Source: a virus. From it: a DNA stretch of 48,303 nt. Of this stretch, positions 1 to 48,303 are shown one piece after another. The notes under the pieces are model-generated. The model was not told the origin of the DNA. It worked only from the letters and a program-made list of their open reading frames with translations, and made no database searches. The DNA lies in IMG/VR virus record IMGVR_UViG_3300035670_000338, positions 1 through 48,303 of that record. One strand, given 5' to 3'. Positions within the stretch are counted from its first letter, which is position 1, and each line of letters starts with the position of its first letter. Both the position numbers and the translations under genes were made by a program.

Positions 1-11
1 GACGAGATCGT

Positions 12-548
12 CTAGGACTCCTTCGTAGGGTCCACCGTATCAACTGTGTCTGAGTAGCCAGCAGCGTCAAGAATTGCAAGAGCAGCAGCCTCGATGTGCG
101 GGTCAACACCAAAGAATACTTTTACGCAATCCGGCAGCGGTTTTGTAGTATCCGTCATTGCAAGAATTGTTGGAGATGCGAAAGTTAGCTCGTAGCCATC
201 GTCATCAAACACCTCTTCGCCATCTATGCAAATTCCAACTGTTGTATGGCCAATTACGGAACAAGCAAACTTTGTGGCATCCATGCCATTTCTGGTGTCT
301 TCACCAGCTTGCTTACGCCAGTTGCGCATTTGATTCTGCGTAATATTTGGGCTGACCTTGATGGTTACGCCAGGGCGTTCTGGAACCTCAATATAGACAG
401 GGAGGCGTTCTACCTTCTTCTTAATCGCACTAGTCAGCTTTTGTAACGGAGTCTCCTCTACGGGAGTTGCTGACTTTGTCGACGGAAGTGAAGGTTTTGC
501 CTTTTGCGCTTGACCTTCTGTCGTAAATAGTTCTGTATTTTCGCTCAT
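12..548 (-). CDS. Probable tail assembly chaperone-like protein
   Basis: A 178-residue protein encoded directly downstream of the tail tube gene, the position where tailed phages usually place the tail assembly chaperone that binds the tape measure protein. The first 45 residues are low-complexity and rich in Thr, Pro and Lys. A conserved-looking core follows (around residues 55-130: RPGVTIKVSPNITQNQMRNW, then an ATKFACSVIG segment), and the tail is acidic. No clear Shine-Dalgarno precedes the ATG. Such genes are often extended by a programmed frameshift, but only 11 bases lie beyond the stop here, so that cannot be judged. The role rests on gene order and general composition, not on a recognised motif. 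An unrelated small virion protein is possible. Confidence 0.6.
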   Translation of the reverse strand: MSENTELFTTEGQAQKAKPSLPSTKSATPVEETPLQKLTSAIKKKVERLPVYIEVPERPGVTIKVSPNITQNQMRNWRKQAGEDTRNGMDATKFACSVIGHTTVGICIDGEEVFDDDGYELTFASPTILAMTDTTKPLPDCVKVFFGVDPHIEAAALAILDAAGYSDTVDTVDPTKES

Positions 549-604
549 AGAGAGAAAACTAGCACAGCAAAAATAGATGCTAGTGGAACTATTTATTTAA
601 TGAA

Positions 605-1069
605 TTAGGCGTTTTCTACGTCTGATATAGCGAAAGTCAAGGCGAACGTCGCTGGTGCACCAGAAGATGAATCACCATCTGGCTCTGTTATTCCAACAAG
701 CAAAGCGCGTGGGTACACGCGGTCAGTGCCCGGAACCTTGAGGTCGCAGTCATACGTCTCTACGGTGATGTCATAGTACGCACGACCAACTAGCGGACGC
801 AGGTCAGCAAGCTTTTTCGCTATACCCGAAGCCAAGTCTGAGTCATTTCTGTCATCGTCGTAGTGGGCTGTTAGCGTAATGTCGCCAATTTCCGAAGGTG
901 CACATATGACCGTCGGACGAAGCTTGCCACCCTCGTAAATTTTTTCTACGGAAGCTGTAATTTCTCCGCCCGATACCTGAGCGAACTTAAATCCAGTCCA
1001 CTTAGGATGCTTTAGAGGCTCAACGGGGACTACGCTACCGAGAACTTGTCTCTGAGATACTTTTGCCAT
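605..1069 (-). CDS. Contractile tail tube protein
   Basis: A 154-residue protein that should polymerise into the inner tube of the contractile tail, through which DNA passes. It follows the sheath gene by 14 bases on the same strand, the standard sheath-tube order in myoviruses. The length and mixed beta-type composition fit the T4 gp19/Hcp-like tube fold: short basic N-terminus, a VSGGEITASVEKIYEGG strand region, and a central strand-rich part ending in FALTFAISDVENA. A strong Shine-Dalgarno (GGAGGAATGACC) lies just before the ATG. I see no catalytic motif and none is expected. The call rests on size, composition and position, and is fairly secure because the neighbouring sheath is clear. 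Confidence 0.83.
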   Translation of the reverse strand: MAKVSQRQVLGSVVPVEPLKHPKWTGFKFAQVSGGEITASVEKIYEGGKLRPTVICAPSEIGDITLTAHYDDDRNDSDLASGIAKKLADLRPLVGRAYYDITVETYDCDLKVPGTDRVYPRALLVGITEPDGDSSSGAPATFALTFAISDVENA

Positions 1070-1083
1070 TGGTCATTCCTCCG

Positions 1084-2592
1084 TTATTGAACGACTGTTG
1101 CTGTTAGGTTTGACTTGACGATTTCGACTTCAATCTTGTCGCCAACGCCGCTTGTTCTGATGCCAACCTTGGCCTTAACTGTGCCACCAGCAAGCTGCGA
1201 TACAGGGTTTAGGGCAGCGTCGCATCTAACCGTAAATCCTGAGTCGATCTTCTTGCCATTTGCATCGAATGCTTGGAATAGGGCACCAGAGTCACGTAGT
1301 GGAGCAAGTACAGCTATCAAGCGTGATGTAATTGCTGCAAATATAGTGTCGCGGCCATCGATTGGGCTGAACACAAGGTCCTCGAGGGTTCTTCTTGAGT
1401 CGACCACGACCGTGTTGACAATGTCCTGGGTTGTGATGTATCTGAAGTTATCCTCGTCTGTCGATAGCGAACGAGCGCCATACACTCTGACAGAGTTTTG
1501 AATAATTCTGATTGCATTTACACCAGCATCATCCAGGGCATCGCCATCGGTCTTGTTGATGTCGGTAGCAACGCCAGTGGCAAACTGAGCTACAGAAATT
1601 AGGCCAGCAGCAGCTATGTGCGGACCAGTTTGGTTATGGCCAAGTGCTCGCTTACCAGCGACATATCCAGTCGGTGGAATTCTGCGTGTAACACCAGCTA
1701 CGTCTGTCGGCACATCGATCCATGGGTGATAGAGCGCCGCGTGTTCTGCATGCTCTACAGCCTGAAGGTCAACGGCCTTTGCTATTGCATCAGCATTTGT
1801 TTCAGCATTACCAGCATGAAGAATTGCGATTCTGTTGTACTCATTTGCATGAGCTATGAGAGCTTCTGATATTGGGAAAGAACCAGCAGATGCTGTATTT
1901 TCCGTTCCGTCGACTATTGCAACAGCGCCAGATCCAAGGGCATCATTGAAGAGGTCAAGACCATCTATTAGCTCTGTATCGCCAACATTAGTTCTGTCAT
2001 CATCTCCAGCTGATAGTTCAGATGGGTCACTTGTAGTGCCAAGAGTTGCCGGTATTGAAGTTTGACCGGAAGCAACAGTTGCAGTTACGTAACGTGTTGC
2101 TATTGTGCTTGTATTAATTCGTCCGGCAGCTTGGGTAAGAGAAGTGCATGTACCAGTGCTGTATACGGAAACGCCATCGTAGTAGAGAGTAATTTTGAAA
2201 GTTGTGTTTGCAGTTGGGTGCGAAACAACAACACCTATATTTCCGCTCCAGCTTCCAGGGCCAGTTGCATCCAACGTGAGAACTGTTGTAGCAGATGCCG
2301 AGGCTATGCCAAGTAGGGCTTTTGTTCCACTTGTTGCGGCTGGTCCAACGACTCTTGATACATACGCCTGAGTTCCACCCTCTTCAAAGAATGTTTCTAG
2401 AGTTGGATGGAGGTATGAGTATGACTGGAACCCGCCGTACTTATACTCAAAGTCGGCAAGGCTTTCAACAAGGAGAGCCTCATCTGATGGGCCGCGCTCG
2501 GCCATGCCTACGACGAACAGTTGCGATGACTCGCGAACTGTTGCACTCGATGGCCCTGTTCTTACCGCTGTGGAGACAACTACGCCTGGCAT
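1084..2592 (-). CDS. Contractile tail sheath protein
   Basis: A 502-residue tail sheath subunit, the protein that contracts to drive the tube through the host envelope. The N-terminus (MPGVVVSTAVRTGPSS) and the following ESSQLFVVGMAERGP and TFFEEGGTQAYVSRVVG segments are typical of phage sheath proteins. The C-terminal part (residues about 370-500) has the usual conserved core with VRVYGARSLS, NTVVVDSRRTLEDLVF and a terminal strand region. The variable, Thr/Ser-rich section around residues 105-225 is the normal surface insertion region. An AGGAAGG ribosome binding site lies 5 bases from the ATG. The gene defines the phage as a myovirus. It is the first of three tail genes (sheath, tube, chaperone-like) read leftward. 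Confidence 0.92.
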   Translation of the reverse strand: MPGVVVSTAVRTGPSSATVRESSQLFVVGMAERGPSDEALLVESLADFEYKYGGFQSYSYLHPTLETFFEEGGTQAYVSRVVGPAATSGTKALLGIASASATTVLTLDATGPGSWSGNIGVVVSHPTANTTFKITLYYDGVSVYSTGTCTSLTQAAGRINTSTIATRYVTATVASGQTSIPATLGTTSDPSELSAGDDDRTNVGDTELIDGLDLFNDALGSGAVAIVDGTENTASAGSFPISEALIAHANEYNRIAILHAGNAETNADAIAKAVDLQAVEHAEHAALYHPWIDVPTDVAGVTRRIPPTGYVAGKRALGHNQTGPHIAAAGLISVAQFATGVATDINKTDGDALDDAGVNAIRIIQNSVRVYGARSLSTDEDNFRYITTQDIVNTVVVDSRRTLEDLVFSPIDGRDTIFAAITSRLIAVLAPLRDSGALFQAFDANGKKIDSGFTVRCDAALNPVSQLAGGTVKAKVGIRTSGVGDKIEVEIVKSNLTATVVQ

Positions 2593-2644
2593 AAGACCTT
2601 CCTATAAATCATGTCGAGGGATATTCTCCCGCCCAACTTTTAAT

Positions 2645-2683
2645 ATTGTACAGATGTTTGAGGTTTATCTAATGCAACTGTAC
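2645..2683 (-). promoter_or_regulatory. Possible sheath-gene promoter with inverted repeat
   Basis: The 113-base gap before the sheath gene holds TACAAT (minus strand, 2650-2645), one mismatch from the -10 consensus and 53 bases from the sheath ATG. I see no good -35 at standard spacing. GTACAG (2648-2653) and CTGTAC (2678-2683) form a 6-bp inverted repeat overlapping the -10. This could be an operator or a weak hairpin. It would let sheath and tube be transcribed more strongly than the upstream neck genes, which is an inference. Confidence 0.25.
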
Positions 2684-2705
2684 GAAAGAATGATTCAACT
2701 AAATT

Positions 2706-3374
2706 TCAATTGACGATAATTTCAGCATTTGTAACGCTTCCGGATACATTCAAAGATGCACTAAGGCCGAATGGCTGAACATCAACCTGTATCTCGGAGA
2801 CTTCACCTATTGGCTTGCGTGAAACTATTTCATCAATTTCGAGTGTGTAGCCAAGGTATGAACCAGCCATCATTCGGTCACCTTTTAGGAGCGTTACGTC
2901 AGAAAACTCCTCCCGTAACGACCCCTCGTCAATCATTACACGAAAAGAATCTCTCCCCAATCCGGAAGCAGCAGCAGAGTCATAGACCTTAAGGCATGGA
3001 TAGTCGAGAACGGCTGAACGTAGAACCGTTGTCAGCCTGTCTCTCATTTCTGTAACTTCTTCCGAACCTTCTGTTCTTACCCATATGTATGTGCGCATCT
3101 GGTAGGCGACCCTGTACAAGGGATCTGGCCCTGCAAAGCCAATGCGATTAAAAGAGCCAGTCGATATCGCAACTGTTATTACGGTCGGCCATTCGTCTAT
3201 GGCTAGTGGCTCATAAGCAATAAATTGAGACGGTGTTGGCAAAGTTATATCGTCTACGTTCCATGCATTTCTGTAATCAATTATTCGAACTGGAACATCT
3301 TGCTTTAAGTAATCGTTAACATACTTCTTAGCGAATTGCGCGCCATGCATCAATGAATAATTTGGTGTAGCCAT
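2706..3374 (-). CDS. Probable tail terminator / neck protein
   Basis: A 222-residue protein between the virion-morphogenesis-type gene and the tail sheath. In myoviruses this slot usually holds the tail terminator that caps the tail before it joins the head. The sequence is strand-rich, with a central segment resembling the small alpha/beta terminator fold: VAYQMRTYIWVRTEG, then MRDRLTTVLRSAVLDYPCL. The C-terminal 70 residues (PIGEVSEIQVDVQPF and beyond) look like an added beta domain. Its ATG overlaps the stop of no other gene, but its end abuts a 113-base leader before the sheath. The function is inferred from order and size. It could be another neck component. Confidence 0.58.
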   Translation of the reverse strand: MATPNYSLMHGAQFAKKYVNDYLKQDVPVRIIDYRNAWNVDDITLPTPSQFIAYEPLAIDEWPTVITVAISTGSFNRIGFAGPDPLYRVAYQMRTYIWVRTEGSEEVTEMRDRLTTVLRSAVLDYPCLKVYDSAAASGLGRDSFRVMIDEGSLREEFSDVTLLKGDRMMAGSYLGYTLEIDEIVSRKPIGEVSEIQVDVQPFGLSASLNVSGSVTNAEIIVN

Positions 3375-3826
3375 TATATTTTGCCTCTAATAACATACTT
3401 TCTTGATTTTCTGCTTAGGTCACTAGCAAAGCCGCGAGGCTCAAAAATGATTTTTCTCTGCGGCATCTTTGTTGTGCCGTATTGATGAAATTGCGCATAC
3501 TCAACATCGGTGCCAAATGTTGCTTCAAGTTTGTCAATTTTATTTACGGCAGCCTTGTCAAGGGAGCGAAGACTATTAAATAACTTTCCATCGAATATAA
3601 GTATTGGAGCCATTGGCCTTCTCACGCTTTTCCATGCCGCATATCCAGCATCGAGTGGAGCCCATCCACCAACAAGTGATCCGCCGGTAAGAAAGTTTTC
3701 TGAAAATGATTTTTCTAGCTCACGTTTTGCATGTTTCCAAACAGGCCTAAAATCTCTCATTCTTTCGCGGATATCTTCAAGAAGTTCTTCCGCGTCATCA
3801 GAATCAACGTCTGCTGTAACTCTCAT
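3374..3826 (-). CDS. Phage virion morphogenesis / tail completion-type protein
   Basis: A 150-residue basic protein resembling the phage virion morphogenesis family (Mu gpG / P2 gpS type), which completes the neck or tail top before head-tail joining. Supporting features are the N-terminal helix with RERMRDFRPVWKHAKRELEK, the WAPLDAGYAAWKS segment with invariant-looking W, L and Y, the ILIFDGKLFNSL motif, and YAQFHQYGTTKMPQRKIIF near the C-terminus. The YAxFHQYGT...MPxR pattern is a hallmark of this family. The stop and the next gene's start share one base at 3374, indicating translational coupling. The start is ATG. This is one of the better supported neck assignments in the window. Confidence 0.75.
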   Translation of the reverse strand: MRVTADVDSDDAEELLEDIRERMRDFRPVWKHAKRELEKSFSENFLTGGSLVGGWAPLDAGYAAWKSVRRPMAPILIFDGKLFNSLRSLDKAAVNKIDKLEATFGTDVEYAQFHQYGTTKMPQRKIIFEPRGFASDLSRKSRKYVIRGKI

Positions 3827-3828
3827 TT

Positions 3829-4476
3829 TTAGGCAATTCTGCTTCTCTTATATTTTCTTACACTCGCTAGCTCTGTATCTAAAAATCCAGTAACAAGCGG
3901 ACCAACATTTCTTGGGTTTAAATCTTTTACGCCAACAACATCATCGTGCATATTTTGCATTTCTCGCGATGCTGCACGAAGAATCATAATTTTGAAAAGC
4001 GGAATAGAGGAACCGTCAAGCCCTGCCGTGTACGTGACAGTAACCAAGTCATTTTCGTAGCCATAGAAGTACTCGATTCCATATCTGTGAACTACATAGT
4101 CGTCATCTGCAGTTAAAGTTCTGACTGTCCCATTCAATGGCTGCACAGTTACTGTGCTTACACTTGCCACAGGTGAATTTCTCAAGTAGATCATGTGCGG
4201 CGGTTCTGCATAGATCATGTTGTCTACTGGGTTTGAAGTAGAAAATGAGTCGTTGTAGTAAGTGTTATCTATGCTCAAAAATGTTCCCATCGGAACGCCA
4301 TGCTGGTTTGATGGGAGCCTGTACTCTTCTGTAAATTCCTCAACCTCAACTGGTCTTCTGAGAAATGCTTCTAGTTCCCCCTGAAGGCCTGCAAGCACAA
4401 ATTCAGCAGCATCCTGCTGACGCAAGGAAAACTTAACGTCCATGTAGGTTGTCAGATCATTTACGGTGACTATCAT
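3829..4476 (-). CDS. Probable head-completion / head-tail connector protein
   Basis: A 215-residue protein starting the neck series (connector, morphogenesis protein, terminator). The N-terminus (MIVTVNDLTTYMDVKFSLRQ, then AAEFVLAGLQGELEAFLRRP) is a helical segment like that of phage head-tail connector adaptors of the HK97 gp6 type. Those commonly begin with a short VTVxDLxxYM stretch and an LxGLQxELEAxLxRP helix. A beta-rich part follows (TVTVQPLNG, DYVVHRYGIEYFYGYENDLVTVTY), and the C-terminal helix includes ILRAASREMQNMHDDVVG. In the virion it would sit below the portal ring. The assignment is from motif resemblance and order. The portal itself is encoded far away at 14448 on the other strand, which is unusual. 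Confidence 0.62.
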   Translation of the reverse strand: MIVTVNDLTTYMDVKFSLRQQDAAEFVLAGLQGELEAFLRRPVEVEEFTEEYRLPSNQHGVPMGTFLSIDNTYYNDSFSTSNPVDNMIYAEPPHMIYLRNSPVASVSTVTVQPLNGTVRTLTADDDYVVHRYGIEYFYGYENDLVTVTYTAGLDGSSIPLFKIMILRAASREMQNMHDDVVGVKDLNPRNVGPLVTGFLDTELASVRKYKRSRIA

Positions 4477-4505
4477 TTGTCACTCCATACTAAAAAGCAT
4501 AAATT

Positions 4506-5162
4506 TTATTGTGCTCTTTTTGCTTTTGAGCTTCTTTTTCTAGCCGCATCTCTTTCGCGCTTTGCTTGTGCACGATTTGCCGCCCCAGCTCCCCTGGCTG
4601 TCGCTACATCTTTGTATGGAAGTTCTCTTGGCTGACCTCTTTTACTTGGGGTGTTTGCTTCTTCTATAACGCGCCTACTCCCCTGTGCTTTCTGGGCAGC
4701 TCTACCGCGAGCCATTCTTGGACTTACTTGACGACCAGCACGTTCAGCAAGTCTCATATTTCCTGGCATATAGCGTGTTGGAGATTTTGGATCATTAGGA
4801 TCAAATGCCTGCATGCCACCAACTACACCACGGGCTTCAAGTCTCTTATAGGCAGCATGTGCTGCTTTAGATAACGGTCCCTTGACCGGAACAGTTCCAT
4901 TTAGGCCAGCAGCCTGCCTGCCTTCTGACGTATATGTTCCAGTTGGAGATGCTCCAGATTCATTTGCAAACATCCGTAGCGTTCTCATATTCCCGAACAC
5001 AGCTCTCACTGTCTCTAGTGAGTTCAGGGCAATTTCACGAGCGCGCGCTCTGTCTTCTGGACTTAAATCAGCATTACGCGATCTATCTAGATTTTCAGTA
5101 ATTAAACGTTGAAGCTGTGCCGCATCATCTGTTATATCTCGTCCGTATCTGAGACCAGGCAT
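4506..5162 (-). CDS. Hypothetical basic protein, first gene of head-tail block
   Basis: A 218-residue protein that I do not recognise. The first 60 residues are mostly helical (DITDDAAQLQRLITENLDRS, then PEDRARAREIALNSLE). The middle contains a TSEGRQAAGLNG region, and the last 70 residues are strongly basic and Ala/Arg/Lys-rich, ending RKRSSKAKRAQ. That tail suggests nucleic-acid contact or an internal virion location. It is the first gene after a probable extended -10 promoter at 5195-5203 and precedes the connector, so it is probably a virion or assembly protein. No catalytic motif or membrane segment is visible. Confidence 0.62.
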   Translation of the reverse strand: MPGLRYGRDITDDAAQLQRLITENLDRSRNADLSPEDRARAREIALNSLETVRAVFGNMRTLRMFANESGASPTGTYTSEGRQAAGLNGTVPVKGPLSKAAHAAYKRLEARGVVGGMQAFDPNDPKSPTRYMPGNMRLAERAGRQVSPRMARGRAAQKAQGSRRVIEEANTPSKRGQPRELPYKDVATARGAGAANRAQAKRERDAARKRSSKAKRAQ

Positions 5163-5194
5163 GAGAACTCGCTTTCTAGAAAACTATAAAGCGA

Positions 5195-5203
5195 ATTATA
5201 GCA
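5195..5203 (-). promoter_or_regulatory. Extended -10 promoter for the neck-tail block
   Basis: On the minus strand the sequence reads TGCTATAAT (5203 to 5195). This is a perfect -10 hexamer with the TGn extension that removes the need for a strong -35. It lies 33 bases before the ATG of the first structural gene (5162) in the 60-base gap after the ParB-like gene. No clear -35 was found. The position would separate head-tail transcription from the upstream ParB/PAPS-reductase genes. Confidence 0.45.
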
Positions 5204-5222
5204 GGACACTAAATATTATTAT

Positions 5223-5783
5223 TCATCTATCAGCATTCGGCGGTCTTTCGATGACTGGACCGCTATCCAAAGTTCCTGGTGGAGCTTCAACTGGAACCCA
5301 TGCTCGAGAGTACTTATGGTCTTGAATATTTCTACTTTTTATAAGTGAGCCGTCCAGCATTAAAGAAAGCTCATCTGCCTTCATGCACAGCAGGGATTCA
5401 AAATCTGATAAGTTGTATTTCCCAGACAGGCGCAGCTTTTTAATAATATTTGACATAGGTTTTGCAACTACGCTTCCTCGGCCACGGTTCAGGCGTAGAT
5501 GAAGCATCATTGCCTCTAGCGAGTCAACTTCATGCTCAATCACTGGTATGCCATCTTTTATCTTTTCTTTAATCTGCTTCACATTTGTTGCAATTAAGAA
5601 TCTTTCATTGCCGTCGATTATCTCGCCAGTAGATTTTCTGACATGAATCGGCTCTATAAAGCCGAATTGCCCAAGAGATGCAGATATTACGAGCATGTCA
5701 GGCCTGAGAACATGCGTCGCTCTCCACTTTGGTACAGATAATGAATCTGGATTTACGTATTTAATATTCAAATATTCCGTCAT
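5223..5783 (-). CDS. ParB/Srx-fold protein (second ParB-like copy)
   Basis: A 186-residue protein with a ParB-like nuclease/CTPase-fold N-terminus. A leading strand (YVNPDSLSVPKW) is followed by a QFGFIEPIHVRK segment and the ParB box GEIIDGNERFLIA around residues 53-65. The C-terminal half (LHLRLNRGRGSVV) is unlike partition ParB, so a role in plasmid-type partition is unlikely. I chose the ATG at 5783, which is preceded by a purine-rich stretch (AAGAGAAGAAGAGC) and gives a 23-base overlap with the PAPS-reductase-like gene. The longer frame from 5837 would add 18 residues deep inside that gene. Tight coupling suggests a shared role with its neighbour, as in IbrB-IbrA pairs. Confidence 0.75.
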   Translation of the reverse strand: MTEYLNIKYVNPDSLSVPKWRATHVLRPDMLVISASLGQFGFIEPIHVRKSTGEIIDGNERFLIATNVKQIKEKIKDGIPVIEHEVDSLEAMMLHLRLNRGRGSVVAKPMSNIIKKLRLSGKYNLSDFESLLCMKADELSLMLDGSLIKSRNIQDHKYSRAWVPVEAPPGTLDSGPVIERPPNADR

Positions 5784-6906
5784 CGTTTTGCTCTTCTTCT
5801 CTTTGGCGTACTGTGTGCGCCCTTGTTTTGGGCCCAACTGGCGTTGGTGAGTTTACGTCAATGTCATTCAAGACAAGCATTCTTATGAGCCAACTCACTG
5901 GGTAAGCGCGTGGATCTTCAAAGTGCTTCTTCCTGAAGCGTGCAACGTATGCCTTTGCGTCTCTCTGTCTACGTTCGCCAATGAGATAGTCGTTAATAAA
6001 GTACGAAGCTCCGTCAAATCCATATGCTGAGTATGACTCTATTAATTTCTCAACATCGAATTCTTTCCACCATCTCTTCTGGGCGTCAATTTGAGGGAAG
6101 CACTCCCATAACCTGTCGTAAAATCCGGGCTCTGTCGCTATTACGTCACCAATTCTGCGTATTGCAATACTGTGAAGTGGTATTCCAACTCTCGTATTGC
6201 TTCCGGTTAGGGCAGCGAGGTCGTAATACTCACAGAATTCAGCTCCATGCTCTTCTGTGATGAATTTAAAGACATCGTTTGTATTCCAGTCATAAATAAT
6301 TTTAGCGAATTTTAATGGAATACCCTTTTTAAGTTTATACGGAGTGACGATATAGCTTTCATGCAACTTCTGTACACATGATCGATATCTAACCATCGAC
6401 TCGCTGGCCCTCACGCCAGTAACGAAAGCAACGTTCCCAAACTTTCCCTGCATTGTGTAGTAGTCAGTTTGTTCGGGAAGTGAAGTATCGTGCGTTAGCC
6501 CAAAACTCTCACCAGTTATTGCCCACGGCGGTATTTCCCTAACTAGCCGTCCTTGTTCTTTCCGAGCATTACTCCACAAGACTGTTGTTACTCTTGTTCC
6601 AAGAACCCAAATTTCAGCTGGGTATGGGAGGCAGTACCACTCCATATCTACCCAGTCATAGTTTCTGACTTTTTCTACATAGTCAATAACTGTTGGGCTA
6701 ACCATTTCTTCATCGCGGAAAATTACTTTTACTGGCCCAAGACCCCTTTCGTCATGTATCTCCTTCATCAGATACAGAACAGCCGTTGAGTCTTTTCCAC
6801 CAGAGAACTGAACACAGACAGTGTCAAACGTATCGTAGACATGACGAAGCCTCTCTCTAGCTGCATCGACGCAGCTCATATCGAGAAACATTCTTTGTCT
6901 AGTCAT
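5761..6906 (-). CDS. PAPS-reductase-family PP-loop protein (IbrA-like)
   Basis: A 381-residue member of the phosphoadenosine-phosphosulfate reductase / adenine-nucleotide alpha-hydrolase family. The PP-loop ATP-binding motif SGGKDS is at residues 35-40, after a VCVQF strand. A DWNTNDVFKFI segment near residue 205 matches the family's WxxxDVWxxI region. The long C-terminal part (KRWWKEF, then AYVARFRKKHFEDP) is typical of the larger IbrA/phage type rather than assimilatory CysH. It is flanked on both sides by ParB-like genes with overlapping ends (4 bases with the upstream one). Known relatives include IbrA, which works with ParB-like IbrB as a regulator, and DndC of DNA phosphorothioation. 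No other dnd genes are present. The substrate is unknown. Confidence 0.85.
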   Translation of the reverse strand: MTRQRMFLDMSCVDAARERLRHVYDTFDTVCVQFSGGKDSTAVLYLMKEIHDERGLGPVKVIFRDEEMVSPTVIDYVEKVRNYDWVDMEWYCLPYPAEIWVLGTRVTTVLWSNARKEQGRLVREIPPWAITGESFGLTHDTSLPEQTDYYTMQGKFGNVAFVTGVRASESMVRYRSCVQKLHESYIVTPYKLKKGIPLKFAKIIYDWNTNDVFKFITEEHGAEFCEYYDLAALTGSNTRVGIPLHSIAIRRIGDVIATEPGFYDRLWECFPQIDAQKRWWKEFDVEKLIESYSAYGFDGASYFINDYLIGERRQRDAKAYVARFRKKHFEDPRAYPVSWLIRMLVLNDIDVNSPTPVGPKTRAHTVRQREEEQNDDGIFEY

Positions 6907-7685
6907 ACTTCAGTGTGTGATTGAATGAAATTGATTAATCGTTCTGCGGTAGTAGACCCATCAGTAGCTGGGTCAGACTTGAGCCACTTGATGAAGTCAT
7001 ACCAAACTGTTTGTTGATCTGGACTGTCAAAAACAATTGTGTATTGGACAACAGCTCTTGGTGCAGAGCCAGTTATTGTTGAGCCTCTTATTGCAACGTC
7101 TTTTTGGTCAGCGGATGGATCTGCGACTATCCTTCTCTCACCGTCGCTGTTTTCAGCAACATGTAAAACCTGTCTTACTTCCTCTTTTGGCTCCGGAGGT
7201 GAGACTATTGATGGAGTTATATAAACTCCAGTTTCAGATAGGTCTGTGCTATTTCTATCTGTTTCGTACTCAATACCAGCTATGTCAAACTCGTCCCACC
7301 CAAGACCCTCCAGTAGGTCTGGGTATATGTCGGAAACTTCGACTATCAGACTTTCTAGCAATTCTGGCTCCGTATAGCCAAGTTCCATCGTTCTGTTATC
7401 GGCTATCGCATATGCGATTGCACGCTTATCATCAGCATCGAGGTAAACAACAGCTATTTTGTCCCAGCCAAGATTTGCTGCAGCCTGCAGCTGGTGGTTT
7501 CCTGCAATTACTGTTGCAGTTCCGTCATCATTCTTTTTTGCAACAATTGGCTTTACTTGTCCAAACTCTTGGTAGGAAGCCATAATTGCATCAACATCTC
7601 CTATTCGTGGATTTCCATCCAGAAGTTGAAGTGAGTCAATGTCTACTGCAAGTGCAAGTAGGGAGCTATGAATTCCGTTTGGCAT
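6903..7685 (-). CDS. ParB-like nuclease-domain protein (IbrB-like)
   Basis: A 260-residue protein with a clear ParB/Srx N-terminal domain. DIDSLQLLDGNPR is followed by MASYQEFGQVKPIVAKK, the ParB box IAGNHQLQAA (residues 60-69), and KRAIAYAIADNRTMEL. That last NRTxEL segment is typical of phage and DNA-methylation-associated ParB-like proteins. The C-terminal region (residues 130-260) includes a strand-rich part, AVVQYTIVFDSPDQQTVWYD, resembling a small added domain. It overlaps the PAPS-reductase-like gene by 4 bases and the preceding small gene by 20 bases, so the group is one operon. Phage proteins of this type may bind or nick DNA or bind CTP. Which applies here cannot be seen. Confidence 0.85.
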   Translation of the reverse strand: MPNGIHSSLLALAVDIDSLQLLDGNPRIGDVDAIMASYQEFGQVKPIVAKKNDDGTATVIAGNHQLQAAANLGWDKIAVVYLDADDKRAIAYAIADNRTMELGYTEPELLESLIVEVSDIYPDLLEGLGWDEFDIAGIEYETDRNSTDLSETGVYITPSIVSPPEPKEEVRQVLHVAENSDGERRIVADPSADQKDVAIRGSTITGSAPRAVVQYTIVFDSPDQQTVWYDFIKWLKSDPATDGSTTAERLINFIQSHTEV

Positions 7686-8001
7686 TACGCATTTCCTTGA
7701 CTTCGCGTGCTATTTCCTCGAATAGTGAATGAGATAGTGTGCAATTCCACAGAAGTGGAATGCTCGCATTGTGCTTTTTCTCCCAGTCAGCTCTGGCGTC
7801 ACACACTTCTAGGAACTCATCTATATTTTTGGGATTTGTATTCCACGGACACTCAGTAAACATCCCTATATTTTTTTTAGCTTGAACTTTTGCTTGCAAA
7901 TGTGCTTCTTCATGCATTCTCACATAGTCTTCAGAAAAACTACTCCAGGCACGGGTAAGCCTGCGGGGGAAGAGCGATATTCCATTTCGTCCTAGTCTCA
8001 T
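7666..8001 (-). CDS. Hypothetical protein, 111 residues
   Basis: I do not recognise this protein. It is basic at the N-terminus (MRLGRNGISLFPRRLTR), then mostly helical and charged, with a WNTNPKNIDEFLEVCDARAD segment and a C-terminal helix ending KEMRNAKRNS. No membrane segment, metal-binding cluster or nucleotide-binding loop is visible. The ATG overlaps the stop of the preceding gene in an ATGA arrangement, and its end overlaps the following ParB-like gene by 20 bases. This supports a real, translationally coupled gene rather than a chance frame. It is likely part of the recombination/modification cluster, but no function can be assigned. Confidence 0.58.
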   Translation of the reverse strand: MRLGRNGISLFPRRLTRAWSSFSEDYVRMHEEAHLQAKVQAKKNIGMFTECPWNTNPKNIDEFLEVCDARADWEKKHNASIPLLWNCTLSHSLFEEIAREVKEMRNAKRNS

Positions 8002-8354
8002 ACCTGAACCCTAACATTTGCATTGAGTGTTCTCATGGCATCTATGGCCGTCCTCAGTGATAGAAGCTTTTCTCTTTTTGTTTTTACCAATGCCTCTGCA
8101 ATTTTGTATTCATACACAAGGGTGTCTGTTTTGTAGTCAGCCCATGACTCTCTTTCCTTAATTGAACCCTTGGCGCTTAGGTATTCTTGGGCCCAAGTTC
8201 CCTTATAGAGAGCTTCTTTCTTTGCAAAATCTATAGATAAAGATTCAAATGCTTCCGTATGTTCTTCAAGCTCATCCAGCAGCCTTATTAACTCGTTTTC
8301 TATGTCAACCTGACTGATTGGGTTATTTCTAGAAAGCCCACTACTGTTTCTCAA
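7998..8354 (-). CDS. Hypothetical coiled-coil protein
   Basis: A 118-residue, mostly helical protein with likely coiled-coil character. Heptad-like leucine spacing is seen in IENELIRLLDELEEHTEAF and in the C-terminal KREKLLSLRTAIDAMRTL. It starts with TTG at 8354, inside a TTGA overlap with the stop of the RuvC-like gene, and a Shine-Dalgarno-like GAGG lies 6 bases upstream. Its stop overlaps the next gene's start (ATGA). The continuous overlaps make it a real member of the operon. No domain is recognised. It might be a partner of the resolvase or a small structural helper. Confidence 0.62.
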   Translation of the reverse strand: MRNSSGLSRNNPISQVDIENELIRLLDELEEHTEAFESLSIDFAKKEALYKGTWAQEYLSAKGSIKERESWADYKTDTLVYEYKIAEALVKTKREKLLSLRTAIDAMRTLNANVRVQV

Positions 8355-8878
8355 TCTGACCTCATTGCCTTATCTAGTTCTTCCCAGTTGATCGATTTAA
8401 GGGCAGAAAGATTCCCCTCGGGCCAATCGTATTTGGATATTCCAATGTAAGCAAGGCCCATCTGTTCGAGTATCCAGGCATCGCACCTGTCGTCCGACCC
8501 CGCCCCAGACCAAATGATTCCAGTTTTTGCAGAAATTGAAGAAATGACTTCATTCTTTGAGGCATTACCTTTTCCTGTTGCAAATTTAGCTCTACAGGTG
8601 GGCGGAACATCAACATATGGGATACCGCACTCGAATAGCCTCATCCGTACGGCTCCACCAAGTTCGCCAATGCTGTGAGCCTGACTATTTCTAGAGGCAA
8701 AAGAATATCCTTCAATTATTACTATTTCTACGGATTTATTAAGAACTAAATCAATTATTTCGTTTGATATTACGGATAGTCGTTCCGCACCTTTTGTCTT
8801 CGTAACAACTGTCCCAGTTTCTTGATCTATCGAATAACCAGTTGATGTCAGTGATAGGTCAAGGCCCATTAAGCGCAT
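8351..8878 (-). CDS. RuvC-like Holliday junction resolvase
   Basis: A 175-residue RNase H-fold resolvase of the RuvC family, expected to cut branched DNA during replication and before packaging. The first acidic residue is D7 in GLDLSLTSTG, the second E56 in VIIEGYSFASR, and the third acidic cluster is D129/D130 and D133 in GSDDRCDAW. A basic, Gly-rich stretch (TGKGNASKNEV) matches the DNA-binding part of RuvC. The length matches bacterial RuvC (about 170). The ATG at 8878 has a plausible GTAGG site upstream, and an internal ATG at 8869 is an alternative. It leads the leftward operon with the ParB/PAPS-reductase genes. Confidence 0.88.
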   Translation of the reverse strand: MRLMGLDLSLTSTGYSIDQETGTVVTKTKGAERLSVISNEIIDLVLNKSVEIVIIEGYSFASRNSQAHSIGELGGAVRMRLFECGIPYVDVPPTCRAKFATGKGNASKNEVISSISAKTGIIWSGAGSDDRCDAWILEQMGLAYIGISKYDWPEGNLSALKSINWEELDKAMRSD

Positions 8879-8935
8879 GTGGTAAACCTACTACATGCAC
8901 GTGATGGGTTATGTATATATGATAAAACTGAAAAA

Positions 8936-8973
8936 TGCAGAAGCCGAGGAGAACTAGCCCCCCGGCTTCTGCA
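8936..8973 (-). terminator. Strong hairpin, terminator-like on the minus strand
   Basis: TGCAGAAGCCG (8936-8946) and CGGCTTCTGCA (8963-8973) form a perfect 11-bp stem with a 16-base loop. On the minus strand the stem is followed by TTTTTCAGTTTT, the form of an intrinsic terminator for leftward transcription. That would stop antisense reads through the dioxygenase gene from the 10-14 kb minus-strand operon. It lies in the divergent gap between the RuvC-like and PhyH-type genes. Confidence 0.55.
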
Positions 8974-8993
8974 CCTGTAACGGTCCTAAGGTT

Positions 8994-9021
8994 TTGATGA
9001 GCACGCCCAGCAATATATTTT
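8994..9021 (+). promoter_or_regulatory. Possible promoter for the PhyH-type gene
   Basis: TTGATG (8994-8999) and TATTTT (9016-9021) are 16 bases apart, 24 bases before the ATG at 9045. AGGAG at 9028-9032 may serve as a distant ribosome binding site. Both hexamers are imperfect. The gene stands alone on this strand between hairpins, so it needs a promoter of its own, which makes this gap the natural place. Confidence 0.28.
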
Positions 9022-9044
9022 TAACACCAGGAGAGTGAAAAAAT

Positions 9045-9818
9045 ATGAACTATTTAGATTTCTTTGAAAAAAATGGTTATTTAATTATCGAAAAGTGCAT
9101 AAGTGACGAACTTCTTGATGCATATGAAAAAGAATGGGACAAAGATAATCTCGATAAGCGTACTCAACATGGTTTGCTTACTGGCTGGGATGGGCACTCT
9201 TCTTACCTAGAGCACGATTCAATAAAAGACATCCTATGTAACGAAACCATAAATGCTGTATTTATGGATTTGCAGAAAGGAATGGCGCTGCATTCAAGTA
9301 GGACATATGGAACATCAACGGAAATGCCATGGCACCATGACTCAGTTCTTCCGAACAACGTTGCGGCAGATAATTACATCGGTGTTTGGGTAGCGATTGA
9401 GGATGTTGCAGAAGACTCTGGACCTTTTGAATTTATTCCAGGATCGCATAAATGGGATATTGACTATTCAAATGTTTATACAGTTGAGGAAATAGGTTCT
9501 TTTGAGGGTGATTATGGATCAGTGAATCTATCTGAAGAGATACGTCAGCGTGGTATTCCATCAATAAAATTTCTTGCCAAACGCGGCGACATAATTATCT
9601 GGCATGGTCGTTTGATCCACCGGGGGGCGCAAATCCAAAACAAAAATGTTACGCGGAAAGCTCTTATCGGTCATTACTGTAATGGTTATGCGAATATTGA
9701 TGCTGGTGATATAGCACCATCTCTTACTGAATCCCTAAACGCAATAAAGTGGGAAGTTGGGGAGCCTCAAGGTCGCCTCGCTCAGTGGAAATCTGGCGGA
9801 TACTATTTCAAGTCATAG
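9045..9818 (+). CDS. Phytanoyl-CoA dioxygenase (PhyH)-family 2OG-Fe(II) oxygenase
   Basis: A 257-residue non-heme iron dioxygenase expected to use 2-oxoglutarate and O2 to hydroxylate a substrate in the cytoplasm. The iron-binding triad is visible: H97 and D99 in MPWHHDS, and H192 in WHGRLIHRGAQ. R204 (NVTRKAL) is a good candidate for binding the 2-oxoglutarate carboxylate. FEFIPGSHKWD is a typical PhyH segment. The length matches the family (250-300). The substrate is unknown: small metabolites, peptides and nucleotides are all possible. It is a single plus-strand gene between minus-strand operons, bounded by two hairpins, so it looks like an independently transcribed accessory (moron-like) gene. 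Confidence 0.88.
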   Translation: MNYLDFFEKNGYLIIEKCISDELLDAYEKEWDKDNLDKRTQHGLLTGWDGHSSYLEHDSIKDILCNETINAVFMDLQKGMALHSSRTYGTSTEMPWHHDSVLPNNVAADNYIGVWVAIEDVAEDSGPFEFIPGSHKWDIDYSNVYTVEEIGSFEGDYGSVNLSEEIRQRGIPSIKFLAKRGDIIIWHGRLIHRGAQIQNKNVTRKALIGHYCNGYANIDAGDIAPSLTESLNAIKWEVGEPQGRLAQWKSGGYYFKS

Positions 9819-9825
9819 ACAGCAA

Positions 9826-9862
9826 ACAACCGCTGGGCCCTGCAGGAGCAACCAGCGGTTGT
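9826..9862 (+). terminator. Hairpin after the PhyH-type gene
   Basis: ACAACCGCTGG (9826-9836) and CCAGCGGTTGT (9852-9862) form an 11-bp stem with a 15-base loop, 7 bases after the dioxygenase stop. No T-tract follows on the plus strand (AGGTCTTGG). On the minus strand TTGCTG follows, also weak. It probably ends or stabilises the dioxygenase mRNA. Confidence 0.42.
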
Positions 9863-9892
9863 AGGTCTTGGAATTAATCAGCTCTAAGAAAC

Positions 9893-9937
9893 TTAGGCGC
9901 CCTCGACTTCCTTGCCGTGGAGTAATCCACTAGACAT
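9893..9937 (-). CDS. Possible micro-ORF with strong ribosome binding site
   Basis: A 14-residue frame (MSSGLLHGKEVEGA) preceded by AGAAAGGCAGGTGG, an unusually good Shine-Dalgarno for such a short frame. It lies downstream of the HNH gene on the same strand in an otherwise empty stretch. It could be a leader peptide or a real micro-peptide. Chance is also possible because the frame is very short. Confidence 0.2.
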   Translation of the reverse strand: MSSGLLHGKEVEGA

Positions 9938-9972
9938 TGGACCACCTGCCTTTCTGTGTGCGAAAGTTAGCG

Positions 9973-9998
9973 TTTATCTAGGTACCTAGTGAGATAAA
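9973..9998. promoter_or_regulatory. Nested palindrome, operator-like
   Basis: CTAGGTACCTAG (9978-9989) is a perfect 12-base palindrome, nested in the inverted repeat TTTATCT (9973-9979) and AGATAAA (9992-9998). Removing four bases (TGAG) from the right side would give a perfect 10-bp hairpin. The symmetry suits a dimeric DNA-binding protein. It lies between the HNH gene end and the micro-ORF. No protein can be assigned to it. Confidence 0.3.
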
Positions 9999-10044
9999 TA
10001 CTACATCCATATTTTTTACAGAAAGGAGTAATAATTTTTGTGAT

Positions 10045-10404
10045 TTATTTTTCCCAGCCATGCTTCGCTAGGCCAAGGTCAAATGCAAGCTGTGGATAAT
10101 TTCCTATACGAACGTGGCAAGGCCTGCACACGGCAAGAACATTTGATTCATCGAGGATAGAACCACCCTGTGAGCGGCGAACTATTTCATGAACATCTTT
10201 GCTCATATGCTGATTAAAAGTAACTTTCCCATCGTGAGCAGCGAAAACACGACATGCTTGACATAGTGGGCGCTCTTTAAGAACCTTTACGACAAGTTCA
10301 CGCCTAATCTCATATTTGTCCTGCATTTTTTTAGAACGTTTTGCGATTGGCGTTTTTTGCCGAAGACCACTTTTTGACTTAAGGGGTTTTCTTCGCGGAA
10401 GCAT
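10045..10404 (-). CDS. HNH endonuclease
   Basis: A 119-residue HNH nuclease. A basic N-terminus (PRRKPLKSKSG) leads to two CxxC zinc-binding pairs (LCQAC and VCRPC) bracketing the active site. The catalytic HNH core is DVHEIVRRSQGGS, then ESNVLAVCRPCH. In phages such stand-alone HNH proteins often work with terminase in packaging or act as homing nucleases. The same leftward operon begins with the large terminase, which favours packaging but does not prove it. I placed the start at the ATG at 10404 because GGGAGG lies 4 bases upstream. The longer frame to 10455 would overlap the previous gene by 37 bases. Confidence 0.86.
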   Translation of the reverse strand: MLPRRKPLKSKSGLRQKTPIAKRSKKMQDKYEIRRELVVKVLKERPLCQACRVFAAHDGKVTFNQHMSKDVHEIVRRSQGGSILDESNVLAVCRPCHVRIGNYPQLAFDLGLAKHGWEK

Positions 10405-10418
10405 AAGCCTCCCTTTTG

Positions 10419-10925
10419 CTACAGGGATGATGCATCTATGGAATCGAAGTTCCACTTTCCATCAAGTGTAGACCACAATGCCCTATCGATAGCGGTCTCT
10501 TCCATATCAAACTCATGCATCATTGCACGATGCTTGATGATTGATTTCCGGAGGAAGTCAGCTTCGGCCCATCCATCTGACTGGATTGCTTCTCCTGTTT
10601 CAATCATCTGCGTGACTTCATCGAGTCGCTTGTTCACATGGAACAGGAAGCGGGAAACCTTAATCTTCCTTGAGTTGTAAGCCTGCGCTGCTTCTTTTGC
10701 AAGCCTGCGCCCATCATGGCCGAAACCTTCGTAGCGAATTTTATCCGCTTCGGCATCTTCCTCAATTGTTGCAATTTGATCCTCAAGATTCTCGACAAGT
10801 GCTAGAAGTGCATCCTTCCAGCGCTCCCAATTCTCGGGCTTCAAAAGCTCTTTCTTTTGGTTAGAGGAGAGCTTGTTTTTTACTTCCTCAGCAACCATTC
10901 CTGCAAAAACATCGTCGTTAATCAT
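10419..10925 (-). CDS. Hypothetical helical protein
   Basis: A 168-residue protein that I do not recognise. It is almost entirely helical and highly charged, with coiled-coil-like stretches (WKDALLALVENLEDQIATIE, then NSRKIKVSRFLFHVNKRLDE). There are no cysteines or nucleotide-binding motifs. It lies 9 bases after the Cas4-type nuclease and 14 bases before the HNH gene in the recombination operon, so a role in DNA recombination or as a nuclease partner is plausible. A similar small helical protein often lies next to Rad52-type genes in phages. The start is ATG with a purine-rich leader. Confidence 0.66.
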   Translation of the reverse strand: MINDDVFAGMVAEEVKNKLSSNQKKELLKPENWERWKDALLALVENLEDQIATIEEDAEADKIRYEGFGHDGRRLAKEAAQAYNSRKIKVSRFLFHVNKRLDEVTQMIETGEAIQSDGWAEADFLRKSIIKHRAMMHEFDMEETAIDRALWSTLDGKWNFDSIDASSL

Positions 10926-10934
10926 TTTTCACTT

Positions 10935-11696
10935 TCACCAAGCTGGACAAATAGATTTATAACTGCACCAATTACACAAGATTGACTTATTTGCTTCGAA
11001 GTATTCCGATGAGCAACGTTTATCAATTTCTGCTTTTGTTTCTTGTATTACCTCAACTGATTTGGATATGTCAGAGTCAGAAACACCTCTAACTAATTTC
11101 TTTAATCCCTTGAGGTAAATCAATTCAACTTTGTCTACTTCACCAACTCCAGTTATTGATAGTAGATGCGCATAGACATAAAGTTGAAAGAACTTATCGT
11201 CTTCCCATTCTGGACGAGGAACCTTACCCGTCTTGTAGTCGCTAACTGTAAGAAATATTGAGTCAGGACTCTGGCTAATCCTATCTATAAATCCCTTAAT
11301 TCTTACACCGCCAACTTCAGCATTAACTTCGTGCTCAAGACCTACTGGGTTTATCTTTTCTGGATCTTCAATACCCCACAAGTTCTCAACGCACCACCAG
11401 GCATTCCACCTAAATGAGTGCAATTTTTCAGACTTGTTGATTATTGACCCAGCCTGATCCCCCCAGCGCTCGTCCCACATTTTCTTAGCCAGAAAACGTG
11501 CTGTTGCAACATTTCTTTCTTCTGGGGGGTATTTATAAAACTCTTCCAAAATGTCATGGACAAAGTTGCCAAGAACTGCTTCTTCTCCAGGGACATCTGG
11601 AATCAAATCAATTTTGTTGAATTTGAATTTTTGCGGACAGTTCTGGAATGTCTGTATTGAAGATACGGACAGGTGCGGTGGTGGCTGTAGGTTCAA
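10935..11696 (-). CDS. Cas4/RecB-type PD-(D/E)XK exonuclease with Fe-S cysteines
   Basis: A 253-residue nuclease likely to resect DNA ends for the adjacent Rad52-type annealing protein. It opens with LSVSSIQTFQNCPQKFKF, the usual start of this family. GNFVHDILEEFY supplies the motif-I His, and VSDYKTGKVP carries the D...(D/E)xK core (DYKTG). The C-terminal CNWCSYKSIC, together with the N-terminal Cys, gives the four cysteines that bind a 4Fe-4S cluster in Cas4 and AddB. I prefer a TTG start at 11696, after GGAATAGG at the end of the Rad52-type gene. The frame also extends to a TTG at 11750, which would overlap that gene by 47 bases. The product would act in phage recombination or replication. 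Confidence 0.86.
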   Translation of the reverse strand: MNLQPPPHLSVSSIQTFQNCPQKFKFNKIDLIPDVPGEEAVLGNFVHDILEEFYKYPPEERNVATARFLAKKMWDERWGDQAGSIINKSEKLHSFRWNAWWCVENLWGIEDPEKINPVGLEHEVNAEVGGVRIKGFIDRISQSPDSIFLTVSDYKTGKVPRPEWEDDKFFQLYVYAHLLSITGVGEVDKVELIYLKGLKKLVRGVSDSDISKSVEVIQETKAEIDKRCSSEYFEANKSILCNWCSYKSICPAW

Positions 11697-11703
11697 ATCT
11701 TGC

Positions 11704-12381
11704 CTATTCCGATTCTTTTGCGTCGAACGATAGGCGAACCGCCTCGGCAATCAGCAGGTCCATTGCTTGATGCGTTGCGGTTGCCTTTGTCGGCTTCGGC
11801 TCGCCATTTCCAGCGGTGGACCAAAATTCGTTCAAAGAAGCCTTCTGCTCGTTGCTCAGGTTCTTAACGATAGAAACAAAGTTGTCCCACTTCTTTTCGA
11901 TTTCTGGGTCAACTTGTGGTTGTTGAGTTGCTTCCATTGCTTCCTCAATGTCCATTGCCTCATCAGAACGGGCAAGGTAGAGCCCAACTCCGAGCATCTG
12001 GGCGGCTTTCTTGAGTGCGTCCGACACAGCGCCCTTCATTTCATCGCCAAGGTCGACAATCTCGCCCTTTTTATTGCGCTTGATCTTTTGGCCACCAATT
12101 CCATCTTTCGTGACAGGCTCAACCCACTTGTCATCCTCTTTTGCATTTTCTGGATTCCAAGTCAAACGCACGTGCGCGGTGATGAAATCGCTGTCAATTG
12201 CATCGCGCTGGCAGGAGATAATCGTGAAGTCCCAGCGACTTACACCGAGGACTTTGTTCAGCCTATTCACAACCTCGCTGATTGGAATATAGGTGAGAGG
12301 TACGCCACTCTTGACAAGAGTCTTCTCCATCTCTGGAGCGAATGGTTCCGAAAGTTGCTGATAGATGTTGGAATTATTCAT
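11704..12381 (-). CDS. Rad52-family single-strand annealing protein
   Basis: A 225-residue recombination mediator of the Rad52/Rad22 type, expected to anneal complementary single strands. The N-terminal half shows the family pattern: LTYIPISEVVNRLNKVLG, then SRWDFTIISCQR and HVRLTW. The conserved GDEMKGAVSDALKKAAQMLG helix that binds DNA in Rad52 spans about residues 115-135. The C-terminus is Glu/Gln-rich and helical. A good AAGGGAG site precedes the ATG at 12381, and the start overlaps the stop of the preceding gene by 4 bases. With the Cas4-type exonuclease it forms the usual phage exonuclease-annealase pair. Confidence 0.83.
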   Translation of the reverse strand: MNNSNIYQQLSEPFAPEMEKTLVKSGVPLTYIPISEVVNRLNKVLGVSRWDFTIISCQRDAIDSDFITAHVRLTWNPENAKEDDKWVEPVTKDGIGGQKIKRNKKGEIVDLGDEMKGAVSDALKKAAQMLGVGLYLARSDEAMDIEEAMEATQQPQVDPEIEKKWDNFVSIVKNLSNEQKASLNEFWSTAGNGEPKPTKATATHQAMDLLIAEAVRLSFDAKESE

Positions 12382-12875
12382 TGGTTATCTCCCTTTCTGA
12401 CGATAACGCTTGTTTTTAGTTGCCCTACTTCGCAGTAGTTATCTGCATTGATTCCAATGCTGGACAATTCTTTAATCCTCCAGTAGGAAGGAGCGCAGTA
12501 TTTCATTAAATCTAGCGCCATTTCCCTTGGTGTCTTAATTACTTCTCCAGTATCAATATCGACAGAAAGTTGCATCAACTTGTCCACGACAGCATTGGCA
12601 AGTTCCTTGTGTTGCCAACCCTTTCTATCGTAAGAACTTTTCTTTTCAATCTGGGCTCCGTTTTCAAGGTTGATTACTTCCTTGTCCTGGATCAGATTCA
12701 AGAAAAAGGTTGACATTGAGTCATAAACCATCCCCAAATCACTTTTAGCTAGATTTAGCTGGAGGAGAACGCTTGCAGCATCTGCCTGATCTGGCTCAGA
12801 CTCAATATACTGACGAATTTCATCGTCCAGTTTCATTATTGCCTGCCTGATTTGCTGAACATTTTCGAGGCTCAA
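12378..12875 (-). CDS. Hypothetical protein upstream of Rad52-type gene
   Basis: A 165-residue, mainly helical protein with no motif that I can name. Notable segments are VYDSMSTFFLNLIQDKEVI, KSSYDRKGWQHKELANAVV and PREMALDLMKYCAPSYWRIK. It starts with TTG at 12875, after an AAAGGA site, and overlaps the Rad52-type gene by 4 bases, so the two are translationally coupled. Proteins of this size and arrangement commonly accompany phage annealases. A role as a loading or ssDNA-binding partner is possible but unproven. Confidence 0.7.
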   Translation of the reverse strand: MSLENVQQIRQAIMKLDDEIRQYIESEPDQADAASVLLQLNLAKSDLGMVYDSMSTFFLNLIQDKEVINLENGAQIEKKSSYDRKGWQHKELANAVVDKLMQLSVDIDTGEVIKTPREMALDLMKYCAPSYWRIKELSSIGINADNYCEVGQLKTSVIVRKGDNQ

Positions 12876-12907
12876 AGTTAATATTCCTTTGTATCTATTG
12901 GGTGTAC

Positions 12908-14215
12908 TTATATCAGTATAGAGATAGGTCTCCGTTGCGGCAACCCCAAACCAGTTAAAAATGTAAATGCCCCCACGGCAGAGTCAACTTGGTCGTCATG
13001 GTCGCAAGCTTCAGGAAATGAGGAAAATTCATCTAACCAGTCAGTAAGCCAAGTCCCTCTAACAACCCTGACATTACCATTCGCGGCAGCAGCAGCGAAG
13101 GGGCGTGATCTGGTTATTTTATCCCCAGTTGACCTAATTGCCCCAAAATCATAGCCCGGAAGAACATATCTAGCATATTGGTCTATTAATGCTTTTCCAG
13201 ACGATCCGGGTTCCTGTTCCATTCTTATCTGGACGCCGTGCCCATCCTCATAGGCGGTCTGGGCGATCATTTGCTCCACTTTTTCACCCTTAAACCTAAA
13301 TCTTTTAACGTCTAGAACATAGGAGACGCCCTGGTCAAAAAGCATCAAAGTTCCTACCGTATAGTCAGGATTGGGATTGGATGAAGATGGCTCAGATGCC
13401 GCCAAGTCCCAATATCTGACTGCCCTTGCCGAGCTTGTTACCTCGGGTATTTCGCTAGAATCGAGGATTACCATTGAGGTTCTATCAAAAAGCGAACCGA
13501 GCGTTGTGGACCACCAGTCACCTTCCTCTAGTCGCCTTCTCTCTACTGGGTCAAGTGCTGACAGGGCCTGACGATATGACGCAGCGTCAATTCCTGGGTT
13601 ATCAGTAAGTTTGCTCGGTACAAATATTCTTCCAGTAGTGGGGCCTTCGACTATAAATCTTTGCCTTACCCAGTTTGGTGCAGGGTTAGAGGCTGCTCTC
13701 ATTCGGAGCGGAACTTTGGATAATGGGCCAGAAGATGGTCGCCGCAAACGGGAGAATAGGTATCTGTAATCATTTTCCCTAATTTCAGTAACTTCGTCCA
13801 TCCCGATGAACTGGAATTCCGAACCCTTATATCTCAGGTAGTCACCAGCATTATTCAAATAGCCAAATGAAATTCTTGCTCCTGATGGGAACGTAGCAAC
13901 GAAGCTGTTGTTGTTCCAGTGCACATCATCGTAGTTGCTCATCCATGTTTTAAATCTGTCCATGAGAGCGCCAGGAAGCGACAAGTCAGCAAATGTTCTT
14001 CTAAACAAAATTGCTGAGTATCCAGGGATATCAACATATTGAAGAGCGGACATCAATAAAGCAGAAGACTTGCCACCACCAGCAGCACCACCGAATAAAG
14101 CCTCAATTGAGTTTGTCCTTAGAAACACTTTTTGGTTTAGGGACGGCTCCTCTGGACAAAAATCCGGCATTTTAGGCTGAAGATATTCGAGGACTTTGTT
14201 CCAGTCGGTTGTCAT
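12908..14215 (-). CDS. terL: Terminase large subunit
   Basis: A 435-residue packaging motor that pumps DNA into the prohead and cuts the concatemer. The ATPase Walker A is FGGAAGGGKSS (residues 41-51), and FQFIGMDEVTE near residue 140 is the Walker B with catalytic Glu. The Arg-rich SRLRRPSSG loop follows. The C-terminal nuclease has an RYWDLAASE aspartate near residue 268 and a HDDQVDSAVGAF cluster near the end. The length is normal. No small terminase is recognisable nearby. The gene is transcribed away from the portal gene across a 41-base gap with an inverted repeat, whereas most tailed phages encode terminase and portal on the same strand. Confidence 0.92.
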   Translation of the reverse strand: MTTDWNKVLEYLQPKMPDFCPEEPSLNQKVFLRTNSIEALFGGAAGGGKSSALLMSALQYVDIPGYSAILFRRTFADLSLPGALMDRFKTWMSNYDDVHWNNNSFVATFPSGARISFGYLNNAGDYLRYKGSEFQFIGMDEVTEIRENDYRYLFSRLRRPSSGPLSKVPLRMRAASNPAPNWVRQRFIVEGPTTGRIFVPSKLTDNPGIDAASYRQALSALDPVERRRLEEGDWWSTTLGSLFDRTSMVILDSSEIPEVTSSARAVRYWDLAASEPSSSNPNPDYTVGTLMLFDQGVSYVLDVKRFRFKGEKVEQMIAQTAYEDGHGVQIRMEQEPGSSGKALIDQYARYVLPGYDFGAIRSTGDKITRSRPFAAAAANGNVRVVRGTWLTDWLDEFSSFPEACDHDDQVDSAVGAFTFLTGLGLPQRRPISILI

Positions 14216-14233
14216 GTGTGTTACCTTTTCGGC

Positions 14234-14253
14234 AGCCTAAAATGAATTAGGCT
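14234..14253. promoter_or_regulatory. Inverted repeat in divergent terminase/portal region
   Basis: AGCCTAA (14234-14240) and TTAGGCT (14247-14253) form a 7-bp inverted repeat with a 6-base spacer. TAAAAT (14238-14243, plus strand) inside it resembles a -10. It lies between the divergent terL and membrane-protein/portal genes and could be an operator controlling one or both directions. No convincing -35 is seen. Confidence 0.3.
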
Positions 14254-14265
14254 AGAGTGCGGCAT

Positions 14266-14445
14266 ATGAAAAATTTGTTTTTGTTGATTAGGACATTCTT
14301 TAATCGCTCAACGTTCGCTTATTTACTTATGCTCTCATTTATACTATTTACAACGGTTGGTGCGGCGTTAATTTACGCGCCTGCTGGGTTTATAACCGCA
14401 GGAATGTCCTGCGGCCTATTCGGCTATCTCCTGGGTCGTGAGTAA
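14266..14445 (+). CDS. Small two-helix membrane protein
   Basis: A 59-residue protein with a short basic N-terminus (MKNLFLLIRTFFNR) and two likely membrane helices around residues 16-36 and 38-57, separated by a short loop with Pro. The C-terminus (GRE) is short. I prefer the ATG at 14266, though a GTG at 14257 in the same frame is possible. Neither has a strong ribosome binding site. It ends 2 bases before the portal ATG, so the two are co-transcribed. Size and topology would fit a holin-like or membrane-anchoring protein, but no lysis enzyme is encoded nearby. The function is open. Confidence 0.6.
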   Translation: MKNLFLLIRTFFNRSTFAYLLMLSFILFTTVGAALIYAPAGFITAGMSCGLFGYLLGRE

Positions 14446-14447
14446 AT

Positions 14448-16508
14448 ATGGCATGGAATTCACCAAGCAATAAATCCATCAATGGCGCCCAGGGAAAAGA
14501 ACTAGGCCCAGGTGCGCCAATAGCGCATAATCCGGGATATGCGGGAAGACCATATCGGGATACTTGGGACGTTGAACGCGCTTACCGAGAGGGAATGCAG
14601 AAGGTTACTTGGGTTGCCAGATGCATAGATGCGATTGCCGGTAATCAATCAAGGCTTCCAATTCAGCTGAGAAAAGACAATTCACCAGACGGAGAAATAC
14701 TAACTGGAAGAGCAGCAAAGAATTCATCTCTGCTTGAGGTATTGAATAACAAGTCAAATATTGGCGAAAACTCTTTCATATTCAGATACAGACTTTCTGC
14801 TCAATTGCTTCTTGGCACACGTGGTGTTTTTATTGAGAAGGTTCGTGGCCGTGATGGAAGAATAATTGGCCTAAACCTTCTTCCCCCGCAAGCAACAGCG
14901 CCAATACCAGATCCAAAGAAATTCGTCTCTGGGTATGAAGTAAGCATGCCTTTTGGTCAGAAACTTATAATGAAGCCAGAAGACGTTTGCTGGATCAGAA
15001 GACCACACCCACTCGATCCGTACCTATCTCTGACACCGCTCGAGGCATGTGGCGTTGCTGTAGAAATAGAAAACTTAGCGAAGATTTATAACAGAAACTA
15101 TTTGCTTAATGATGGAAGGCCTGGTGGTTTGCTTGTTCTTCGTGGAGAAATTGACGACGATGATAAAGAAGAGCTTAAGAGTCGTTTCAGAGGGAATCTA
15201 TCCAGAGCTGGATACACTTCAGTTATTGCTTCTGATGAGGGCGCTGATTATATAGATACATCAGCAAACCCAAGAGATGCTGCATATATACAGATGCGGC
15301 AGATAACTAAGGAAGAAATACTTTCATCTTTTGGTGTCCCAGAATCAGTTATAGGCAATGCTGCTGGCAGAACATTTAGCAATGCCGCAGAGGAGATAAG
15401 AGTTTTCTGGATGGAGACAATGCTCCCGCACCTTGAGGTTTTGGAGCGCGGCCTTGATGAACTGGATGACGAGTATTACTTAGATTTTGATACATCCAAT
15501 GTTCCAATAATAATGCTTTACAAGCAAGAACAACGTCGTTACCTAATGGATGAGTTCCAATCAGGTTTGATTTCAAATAACGAATACAGAGTTGGATCTG
15601 GAAGAAAAGAAACAGAATCTGATTTAGCTGATTCGCTACTAATGAATCCAAACCTGATTCCTATTTCAAATACCAAAAAGAAGATGGAACCACCGGGAGC
15701 AGAAATGGGTGGACCAGCTGCCCCTGGAATGCCTCCAGGAATGCCTCCGGGAACAGAGGGAATGCCACCACAGCCAGGGGCTGTTCCGGGCCAGGAAGGT
15801 ATGCCGCCCGGTGGTCAGCCACCAGTGGATACAAATACCATGGCTGGAGCAATGGCTCAGGTTGCAGCGGAATCACCACAAACCGCAGCCCCAACTGGAG
15901 CAGAGACAACCGCAGCTGCCCCAATGCCGACTGGCCAGGCTTCCGCATCTGGGCCAATTCTTTACAAGCAAGAACAGCAGGAAATCAATAGGTGGGAAGG
16001 GATTCTTGAAAGAAGCATCGAGCGGGTTCTTGAGAGGCAGCAAAGAGTTGTTCTTGAGAAAGTATCTGGTGCCCGTGGAAAGAAAGCTCTTTTTGCTGGA
16101 ACGCTTGACATAGATTCAATAATTCAAGTCGATGTATGGGATAAGCAGATGGATGAAGACATCAGACCTGTCTTGTCTTCAATAATCCAAGATTCATGGT
16201 CTACATATTTATCTGAATCCGGCGATACGAAGTCTGCTCAGAAAACTTCGAATCTGAAGTCAAATACTGATTTTATTGCTCACATAAATTCGCAGATGGC
16301 AAGAATAAAGTCGCTAAATGTTGAGACAAGAAACTTATTGCATAGTTCAATGTTCACAGCACTAAATATTGCAGGCGAGGAACAAAGAGCTTCAGCATTC
16401 AGGGAATTAGTTGTTTCGCACTTTACAAACATGCTAGCTAAAACTCTCGTTGAAATTTCAGAAGACGAGGCGCGAAGGGCTTGGAAGTTCGGCAAATCAT
16501 TTCAATAA
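14448..16508 (+). CDS. Portal protein with Pro/Gly-rich linker and C-terminal extension
   Basis: A 686-residue portal, the dodecameric ring at the capsid vertex through which DNA enters and leaves. Residues 1-400 follow the HK97/SPP1-type pattern: WVARCIDAIAGNQSRLP, then RYRLSAQLLLGTRGVFIEKV, VCWIRRPHPLDPYLSLTPLE, and the NAAGRTFSNAAEEIRVFWME segment typical of phage portals. Residues about 410-505 are Pro/Gly/Met-rich with repeated MPPG units, a flexible linker. The C-terminal 180 residues are helical (INRWEGILERSIERVLERQQ onward), an extension seen in some actinophage portals that may take the role of a minor head protein. It opens the long plus-strand head operon. Confidence 0.9.
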   Translation: MAWNSPSNKSINGAQGKELGPGAPIAHNPGYAGRPYRDTWDVERAYREGMQKVTWVARCIDAIAGNQSRLPIQLRKDNSPDGEILTGRAAKNSSLLEVLNNKSNIGENSFIFRYRLSAQLLLGTRGVFIEKVRGRDGRIIGLNLLPPQATAPIPDPKKFVSGYEVSMPFGQKLIMKPEDVCWIRRPHPLDPYLSLTPLEACGVAVEIENLAKIYNRNYLLNDGRPGGLLVLRGEIDDDDKEELKSRFRGNLSRAGYTSVIASDEGADYIDTSANPRDAAYIQMRQITKEEILSSFGVPESVIGNAAGRTFSNAAEEIRVFWMETMLPHLEVLERGLDELDDEYYLDFDTSNVPIIMLYKQEQRRYLMDEFQSGLISNNEYRVGSGRKETESDLADSLLMNPNLIPISNTKKKMEPPGAEMGGPAAPGMPPGMPPGTEGMPPQPGAVPGQEGMPPGGQPPVDTNTMAGAMAQVAAESPQTAAPTGAETTAAAPMPTGQASASGPILYKQEQQEINRWEGILERSIERVLERQQRVVLEKVSGARGKKALFAGTLDIDSIIQVDVWDKQMDEDIRPVLSSIIQDSWSTYLSESGDTKSAQKTSNLKSNTDFIAHINSQMARIKSLNVETRNLLHSSMFTALNIAGEEQRASAFRELVVSHFTNMLAKTLVEISEDEARRAWKFGKSFQ

Positions 16509-16555
16509 ACAGTTTCACTAAACTGTAGTTAAAACGCCAAATACTTACCACGAAT

Positions 16556-16601
16556 AGCACTTCTCTTCGTTTATTATCGTTTTATACCAAGAAGGAGTGC
16601 T
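16556..16601 (+). promoter_or_regulatory. Hairpin that can hide the ribosome binding site of the giant protease gene
   Basis: AGCACTTCT (16556-16564) can pair with AGAAGGAGTGCT-side bases 16593-16601. This gives a 9-bp stem (one G-U pair) whose right arm contains the complete Shine-Dalgarno GGAG and ends at the base before the ATG. The loop is 28 bases. In this form the ribosome site is blocked, so translation of the giant gene may depend on melting, a bound protein or ribosome traffic. A separate 7-bp repeat (16509-16526) lies upstream. Confidence 0.45.
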
Positions 16602-17123
16602 ATGTCCTCTGCATTTTACGACATTCAATACAAGGCTAGTGCTGGGCAGGTAAATTTAGACCAGGCTCAAGGCATTGTTGAGTGTTTTGTTGCGGGAATC
16701 GGTAACAAGGACTCCGTAGGCGATGTATGTGCTACTGGCGCTTTCACTAAAAGCCTTATGCGCCGCAAGCCTCGTGTCGTATGGGGCCATAACTGGAACG
16801 ACCCAATCGGCAAAGTTATTGAGATATATGAAGTTCCAGCGAATGATCCAAGACTTCCAGCAAAGATGCGCGCCGCTGGCATAGGTGGCCTATATGCAAA
16901 AGTTCAATTCAATCTGAACTCAGAAAAGGGCAAAGAGGCATTTGCAAATGTTGCCTTCTTTGGCGAAGAACAAGAATGGTCAATCGGTTATAAAACCCTT
17001 CGTGCCCAGTTCGATCCAGGCATCCAAGCAAATATTCTCTACGAAGTTGAGCTGTACGAAGTAAGCCCTGTTCTTCATGGCGCAAATCAGCTAACTGGAA
17101 CAATTTCTGTTAAGTCTGATGAA
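16602..17123 (+). other. Domain: HK97-family prohead (capsid maturation) serine protease
   Basis: This is the N-terminal domain of the giant protein. It starts with a strand (YDIQYKASAGQVNLD) and GIVECFVAGIGNKDSVGDVC. The catalytic His is H63 in RVVWGHNWNDPIGKV, the family's H...P(I/L)G signature. The catalytic Ser is S127 in EWSIGYKTL, and ELYEVSPVLHGANQLT closes the fold. In the phage it would cut scaffold and capsid N-termini in the prohead, and could cut the giant protein itself. Confidence 0.9.
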
Positions 17124-20100
17124 AAGGGTGGGATGATGCCAATGATGGCTCCCCCGATGGAGAAGCCAACTGATGACGAGACAGAGATGCAAGAAGAGAT
17201 GGAGCGAAAGCTTCAGGAAGAGCTTTCAGCAAGACTTGGTTCGCCAGTAAAAGTTCTAAAAATGAATGACGGAGTTGTCTATTTCAGCAGGGAAAACGGC
17301 GAGGAGAGCTCCTCATATAAGTGCCGTTACCACATGGGCAATGACGGTGTATTTATGTTTGGGCGTCCAGAAAGATTCCAAATGCCACAGGCAATGCCTG
17401 TGGCAAAGCCAGTTCCGCGAATGCCAATGGGAATGCCATCAAGACCCATGGCCCCAACTCCCGGTGCTCCGCCAGTAGTTGTTCCAGCACTTGTTCCTGG
17501 TGCAACGCCAGCATCTCCGCCAATGGTTCGTTTCAACTATGACGAAACATCAAGTGCGCCACAAGCAGAAAAACCAAAACTAGTTGCAGAGGAAAGAGAC
17601 CTAGCTGAGGCTCTTGTAAAAATTACTAAGCGCTATGGAAAATTCAATGAGGACTCAACTGGTGTTTGGGCCGGGTATAAGCCAGCTGCTGAAAATCCTG
17701 TTGCAAAAATAGGAGTCAAGTGTGCTAACTGCATCATGTTTGAGGGTGAAGGTAAGTGCAAGATAATTGACAAGCAAGTTGAGCCAGAAGGAAAGTGCAG
17801 ATTTGCAATTATTCCTGAAGGTGTTGTATCGATGGGCCCTGTCCAGAAAGTCAATTACGACATTGAGGCACAAGAAGAAGAAGTAAAATGGCTAGAAGAT
17901 ATTGAGGCCAAGTACCCAGGCGAGTTTGTTAGCGGAACTCTTCGCAATGCTGTAAAGCGTCGTCGCAAGCGCCGAATGATGGGCAAGAAAGTATTCAGAA
18001 TCGATGAGTATCAGGAAAAGTCCCTAGAGGATTTCCTTGAGTCTGACATGATGGATATTTCATATGTGTTGCCAGTAAACATTGACAATGCTTTTGAAAT
18101 AAAACAAATGATAGATCCGATTATTGATTACCACATGGTCGATGCTGTTGTCGTTGAGGACGGAATTGTTTTCACTGGCGGAGTAACGAAAGACTTTGTG
18201 GCGGCGGTTGGAGCGGCCGTCTCCGTCCCTTTTCACCAAACTGAGCAGAAGGCACTAGGCCGTAATTTAGCTGGCCGCATAACACGTACAACACGTGGCC
18301 TTACTGCTCGCTTCGACCCAAACGCTTGGGACGGAGACAATGACGGAATAGTTCAGGAAGGCACACCCTTTGAAAGACCAGCAATACCTGGTGTAAATGA
18401 TTTTACTACACGCGGAAAAGTTAATAAGAGAAAAGCTCGCCAAGCGTGGAAAGACTACAAAAAGCAGGGTAAGCCAGCCGCGCAAAAGAAACCAGAAGTG
18501 CAGAAACCTGACAGACAAGGTCTTTCGTCAGGAATGTCCGGTGAGAAACTCAGACCAGCTAAGCCTTCAAATAACGCATCAAGAGCCCTAGAGGATTCAA
18601 TAGGAAAACAGGACTATAACTGGGGCATCGATGACATCGTAGATGACTTTGAAAGAGAGTATCTCGATAACATAGACATGCTTGATCTTGAAGATGCACA
18701 CAATGAACTTGTAGCGCAATTCAAAATGAATAAAATGAAGGCACTCAAGGATGGAGTGCTGAATGATGACGTATTGGGCGACGACTTTGATGCAACCGCA
18801 AAACGAATAGCCAAGGAACTTAACCTTGACGAAGTTGACGCTGATAAAGAAGCTGGCCGCGTATTTGATGCGAGAGACGCATATCTAACTAGAGCGGAAC
18901 AGTATAAACAGGCCATAAGGGCAATAAAGAGAAGAATAAGAAACAGAGATAGAGATCTTGATATCGCAGAAGAAGCGGATAGGCGCGGAGAGCTCCCTCA
19001 ACCATCCGCAACTCGCCGTGATTCACGTCGAGGCAGGATAAATAGGGGGCGCCCGCAAGACGGAATTCTTGACAATACAACCAAAGCTGGTAGGTCTCAG
19101 GAAATTAAAGACCGCACAAATACTGGTATAGAAAAATTTGACATTGATAAAGGTTTGTCTTCAGGAAGCTCTGACTACCCGTCATACGACGCTAGTGATG
19201 AAGAGTGGAATGCATATTTTGAAAGAGCGCAACAAGAGCGTGAAGCAAGAGGCCCAAGACCGTACGGAGATGAATTGCCGTCAGGTGGGTTTAAGGAAGA
19301 TCTGAGTAATGGTCCGGGAAGTGGTACATCACGAATTTTCAGAACTGATGTTGGTTGGGACGGACAAGCAGTAATACATCACCAAGATGATGAAATAGCA
19401 GGTGTTAATTGGACCGTACTAGACCCAGAAAATATGCCAGAAGATCTTGGGTCTGCATGGTACATGGGGGATATGTCGGGCAAGAAAAAGAATCCAATAA
19501 AAGTTAGACCTGGCTGGTATGTCGACAGGATGGTGTTTGATGATTACGAAGGATATTACACAGACGAAGCAGACTATGATTTTAGTTACTCTGTAGGACC
19601 TTTTAATTCGCCTGAAGACGCTGCAAAGTACTGGGCAGATAAGGGCCTAAATCTAGATGCAGATAATAGACAACGTGCTATCAATGATGCTGGGGAAACA
19701 AGTCCAAAATTTGAAGTAGGCGAAGATGGCCTGTGGAGAAAAGTTGATGAAGATGAAGCCGGTCTATCTAGTGGCGCAAGAGTAGAAAGAAAATATCCAC
19801 CGAGATACGAGTCAAGCAAAAAACTTGCCGACCTGATGGAGTCAAGCGCTAAGCCGAATAGAAGCGATTACGACTACTCTCAAGACAGCGACAGAATTCC
19901 AACCGATGAGCAAAAAGACATCATCGACGCTGTTTTGGAAGGCAACGATGTTGTTGTAGGTGCACTTGCTGGAAGCGGCAAAACATCGACTCTAGTTTCA
20001 ATTGCAAGAAGGCTAAGAAGAGAAGATCCAAATAAAAAAGTTGTTTATCTAGCATTCAATAAGTCTGCAGCGCAAGATGCAAAGCGTAGATTTAAGGGAA

Positions 20101-23100
20101 CTGGCGTTGTTGTTATGACAATGGATGCGCTGTCATACAACTGGTATGTGGGCCAGGGAAATGATCAAAAACAACACGTTGCTAAGAGGTTTAGTCTTGA
20201 TAAAACGAAGGCAACAGGGACACCAACAACACGCAAAGATATAGCCCGTAAATTTAAGCCTAAACCATACAGATTTACTGATTCAGATGGAATTGAAAAA
20301 GAACTTTCGTCTGAAGATATAGCAAAAATGGCAATTGATGCTGTTAGTCAATTTGAAATCTCGTCCGATGTTGAAGTTGGACCACAGCACTTTGGAAAAA
20401 GAAAAGGTTCAATTTTTGAGGAAATGCCTTCTTCTGAAATTCCACCTGGAGCAGTAGATCTCGCTAAAAAAATATGGGCTAGCAAGATTGACACAAAAGA
20501 CCCTGAAGGTGTTCAGATCTCAAACTCAACTATTACAAAATTAATGGCCCTTGACATGCCATCTATTGGCAATGGAGAAGCTACTGGAAGAAAAGTAGAT
20601 CTCGTCATGATTGACGAAGCTCAAGACCTAAACCCAGTATTCACTGACTTTGCCATAGGGCAAAAAGGTCTTCAGAAAGTCACGGTTGGTGATCCAAATC
20701 AAGCAATTTACGGATTCCGTGGCGCAAGAAATGAAATGGACAGAATGGGAGCAGAAGCCGATTACGTTCTTCCGCTAACAGAAGTTTTCAGATTTGGCCC
20801 AGAATTGGCGGGACCAGGAAACAGAGTTCTTTCACTATTCAATATTATGCGAGGAAGAATGGTTGGAAGAGGCGGATCTGGTGAGGTAATCGATCCTCCT
20901 GGATCAATGGAAAAACCAGACATGATTCTCGCCAGAACAAATGCTGGAGTAATAAAAGAGAGCATGGCATCTCTAGATGCTGGGCGTACTGTCGCAACAA
21001 CCAAACGTGCTTACGATGAATTAGAAAGTTTCATAGAAAGCTGGAAGTACTTAATTGGAGCAAGCAAGACTCCACCAGCAAATATGCATGCAGATTTAAA
21101 AGAGTATGACAGCTACAAGGACCTAAAAAAAGACATAGATCAGGGCACCGCTTCGCAAAAAGCAAAAACTCTTTTCAATATCGGCATGGATAATAAAGTT
21201 GAAGATCTTGAAAAGCTATTAGGTTCAATTTTCATCTGGAACCCTGACGATGAGGGTGGTGAATCAACCCTAATTGAAGAACCAGAAGATTTTGAAGTTG
21301 GTACACTTGGAATAATTGGACCAGCAACATATGAAATTCTTGATGACGAAATAGTTTTGTACGACTCATTTGAAATTAAGGACTGGATCAAAGCATCCGG
21401 CGGATGGACATTTGACTTTAAAAATACAAAGACATGGCGCAAAAAGGCCAGCACTCCAGAGGAAAGAGAAAGCGCATTAATTTCTTTAGCTGATGCTTTG
21501 AATAATGGCACATCTGGTAGTGATGTTGATGGGGCAAAAATTCCTAGTTCATTAAAAAATGGTGACTCTGGTAAATTTGGAAAAATTGAATGGGAGGTTC
21601 GCGGTGGAGAAATAGTTCTCACTGGGGGCACGTACCCAGTAAAAGACAGACTTGACTCTGTCGGTTGGAAACTAAGGAAAACATCAAAGAAGAATCCAAA
21701 GACCGGTAAGCCAATTTGGGAGACTTATTACAAACTTTCTGGTGATCAGCAGGAAGATCTCGACATGATGGAAATTCTGGCTGGTATTGCAACTGGCGGT
21801 GCTCCTATGCCGAGTTATGCATCAACAATTGTCAAAGCTACAGATGATGAAATATTGGAAAAAGCAAGGAAGATTGCTGACAAACCGACTACCGAAGAAA
21901 GAGATAGAGATATTATCAAAAATATCCTTGCTTCATATGAGCGTAATGGGTGGCTAAGGAGAAGAGCGTGGGAAACTCTTGAGGGCAAAACAAAAACGAA
22001 AAGAGAAACTCCGCCGATAGATGTGCGCGTCCTTACAGCGCACCTGGCAAAGGGACTTGAAGCTGACAATGTGAAACTTGCAAATGACTTCTGGGGTCCC
22101 AGACAGAAGATGGAAACAGTTCCAGGAACTGGCGATAAGGTGCCGTCGGGAGAAGTTGAGTGGCCAGACGAAGAGCACATGAAGGTTATGTACGTTGCTC
22201 TAACTCGTGGCAAAAAAACTCTTGACCCAGGTTCGGCGTCATGGATATACGGCTACACAGACGAAGACGATGACCTTCCAGAAGATCCAGACCCAGATCG
22301 TTACTTAATCGGTGATGAGGAAGCTGGTCTTTCATCAGGAAGAAAGAGGAGAAAGAAAGCTAGCGCCCAGCGTGCATGGTCTGATGAGGATCGCCAGAGA
22401 TTTGCCGATGGTAATAGACTGCGAGCGCAAACTGTTCCTGGCAAGAGAAAACAAGGCCCGACAGCTGATGAATTCAGAGGACTTTCCTCTGGGGCAGTAA
22501 GAGATGTACGCACCGGCCTGTCTTCTGGTGGGATACGTGAGGGCATTGGCGAATCTGAACTATTCGCTGGCTCTAAATACATAGAGCAGCTCTACACACC
22601 AAATCTGGAAATGGATGTTATTCCGGCTCGAGATATATATGGAGATGACACTCCTGGTTATGCAGTCGTAGGTCGCTACTTGAATTCAGACGGTGTAGAA
22701 GATTGGCTCTACGGTGGAGATGATGAGATCTTTAGCTCTGTCGAAGACGCAGTTGATTTTATGGTTAACTTTGACCGCCAGCTAGAACAAGGAATAGATC
22801 CAGAAGATCCAAGATGGCAGTCAGTTGAAAGAGCGCGCACTACTAGAAAACTGCGTGATCCGCTCGAGGAATCCATGATGAGAATTGCCGAAAGGTTGCT
22901 ATATGAAAGTGGGCTAAATCGTGGTTTGTCATCCGGTGGAGGTAGCGCTGATTCGCGTCGTAATATTCCAGAAGTAGTAGCTAGCGCCCGCAATATAGAA
23001 GAAACTGTAGATAGATGGGAAACAAACCTAGAAGCTGATATTTATAGGGCCCGCATGGGTGGTATGAGCCTTGACGATGCAGCGCAAACATTCGGAATGA

Positions 23101-26099
23101 GCCGTGCTGATATTAGACAGGCTGAAATTAGACATCAGGCTAGATTGCAAGGAGTAAATAAGCCATCTGCAAAAAATGAACTACGCAGAATGCGGAATAC
23201 TAATCTAAGCATTAATGAATCAGCCAGGAGAGCTGGAATACGTCCAGAGGTTGCTAGACAGCTTGAAATAATCGAATCGAATAGAGGCTTATCATCAGGA
23301 GCTAGTCTAGATCCAGAAGATATTCAAAAAACATTAGACATGGTTAGGGCAAAAGCAAAGCTAGAGGAGGGTGTAGAGAATTTAACGCCTGCAGAGAAGA
23401 GGGAGTTAAGGGCTCAAGCACGAGTAGGAGACACGGCATTCGGAAGACTCCTTGAATCGCTTCGCAAAACATTGACATCACAATTTAGAAGGGAGAAATT
23501 TCAGGGAGCACAACAGCTCGGATTGGATCTAGACGATTTAGTTTCGATAGGGATGACAAGAATAATAAAAAATATATCAACATTTGATCCAGAAAGATCA
23601 GATCGTGGCATAGCTGAATCTTTCAAAAACTGGGTATTGATGACCGGAATAAAGGGCGTCAGTGACGAGCTTAGTGCGAGGAGAGGTGAAGTCGGCGGCA
23701 GTCGCGGAATAAGAACAGAATCGATAGAGGCAAGAGCTGGCGGAAGAGGAGTAGACAAACAAGAGGAAATAGCTACAGATTTCAACCCAGATGAGGCTTA
23801 CTTTGAGGGTTTCCAAATGAATCTCAGGGAAGGTCAAGGAGACACTGCTGAAGCTTCTTCTTCTGATGCTGGCGGAGTTTCCGTATCCGTAGCTATGGAT
23901 GCAGAAGAGGGAATTTCATATGAAAGTGTTAATGCGGAAAGAACGCTGTATGGGAAAGGTTTTGGGTATCGCGTAGATAATCCAAAACTAAGAGCGGAGT
24001 ATGACGAAGCTTTAAGTGATGCATACGAAAAAGGAACTGCAGTATACAAGATAAGGTCCGATAGACCAAGAAAAGAAACATTTGTAAAAAATGGTGGATT
24101 CCCGACATTTGAAAAATGGGCCAAAGATGAAAAGGGAATTGAAAACCCTAAAGTTATATATGCTCCAATTTTTGACGTAGATGGAAATTTACAAACGGGT
24201 CGGGATGCGAGTCCTAGATATAAGTCAATAATGAGTAAGGCAAAATTTGGCCCTATTTCTGGCAATGAGTCAAATAGGGCAGCCGAAGATCCATCAAAAT
24301 GGATGCTTCCACTTTCACAATTCAGGAAGCTATTCAAAACAAACGATGGAAAACAAATGGCGGATGTAGAAATCGCATCACTTATTGGAATCAGTGAATC
24401 AGATATTGCATCCTGGGATGACCCTGATATGGGAATCGATTTGGAAACCGTGAGAGCTCTTCTTGAGGAAAGAGAAATTATCTCTAAAGCAAGCGGGAAA
24501 AATGGCACTGTGACACTAACTCCAGGCGATCTTCGTAGGATAAATTCCTCCATAGAAGATACATGGGGGTTTGGTTCATTCCCATATATGGTTGCAACAC
24601 GTGTAAACAATACGACTGATGCTGTTGATGAAATAATAGAGACAGCTGAAGATTATGAACGACTAAAACGGCTGGCTAAGAAAAATCCAGAAGAAATTCG
24701 CATTTCTGGATTAACAATAGATCCAAAAGTATTGGAGAATGAAGAGTCAACATTTATTCCATTAACGAATGAGCAAAAAGCTGAATTTGCCAAAAAAGGA
24801 CGCATAGAAAAATCAAAAGAAACAGCTGGTCGTGGTTCGTTCCCGGCCGAACTTCTTGGAAGAAAACTTGGTTGGATTAGCGAGGGTGATGACCCTGATG
24901 ATCCGGATGTTCGCAAAAAACTTATTTCTGGATTGCAATCAGTAATACATGACCTATCTGAAAAAACTGCCCAGCAAATGCTGAGAGACGGGATCACGGC
25001 TGATGCTGTAGACAGATTAGCATCTGCTGGAATTATAGGAAGTCCAAGAGAAATAGCAAGCCCATCTGCGTTAGCGGATGATCCTGATGTTGGTAAATTT
25101 ATATCAAAGAATGGAGCAAAGGATAAGATTTACAACTTCCTTAAAGAGCTTGGGCTTGGTGACGTACAGGAACGATCAATATTTAACGCAGTTTTTAATT
25201 CACCCACTGCGCAGAAAGAATACGTAGCTAAAAAAGCAAAAGAAGATTCTGCAAGAGAATTAATACCAGCAGGAAAAATCCAAATGAGCAAGGGTGGTGC
25301 TGGCGCGCGAGTTTCGATAACCAGAGATGAGTCTAAAGAACTCGTTGGAAAACTTAACGAGAGACTGGAAAAGGCAGGACTAAGTCCAGTCGGCAACGAC
25401 TTCTTGCTACGTAGCAATGGCTTGAGCAGCGGTGAAGGGCTGTCCTCTGGAGCAACATTTATTAGAAAAAAAGCTACGGCAAATGAAGTATCTAATTTTG
25501 TAAATATCGCAACCCAACGTGGAAAAATTTCTGGAGCTGCGACACGTAAAGAAATGCTTGACCCAGAAGTTGGACAGCTACAGCTAAGCAGACTAAAGAA
25601 TGCTCTAAGAGCATACGATGTACTTGCAGATCAATTCCCAAGAATTGCAGATAATCCAAATATGTCGATAAACGATATTGGGACAGAGGATATTGACAAC
25701 CCACAAGAAGCTATAAGTTCAATACAGAAACTTCAGGCATATATAAGATCCATCTCAGAACAGGCTTCGGAGTCATACGAAGGACAGCTTGCTGAGGAGA
25801 GAAAAATTCAATATGCAGAATCACAGAGGCAAAAGGTTCAAGAAATGCTTGACTCTTTGGGTGATTCGGACTTTGAGGTTTCAGAGAGTCTGAAAGAAAC
25901 TCTCCAAAAGCTAGATTCATCAATATCAAAATCGCAAGCAATTATTGAACAAGATTATGCCCCCCTAGCGAGGGTTAGGGGTCAGATTAATGACCTGATT
26001 AATTCGGTCAAGGGATTTAGTAGAAATAATGGCGTAAGTAGGCAACAAAGAACAAAAGGTGCACGGGCAGCATCTAATAAGCGGCTAATTTCTATCTAG
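16602..26099 (+). CDS. Giant polyprotein: prohead protease, Cys4 module, SF1 helicase, HTH and sigma-like domains
   Basis: A single uninterrupted 3165-codon frame. Residues 1-175 are an HK97-type prohead serine protease (H63, S127). Residues 374-399 hold a C-x2-C-x8-C-x12-C module. A Ca-binding-like loop (WDGDNDGIVQEGTPFERP) lies near 575-595. Residues 1059-1908 are a UvrD/Rep-type SF1 helicase, 2113-2228 two HTH-like segments, and about 2234-2400 a sigma-70 region-2-like domain. The last 215 residues are coiled coil. Ten GLSSG pentapeptides separate these parts. Typical prohead proteases are 200-300 residues, so most of the protein is extra. I infer a capsid-targeted polyprotein that is processed in the prohead, so helicase and sigma-like pieces could be packaged and delivered. 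A sequencing fusion is unlikely because the frame is open throughout and the next plus-strand gene follows at normal distance. Confidence 0.9.
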   Translation: MSSAFYDIQYKASAGQVNLDQAQGIVECFVAGIGNKDSVGDVCATGAFTKSLMRRKPRVVWGHNWNDPIGKVIEIYEVPANDPRLPAKMRAAGIGGLYAKVQFNLNSEKGKEAFANVAFFGEEQEWSIGYKTLRAQFDPGIQANILYEVELYEVSPVLHGANQLTGTISVKSDEKGGMMPMMAPPMEKPTDDETEMQEEMERKLQEELSARLGSPVKVLKMNDGVVYFSRENGEESSSYKCRYHMGNDGVFMFGRPERFQMPQAMPVAKPVPRMPMGMPSRPMAPTPGAPPVVVPALVPGATPASPPMVRFNYDETSSAPQAEKPKLVAEERDLAEALVKITKRYGKFNEDSTGVWAGYKPAAENPVAKIGVKCANCIMFEGEGKCKIIDKQVEPEGKCRFAIIPEGVVSMGPVQKVNYDIEAQEEEVKWLEDIEAKYPGEFVSGTLRNAVKRRRKRRMMGKKVFRIDEYQEKSLEDFLESDMMDISYVLPVNIDNAFEIKQMIDPIIDYHMVDAVVVEDGIVFTGGVTKDFVAAVGAAVSVPFHQTEQKALGRNLAGRITRTTRGLTARFDPNAWDGDNDGIVQEGTPFERPAIPGVNDFTTRGKVNKRKARQAWKDYKKQGKPAAQKKPEVQKPDRQGLSSGMSGEKLRPAKPSNNASRALEDSIGKQDYNWGIDDIVDDFEREYLDNIDMLDLEDAHNELVAQFKMNKMKALKDGVLNDDVLGDDFDATAKRIAKELNLDEVDADKEAGRVFDARDAYLTRAEQYKQAIRAIKRRIRNRDRDLDIAEEADRRGELPQPSATRRDSRRGRINRGRPQDGILDNTTKAGRSQEIKDRTNTGIEKFDIDKGLSSGSSDYPSYDASDEEWNAYFERAQQEREARGPRPYGDELPSGGFKEDLSNGPGSGTSRIFRTDVGWDGQAVIHHQDDEIAGVNWTVLDPENMPEDLGSAWYMGDMSGKKKNPIKVRPGWYVDRMVFDDYEGYYTDEADYDFSYSVGPFNSPEDAAKYWADKGLNLDADNRQRAINDAGETSPKFEVGEDGLWRKVDEDEAGLSSGARVERKYPPRYESSKKLADLMESSAKPNRSDYDYSQDSDRIPTDEQKDIIDAVLEGNDVVVGALAGSGKTSTLVSIARRLRREDPNKKVVYLAFNKSAAQDAKRRFKGTGVVVMTMDALSYNWYVGQGNDQKQHVAKRFSLDKTKATGTPTTRKDIARKFKPKPYRFTDSDGIEKELSSEDIAKMAIDAVSQFEISSDVEVGPQHFGKRKGSIFEEMPSSEIPPGAVDLAKKIWASKIDTKDPEGVQISNSTITKLMALDMPSIGNGEATGRKVDLVMIDEAQDLNPVFTDFAIGQKGLQKVTVGDPNQAIYGFRGARNEMDRMGAEADYVLPLTEVFRFGPELAGPGNRVLSLFNIMRGRMVGRGGSGEVIDPPGSMEKPDMILARTNAGVIKESMASLDAGRTVATTKRAYDELESFIESWKYLIGASKTPPANMHADLKEYDSYKDLKKDIDQGTASQKAKTLFNIGMDNKVEDLEKLLGSIFIWNPDDEGGESTLIEEPEDFEVGTLGIIGPATYEILDDEIVLYDSFEIKDWIKASGGWTFDFKNTKTWRKKASTPEERESALISLADALNNGTSGSDVDGAKIPSSLKNGDSGKFGKIEWEVRGGEIVLTGGTYPVKDRLDSVGWKLRKTSKKNPKTGKPIWETYYKLSGDQQEDLDMMEILAGIATGGAPMPSYASTIVKATDDEILEKARKIADKPTTEERDRDIIKNILASYERNGWLRRRAWETLEGKTKTKRETPPIDVRVLTAHLAKGLEADNVKLANDFWGPRQKMETVPGTGDKVPSGEVEWPDEEHMKVMYVALTRGKKTLDPGSASWIYGYTDEDDDLPEDPDPDRYLIGDEEAGLSSGRKRRKKASAQRAWSDEDRQRFADGNRLRAQTVPGKRKQGPTADEFRGLSSGAVRDVRTGLSSGGIREGIGESELFAGSKYIEQLYTPNLEMDVIPARDIYGDDTPGYAVVGRYLNSDGVEDWLYGGDDEIFSSVEDAVDFMVNFDRQLEQGIDPEDPRWQSVERARTTRKLRDPLEESMMRIAERLLYESGLNRGLSSGGGSADSRRNIPEVVASARNIEETVDRWETNLEADIYRARMGGMSLDDAAQTFGMSRADIRQAEIRHQARLQGVNKPSAKNELRRMRNTNLSINESARRAGIRPEVARQLEIIESNRGLSSGASLDPEDIQKTLDMVRAKAKLEEGVENLTPAEKRELRAQARVGDTAFGRLLESLRKTLTSQFRREKFQGAQQLGLDLDDLVSIGMTRIIKNISTFDPERSDRGIAESFKNWVLMTGIKGVSDELSARRGEVGGSRGIRTESIEARAGGRGVDKQEEIATDFNPDEAYFEGFQMNLREGQGDTAEASSSDAGGVSVSVAMDAEEGISYESVNAERTLYGKGFGYRVDNPKLRAEYDEALSDAYEKGTAVYKIRSDRPRKETFVKNGGFPTFEKWAKDEKGIENPKVIYAPIFDVDGNLQTGRDASPRYKSIMSKAKFGPISGNESNRAAEDPSKWMLPLSQFRKLFKTNDGKQMADVEIASLIGISESDIASWDDPDMGIDLETVRALLEEREIISKASGKNGTVTLTPGDLRRINSSIEDTWGFGSFPYMVATRVNNTTDAVDEIIETAEDYERLKRLAKKNPEEIRISGLTIDPKVLENEESTFIPLTNEQKAEFAKKGRIEKSKETAGRGSFPAELLGRKLGWISEGDDPDDPDVRKKLISGLQSVIHDLSEKTAQQMLRDGITADAVDRLASAGIIGSPREIASPSALADDPDVGKFISKNGAKDKIYNFLKELGLGDVQERSIFNAVFNSPTAQKEYVAKKAKEDSARELIPAGKIQMSKGGAGARVSITRDESKELVGKLNERLEKAGLSPVGNDFLLRSNGLSSGEGLSSGATFIRKKATANEVSNFVNIATQRGKISGAATRKEMLDPEVGQLQLSRLKNALRAYDVLADQFPRIADNPNMSINDIGTEDIDNPQEAISSIQKLQAYIRSISEQASESYEGQLAEERKIQYAESQRQKVQEMLDSLGDSDFEVSESLKETLQKLDSSISKSQAIIEQDYAPLARVRGQINDLINSVKGFSRNNGVSRQQRTKGARAASNKRLISI
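19776..22325 (+). other. Domain: UvrD/Rep-type superfamily 1 DNA helicase
   Basis: An 850-residue segment exactly bounded by GLSSG motifs. Walker A is GALAGSGKTST with K1127. Walker B is LVMIDEAQDLNP with D1338/E1339. Motif III is VGDPNQAIYGFRGA, the late motif is VLTAHLAKGLEADNV, and motif VI is MYVALTRGKKTL with R1869. All motifs needed for activity are present, so an active ATP-dependent DNA translocase is likely. The 2A/2B region contains a long insertion of unclear fold. Confidence 0.92.
22938..23700 (+). other. Domain: paired HTH segments and sigma-70 region-2-like domain
   Basis: Residues 2113-2228 hold two helix-turn-helix-like units, MSLDDAAQTFGMSRADIRQ and LSINESARRAGIRPEVARQ. After the next GLSSG, residues near 2306-2360 read LDLDDLVSIGMTRIIKNIST, then FDPER and SFKNWVLMTGIKGVSDEL. 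This follows the sigma-70 region 2 pattern (DLxxxGxxxLxxxxxxFDPxxx, F..W....IK..). A further HTH-like piece (ADVEIASLIGISESDIASW) lies near residue 2590. It could bind host RNA polymerase. Promoter recognition is unproven. Confidence 0.65.
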
Positions 26100-26169
26100 G
26101 ACAAAATAAAAACCTTAATCAACAGGTCAGTAATACCGTGATGGTACATACTGGTTTGTTAGTTTAGGT

Positions 26170-26205
26170 TATAATTTTACGGCGATTCTTTTTTAGGAGC
26201 CTAAA
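26170..26205 (+). promoter_or_regulatory. Candidate promoter and palindromic ribosome binding site before scaffold-like gene
   Basis: TATAAT at 26170-26175 is a perfect -10, 32 bases before the ATG, though no good -35 is found upstream. The ribosome binding site AGGAG lies in the palindrome TTTAGGAGCCTAAA (26192-26205), which can form a 5-bp stem with a GAGC loop and partly hide the site. A separate promoter here would let scaffold be made in excess of the giant protease protein. Confidence 0.42.
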
Positions 26206-26206
26206 T

Positions 26207-27646
26207 ATGGAAACTGAGAACAAGCCAATGTTGAGCATTGACGAGGACGGCAACGTACTTAAGTGCGCCAAGGGCATGGGCGCTGACGCCTGTGGCTATA
26301 AGGGTGGTCCAGTCTGTGCGAAATGTGGCGCTAAACCTGTCGAAATGAAGATGGTTCCTGTCGACATCACCGAAACAAAGGGTGCTTCCAAGAAGGCAAT
26401 GATGGAAGACGAAGAGGAGATGGAAGACGAGGAAGAGGCCGCCGCAGAAGCTGAAATGGGCGAAGAAGAGGAAGAAGAAGAGATCGAAGAAGAGGATTCC
26501 GGTCCTGGTGAGTCCGAAATGGACGATGAAGAGGACATGGAGGATGAAGAGGACATGGAAGACGAGGAGGATATGCCTGCCGACTCTATGAAATCAAAGA
26601 AGAAGGGCATGAAGAAGCCCTACAAGAAAATGGGCATGGCTTCTGAAGAAGACATGGAAGACGAAGAAGACATGGAAGACGAAGAGTACGAAGACGAGGA
26701 AATGAAGTCTTCGATGATGCGCGACATGCGTAAGCGCCGCATCAACTCCATGGGTATGAAAGCCGCTGATCTTGGCGAAACTGGTTACATTTGCGCAATA
26801 GAGAGAAAAGCACATCCGGGGGCTTCTCCAGTATGCGATGACTGCCCTGGTGGCTGCATCGCAGAAAAGGGACTACCGGGCCTCCTTGAAGTTGAGGGAA
26901 TTGCCGAAACAGAGTTCAAAGGCGTAGTAATTGACTCTGGGTATTCATCAGATGCCGACATGTTTGTTGTTGACGTTCAGGTCAAGGACGGGTCCGTTCG
27001 TGAGGTATTCATCGACGGAACTACGGCAGAAATTGTTGGTTTCCACAAGCTCGATGACGAAATTCTTGAGAAGAAGTCAGCAATAGACGAAATGATGGTT
27101 ATCGGATTTGTCGATGCAGCAGAGATAGCTGTTAAGGCAATCGAAGGAACTGTCGTTGCAGTAGAGCCAGATATCTTTGAGGGAATTGACTCATACGCAG
27201 TCGAGATCGATGGCGTAGACGGGAAGTCTTACGACGTATTCGTCGGACTTGATGGAGAAGTTCTCGGATACGACAAGTATGAGCCAGAAGAGGCTGAAGA
27301 AATTGAGGCCGAAGCTGCTGAAATAGCCCTTAAGAGAGCATTCTCTGAAGAGCGCAGAATGAGCATGGCGAAAGAGGGCATGGCCCTACCTGACGGCTCA
27401 TACCCGATTGCCTCAGAAGATGACCTTAAGAATGCAATCCAGGCTTTTGGACGCGCAAAGGACAAAGAAGCTGCCAAGCGCCACATTATGAAGAGAGCTA
27501 AAGATATGGGCAAGGAAAATTTGATTCCTGCCAATTGGGTTGCTGGCGGTGAAACACAAAAGAAGTCAAACGAAGAGTCAGATGCAGACTTTATGAAGTC
27601 GCTAATCGAGTTTGAGCTTCTACAAGCCGACATCGAAAACAACTAA
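26207..27646 (+). CDS. Acidic scaffold-like protein with PepSY-like and DUF6582-like parts
   Basis: A 479-residue protein between the protease and downstream head genes, the usual place for a scaffold. The N-terminus carries Cys pairs (KCAKGMGADACGYKGG, then VCAKCGAKP). Residues 65-165 are extremely acidic with repeated EDMEDEED units, broken by a Lys patch. A second Cys group (GYICAIERK, CDDCPGGC) follows near residues 190-225. Residues 235-375 contain two PepSY-like repeats (DVQVKDGSVREVFIDG and EIDGVDGKSYDVFVGLDGEV). The C-terminus (MALPDGSYPIASEDDLKNAI, then GRAKDKEAAKRHIMKRAKD) matches a short domain common in phage head proteins, which I recall as DUF6582. A scaffold or packaged internal protein is likely; a direct enzymatic role is not suggested. 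Confidence 0.8.
   Translation: METENKPMLSIDEDGNVLKCAKGMGADACGYKGGPVCAKCGAKPVEMKMVPVDITETKGASKKAMMEDEEEMEDEEEAAAEAEMGEEEEEEEIEEEDSGPGESEMDDEEDMEDEEDMEDEEDMPADSMKSKKKGMKKPYKKMGMASEEDMEDEEDMEDEEYEDEEMKSSMMRDMRKRRINSMGMKAADLGETGYICAIERKAHPGASPVCDDCPGGCIAEKGLPGLLEVEGIAETEFKGVVIDSGYSSDADMFVVDVQVKDGSVREVFIDGTTAEIVGFHKLDDEILEKKSAIDEMMVIGFVDAAEIAVKAIEGTVVAVEPDIFEGIDSYAVEIDGVDGKSYDVFVGLDGEVLGYDKYEPEEAEEIEAEAAEIALKRAFSEERRMSMAKEGMALPDGSYPIASEDDLKNAIQAFGRAKDKEAAKRHIMKRAKDMGKENLIPANWVAGGETQKKSNEESDADFMKSLIEFELLQADIENN
26521..26703 (+). repeat. Imperfect tandem repeats coding acidic DEEDME units
   Basis: Two blocks of GA-rich imperfect repeats (26521-26573 and 26645-26700) encode repeated EDMEDEED units, separated by a stretch coding for Lys and Met. 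Such tracts can expand or contract by slippage. They also create the long antisense Ser-rich frame over 26296-26610, which is not a gene. Confidence 0.7.
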
Positions 27647-27663
27647 GAAAGCGCGGCCCGCCT

Positions 27664-30600
27664 ATGACGGGTAAGTCGTATGTAAAGACCAGAATTGTGG
27701 TCAGCGATAAGTTGCTGTCCCCATTGGCAAATAGAAAATCATTCGATGAATCTGCAGTGGCATTCAAAAAGAGCATTAATGCCTCGGTTCTATCGCCACG
27801 CCTAAATGCAAATCTTTCCGTCAAGGCTCTTGCATCTGCTCCATCAAAGGGAAATACAGACGGGAAGAAAAGAACAAATAAAGGTGGCGTCCCTGGCGTA
27901 GAGACATTTGAAGGCGGCTATAGGTATAACCCAAAACAAAAATGGGAACCCGGAAAAGTTTTACAAATTCATACCTCGTATACCAAGAGAATGAATCAAA
28001 GAATTCAAACCCCAAACTGGGGATGGGTTGATGAGAAAGAAGAAGAAGAACAAAAAAACAGTGCTGAAATAGTTATTAAGAAATACAGAGTCAATCCAAA
28101 AACTGGCGAAAAAATACCAGACTCAGAAGTCGAAATGAGTCCTTTTACCGTGACTGGTCGCCAGCCAGAGTGGATGACAAGCACCAAGCAGCTTCCTGGC
28201 AAAACGATAGGCCAGATAATGAGGGGTGGCAGTTTGCTGCAGGCTGCCGCTAGGGCAGTTGGCGTCATAACCGATCCAGATGGAAAGCTTAGATGCCCAC
28301 CCGGTACTCCAGCAGCAAACCAATTCACGGATGCAATGGGATCCAACTGTTTCGGTTTTAGCGCTTCTGAGATATACGACATGGCACAACGTGTCGCTCA
28401 CGAAGCAGCACATATTATGCGCGAGCTTGAGCCATCTGAAAACACTGGTCTTTCTTCTGGTGCACCAGCAAAGCAGACAAAGGGATCACTGCTAAATACA
28501 GCAAGAAGCTGGAGAAAGCTTCTTGGCAATGTTCTTGATGAAGCACGAGAAGTTCCATGGCTGAAGCCAGATGGTAGACAAGTTATTCCATCACAATGGG
28601 AACTTGATGCAATGCCTGACGAGTTCAGGTGGTTCAAAGATGGGGCAAGGCGTGGTCGTCGCAGCCTTGTTGATATGCGTAAGACGGTCCAAGACCTAAA
28701 AGATCGCTATGGAATAGGTGAGTCAACTGGCTTTGATAAAAATGCAGACCTAATTGAGCTTCGCGACAGACTATCTGCAGATGGAATCATAGCAACAGAG
28801 TTTGTAGGGAGGCCAGATACTGAGCGGGAATGGAGGGAGCGTGCAGCAGATGCACTTGTTGCAAAATTCGGTGGAAGGAACTTAGACAAACTTTCGCCAA
28901 ATCAATTAGAAGACTTATTAAAGAAGGAAATAGAGCTTCAATTTGAATTAGAGAGAGCAATGCTCTCAGAGTTTTTTAAGTCATATACGACAATGCCTGA
29001 TCACATGCGGACTGTCGGTGCACTTGTTTGGCAGCATAATACAAAAACCAATTCAGATGAGGGTGGGGCAGTCTGGAATGTAGATGCGCCAAATGGTCAA
29101 CATTCATATATTCGTTTGAATATGTTCAGAATATCAACTAATACACAAATGTATCTACCAGAGCTTTTGGAAAACGAAAGATTACGTATAGAGGCTGAAA
29201 ATGGTGGATCAGATTCAGCAAATGCTGCAGCGTTGCACGACTTTCTGGTAAGCAACCTTGTTTACAGCAAACAGTCTGCTGCTTTAATAGGTGGCCATGA
29301 ATCTTTTGCTCGACACATAATGTCGCATGAGATAACCCACACAGTTCAATTGAGTGCAATTGTCGGAGCAATAGAAGATGAATTATCAGCTAATGGGAGA
29401 ATACGTTTCTATGACCCAGAGACTGACTCATGGGGATATATAAGTGCATCATCAATAAAAGAATTAACAAATGAAGAAATAAATACTCTCATAGATACAA
29501 TACTCAGGCATAAAGATGGTGTGAAAAAGATTGTTCCATCTTTGCAGAAAGCAATAGATGACGCAGAGAATGCGAGATTCTTAGCCGGAAAATATATTGA
29601 TGACGTTGAGGGTCTTGGTAATACAAAGATTGTTCAGGCCATGGAGATAATGGCAGAACTTGGCGCCTTGAGAGCACAGGGAATTATTTACGGAAAAGAA
29701 GTTGACGATGCTCTTTCATGGATGGATGCGCATATTGATACGAGATTCTCGGATGAGAGGGGAATATCCGATGCTGAGCAAACACAGAAATTTATAGACT
29801 TAATTAATTATGCCCAGTCAGTTGGACCAGCGGAAACGGCAAGAGGGTTCAAGGACCCAATATGGACAGATGAGCGCGTTTACAGGGCTTCTGTTAATGA
29901 AGAAATACAGCGAATATCAACAATGGATGATGAAGACGAAATAGTTGATTTCATTGCTGATAAAGAATTTGAGATTGAACAATTAATTGAGGCAGTTAAA
30001 AATAATCCAAATGATAGTGATCTTGGAAGACGCCTAAAAGAGGCCAGAGATCATATGGCGCTTGCTAGAAAGCGTTGGAGAGAAAATAATGATGGTGTTG
30101 ACAATGTTGTACTACAAGAAAAAGTAAAAAGAAATAGAGATGAAAAAGATAAGTTAAGTCCTGATGTACTGAAAAAGCGTAATGACATCCGTGATTTGCA
30201 GAAAATCGCAGATGCTGCCGACAAGGCATCAGAAGACGACATTGTTAACACTCTCGCATATCTAAAGAACAAGCTAAAAGACCCAAGCTTGAGCGATGAA
30301 ACAAAAGACAAACTCAAGAAATATGCATCTATATATAGAAAAGCATTTGCAAAGCGCAAGAGCGAGGCTGGAGACACCAGAAGCGCGCAGGCTGTAGCTA
30401 GGGAACTTGATAAGCGCGTTGAAGACAGACTTAACCCGAAGAAACCAAAGACTGAAGATGATTCTCCGCTTGACTCATCCAGCACCGTAGCGCCCAAGTC
30501 AAAAACGATAAAGCCGAAGCCAATAAAGCGTCCAAAGAATAAAGCTGCTGTAACTAAACATACAAATTCAGAAAGAGAAAAACTAAGAAACGAAGCAACT

Positions 30601-33600
30601 GATGAAGAGCTAGAAGCGGTTGTGGAAATGTCTGACCCAACCGGCAAGGCAATAGCAGACATTCTTGATCCAGAAAAACGAGTTGAGGCAGTAGATAAAA
30701 TAAGGACAAGAAATGACACAATGAAGGCATTGGGTCTTGAACCAGACCCAATGGCTCATGACGAGGGTTCCCTCGAAGAGCAAATGGAAAATATATTGAT
30801 GCCACTGCTCGATATATTGGAACGCTCTGAGATATCCGGCCCAGTAGAAATAGAAACTACTGTAAATCTTACTGACGATCAGATAAATGGAACAGATACA
30901 TCACCGATAAGCATTGATGGTCTGATTACTGGCCGCTTAGTAGATCAAAATGGATATAGCTCTGGTGAACCTGGTTCTCGAGATGAAAACAATGGGAAAG
31001 TGCCGCATAGGGTGGTTATTCAAACCGAAGAAGGGCAGAGAGGCTACTACCCACACTGGAGTGATTCATCAAGAAAGGAACCAGCAGACTATGTTCAAAA
31101 GGTTGTCTTGCCACCAGGTCAAATAGAGATAGTCGATAGGGTTACGGAGAAAGATGGCTCCACAACGCTTATAGCAAGAGTTGTTTCACAAAAGAACACT
31201 GAAGAAATACTGGATGGATTAGTTCCAGGACAGGGTTCAGAGGAACTTCCACCTGGTGCTGGAATTACAATACAAAAAGCAGTTAACAAGCACATCGTCT
31301 CAAGACGTGGGCGTGGTCTTAGCCAGGAGACAAGAACTCCATCAGATGAAAAAGAAATAATCGAAACATCAAATGACATTGTATTTGATGAAGTTAATGA
31401 AGATAATGGTTCGTTTGGTACGCAGCTAGATGATTCTCAAGTTGATGCGGTCAGAGCTGATGTTGAATCTCCAGACTCCTCCGAAGAAGATGTATATGGT
31501 CCGGTAGAGACGCGCGAGGAAAGAAGAAAGAGAAGAGCTGAAGAACTAAATGAAATAACCAATAGAATAAAAGAGATATTTGAATCTGGTCAAGCAGACG
31601 AGGAACTTGGGATATCTCCAGAAGATATAGACCCAGAAGTCTTGTCGATAATAGAAAACTCTACACCGGAAGAACTAGAACAAATACTTGCTGAGGAAGC
31701 AGAAAAAATACATGAAGATATTGATGCGCGCCCAAGAGATGTTGTAGATGAAGATGGTCTAGAAGAGCTAATAGATCCACCAGCACAGGAAGAAGAGAAA
31801 CCAAAACGGCCATCATGGGACCTTGGTAGGGACGATACTGGGGTAGATAGGGGAACTCGCCCAACTAACGAAAAGCCTGCTGATATTCCAGCAGATGTTG
31901 ACCCAGATACTGGAGAAATAATAAATCCAGACGAGGACGACTATAAGCCAAATCAAAAACAATCAAGAGCCGATCTCCAGAAAAATTTTGTTTGGCGCAG
32001 TGGATATAAGGATTCAAAGAGAAGATATTACCCAACAAGAATTATAGAAAAAATATTAAAAAATGAGTTGTCGCTGTATCAGGCCGAGCAGGAAATTCAA
32101 CGACAGCTGGAAAATACATATCCGGGAAGCATTCTATATGGCATAGCAATGGAGGGTTTAGGAACTGCAAATCTAGATGAAATGACTCCGGAACAAATAG
32201 TTTGGCTGATGGACCATGCTTACTATCAAGCTGCTCAGCTAAGACGCGATGCAGCTGCCCTTGGTGGAAATCTTACAGTTAGTCAACGACTTACCAAACA
32301 AGATTTGGATAACAAGGCGCAGGCTATGGGAAGAATGCAAAGCGCCCTACAGGACTACCTAGACATTATCTACTATAAGGTAAATGGAAAATTCTATTAT
32401 CCTAATGGTGAGTGGAATAATTGGGGTAGTCCAATTTTGCCAAAACCATCAGATGCGCCTGGATTTATTATGGAGCCTGGGAGGAGTGATGGTCTCCAAA
32501 AATCAACTTATGAAACTACATCACCATATGGAGACTGGGATGATGACCTAACACCGGAAGAACGTAGATTCATTATGGATAACCCAGGGCAGCCCCTAGG
32601 TGGTTTGAGCTCTGGTGCCAGAAGTGGTATCGCTGGCCGTGTTGCAAAAAGATTGATAAGGCCAGCAGTAGACAGACTTGATGTTGATGATGAAACAAAA
32701 GACCGCATTGTCATGGTTGCTGAATACGCTGCAGCAGTTGCTTCAAAGGGGCCGACTGGCGCACTCGTGCATGTTGCCACCGAAGCAGCACGAAGGGGCG
32801 GAAGAGATGTTGCCGAACTAACGATAAAGAAACTTGTTGATTCAGGGAAAATAACTGAAGATCAGGCAAAAATAGCCATGTCAGTTGTCGACAGAGTCGC
32901 CCCCGAAGGCTTGCCGGATCCAGTAAAAGATGCGCTCGTCGATGGTTATCAAGTAGTAGATAAATTTGTAGATGAGCGTGTTCTTACCGACGAGAATAAG
33001 GAAAGACTTCTTCAAGCAACTGAAGAGGCTAGGGAAAAGCTATCAACTGCATCGGAAAAGACTAGAGATGCTGTTGGAGATGCTGCTAAAAAAGCAAAAG
33101 ATAAGACTAGAAAAGGTCTAGCAAAACTGCGCGATAGAAAGCGTGAAGTAGACGACGTACCGGCATTGGATGATGTCATATACGAAGCATATTCAGATCC
33201 AAATGATCCATTTGGTTCGCCACCGTCACCACCAACTAGAGCCACAAGAAAAGATACTCCAAGCGCATTTGATGAACCATATGAATTTGATCCGTTTGCT
33301 GGACTTTCATCTGGGGCTTCTCCTGCGCGTAATGCTGGCCTATCATCTGGCGCTGGAGGCGAAAGAGAGAAAAGAAGGTTCTCGAGAAGAATGAGAAAAG
33401 CTGGAAAGAGCATAACTAAAAGCTCTGGAGCAGCAGAGAAGGGTAAAACAAATAATGAAACAACAGCGTCAACATATATACCGCTATCACCTCAGGGCCT
33501 AAAAGAAATAATAAAAACAAACCCATACTCAAGAAAAGCAAAACATGGCGGAAAGAAAAAAATAGATGGATTACTAGAAGATGCGTCTGTTAAGTGGGAA

Positions 33601-34302
33601 TTGCAGGGTGAAATGATTACTGCGGTCTCGCGCGTTTTGGAAGAATCACCAGGCATGAAGGCATTGGTTAAAGAATTTGGCATGCCTCCAATGATGTTTA
33701 CTGACAATTTTATGGAGGGGCGCGAAAACGACTTCATGTATAGAAGTGGTTATAGGCCAAGTCCGTGGTTTAACATTTCTGGTGCATATCTGAATGGAGC
33801 TGGTTTCATACAAATCAATCCTAAGTATTTGAGAAATCAAGCATTTCTAGACCACTTGATAAGACATGAATTGATTCATGCATTTCACGCCATGGCTCAG
33901 AAGAGAAACAAAGAAGCCAGGGAAAGAATGCAGGAAGTGGCATCCGGAATGGTGGAAGACAGCATTGAAGTAGCAAAACGCGCTGGCATGGACAAAACAA
34001 GATCCCTAGATTTGAGCCAATTAGACCCAGATGAACTGGCAAGAGCCCAGCAGCAACTAACGCCAGAAATGGAAAGAATTTCAAGAATGTTTACCAAATT
34101 CGGCTACTCTGGAAATAACACAGTTGCTTCTCAAAATCCTGGTGAATTTGTTGCGGAAGTTCTTGCATACGCAACATCTCCGGACCCTTCAATGAGGTCA
34201 ATTGTGCCCCCAGAAGCGTTTGCGATTGTCGCTGAATTTTTCGGGATAACAGCTCAGGAATTAAGAAAATTGACATCGACCCCATCAGAACGTTTTATAT
34301 GA
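27664..34302 (+). CDS. Giant polyprotein with two HExxH metallopeptidase-like domains
   Basis: A 2212-codon protein. A basic N-terminal region leads to a Cys motif (RCPPGTPAANQFTD, then GSNCFGFS) near residues 210-240. The first zincin motif is HEITH at 555-559 and the second is HELIH at 2068-2072. The second is followed by NPGEFVAEVLAYA near 2150, a good third metal ligand. The middle (residues about 900-1640) is charged and partly disordered, with a beta segment near 1060-1180 that loosely resembles an ADP-ribosyltransferase core. Residues 1652-1879 are amphipathic helices rich in Lys, Glu and Ala. Four GLSSG motifs occur, one just before the second peptidase. No Shine-Dalgarno precedes the ATG, so the start is less certain. 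It is probably an internal virion protein processed like the first giant protein. Confidence 0.86.
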   Translation: MTGKSYVKTRIVVSDKLLSPLANRKSFDESAVAFKKSINASVLSPRLNANLSVKALASAPSKGNTDGKKRTNKGGVPGVETFEGGYRYNPKQKWEPGKVLQIHTSYTKRMNQRIQTPNWGWVDEKEEEEQKNSAEIVIKKYRVNPKTGEKIPDSEVEMSPFTVTGRQPEWMTSTKQLPGKTIGQIMRGGSLLQAAARAVGVITDPDGKLRCPPGTPAANQFTDAMGSNCFGFSASEIYDMAQRVAHEAAHIMRELEPSENTGLSSGAPAKQTKGSLLNTARSWRKLLGNVLDEAREVPWLKPDGRQVIPSQWELDAMPDEFRWFKDGARRGRRSLVDMRKTVQDLKDRYGIGESTGFDKNADLIELRDRLSADGIIATEFVGRPDTEREWRERAADALVAKFGGRNLDKLSPNQLEDLLKKEIELQFELERAMLSEFFKSYTTMPDHMRTVGALVWQHNTKTNSDEGGAVWNVDAPNGQHSYIRLNMFRISTNTQMYLPELLENERLRIEAENGGSDSANAAALHDFLVSNLVYSKQSAALIGGHESFARHIMSHEITHTVQLSAIVGAIEDELSANGRIRFYDPETDSWGYISASSIKELTNEEINTLIDTILRHKDGVKKIVPSLQKAIDDAENARFLAGKYIDDVEGLGNTKIVQAMEIMAELGALRAQGIIYGKEVDDALSWMDAHIDTRFSDERGISDAEQTQKFIDLINYAQSVGPAETARGFKDPIWTDERVYRASVNEEIQRISTMDDEDEIVDFIADKEFEIEQLIEAVKNNPNDSDLGRRLKEARDHMALARKRWRENNDGVDNVVLQEKVKRNRDEKDKLSPDVLKKRNDIRDLQKIADAADKASEDDIVNTLAYLKNKLKDPSLSDETKDKLKKYASIYRKAFAKRKSEAGDTRSAQAVARELDKRVEDRLNPKKPKTEDDSPLDSSSTVAPKSKTIKPKPIKRPKNKAAVTKHTNSEREKLRNEATDEELEAVVEMSDPTGKAIADILDPEKRVEAVDKIRTRNDTMKALGLEPDPMAHDEGSLEEQMENILMPLLDILERSEISGPVEIETTVNLTDDQINGTDTSPISIDGLITGRLVDQNGYSSGEPGSRDENNGKVPHRVVIQTEEGQRGYYPHWSDSSRKEPADYVQKVVLPPGQIEIVDRVTEKDGSTTLIARVVSQKNTEEILDGLVPGQGSEELPPGAGITIQKAVNKHIVSRRGRGLSQETRTPSDEKEIIETSNDIVFDEVNEDNGSFGTQLDDSQVDAVRADVESPDSSEEDVYGPVETREERRKRRAEELNEITNRIKEIFESGQADEELGISPEDIDPEVLSIIENSTPEELEQILAEEAEKIHEDIDARPRDVVDEDGLEELIDPPAQEEEKPKRPSWDLGRDDTGVDRGTRPTNEKPADIPADVDPDTGEIINPDEDDYKPNQKQSRADLQKNFVWRSGYKDSKRRYYPTRIIEKILKNELSLYQAEQEIQRQLENTYPGSILYGIAMEGLGTANLDEMTPEQIVWLMDHAYYQAAQLRRDAAALGGNLTVSQRLTKQDLDNKAQAMGRMQSALQDYLDIIYYKVNGKFYYPNGEWNNWGSPILPKPSDAPGFIMEPGRSDGLQKSTYETTSPYGDWDDDLTPEERRFIMDNPGQPLGGLSSGARSGIAGRVAKRLIRPAVDRLDVDDETKDRIVMVAEYAAAVASKGPTGALVHVATEAARRGGRDVAELTIKKLVDSGKITEDQAKIAMSVVDRVAPEGLPDPVKDALVDGYQVVDKFVDERVLTDENKERLLQATEEAREKLSTASEKTRDAVGDAAKKAKDKTRKGLAKLRDRKREVDDVPALDDVIYEAYSDPNDPFGSPPSPPTRATRKDTPSAFDEPYEFDPFAGLSSGASPARNAGLSSGAGGEREKRRFSRRMRKAGKSITKSSGAAEKGKTNNETTASTYIPLSPQGLKEIIKTNPYSRKAKHGGKKKIDGLLEDASVKWELQGEMITAVSRVLEESPGMKALVKEFGMPPMMFTDNFMEGRENDFMYRSGYRPSPWFNISGAYLNGAGFIQINPKYLRNQAFLDHLIRHELIHAFHAMAQKRNKEARERMQEVASGMVEDSIEVAKRAGMDKTRSLDLSQLDPDELARAQQQLTPEMERISRMFTKFGYSGNNTVASQNPGEFVAEVLAYATSPDPSMRSIVPPEAFAIVAEFFGITAQELRKLTSTPSERFI
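28447..33351 (+). repeat. Four GLSSG motifs in the second giant protein
   Basis: GLSSG occurs at residues 262, 1647, 1880 and 1892 (nucleotides 28447, 32602, 33301 and 33337), each time followed by Ala. The last two are separated by 7 residues, as is one close pair in the first giant protein. A diverged form, GYSSGEPG, is at residue 1097. As in the first protein, the codons differ between copies. Confidence 0.9.
29326..29340 (+). other. First zincin active-site motif (HEITH)
   Basis: Codons for H555, E556 and H559 form HExxH in FARHIMSHEITHTVQLS, inside a helical stretch as in zinc metallopeptidases. A downstream Glu for the third ligand is plausible (MEIMAELGALRAQG near residue 665) but not certain. 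The preceding 200 residues are mainly helical with a strand-rich part (SYIRLNMFRIS). Confidence 0.7.
33865..33879 (+). other. Second zincin active-site motif (HELIH)
   Basis: H2068, E2069 and H2072 in LIRHELIHAFHAMA, followed about 80 residues later by NPGEFVAEVLAYA, give an HExxH...E arrangement typical of zincins. The segment after the last GLSSG (residues 1897-2212) is the size of a free peptidase. It would be released as one unit if cleavage occurs at GLSSG. Confidence 0.8.
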
Positions 34303-34308
34303 GGAATT

Positions 34309-34440
34309 ATGTTTATAGATAAGTCTGACAAAAAATCATTTAGCAAGCAGGAAAATGAAGCATTTGCTATGTACTTCAGGGATCTACTTGGTGCTCCTGA
34401 TGATATAGATGATGGAGAAGATGGAGATTCAGATGAATAG
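34309..34440 (+). CDS. Small acidic hypothetical protein
   Basis: A 43-residue frame starting 7 bases after the giant gene's stop, with GAGGAATT as leader. The N-terminal half is charged and helical (KSDKKSFSKQENEAFAMYFR) and the C-terminus is very acidic (DDIDDGEDGDSDE). It ends inside the start of the next gene (ATGAATAG), a typical coupled overlap, which supports expression. The acidic tail recalls the scaffold-like protein. The function is unknown. Confidence 0.6.
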   Translation: MFIDKSDKKSFSKQENEAFAMYFRDLLGAPDDIDDGEDGDSDE

Positions 34441-35398
34441 CGATGAGTATCTAAAAAAAGCATTTGAGTCGACAATTGGCATAAATCCAAAAACCAGCAA
34501 TCAGGCCAGACCATCATCTGGATTTGTCATAAGCAGATCACAGCTTGAGCAAAAAAGAAAAAAAGCCAAAGAAAATGGGTGGAATGATGGCAAAGATGCA
34601 ATCTACGAGCTTGAAGACTCAGATGAATTTGGTGACGGCCTAACTGCGTATGGAGACATACAGATAATTCTAAAACCAGAAGTTGCAAAGAGAACTTCAT
34701 ATATGCGCGGAGATCCAATATCTTCTGGCGGAAGGCCAGTGCTAATGGGGAGCGATAATACTGAGGACATACTCGACGCACTATTAAATGCAGATGGTAA
34801 AAATAAAAAATCGCACATGGCTGATGCTGTAATTAATTTACTGAATGCTCGAGTAAAGCGTGAAAAAAATGAAAGCATCAGCACATCGAGGAAGTTAAAA
34901 AAAGGCGAAACTTCTACTGAAAAATCAAATTCAGTTATGCACGCCCAGATACTCGGAGGATACACACTTTCTGATATTGAGGGCATTTATTACCCATTCA
35001 GCAAAGTACAAAAGTATTCGCTGAATACAGACATTGGTGATGTAATGAAAAATGCTATTTCCATAGATGAGATAATCAACCAAAGAATTCCCAGGGACGA
35101 GGCAGTAAAACTGCACGAAAAAATAGGGATGGGCAGCATTGATACGCCAGGAGTTGCCGCATTGAGGGATTACAGAATGGCAATGAAAATACGCAAACAG
35201 TATGTTGATGCTGGAATTAGGTATGTCATGTTTTCCCATAAAGAGGGAAAAAATATAGATAATCCAAAATCATACGACCAATCAGCAAAGCCAAATGAAA
35301 AAGTCGAAGATGTATTGAAGAGAATAATAATTTCTGAGGTCCGCTCCGGAATAAAGAAATTTCATGCGCAGATGATTAAAGCAGAAGGTCAGAAATGA
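34433..35398 (+). CDS. Hypothetical head-region protein
   Basis: A 321-residue protein that I do not recognise. I use the ATG at 34433, which has GGAG 6 bases upstream and overlaps the previous stop by 8 bases. The frame is open back to 34409. It is charged and mixed alpha/beta, with KKRKKAKENGWNDGKDAIYE-like basic stretches near residue 40 and DIEGIYYPFSKVQKYSLNTD near 185. SSGGRP occurs at about residue 100 but not a full GLSSG. The C-terminus is basic. The gene lies in a plus-strand series of unknowns between the giant polyprotein and the capsid gene, so it is likely a virion or assembly protein. Its end overlaps the next gene by 4 bases. Confidence 0.72.
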   Translation: MNSDEYLKKAFESTIGINPKTSNQARPSSGFVISRSQLEQKRKKAKENGWNDGKDAIYELEDSDEFGDGLTAYGDIQIILKPEVAKRTSYMRGDPISSGGRPVLMGSDNTEDILDALLNADGKNKKSHMADAVINLLNARVKREKNESISTSRKLKKGETSTEKSNSVMHAQILGGYTLSDIEGIYYPFSKVQKYSLNTDIGDVMKNAISIDEIINQRIPRDEAVKLHEKIGMGSIDTPGVAALRDYRMAMKIRKQYVDAGIRYVMFSHKEGKNIDNPKSYDQSAKPNEKVEDVLKRIIISEVRSGIKKFHAQMIKAEGQK

Positions 35399-35787
35399 AA
35401 GCCGTTCTTGCTGCAACAGCTGGCAAAAAGAAGCTCTATTATATTCTTGACGCAGAATCTGCTGATTCAGATGGCGTTGTGGTCAATGAGGAGAATAGGG
35501 CAATCAGCGTCAATTTTTTCTCTTTCGCCATGAAGAGCAAGAATCTGAACAGAATGAAAAACACTCCATTTCATAGATTCCTATGGTCTGCGCCAAATGG
35601 GGAAATGAAACAAATATGGATTCAAACTTTCGTTCTCAAGGAACGCCCAATAGGGAAGAAGTTTACTGAAAAGCTTGTAATACAGACCCAGCTTGGGGAA
35701 TCTGCAAAGAAACAGAAAAAAACAGACATAAAAGTAAAATCTTTTTTAAGTGAAGCTGTCAGTAGAACTAAAAAAATAATATCTTAA
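35395..35787 (+). CDS. Hypothetical basic protein
   Basis: A 130-residue protein with no recognised domain. It is beta-rich in the first half (KKLYYILDAESADSDGVVV, RAISVNFFSFAMK) and strongly basic with helices at the C-terminus (SEAVSRTKKIIS). The ATG overlaps the stop of the preceding gene (ATGA), indicating coupled translation. The basic charge and position among head genes suggest a DNA-associated or internal virion protein, but this is only inferred from context. Confidence 0.68.
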   Translation: MKAVLAATAGKKKLYYILDAESADSDGVVVNEENRAISVNFFSFAMKSKNLNRMKNTPFHRFLWSAPNGEMKQIWIQTFVLKERPIGKKFTEKLVIQTQLGESAKKQKKTDIKVKSFLSEAVSRTKKIIS

Positions 35788-35817
35788 GTAGAATTGTATT
35801 TGAGGAAAAGGTAAGAA

Positions 35818-36474
35818 ATGGAACACGTCAGAAATAACGGAACAAAAGCAGCAGGTGAGGGGATACTTCCTGACTTTGTTCCCCAGGAGAATGTAACTGG
35901 CGATGTCTTGAGGGGTTACGGCCCTCGTCGTGGAAACCTAGAAAGACTGCTTCGTTACTGGCGACCCATCATGCGCAAGCCTGGTGGATTTAGAAGATGC
36001 AAAGTGATTCTTGCCAACCATCCAGAGCTTTACCCACTCGACAGAATATGCGCATGGCTCCACCATGAGACAACAGGACTATGGCCGAATGAGGGATGCC
36101 ATCACCCAACAATGAAAAATTGCAGAGGTAAGCTGAAGAAAAGAAATTGGAGCAATAGAGATTTCAATGCGAGACTTAGAAAACTGACTGGATCAAAGAA
36201 AAAATCAGAAGATCAAGTAGATGACATATTCTTTTCTGATATGCCAATTGATGATTATCAGCATATGGATGTTGTTACAAATGCAGATTTTAAACATGCG
36301 ATGGAAGTACTGAGAGACTTCATTGATATGGAGCCAACATTTGTCAAATACATAAGAGATCAGGAAAACTGGGAAATAGTTGGCGAAAATGAGTTTGGCG
36401 AGGCAAAGAGTCTCCCATTTGAGCAAAGGTCATTTGACCTTGAGTGCTGTGGCGGTGAACTAATAGATGACTAA
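35818..36474 (+). CDS. Conserved-looking phage head-region protein with Trp/Cys/His motif
   Basis: A 218-residue protein whose middle section has a distinctive dense motif: LLRYWRPIMRKPGGFRRC, then LYPLDRICAWLHHETTGLWP, then GCHHPTMKNCRGK. I have the impression of similar sequences near capsid genes in actinophages, but no function is known to me. The Cys and His residues (GCHH...NC) could bind a metal. The C-terminal half is acidic and helical. AGGAAAAGG lies before the ATG, and the end overlaps the next gene by 8 bases. A minor virion or capsid-assembly role is likely from context. Confidence 0.72.
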   Translation: MEHVRNNGTKAAGEGILPDFVPQENVTGDVLRGYGPRRGNLERLLRYWRPIMRKPGGFRRCKVILANHPELYPLDRICAWLHHETTGLWPNEGCHHPTMKNCRGKLKKRNWSNRDFNARLRKLTGSKKKSEDQVDDIFFSDMPIDDYQHMDVVTNADFKHAMEVLRDFIDMEPTFVKYIRDQENWEIVGENEFGEAKSLPFEQRSFDLECCGGELIDD

Positions 36475-38452
36475 TTGCTGTGATCAAAAAGAAGAAGTGG
36501 TTGTCCTGCGTGTTAAATTTGGATTTAACCCAGAATCAAAGCCGGAACCAATAAGATCAAGCTTTCCTCTAAACAAGAATGTACTTGATTTCAAGGCTCT
36601 AGCTATCCGCAACGGCATTACAAGAAAAGTTGCAGATAATAAAAGATTAACTTCTGGGATAGAGACAAAGAGATCACCATTGGTGAGACTTGCTGTTCCG
36701 GGAGACATTGACCCACTCAAGTCTCCAGTTAGATCTGCAATTTATAGAACACTTACACCAGGAACACCTGGTGGAATGGGGATTGGCGCTCCGGCTAGGG
36801 AAAATCGTGGATATAGATGTCCAGAGGGGTATCAATACGGTGGAAGATTCACAGACTCGCGTCTATCTACTTGTGGAGCAAAACTATTTGATATTCCTTC
36901 CCCATTGGGAATGGCATTATCTGCAATCAGAAGAGAACTACGCGGTCCAGCACCAGGAAAAATAACTGGAACACCACTTGGAGGTGGGCAGTACCCTGAG
37001 TCTTTAATAGACAGCAGAAAGCCGCAGATTCCAAAAGTAACAAATGAAAATCCGAATGCAGTTGCTCAGCAGGCAAAACAGCTTATTCGCGACATAAGCA
37101 TGCACAAGGAAAAAGTGTCAAGAATGGTTCGCCGTGATGGATTTGTCCTCGAACCTGTTGTTCCTCCAAAGGTATTAAGAGCAATTCCAGACAATAGAGA
37201 TATGGAGGGTGCTACTTATCTCATGTCAGCGTTTGGCGCTCCGGATATAGGTAACGATGAGCTGGGAATGCTTTCAAATACTGGTATCAAAAAACTTGTA
37301 TACATAACACCGAATGGATCAACACTTACACTCGAGAAAAGAAGGCCTCTCACTGTAGGAGAAAGAAGAAAACTGGGCAAGACAGTAACCCAGGCAATGG
37401 CTCAGAATAACTCAAAAGATCCTGCAGCAAGGTTGAAATTTCTTGCAAACGAGATGGGCGATGGCATCGGATATTCTGAGTCATTTGAAAAGGTTAAAAA
37501 TCCAAATCAAATCGTTAATGGAAAACCAAAATGGTCACTTGATGTATTCAAGAGAACACCTGGGGGTAAATCTCCAAAGGTTCAGTCAGAATCAGCAAGA
37601 GAGACAATAAGTAACGCCGCAACGTCTAAAAAAATAGAATCCATAGATGAAGCGCTCGAAGCAATAGTAAATGGTGAGCCGTTATCGCGCATATCTCCGA
37701 AGATAATGCCGCAAGTTCTAGCCAGAAGCAGGGTAATACAAAAGAATAAAATAAATAAAGATCAGGTGATGGTTACTGCCGGAAGTGAAAAATATCTGGA
37801 ATACATAAACCCAGGTAAATTTCAGCACCTTGGAGAGAGATTCGCTTCTGACCTTCAGGAACATCTTGGACTCGCATCTCCTGACATTATATTTAGCTCT
37901 GGGCCAGATGCCGAGAGAAGGTATATGCGTCAGGATGTTGAAGCAGTAATACCTGGATCTAAATTCAATCCGAATATGAGATTGCAGGATTTCAACCCTC
38001 AAGATGTTGCACGGATGATTGTTTCTGATTTCCTTTCAGATCAAAGGGAAAGAGAGCTTTCCTCTGTGTATGCACTCGATGGGCCAGAAGGTGTAGTGCC
38101 TGTGCTTGCTGGCAATACAACATCTGGACTTGCAGACTTGAGTGAAATAGAAATCACGAAACGAATGAAAATGAGCATAGGCGATTTCTACGATACTGAT
38201 AAGCAGATTAACTATTCTGATTATTACAAGCAGTTGAAAATTGAGCAGCAGATTGCTTTTAGAAATTTCATAGATCAGCTTCTCAGAAGGGCAACATCTT
38301 TCAAGATGAAAGAACTCATATCTCGTCTTGGCGTAGACGGTTTATCCGATGGAGAGAAGGCCCACCTTAAAATAATTAACAGAATATTTGAATCACGAGT
38401 AAATATTCTTGCATCACAGAAAAAACAACTAATAGAGATGCTTAGGTCGTAA
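36467..38452 (+). CDS. Large hypothetical head-region protein
   Basis: A 661-residue protein that I do not recognise as a whole. Near residues 110-145 it carries YRCPEGYQYGGRFTD, then LSTCGAKLF. This is a Cys-flanked motif resembling RCPPGTPAANQFTD...SNC in the second giant protein, so a shared module is likely. The rest is mixed and charged, with an ERRKLGKTVTQAMAQN helix, a basic middle, and a helical C-terminus (SEIEITKRMKMSIGDFYDTD, then KKQLIEMLRS). No GLSSG is present. The start ATG overlaps the preceding stop. It is probably an internal or minor virion protein co-assembled with the giant polyproteins. Confidence 0.75.
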   Translation: MTNCCDQKEEVVVLRVKFGFNPESKPEPIRSSFPLNKNVLDFKALAIRNGITRKVADNKRLTSGIETKRSPLVRLAVPGDIDPLKSPVRSAIYRTLTPGTPGGMGIGAPARENRGYRCPEGYQYGGRFTDSRLSTCGAKLFDIPSPLGMALSAIRRELRGPAPGKITGTPLGGGQYPESLIDSRKPQIPKVTNENPNAVAQQAKQLIRDISMHKEKVSRMVRRDGFVLEPVVPPKVLRAIPDNRDMEGATYLMSAFGAPDIGNDELGMLSNTGIKKLVYITPNGSTLTLEKRRPLTVGERRKLGKTVTQAMAQNNSKDPAARLKFLANEMGDGIGYSESFEKVKNPNQIVNGKPKWSLDVFKRTPGGKSPKVQSESARETISNAATSKKIESIDEALEAIVNGEPLSRISPKIMPQVLARSRVIQKNKINKDQVMVTAGSEKYLEYINPGKFQHLGERFASDLQEHLGLASPDIIFSSGPDAERRYMRQDVEAVIPGSKFNPNMRLQDFNPQDVARMIVSDFLSDQRERELSSVYALDGPEGVVPVLAGNTTSGLADLSEIEITKRMKMSIGDFYDTDKQINYSDYYKQLKIEQQIAFRNFIDQLLRRATSFKMKELISRLGVDGLSDGEKAHLKIINRIFESRVNILASQKKQLIEMLRS

Positions 38453-38457
38453 GAGAT

Positions 38458-39150
38458 ATGAATAAGTATTCAATGGTCGTTGACCCGATAAGGGCTAAGA
38501 ATTTTGCTGTAGTAATTCAAAAGAGCTACGGACTAAGTTTCATTCCCCTTAATGAAATGGCAAAGACTTGGGCATCTAGGCAAAACCAGTCAACTGACAT
38601 AAAGTCCATAAAAGTTCCAGATGGAATGTATTTATCATCTCCGCAGAATCTCAGTAGGGCACAGCAGATAATGCTTGAAGAGTCAGTTGAAAAAACTGGA
38701 GAAGCAATTATCCCGCAGAGAATTTACGCTGGTAGAAAATCTTTTGGGAAATCACAAAACAGCACATCTATAGTTGGAAGACAAATAAGAAAAATACCTA
38801 AAAATATTAAATTAAAAACAGTAAACTATAAAGCAACAGCTTTTAAAAATAGACTGAGAAGAAGCTCAACTATTAGCGCAGTTAAGTCTCATGGCCTATC
38901 CATAGAAGAAAAAACTTGCCGATTTAGAGATATTTCTAACAATGGGCTTGAGATAATCGAAAAGTCTGCTGGCGAAACAACATCCAGGCGTGTTGCCGCA
39001 TCGTATTTCATTAAGGAACTATCTGGAAATAGACTTTCTAGAAGGGCAAAAACGCTCACCATGAAGGATGATGAATTGCTTCACGGTAAGACATGTGTTA
39101 AGTCGATTGAAATTGCTATATCAGCAAAAGCATCAAGGTTTGTTTGGTAA
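38458..39150 (+). CDS. Hypothetical basic protein
   Basis: A 230-residue, very basic protein of unknown function. There are many Lys/Arg and Ser residues (GRKSFGKSQNSTSIVGRQIR, KNRLRRSSTISAVKSHGLS), two cysteines (KTCRFRD and GKTCVKS) and no membrane segment. Five bases separate it from the previous gene, and its TAA overlaps the next ATG (TAATG). The charge suggests DNA contact, possibly as packaged internal protein, which is inference from composition and location. Confidence 0.7.
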   Translation: MNKYSMVVDPIRAKNFAVVIQKSYGLSFIPLNEMAKTWASRQNQSTDIKSIKVPDGMYLSSPQNLSRAQQIMLEESVEKTGEAIIPQRIYAGRKSFGKSQNSTSIVGRQIRKIPKNIKLKTVNYKATAFKNRLRRSSTISAVKSHGLSIEEKTCRFRDISNNGLEIIEKSAGETTSRRVAASYFIKELSGNRLSRRAKTLTMKDDELLHGKTCVKSIEIAISAKASRFVW

Positions 39151-39779
39151 TGGCGAGAAATAGCATTACCAAAAAAATTGATGCCTTAAAAATGGCCCAA
39201 AGCATGGGTTGTTCGGGAGCCCACAAAGATACCGATGGCAATTGGATGCCGTGCTCATCGCATGAAGAAATGCAGAGAATATCCAACGCCGCAGAAGGGT
39301 CAAATTGGCGCTCAGTAATACCTGGGTATAAAGGCGCTGACGGAAGGATTAGGGGGAAGAGAAAGAGGAAGAGAAAAGATGAGTGGGAGGAACTTGGGTC
39401 TAGAGGGGTTATCTCAATAGATACTCTTCAGGGGGGCGGAATAGTATCCGGCCAAGTTTCATCATCTAAGTCCGCATTTTTTGGTCCAGAATATGTGAGA
39501 GATAATGACCCTGACGTATTTACTGATATTGAGTCTGCAAGGTTTAGGGCGAGACAACTCGGATGCATAGGTGTAAGTAGAAGAGTCTCAAAAACTGGTA
39601 GATCAGTTTGGATGCCATGCACCAATAACTCCGACTATGCGAGAGTCGCTGGGGCAACTGCACTTGGCAGAAGGGGTAGGCAGAGAGATTTCGAGAGAGC
39701 AGTTAGGACTGTTCTAATGAGCGAATTAAAGAGACCAAAAAGAAAAGTTTCTATATATCAAGAACTTTATGGTTCCTGA
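39150..39779 (+). CDS. Hypothetical protein with two Cys-pair repeats
   Basis: A 209-residue protein with a duplicated motif. The first copy (residues about 15-42) is MAQSMGCSGAHKDTDGNWMP followed by CSSHEEM. The second (about 130-158) is ARQLGCIGVSRRVSKTG followed by WMPCTNNSDY. Each copy has the form A-Q/R-x-L/M-G-C-x-G...W-M-P-C, so the two pairs of Cys may form disulfides or bind metal. Between them is a basic region (RGKRKRKRKDEW). I chose the ATG at 39150, which shares a base with the previous stop. A TTG two codons earlier is open. It is the last gene before the capsid leader. The function is unknown. Confidence 0.75.
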   Translation: MARNSITKKIDALKMAQSMGCSGAHKDTDGNWMPCSSHEEMQRISNAAEGSNWRSVIPGYKGADGRIRGKRKRKRKDEWEELGSRGVISIDTLQGGGIVSGQVSSSKSAFFGPEYVRDNDPDVFTDIESARFRARQLGCIGVSRRVSKTGRSVWMPCTNNSDYARVAGATALGRRGRQRDFERAVRTVLMSELKRPKRKVSIYQELYGS

Positions 39780-39931
39780 TATCAATTTACATATTTTATT
39801 ACGCTAATTAAGTAGTTACACTAAAGAATATAAATCTCTGTTAATTTGGTATAAGCAGGGCTGGGTGCTTACCTAAGCCACACTAAATAAATATCCATCC
39901 AACCCTTCAATTCTCAAAAGAGGAGCAAAAA
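39780..39931 (+). promoter_or_regulatory. AT-rich leader of the capsid gene, candidate promoters
   Basis: This 152-base gap has no gene. It contains TATAAA (39829-39834) and TATAAG (39850-39855) as possible -10 elements, without good -35 boxes. A GGCT/AGCC repeat lies at 39859-39879. AGAGGAG sits before the ATG as a strong ribosome binding site. A dedicated promoter for the highly expressed capsid gene is expected, but the exact site is uncertain. Confidence 0.35.
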
Positions 39932-41284
39932 ATGTCGCAAGACAAGGCAAGAATAGAAGAGCTCCAATCAGCTCTTCGTCAGAAGATGGCAGACAATAAG
40001 ACCATCGCTGACTCGTTCAAGGTTGAGGACGGCACCGTTGTCGTTTCAACCGAACAAAAGACTGCGTTCGATAAGAACATGCAGGACATCAAGGAGATCA
40101 AGAGCCTCATCGCTGGCCTTGAGACCATGGGCGAAGTAGACACCTGGGCATCAGAGCCACAGGCTTCAGTTGCGTCAACATACGCAGCTGCTGCGAATGA
40201 GGTCAAGCACCTCTCGTCACGTGAGATCAAGTCAATTGGCGAGATGTTCCTTGAGTCGCCAGAGTTCAAGTCACTTGCAAATGGCCGTAATGGCGCAAAC
40301 ATGGTTGCCCCGTGGCAAGCAGCTGTTTCGCTAACTGGCTATAACGTCAAGGACGTTTACTCAGCACTTCCTTCAGGTACGCCTGCCTCGTTCGGCACCA
40401 TCCAGCGTGACCCAATCGTTACGCCGCCAACTCGCACAAAGCGCGTTCGCGACCTGTTCCCAACACGCACCACGACAGCTGCTGTCATCGAGTACTTCCG
40501 TCAAGTCGGCTTCACGAGCATCGCTGCTCCTGGCGTCTCAGCTTCGTCGTACTCAACAAACAACGCCGCTTCAGCCGTTGCTGAGCGCTCGGGTAACGCC
40601 TTCGGTCTCAAGCCGCAGTCGTCATTCCAGTTCGTTGGTGAGCAGGCCGCTGTTCGCACACTGGCCCACTGGGAAGCCGCACACCGCAACGTTCTCGCTG
40701 ACGAGCCGCAACTTCGCTCGATCATCGACAACGAGCTCATGTACGGTCTCCGCCTCCTAGAGGACAACCAAATCCTCAACGGCGATGGCACTGGCGAGAA
40801 CCTGCTCGGCGTCCTTCAGACGCCAGGCATTCAGACCTACAACTGGTCAGATGGTGCAACATCACCGGTTGCTGACACGAAGGCTGACGCTCTGCGCCGC
40901 GCTGCGACGCTGTCGTTCCTTGCCTACTACGAGCCGACCGGCATCGTTCTTCACCCGAACGACTGGGAAGACATCGAGCTGACAAAGGACGCCAATGGCC
41001 AGTACCTCGTTGCTGTTTCAATCGCAATGGGTGGCGAGCCGCGCGTTTGGAGAATGCCAATCGTCGACACACCGGCAATGACCGAGGGTACGGCTCTCGT
41101 TGGTGCGTTCGGCACCGGCGCTCAGCTGTACGACCGTGAGCAAGCCTCAATCCGCATCAGCGAGCAGCATTCGGACTTCTTCATCCGCAATGCCATCGTC
41201 ATCCTCGCGGAGCAGAGACTGGCCCTCGCCGTCAAGCGCCCAGAGGCGTTCGTCGAAGTAACATTCGACTCAGAACCAGCCTGA
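39932..41284 (+). CDS. Major capsid protein (HK97 fold)
   Basis: A 450-residue capsid subunit. Residues 1-100 form a helical, charged delta-type scaffold domain (KARIEELQSALRQKMADNKT, then KNMQDIKEIKSLIAGLETMG), probably removed by the prohead protease. The mature part likely starts near HLSSREIKSIGEMFLESPEF and continues with DPIVTPPTRTKRVRDLFP, EYFRQVGFTS, GLKPQSSFQF and RTLAHWEAAHRN. It ends with GTGAQLYDREQASIRISEQH and NAIVILAEQRLALAVKRPEA, all typical of HK97-fold capsids. The gene is clearly richer in GC and in C-ending codons than its neighbours, fitting very high expression. A strong intrinsic terminator follows. Confidence 0.95.
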   Translation: MSQDKARIEELQSALRQKMADNKTIADSFKVEDGTVVVSTEQKTAFDKNMQDIKEIKSLIAGLETMGEVDTWASEPQASVASTYAAAANEVKHLSSREIKSIGEMFLESPEFKSLANGRNGANMVAPWQAAVSLTGYNVKDVYSALPSGTPASFGTIQRDPIVTPPTRTKRVRDLFPTRTTTAAVIEYFRQVGFTSIAAPGVSASSYSTNNAASAVAERSGNAFGLKPQSSFQFVGEQAAVRTLAHWEAAHRNVLADEPQLRSIIDNELMYGLRLLEDNQILNGDGTGENLLGVLQTPGIQTYNWSDGATSPVADTKADALRRAATLSFLAYYEPTGIVLHPNDWEDIELTKDANGQYLVAVSIAMGGEPRVWRMPIVDTPAMTEGTALVGAFGTGAQLYDREQASIRISEQHSDFFIRNAIVILAEQRLALAVKRPEAFVEVTFDSEPA

Positions 41285-41307
41285 TAATCACTATCAGCTA
41301 AGAAGTA

Positions 41308-41344
41308 AACCCCCGGTGCTATTAGCACCGGGGGTTCTTCTTTT
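41308..41344 (+). terminator. Intrinsic terminator after the capsid gene
   Basis: AACCCCCGGTGCT (41308-41320) and AGCACCGGGGGTT (41324-41336) form a perfect 13-bp stem with an ATT loop, followed by CTTCTTTT. It lies 24 bases after the capsid stop and should end the head-operon transcript. A smaller repeat, CTGATA/TATCAG, overlaps the stop codon. Confidence 0.92.
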
Positions 41345-41360
41345 GTGGGAGAATAATGAC

Positions 41361-42245
41361 ATGGAAAATATAGATATTGAAATTCAAGAACTTGAGTTGA
41401 TCGCTGCTCAAATATCTATGCAGGTTAAAGCCGATCAGAAGTGCCCACAGGCAACAAAAGATATTGCGATGAACCTGAAGAACAGAGGTAATGCAATAAG
41501 CAAGGCCATGTATGGCCCGCTTAACCCAGGCGAACCAAATGAAGAGTATTGGGGCAAAATAGCCAAAGAGTGGGATGTAACTTCTTCGGATGCTAAGAAA
41601 CAATTGTGCGGAAATTGCGCAATGTTTATTGTAACTCCAGAGATGAAATCATGTATTAAGTCTGGATTAGATCCAAAAGATAACGATGAATGGAGCTCAA
41701 TAGACGCTGCTGGCGAACTTGGATATTGTGAAGCATTCGACTTCAAGTGTGCATCGAAAAGAACGTGTAGAGCATGGGTTACTGGTGGACCAATAACATC
41801 AACCAAAAAAAGCTCTGAAATTGAATCAAAAGAATTGCCACTGTATGACGAGTACTACTCATCTACACCAATATTTAAGTCTGGATTTAGGGACATTGAT
41901 GTAAAAGCAGCAAAGGCCAGACTGAAAAATCCAAAGGGTGGCCTAACCGCAGCTGGTAGGGCATACTTCAAGAGAACGCAGGGTTCAAATCTGAAACCAG
42001 GCGTAAAGGGCCCGGCTGATACGCCAGAAAAAATGCGTCGCAAGGGTTCGTTCCTAACTAGATTTTTCACTAACCCATCTGGCCCAATGAAAGATGAAAA
42101 AGGAAGACCGACGAGACTTGCACTTTCAGCAGCTGCATGGGGCGAGCCTGTACCACAGGACATGGCAGCCGCAGCAAAGCTTGCAGCAAAAGGCCGCAGA
42201 TTGCTAGATAGATATGAAGCTTCCCAGAAAAAGAAGAAGAAGTAG
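41361..42245 (+). CDS. Cys-rich N-domain plus DUF6321-like C-domain protein
   Basis: A 294-residue protein. I use the ATG at 41361, which follows a GGGAG site; the open frame reaches back through the terminator to 41316. Residues about 80-140 hold a Cys cluster (LCGNCAMFIVTP, SCIKSG, GYCEAFDFKC, RTCRAW) comparable to the Cys4 module of the first giant protein. The C-terminal 90 residues (KGGLTAAGRAYFKR, GPMKDEKGRPTRLALSAAAW) match a small phage domain that I recall as DUF6321, of unknown function, ending in a poly-Lys tail. It is the first gene after the capsid terminator and may be a virion-associated or metal-binding protein. Confidence 0.78.
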   Translation: MENIDIEIQELELIAAQISMQVKADQKCPQATKDIAMNLKNRGNAISKAMYGPLNPGEPNEEYWGKIAKEWDVTSSDAKKQLCGNCAMFIVTPEMKSCIKSGLDPKDNDEWSSIDAAGELGYCEAFDFKCASKRTCRAWVTGGPITSTKKSSEIESKELPLYDEYYSSTPIFKSGFRDIDVKAAKARLKNPKGGLTAAGRAYFKRTQGSNLKPGVKGPADTPEKMRRKGSFLTRFFTNPSGPMKDEKGRPTRLALSAAAWGEPVPQDMAAAAKLAAKGRRLLDRYEASQKKKKK

Positions 42246-42257
42246 TAGAGTAACGGC

Positions 42258-43289
42258 ATGCAACAAATGCAAAAAAATCATCATTCTGAGTATATTGAAA
42301 ATGGCCTAGTTGTTAAGCCAGTAGCCGGGAGACTTGGGGCGGAAATAGAAGGAATATCTCTTAGGTCAATAAAGCCATCAGATACTGACACAATACAGAC
42401 AATTAGAAATTTAATGCTTAGGCATCGTGTTGTTTTTTTCAGACAACAAAACCTCACTCCTCTGGAACATCAGGAATTCGGTTCCTTATTTGGTGAGGTT
42501 ACAACGGCTCATCCATTCCTTCCAGGGAAAACAGATCATCCAAATATATTCGAAATTGACTATACGCTTCCAGGGGTTCAATACCCACGTTACGAGGATG
42601 GGGATGACGTCAAATACCAAGAGCGTGGGGTTTCTTGGCATACCGACGTTACTTTCATGGATGTTCCACCATCAATATCTGTCTTGAACGGAGTGAAAGT
42701 TCCATATGCTGGCGGCGACACAATGTGGTCAGATATGGTTGGAGCTTTCAAGGCATTGAGTAAGCCAATGAAGGATGCCCTTCGTGGATGTACAGCAATA
42801 CATGACGGAACAGAAGTTCAAATGGTTGTTACTGGCCAGGCAAATGTTGACACGGTTGGATGCTTTATGACTGGAGCTAAGCCACCGAGTAAAACACGCG
42901 AAGAACTTGGTGCAGACGTAACCAAAATAATCCAGACTGGTGGCCCAGCAGTATTAAAAGCAAAACACCCAGTAGTGATAATCCATCCAGAAACAGGCGA
43001 AGAGGCTTTATTCGTACATCAGGGATTTACTAGGAGAATTGTTGACTTCAGCAAACCAGAAAGTGACGCAATACTAAAGTTCTTATTTGATTGGTGTACT
43101 AGATATGAGTTTACAGTGCGTCACAGATGGACTCAGGGCGATATAGCACTTGCCGATAATAGGGTCACGCAGCACGCAGTTGTTGGAGACATAGGAAGAT
43201 CAGAGCGCCTAATTAACCGCGTGACAATACGTGGAGAAAAGCCTATTGGGTCAGTTCCATTGTCGGCACCAGGAATGACTTTCGTTTAA
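42258..43289 (+). CDS. TauD/TfdA-family 2OG-Fe(II) dioxygenase
   Basis: A 343-residue alpha-ketoglutarate dioxygenase. The iron triad is H128 and D130 in SWHTDVTF and H306 in VTQHAVVGD. R321 in INRVTIRG is the expected 2-oxoglutarate-binding arginine. GRLGAEIEGISL, LRHRVVFFRQQNLTPLEHQE and APxGGDT-like YAGGDTMWSDM are typical of TauD. It is longer than TauD (about 280) because of an insertion near residues 180-235. TauD itself releases sulfite from taurine; other members act on many substrates, so the real one here is unknown. The gene is followed directly by the SNase-type gene with no gap (TAAATG). Confidence 0.9.
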   Translation: MQQMQKNHHSEYIENGLVVKPVAGRLGAEIEGISLRSIKPSDTDTIQTIRNLMLRHRVVFFRQQNLTPLEHQEFGSLFGEVTTAHPFLPGKTDHPNIFEIDYTLPGVQYPRYEDGDDVKYQERGVSWHTDVTFMDVPPSISVLNGVKVPYAGGDTMWSDMVGAFKALSKPMKDALRGCTAIHDGTEVQMVVTGQANVDTVGCFMTGAKPPSKTREELGADVTKIIQTGGPAVLKAKHPVVIIHPETGEEALFVHQGFTRRIVDFSKPESDAILKFLFDWCTRYEFTVRHRWTQGDIALADNRVTQHAVVGDIGRSERLINRVTIRGEKPIGSVPLSAPGMTFV

Positions 43290-43694
43290 ATGAGCGAGAG
43301 ATTCTGGTATGGGGCAACCGTTTTAAAGGTTCTAGATGGTGACACAATTGATCTCATGATTGACCTTGGTTTTAATATCCACCATAAAATAAGAGTAAGA
43401 CTCTATGGCGTGAATACACCAGAATCAAGAACTAAAGATCTTGCAGAAAAAGAAATGGGACTGAAAGCTAAGAAATTTACTGAAGATTGGCTTACTAACC
43501 ATAAATGGGTTTATGTGAATACAATCCCAGATAAGAACGACAAATACGGTCGCATTCTTGCGAGGATTTACTCATCTGAGGAAGTTCAGAACCCACAGAC
43601 TGCATGCCTAAATAAAGACATAATCGAGTCTGGGTATGCAAGGGAATATTTTGGGGTTGGAGACAAGACCTGGGAAGAATTTAAACACAAGTGA
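43290..43694 (+). CDS. Staphylococcal nuclease-like (SNase/thermonuclease) protein
   Basis: A 134-residue OB-fold nuclease. The calcium and catalytic residues are recognisable: DGDTIDLMID near residues 16-25, R37 in RVRLYGVNTPES with E45, and R88 in KYGRILARIY. The length fits the catalytic core (about 135-150). There is no signal peptide, so it would act in the cytoplasm, perhaps degrading host DNA or RNA for nucleotide recycling. The ATG immediately follows the dioxygenase stop, so the two are translationally coupled. Confidence 0.9.
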   Translation: MSERFWYGATVLKVLDGDTIDLMIDLGFNIHHKIRVRLYGVNTPESRTKDLAEKEMGLKAKKFTEDWLTNHKWVYVNTIPDKNDKYGRILARIYSSEEVQNPQTACLNKDIIESGYAREYFGVGDKTWEEFKHK

Positions 43695-43701
43695 GTTGAG
43701 T

Positions 43702-43866
43702 ATGTCTGGCGAAGAATATGAAAAATATTATGACCCAGACGATAGGGAGAATTACTGGTCAGATAATGAAAAAAACTACTCTTTTCCTTATCGTATGGCC
43801 ACTAACATTTGTCGCTCTAGCGATAAAAGCGTGGAGTCTCAGAGGCCTGTTGGGGAAGCCTTATAA
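43702..43866 (+). CDS. Small acidic hypothetical protein
   Basis: A 54-residue frame starting 8 bases after the nuclease stop (leader GAGTTGAGT). The first half is acidic and Tyr-rich (EEYEKYYDPDDRENYWSDNE). The second half overlaps a different frame coding a membrane peptide (43766-43885), so one of the two may be spurious in the overlap. No domain is recognised. The end overlaps the convergent Cys-rich gene on the other strand by 28 bases. Confidence 0.5.
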   Translation: MSGEEYEKYYDPDDRENYWSDNEKNYSFPYRMATNICRSSDKSVESQRPVGEAL

Positions 43867-43885
43867 TTACGAGATGTGGGAATAA
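43766..43885 (+). CDS. Nested small membrane protein (out-of-frame overlap)
   Basis: A 39-residue frame, overlapping the previous ORF by 101 bases in another frame, encodes MKKTTLFLIVWPLTFVALAI followed by a basic segment and NYEMWE. The single hydrophobic helix with Lys before it is a good signal anchor. The ribosome site (GGGAGA) is 15 bases away, which is long. It resembles short phage membrane proteins; nested out-of-frame membrane genes are known from phage lysis cassettes. It may be real or chance. Confidence 0.42.
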   Translation: MKKTTLFLIVWPLTFVALAIKAWSLRGLLGKPYNYEMWE

Positions 43886-44024
43886 CGTATTCCTCGTCAA
43901 TTACTTCTGGTATTTGCATGCATAACCTACACCTGCCAGCATGGCCGTAGGCATAATTTTCGTGGCATGGCCAGTCGCGACAGCACCTAAGAGTTATTAT
44001 TCTTCCTCGAGCGTATTTGTACAT
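43839..44024 (-). CDS. Small Cys-rich, zinc-ribbon-like protein
   Basis: A 61-residue protein with CCRDWPCHENYAYGHAGRC, then RLC: two Cys pairs and two His within 25 residues, suitable for one zinc ion. A short acidic/hydrophobic tail (EVIDEEYVIPTS) follows. The ATG is 2 bases after the P450 stop, with GGAGG inside the end of the P450 gene, so it is the last gene of that operon. It could be a small metal-binding partner, but no function is known. Its end runs into the convergent plus-strand small ORFs. Confidence 0.62.
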   Translation of the reverse strand: MYKYARGRIITLRCCRDWPCHENYAYGHAGRCRLCMQIPEVIDEEYVIPTSRNYKASPTGL

Positions 44025-44026
44025 AA

Positions 44027-45181
44027 TTAAACTATAACCTCCAAATTCTTTATTCCCCTGAGAAATGTGCTGTATTTAATATCTGGAGAGAAGTTATCAG
44101 CAATTTGTATATTTTTACATACATCAATTGTCTGCTGGATAGCAACCTTAAGCTGCATTCTCGCTAAGGAGGCACCGAGGCAATAGTGGATTCCAAAACC
44201 GAATGCAATATGTTTATTAGGGGATCTTAAAATATCAAACTTTTCAGGATTATTGAAAATACCTTCATCTCTATTAGCAGAAGGAATTATGAGCATTACT
44301 TGAGAGTCTTTTTTTATTACTTCGCCAGAAATCTTTACATCCTCTGTTGCGTGGCGCACTGAGCTAATTACGGGAACGCAATATCTGATGCATTCCTCTA
44401 CCGCTGAGTCAATAAGGGACTTATCATTCTTTAGCATCTCGAAATTTCCCCTATTTCTGAGTAACTCATACATAGAGTTTGACAGCAGGTAACGAGCTGT
44501 TTCGTTACCACCAACCAACAAGGCTAGAGCATTCCCACCAGCCTCGTTATACGTAATTTCATCATAATCATAATGTGCAGATAATAGTTGCGATACAAGT
44601 CCACCATCTGGATTGTTTCTCTTAAATCTAGCCAGATTGTCAAAGTATTCGTACCACTCAATCACTGCAGAAATAACTTCGTCAGTAACATTTTCCCACC
44701 CATCTGCCCCCTCAACCATCGCCTGCCCCCACTTTTGGAGCAAGTAATAGTCTTCGTCTGGAACTCCAAGTATTTTTCCAATTGAAATAACTGGCAGCGG
44801 ATGGAGGACATATTCAACTAAGTCAAACCCTCCATCCTCACATCCGGCGAGTAAAAGTTTCTTAGCGATTCCTTCAATCTGATTGCTGTAGTAGGCCATC
44901 TGCCCAGGAGTAAACGATCTTTCAACTACTCTTCTTTGCTGGCGGTGCGATGGGTCGTCTGCATCAATCATGAAAGGCTGAGGAATTCCATTTGCCCTTG
45001 CGCCCTTGGCGCTAGTAAATAATTCAGGTGACTTAAATGCAAAAGAAATATCTTCATACCTGGTTAGGGCGTATGTATTTCTTTCTTCATCAAAAACTAC
45101 CGGAGATTCTTCTCTCCAGTTTTTAAACATTAGATATGGATCTTTGTATAGTTCCTTATCAAACAAATTAACTTTAATCAT
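44027..45181 (-). CDS. Cytochrome P450
   Basis: A 384-residue soluble bacterial-type P450, a heme monooxygenase. The heme ligand Cys334 lies in AFGFGIHYCLGASLARMQ. The ExxR pair is E263-R266 in VEECIRY. The I-helix reads LALLVGGNETARY, with GGNET in place of the common AGxET. The C-helix segment DPSHRQQRRVVERSFTP is also typical. All key parts are present, so an active enzyme is likely. There is no membrane anchor. It needs ferredoxin and reductase from the host, since none is encoded here. The ATG is 4 bases from the 3' end of tRNA-Arg, and the AAGG that could serve as ribosome site is inside the tRNA acceptor stem. Phage-encoded P450s are rare. Confidence 0.95.
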   Translation of the reverse strand: MIKVNLFDKELYKDPYLMFKNWREESPVVFDEERNTYALTRYEDISFAFKSPELFTSAKGARANGIPQPFMIDADDPSHRQQRRVVERSFTPGQMAYYSNQIEGIAKKLLLAGCEDGGFDLVEYVLHPLPVISIGKILGVPDEDYYLLQKWGQAMVEGADGWENVTDEVISAVIEWYEYFDNLARFKRNNPDGGLVSQLLSAHYDYDEITYNEAGGNALALLVGGNETARYLLSNSMYELLRNRGNFEMLKNDKSLIDSAVEECIRYCVPVISSVRHATEDVKISGEVIKKDSQVMLIIPSANRDEGIFNNPEKFDILRSPNKHIAFGFGIHYCLGASLARMQLKVAIQQTIDVCKNIQIADNFSPDIKYSTFLRGIKNLEVIV

Positions 45182-45185
45182 AAGC

Positions 45186-45257
45186 GCCTTCGGTAGGACT
45201 CGAACCTACAACCTACGGATTAGAAGTCCGGTGCTCTATCCATTGAGCTACGAAGGC
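45186..45257 (-). tRNA. tRNA-Arg (TCT)
   Basis: A 72-base cloverleaf with acceptor GCCTTCG/CGAAGGC, anticodon loop CTTCTAA (anticodon TCT) and T-arm AGGTTCGAGTCCT. CCA is not encoded. It lies 6 bases after the sulfotransferase stop and 4 bases before the P450 ATG. It reads AGA codons, which are frequent in this AT-leaning phage. Confidence 0.95.
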
Positions 45258-45263
45258 TTTGTT

Positions 45264-45932
45264 TTAGCTTAAATGAGTAAGCCGCTCAGAGAGAATATCT
45301 TTACATTTCTGATAATCAACCCTAAACCCAAAATCCCACAATTGGCCAATAATTATTTCACCATTCTTTGACCATTTATCGTAGTCCAATACCATTGACC
45401 CAGAACCAAAAAGACCAGACTTTGCCCTATCGAGCATCCATTGACGCCTTTCTGATATCTCCTCTGTAGCCCCCTCCCTAATTCTCCATATTGGTGATTT
45501 TGATGTTTCTTCTGGGTCTCTTATATTTAGTAGGAACTTTATATCCGGGAAAAGGCTCCTAATAAACATGATTTGCTTATCGGCAACATTGCCATCTGCG
45601 TATGGTGAAATAAAATTTTCTTTCCACCCTATGTGGATCTTATCTCCAGGAGAGAGGACGACATCTTCAAACGTTTCACGTATCATATTCCTAAGTAATG
45701 AAAAATCGACCTTGTCAACGTTGTAAACGGGATTCCTATCGTCATCGAGAGGAATATCTGGGAAGAGTCGCGGAATATCAAACCTTGAATCTTCTATGCT
45801 TTGATAAAAGTCATAGAGATGGTTGATTGCCATTGGCTTTTCCCCAACACAAATTGCATTAGTATCTGTATTTATAAGCCTTTGAATAACTGTAGAGCCA
45901 GTTCTTGGGTATGACAAAACTATAAATTTCAT
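45264..45932 (-). CDS. Sulfotransferase-family protein
   Basis: A 222-residue protein with the PAPS-binding P-loop-like motif SYPRTGST at residues 7-14 and the 3'-phosphate-binding segment FLLNIRDPEETSKSPIWR. Both are hallmarks of sulfotransferases, which move sulfate from PAPS to a hydroxyl or amine. No signal peptide is seen. Substrates could be a glycan, lipid or small metabolite. The start codon is 1 base after the encoded CCA of tRNA-Thr, so tRNA processing would leave an almost leaderless mRNA. Its neighbours are oxygenases and a P450, which can create hydroxyl groups. A joint pathway is possible but unproven. Confidence 0.88.
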   Translation of the reverse strand: MKFIVLSYPRTGSTVIQRLINTDTNAICVGEKPMAINHLYDFYQSIEDSRFDIPRLFPDIPLDDDRNPVYNVDKVDFSLLRNMIRETFEDVVLSPGDKIHIGWKENFISPYADGNVADKQIMFIRSLFPDIKFLLNIRDPEETSKSPIWRIREGATEEISERRQWMLDRAKSGLFGSGSMVLDYDKWSKNGEIIIGQLWDFGFRVDYQKCKDILSERLTHLS

Positions 45933-45933
45933 A

Positions 45934-46008
45934 TGGAGCCCAATCTCGGGATTGAACCGAGGACCGCTCGCTTACAAGGCGAGTGCTCTGCCACTGAGCT
46001 AATTGGGC
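45934..46008 (-). tRNA. tRNA-Thr (TGT)
   Basis: Cloverleaf with acceptor GCCCAAT/ATTGGGC, anticodon stem CTCGC/GCGAG around CTTGTAA (anticodon TGT), T-arm GGTTCAATCC, discriminator T and an encoded CCA. It starts 3 bases after the stop of an oxygenase gene and ends 1 base before the sulfotransferase ATG. Confidence 0.95.
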
Positions 46009-46011
46009 GGG

Positions 46012-46620
46012 CTACTTAGAAAAAATACTCTGTCGTTCTTCTGATTTTATGTGAGATCTAAATTGATTCCAGTCTGATCTTAGACTTTTATCTGGTTCCG
46101 CTGGCCAGTAATTGCCACTAATGCAGACTCTGTCTCTCTCTGAATAGTTTAAATCTGTATAGTGTTCTAGATATGAGTTAAATATTAATAGTTTCCCAGT
46201 TTCTGCTGGTATTGAGATTCTGCTTGTCATACCGTTGCAGTAGTTCGCAACAAAATTCAGTGGAGCAGCACCATCGTCGGCTCTAGCATAGTAGGCAAAT
46301 GAGTAATATTCGGCTGGATTCAATTGTTTGTTCGTTTTGTGTGAATGTTGTGGTATCGGCGTGCTCTGTTTATTCATCGCCATCATCCAGCAACCCCTGC
46401 AAAAAGCCTCTTTTCCTAAAATTGATGAAATATTAGAATCAATTTCCGTTTTTAATTTTTTTGTTTGCTCGCCAGCCTCCGGAAATCCATATAACTTTTG
46501 ATTTTCCAGGCCGATTCTAGATATGTAAAAAGTTTGCAGTTCGTTTATCAACTTTTCATTATCAACATCAGTAACAAAATATTCAAAAACTGATTGCTGT
46601 ATAAGTATTATCTCATTCAT
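46012..46620 (-). CDS. Putative 2OG-Fe(II) oxygenase (second of tandem pair)
   Basis: A 202-residue protein of the phage 2OG-Fe(II) oxygenase type that I recall as the PF13759 group. The likely metal ligands are H92/H94 in IPQHSHKTN and H153 in YLEHYTDL, with an Arg (R162 or R164) for 2-oxoglutarate. NPAEYYSFAYY and GKLLIFNSYLEH match the paralogous gene just upstream (PEEYYSIAYY, GMLVIFNSYITH), so the pair arose by duplication. The proximal motif here is H-x-H rather than H-x-D, which matches relatives of this group. The substrate is unknown. It sits between its paralog and tRNA-Thr. Confidence 0.8.
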   Translation of the reverse strand: MNEIILIQQSVFEYFVTDVDNEKLINELQTFYISRIGLENQKLYGFPEAGEQTKKLKTEIDSNISSILGKEAFCRGCWMMAMNKQSTPIPQHSHKTNKQLNPAEYYSFAYYARADDGAAPLNFVANYCNGMTSRISIPAETGKLLIFNSYLEHYTDLNYSERDRVCISGNYWPAEPDKSLRSDWNQFRSHIKSEERQSIFSK

Positions 46621-46629
46621 TGCATACGC

Positions 46630-47268
46630 CTATTTAACTGGGGTAAATGGATTCTCAATGATTGGCCTGTCCCAGTAAACCGACCAATCGGCGTTCGGAG
46701 TTTTATTGGGAAACTTTGGACCAAGGTTCATGCTTACTACCCTCCGTGGTTGATCTACGTTATGTCGTGCGGTCATATGTGTTATGTAGGAATTGAATAT
46801 CACAAGCATTCCAACTTCAGGCTTAACAGCAAAATTTCCCTGCATCACCCCGCACCACTGGGTAGAGAATATCAATTCAGCTGATCCATCCGGAACTTCC
46901 GGATAGTAGGCAATTGAATAATACTCTTCTGGGTGTGAATGAAGATTTGAGTGATGACTATGGGCTATGACACTCTGGTTTTTTATCAAGTCAACAGACC
47001 ACATGTCATGTATTTCATATTCATTTCCGGTCATCTTCTCAAGTGCAGAAAGTATTACTTTTTCAAGTCTTACTATTTCTGGTGTTACTGGAACAACAAG
47101 ATCTTCATACTGAACAAATCCACGACTTACCCATCTGTGCTCTGGACATTCTTGTTTAATTGGAACGCTGTAAAGCCTCAAGTCAGACGCAACTTGATCA
47201 TGGTTAATTTCATCAAGAAATGTTTTATAAATACTCTGCCGAATAATCGGTATTTCAAGTATTTCCAT
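46630..47268 (-). CDS. Putative 2OG-Fe(II) oxygenase (first of tandem pair)
   Basis: A 212-residue paralog of the next gene. Likely ligands are H103/H105 in VIAHSHHSN and H164 in FNSYITHMTARH, with R175/R176 for 2-oxoglutarate. SHPEEYYSIAYYPEVPDGSA and ELIFSTQW are the strand region that aligns with the second copy. The N-terminal 80 residues differ more between the paralogs, suggesting distinct substrates. No good ribosome site precedes the ATG (14 bases after the lipoprotein stop), so translation may be coupled. Enzymes of this type in phages often modify small metabolites or proteins; none is proven here. Confidence 0.82.
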   Translation of the reverse strand: MEILEIPIIRQSIYKTFLDEINHDQVASDLRLYSVPIKQECPEHRWVSRGFVQYEDLVVPVTPEIVRLEKVILSALEKMTGNEYEIHDMWSVDLIKNQSVIAHSHHSNLHSHPEEYYSIAYYPEVPDGSAELIFSTQWCGVMQGNFAVKPEVGMLVIFNSYITHMTARHNVDQPRRVVSMNLGPKFPNKTPNADWSVYWDRPIIENPFTPVK

Positions 47269-47282
47269 ATACTTGAGGATTG

Positions 47283-47711
47283 CTACCCGCGACTCAATTC
47301 GTCAATAGCGGAATCAAGAAACCACTGATTGTTAGGGCAGAAATTCCAGACTGCCTCACGCAGCAGGGAACCCATCACTCCGCCGTCGACGCCAGTGTTG
47401 TACATCATTGTTACGAAGTCCTCAAATGAGGTTCCCTCATCAATTGCATCGCACACCAGGTAGCCAAGCTTTAGGAGATCAACCTTGCCCAGCTTGTTGA
47501 CCACCCATGAATGGTCGGCCATTACGCCAGCAATAAATTTATCTTCTGCAGACATTGCTGTTGTTGTTTCAACTGGAGCACTCGTTGTTTCCGGGGCAGG
47601 GTTCGTCACCTCTGGCTGAGTCGTAGTTGCTTCTCTCTCTATAACTACAGTTCTTGAACCACAGGCTGTGATTAGTAGTGCTAAAGATGCTGCCACAATG
47701 ATTTTTTTCAC
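47283..47711 (-). CDS. DUF732-type lipoprotein
   Basis: A 142-residue protein with a signal peptide and lipobox (LALLITACGS, Cys17), so the mature protein should be tethered outside the host membrane. A Thr/Pro-rich linker (residues 25-52) leads to a domain with DKFIAGVMADHSW, LGYLVCDAIDEGTS and AVWNFCPNN. The two Cys and the final CP match DUF732, a domain widespread in Actinobacteria. I use GTG at 47711 as start. The domain points to an actinobacterial host and may have been acquired from one. A role in surface exclusion or host-envelope change is possible (inference). Confidence 0.85.
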   Translation of the reverse strand: MKKIIVAASLALLITACGSRTVVIEREATTTQPEVTNPAPETTSAPVETTTAMSAEDKFIAGVMADHSWVVNKLGKVDLLKLGYLVCDAIDEGTSFEDFVTMMYNTGVDGGVMGSLLREAVWNFCPNNQWFLDSAIDELSRG

Positions 47712-47815
47712 TATATTTTCTTTCTATTTGATTGGACTACGCAATGGTAGCGGGTACCGCCCCCACCCCTCCACCACCACGGTGGCGTTGCTCTTTACAC
47801 CATACCAATGCCTGT
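47712..47815 (-). other. Structured, G-rich intergenic RNA region
   Basis: The gap between tRNA-Pro and the lipoprotein gene has no ORF. It contains an 8-of-9 inverted repeat (47741-47749 with 47803-47811) enclosing a G-rich minus-strand run at 47778-47757 with several GG/GGGG/GGGGG tracts, and the palindrome CCACCGTGGTGG. It could fold as a stable RNA or G-quadruplex. I tested it as a tRNA and rejected that. Confidence 0.35.
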
Positions 47816-47888
47816 CCGAATGGCAGGATTTGAACCTGCGACCCCCTGGTCCCAAACCAGGTGCGCTACCAAACTGCGCCACATTCGG
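47816..47888 (-). tRNA. tRNA-Pro (TGG)
   Basis: A 73-base cloverleaf with acceptor CCGAATG/CATTCGG, anticodon stem CCTGG/CCAGG around TTTGGGA (anticodon TGG) and T-arm AGGTTCAAATCCT. CCA is not encoded (CAG follows the discriminator). It is 6 bases from tRNA-Leu. Confidence 0.95.
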
Positions 47889-47894
47889 TTGTGT

Positions 47895-47977
47895 GGGGAA
47901 TGAGGGACTTGAACCCTCACGGTATTTCTACCGGGGGATTTTAAGTCCCCTGCGTCTGCCCGTTCCGCCAATCCCCC
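47895..47977 (-). tRNA. tRNA-Leu (TAA)
   Basis: An 83-base class II tRNA: acceptor GGGGGAT/ATTCCCC (one G-T pair), anticodon stem GGGGA/TCCCC around CTTAAAA (anticodon TAA), a long variable arm (CGGTAGAAATACCG) and T-arm GGGTTCAAGTCCC. CCA is not encoded. Confidence 0.95.
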
Positions 47978-47985
47978 TTCATATT

Positions 47986-48192
47986 CTATCTTCCCCTAGA
48001 TTCCGACCATTTGTCAAGAGCATTGTCTAGATCCTTGCCACTGCGAATTGAGTCCTCTAGGGAGTCGCCAGATTGACGCAGGCGTTCAATTTCATTAGCT
48101 GCCTCAAGGCATGCCATTGGAATAATGTTCCCCGACATGGGGCCACGGAGGGTGGCGATATCCCGTAGTCGGGTCACAATGTCATCAGTCAT
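47986..48192 (-). CDS. Small helical protein with EIERLR motif
   Basis: A 68-residue protein (MTDDIVTRLRDIATLRGPMS at the start) with MACLEAANEIERLRQSG, a pattern common in small phage proteins of unknown function. I use the ATG at 48192, which overlaps the previous gene's stop (ATGACTGA). The frame is open farther upstream but would run through that gene. It is 8 bases from tRNA-Leu. The C-terminus is charged and helical. Confidence 0.72.
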   Translation of the reverse strand: MTDDIVTRLRDIATLRGPMSGNIIPMACLEAANEIERLRQSGDSLEDSIRSGKDLDNALDKWSESRGR

Positions 48193-48303
48193 GGCGTTCA
48201 ACCCAAGCGTTTCGTTCTCTATAGGCCTCAAGTTCTGCCCGTAGGCGTTCAATCTCGTCAGCGGCTCGCCAACAAACACCGCCAGCCACAGCATTAGTGA
48301 ACT
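48185..48303 (-). CDS. C-terminal part of a small EIERLR-type protein (cut by window edge)
   Basis: The last 38 codons of a minus-strand gene that begins outside the window. WRAADEIERLRAELEAYRER is close to the same motif in the following gene (LEAANEIERLRQ), suggesting tandem paralogs. Its stop overlaps the next ATG. The gene is too short here to appear as a full frame. Confidence 0.62.
   Translation of the reverse strand, partial: FTNAVAGGVCWRAADEIERLRAELEAYRERNAWVERHD

Follow-up and report, generated by a model that had tools for sequence, protein, structure and literature searches.

Repeated GLSSG peptides at module borders of two giant phage proteins are probable processing sites of virion cargo

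Two giant proteins of an uncultivated tailed phage carry 14 copies of the pentapeptide GLSSG at the borders of their modules. Both are encoded in the window, that is, the whole stretch of 48,303 nucleotides that was analysed (IMG/VR record IMGVR_UViG_3300035670_000338). From sequence comparison, these copies are probably proteolytic processing sites, which would divide the two late-gene products into proteins carried in the head as cargo. The system is best read as a modular variant of the polyvalent proteins already described, in which the motif would mark the processing sites of a virion cargo polyprotein.

Results

A sequence-only reading of the window had claimed 14 copies of GLSSG, and six-frame translation of the whole window gives exactly that number: ten in an ORF of 3165 residues (16602–26099, first copy at 18519), four in an ORF of 2212 residues (27664–34302, last copy at 33337–33351) and none elsewhere. 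In 3000 shuffles of the two proteins the motif appeared 0.01 times on average, the value that had been estimated, and never more than once; no unrelated pentapeptide reaches more than two copies. All SSG tripeptides of the 3165-residue protein fall within GLSSG copies. The next residue is Ala in 8 of the 14 copies and Gly in two, and the codon usage is varied, both as had been noted. All 14 of the 15-nt spellings are distinct, with a mean pairwise identity of 66%, and thus there is no repeat at the DNA level. With 0.01 copies expected and every spelling different, chance or a recent DNA duplication was rejected as an origin of the motif, and we regard its probability as negligible.

Both genes are placed between the portal gene (14448–16508; Pfam Phage_portal, 2.6e-48), which lies 5′ of them, and the major capsid gene (39932–41284; phrog_10, 2.5e-60); all features given here are on the + strand. 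Polyprotein 1 (16602–26099) opens with an S78 prohead serine protease domain (16668–17105; Pfam PF04586, 1.2e-9; phrog_80, 3.2e-25; alignment), which was absent from the earlier reading. The assignment to Peptidase_S78 rests on the sequence match and on the conserved catalytic His and Ser, H63 and S127, which are invariant in 30 genomes. An EF-hand-like domain of about 80 residues follows and ends at or near the first motif; in relatives, the domain occurs not only in the S78 giant but also in a third giant protein. Within it, the tag DGDNDGIVQEGTPFERPA (18330–18383) stands directly ahead of GLSSG 1 (18519–18533), which itself falls within a stretch of pLDDT ~36 in the AlphaFold model.

After GLSSG 2 (19152–19166), GLSSG 3 (19761–19775) and GLSSG 4 (22326–22340) form the N-terminal and C-terminal borders of a UvrD/Rep-type helicase module (19905–22223; Pfam UvrD-helicase, 3.9e-16; phrog_1967, 7.7e-69). 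In residues, UvrD spans 1102–1874 between motifs at 1054–1058 and 1909–1913, in line with the earlier placement of GLSSG copies between domains, the helicase among them. GLSSG 4 and GLSSG 5 (22479–22493) flank a conserved mini-module of about 50 residues, m9, present in 12 genomes. GLSSG 6 (22515–22529), 7 (22923–22937) and 8 (23286–23300) are followed by a weak sigma-70 region 2-like stretch (residues 2307–2334, 23520–23603; Pfam Sigma70_r2, E=0.0075, under the gathering score), and GLSSG 9 (25419–25433) and 10 (25437–25451) stand in tandem. That m3, the C-terminal module, acts as a sigma factor was considered and rejected: among eight aligned genomes the sigma-2-like extension is confined to the present phage, and therefore we make no general sigma claim.

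Between the two polyprotein genes lies a conserved acidic ORF (26207–27646; 28% D+E) free of the motif, which may encode a scaffold. Polyprotein 2 (27664–34302), for which tblastn gave no matches in annotated phages, has a conserved tag, CPPGTPAANQFTDAMGSNCFG (28294–28362), near its N-terminus, then GLSSG 11 (28447–28461), an HExxH...E metallopeptidase-like domain (29161–29823, with HEITH at 29326), GLSSG 12 (32602–32616), 13 (33301–33315) and 14 (33337–33351), and in its C-terminal part an HELIH motif (33865–33879).

We found the motif, as x[LF]SSG, in 23 related uncultivated phages at 6–24 copies per genome, mostly in orthologous giants. Its first residue differs by lineage (G, R, K or S), and other clades have ISGxM, GFAS, GLAS or DGxxAGM instead. 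The motif types shared by several genomes each form a clade in the S78 tree, and in five near-complete genomes hardly any copies lie outside giant proteins. The sequence-only reading expected homologs to carry such a motif, and among the related genomes checked no giant-protein homolog lacked every border motif. In the cultured relatives Brevibacterium Cantare, Gordonia Chidiebere and GMA6, and Streptomyces Gilgamesh, which do carry related capsid/protease genes, no comparable border motif was found. The hosts of this phage group are probably Actinomycetota. Literature searches, whose coverage extends to only a minority of subscription papers and to no bioRxiv preprints, gave nothing relevant on GLSSG or LSSG in phages.

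The motif flanks are less conserved than background (identity 0.098 versus 0.200, p 4e-49) and less hydrophobic (0.19 versus 0.27, p 9e-84). Where homology runs across a motif, the partner has a motif at the equal place in 46% of cases, compared with 0.6% at random positions, and in 60% of these co-located pairs the first residue differs. Module families had at first been obtained by cutting at the motif, which is circular for claims about borders, so the border test was redone on uncut proteins. This showed that homology blocks between non-orthologous giants stop at a median of 16 residues from a motif, against 107 expected.

Motif-bounded modules, among them ArdC anti-restriction/metallopeptidase, UvrD helicase, DnaQ exonuclease, NUDIX, DnaJ and zeta kinase, shift between non-orthologous giant proteins, and the giants of relatives add ArdC-N, MPTase-PolyVal, RNase_T, NUDIX, DnaJ and zeta toxin domains. 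A DnaQ-type exonuclease module (35–61% identical) has LSSG borders in some phages and ISGRM borders in others. The motif count rises with the module count, up to 24 per genome and about one at each border, apart from a few tandem pairs. A point against the processing reading is that some long modules, m2 and m7, hold several domains and no internal motif. One apparent case, a relative (G002) whose polyprotein gene is split at a motif, was discarded as border evidence: it reflects a frameshift or an assembly break, because the sequence homologous to m9 runs on in a different frame.

The position of the motif in diverged, hydrophilic linkers would also be expected if it were a Gly/Ser-rich flexible linker or recombination seam recognised by no protein. 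However, the sequence is fixed, includes an obligatory hydrophobic residue and is held at aligned positions between diverged flanks, it is spelled with many different codons, and it is nearly absent from the other proteins of the genome. Furthermore, the alternatives are lineage-specific, and ISGxM is no flexible-linker sequence. The comparative data thus largely refute a linker or seam, which we consider very improbable.

The sequence-only reading had described GLSSG as a cleavage or capsid-targeting signal. The first half is well supported by the comparisons. The second is less likely, because GLSSG is internal and repeated, while separate conserved N-terminal tags exist singly. These tags, the EF-hand-like domain of about 80 residues and an element CPPGTPAANQFTD...NCFG, occur once per protein where detected, and capsid targeting more likely goes through them. 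A related idea is that the motif stays uncut and serves as a docking or targeting signal, by which every module is tied to the scaffold or to the inside of the capsid. Lineage specificity and linker placement would be expected here too, and T4 internal proteins have short N-terminal targeting sequences (PMC9026906). Yet a single signal per chain would be enough, and instead there are up to 24 copies per genome, roughly one a border, in numbers that track the number of modules, and separate N-terminal tags were detected besides. We therefore hold docking to be rather unlikely.

If the motifs are cut, the most likely cutter is the S78 protease that heads polyprotein 1; processing of head proteins is the established task of S78 enzymes. 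Against the main reading, the S78 domain is 77–85% identical across lineages whose motifs differ strongly, and only two of its positions cleanly split the LSSG from the ISGxM clades, little change for a switch in specificity. In the ISGxM phages the S78 protein is encoded by its own gene and has no motif. The major capsid protein, which S78 would be expected to cleave, contains no GLSSG, only L[ST]SRE where its N-terminal region ends.

The main alternative cutter, given cleavage, is the putative HExxH peptidase of polyprotein 2, to which we assign a clearly smaller chance. Its H, E, H and distal E are invariant in 26 of 26 aligned sequences. The domain has no Pfam match; its structure model (pLDDT 80) gave weak VIA-align matches at Z 4–5, mostly to zinc peptidases (among them neprilysin, Z 5.0, and ZMP1, 4.8). 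At E <= 0.001 neither this model nor that of the S78 region had a Foldseek match, the S78 region matching the VZV/HCMV protease weakly, and profiles of the S78 and zincin regions found nothing significant among PDB sequences. The 'final peptidase' of the sequence-only reading (HELIHAF, residue 2068) is unlikely to be a general cutter, because no relative other than the nearest one (G001, with HEMAH) has a C-terminal counterpart.

The full form of this alternative is that the HExxH...E (gluzincin-like) metallopeptidase cuts the motifs, in the prohead or after injection in the host, while S78 matures only the capsid shell. In every motif-bearing genome in which the second giant was examined, the ISGxM clade included, the domain stands at the same position of that protein and differs far more in sequence between motif clades than S78 does, and one relative (G036) has neither the motif nor the second giant. 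Motif-profile distance tracks HExxH slightly better than S78 (r 0.29 versus 0.16; partial Mantel p 0.03), but this correlation is weak and confounded by shared ancestry, and the neighbouring part of polyprotein 2 outside the peptidase domain correlates equally strongly, so that it does not decide between the two proteases. The structural matches, though weak, point the same way, and release of this kind was proposed in general for metallopeptidase domains of polyvalent proteins by Iyer et al. 2017 (PMC5512222). Against the established role of S78, we consider this division of labour unlikely but a serious rival, and less improbable than docking.

Discussion

The reading of GLSSG as a cleavage signal is supported because the motif is placed at borders, preserved in diverged linkers, specific to lineages and nearly confined to giant proteins, and because the phage has its own prohead protease in one of these chains. 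The layout is that of a viral polyprotein: one ORF, several units, a recurrent consensus resembling a protease site and an in-chain protease. We propose that each giant protein would be translated as a single chain and would enter the prohead via its N-terminal part, by the prohead protease domain and/or the conserved tag. The chain would then be cut at x[LF]SSG within disordered linkers, freeing single proteins of a size that could leave the head together with the DNA during infection: the helicase, nucleases, anti-restriction and metallopeptidase modules, and modules that bind DNA. The modules match enzymes expected of injected cargo, namely ArdC-N with MPTase-PolyVal, UvrD, RNase_T, NUDIX, DnaJ and zeta toxin kinase.

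The herpesvirus assemblin-scaffold precursor is similar in that an N-terminal protease is fused to the late protein that it processes, and in that the cleavage sites are internal, but the herpesvirus substrate is a scaffold, whereas here it is a string of enzymes for delivery. Eukaryotic RNA virus polyproteins likewise have an in-cis protease and a single recurring cleavage consensus at domain borders; the present case is late virion cargo of a dsDNA tailed phage. The analogy to RNA-virus polyproteins was made, without sites, in the sections of Iyer et al. cited here (PMC5512222).

According to Iyer et al. (PMC5512222), the polyvalent proteins that phages and conjugative elements encode are predicted to be packaged and injected, with release by embedded peptidases proposed. 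They resemble the present proteins as giant multidomain chains of the portal/capsid block, whose domains include ArdC-N, MPTase, helicase, kinase and DNA-binding types; correspondingly, polyprotein 1 combines S78, UvrD helicase and a weak sigma-like part and is encoded among virion and packaging genes. The passages of that paper cited here describe neither a repeated lineage-specific border motif nor a polyprotein led by a prohead protease, whereas here S78 heads the chain and one consensus sequence separates the modules. T4 gp21, phiKZ gp175 and SPN3US gp245 are also serine proteases of the head block with short cleavage motifs (T4 L/I-X-E, SPN3US A-X-E; PMC9026906, PMC10052503) that process packaged ejection proteins. 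In those phages each cargo is a separate gene, mostly losing an N-terminal propeptide by cleavage after Glu, whereas here many cargos share one chain and the putative site, x[LF]SSG, is free of Glu. Large proteins are kept in the virion and then ejected in crAss001 (PMC10172136) as well, but these were detected as large cargo proteins, are proposed to exit by partial unfolding, and are described with no mention of a protease.

The arrangement may, on a moderately favourable estimate, be a plug-and-play cargo system, in which a lineage-specific peptide code at every border permits insertion of any enzyme module, loading into the head by one N-terminal tag and release by a phage protease, with borders rewritten on transfer to a phage with another code (LSSG versus ISGRM). 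Since borders would be rewritten in the new host phage, the code and its protease would form a compatibility barrier to cargo exchange.

Proteolytic release of polyvalent phage proteins was predicted in 2017 (PMC5512222), and we found no description of their cleavage sites in the literature covered. With a lineage-specific site sequence now visible, this prediction becomes testable, and giant phage proteins can be cut in silico into the single enzymes, a large share of them unknown, that serve host takeover and counter-defence. Our reading, if true, would provide a DNA-phage counterpart to the polyproteins of RNA viruses and a natural modular format for protein delivery, in which the N-terminal address and the cut sites are both defined.

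The GLSSG motif in two giant proteins

Six-frame translation of the window, which is the whole 48,303-base IMG/VR virus record and possibly a phage genome fragment, gave exactly 14 copies of GLSSG, 10 in the open reading frame (ORF) at 16602-26099 (polyprotein 1) and 4 in that at 27664-34302 (polyprotein 2). The sequence-only reading had reached the same count, and shuffling reproduced its chance expectation of 0.01 copies on average. The codons differed among all 14 copies, which bears out the many spellings it had noted, and its tally of following residues (eight Ala, two Gly) was correct. It had also placed the motif at a helicase border; indeed, a UvrD-type helicase in polyprotein 1 fills exactly the interval from motif 3 to motif 4.

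In gene order, the portal gene (14448-16508) is followed by polyprotein 1, whose N-terminus is an S78-family prohead protease with His63 and Ser127 invariant in 30 aligned sequences. Its C-terminal modules have no assigned function, one of them containing a weak sigma-70 region 2-like stretch. An acidic, Cys-containing 479-aa ORF (26207-27646) separates the two polyproteins; in relatives it lies directly 3' of polyprotein 1 or of a short S78 protein and is essentially motif-free, and it is a candidate scaffold. The major capsid protein (39932-41284) is encoded after polyprotein 2 and several smaller ORFs. At about residues 100-115 it carries L[ST]SRE immediately before IKSIGEMF in most LSSG-type genomes, possibly a maturation site similar to LSSG. 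A protein conserved among relatives close to the capsid gene is the product of 43290-43694 (WYGATVLKVLDGDTIDLMIDLGF...); by eye it reads like a staphylococcal-nuclease-type (thermonuclease) domain. Small Lys/Ala/Pro-rich histone-like proteins (KKAPAKKAPAKK) are encoded 3' of the head genes in two relatives (L111 of G017, joined 31646-32080; L091 of G004, joined 37855-38241).

Motif types follow lineage

Starting from the capsid protein we obtained 80 IMG/VR loci and searched 36 of their records, finding the S78 domain in 30, from each of which ~40 kb of sequence was taken. The domain was N-terminal in a protein of about 2500-4900 aa in 24 genomes. The general form x[LF]SSG was repeated in 23 of these, with 6-24 sites per genome summed over the giant proteins; the 24th (G035) has GF[AS]S. 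LSSG-type genomes numbered 24 with the window included. Residue 1 depended on the genome: the window and its two closest relatives have G, G032 and G027 have K, G024 and G031 have S, and most others have R. Four genomes whose S78 is a short separate protein carried [IV][ST]GxM in other giant proteins. In one relative (G002, L084/L085) the polyprotein frame is broken around the m9 mini-module (joined position ~8739) by an apparent frameshift, either real or an assembly error.

A second survey started from the S78 domain. Apart from isolated single matches, none of these motifs occurred in complete S78 ORFs measuring about 560-1600 aa. Only two exceeded 2400 aa and both had new variants, [RG]GLAS at 14 sites (L259, 4794-12164) and DGxxAGM at about 7 (L258, 9956-20542). 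In an S78 tree built without G035 and two other genomes, every motif type known from several genomes formed one clade, and the AGM type adjoined ISGxM.

Motifs lie at module borders

Conservation in motif flanks was half that at random positions (0.098 versus 0.200, p 4e-49); homology depth was also lower there, as was hydrophobicity (0.19 versus 0.27). Of 2045 cases in which homology ran through a motif, 939 (46%, versus 0.6% for random positions) had a motif of the partner genome no more than 3 aa away, and residue 1 differed between partners in 563 of these 939. Modules cut out at motifs had steady lengths and recurred in different proteins. Because cutting at motifs is circular, we also examined uncut alignments of non-orthologous giants. 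Block edges lay a median of 16 aa from a motif, versus 107 for shifted blocks, and 61% versus 15% were within 25 aa; p-values here can be taken only as indicative, given the non-independence of related genomes. A motif was crossed by 71 of the 247 blocks.

The strongest single case is m8, a DnaQ-type exonuclease module (RNase_T) that some phages carry in their second giant, G005 in its S78 giant and others in a third, downstream giant, and that ISGxM phages have as well. It is 35-61% identical across the two clades, and its homology starts a few residues past LSSG in one and past ISGRM in the other. Across five near-complete genomes, each with 45-52 thousand aa of ORFs, the motif was mostly in giant proteins, including the third giant encoded 3' of the capsid gene in some of them; the few copies elsewhere were close to chance numbers.

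Other modules were m4 (ArdC-N plus MPTase-PolyVal, 8.8e-45), m17 (UvrD helicase), NUDIX, DnaJ, zeta-toxin kinase, HTH/sigma-4-like domains and a weak RelA/SpoT match. This set is typical of early-acting phage proteins injected into the host, and ArdC-N and MPTase are among the domains described as recurring in polyvalent proteins (PMC5512222).

Possible head targeting and candidate proteases

Towards its N-terminus each polyprotein 2 ortholog has one short conserved Cys-paired element, CPPGTPAANQFTD..GSNC(FG) (28294-28362 in the window), possibly a head-targeting tag. In G033 (L124), two further large proteins carry related elements (GWRCPVGTRYGGQITDRFGRSC) close to the N-terminus. Shortly before motif 1, an EF-hand-like D-x-[DN]-x-DG...EG element is present in many S78 giants and in the third giants (18330-18383 in the window). 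In relatives the surrounding ~80-aa domain of the S78 giant (residues about 539-622) shares 55-61% identity with that of the third giant (about 24-108), whose gene lies 3' of the capsid gene, and the domain ends at or near the first motif. By appearance it may be a removable head-targeting domain.

Most likely the whole giant would be made as one chain, its N-terminus would lead entry into the prohead, and cutting at every x[LF]SSG would yield separate enzymes able to exit via the portal. One candidate cutter is the S78 protease, which lies in cis with the motif-bearing chain, belongs to the enzyme class doing such cutting in T4 and SPN3US (PMC9026906, PMC10052503), and was accompanied by a motif in all S78 giants examined. 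However, the S78 domain is nearly constant while the motif varies widely, and GLSSG is absent from the capsid protein despite the L[ST]SRE stretch closing its N-terminal region. Correlation tests slightly but not decisively favour the main rival, the HExxH...E domain of polyprotein 2. Its AlphaFold model (pLDDT 80) gave VIA-align matches mostly to zinc metallopeptidases (neprilysin Z 5.0, ZMP1 4.8, LTA4H 3.9); since these are weak, a zinc metallopeptidase fold is suggestive only.

Host and classification

Hosts of the closest isolates are Gordonia and Brevibacterium, and among six related contigs from bacterial genomes two were assigned by binning to Actinomycetota or Acidimicrobiia; an actinobacterial host is therefore likely. 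The cultured Streptomyces phage Gilgamesh, a possible comparator amenable to culture, encodes in its portal-protease interval an unannotated ~4,600-aa protein, gp48 (L146, 11979-25853), with no obvious border motif. We class the giants as polyvalent proteins and the protease as a member of the S78 family. No paper within reach of our literature searches described a repeated, lineage-specific border motif or an S78 protease at the head of a string of cargo enzymes.
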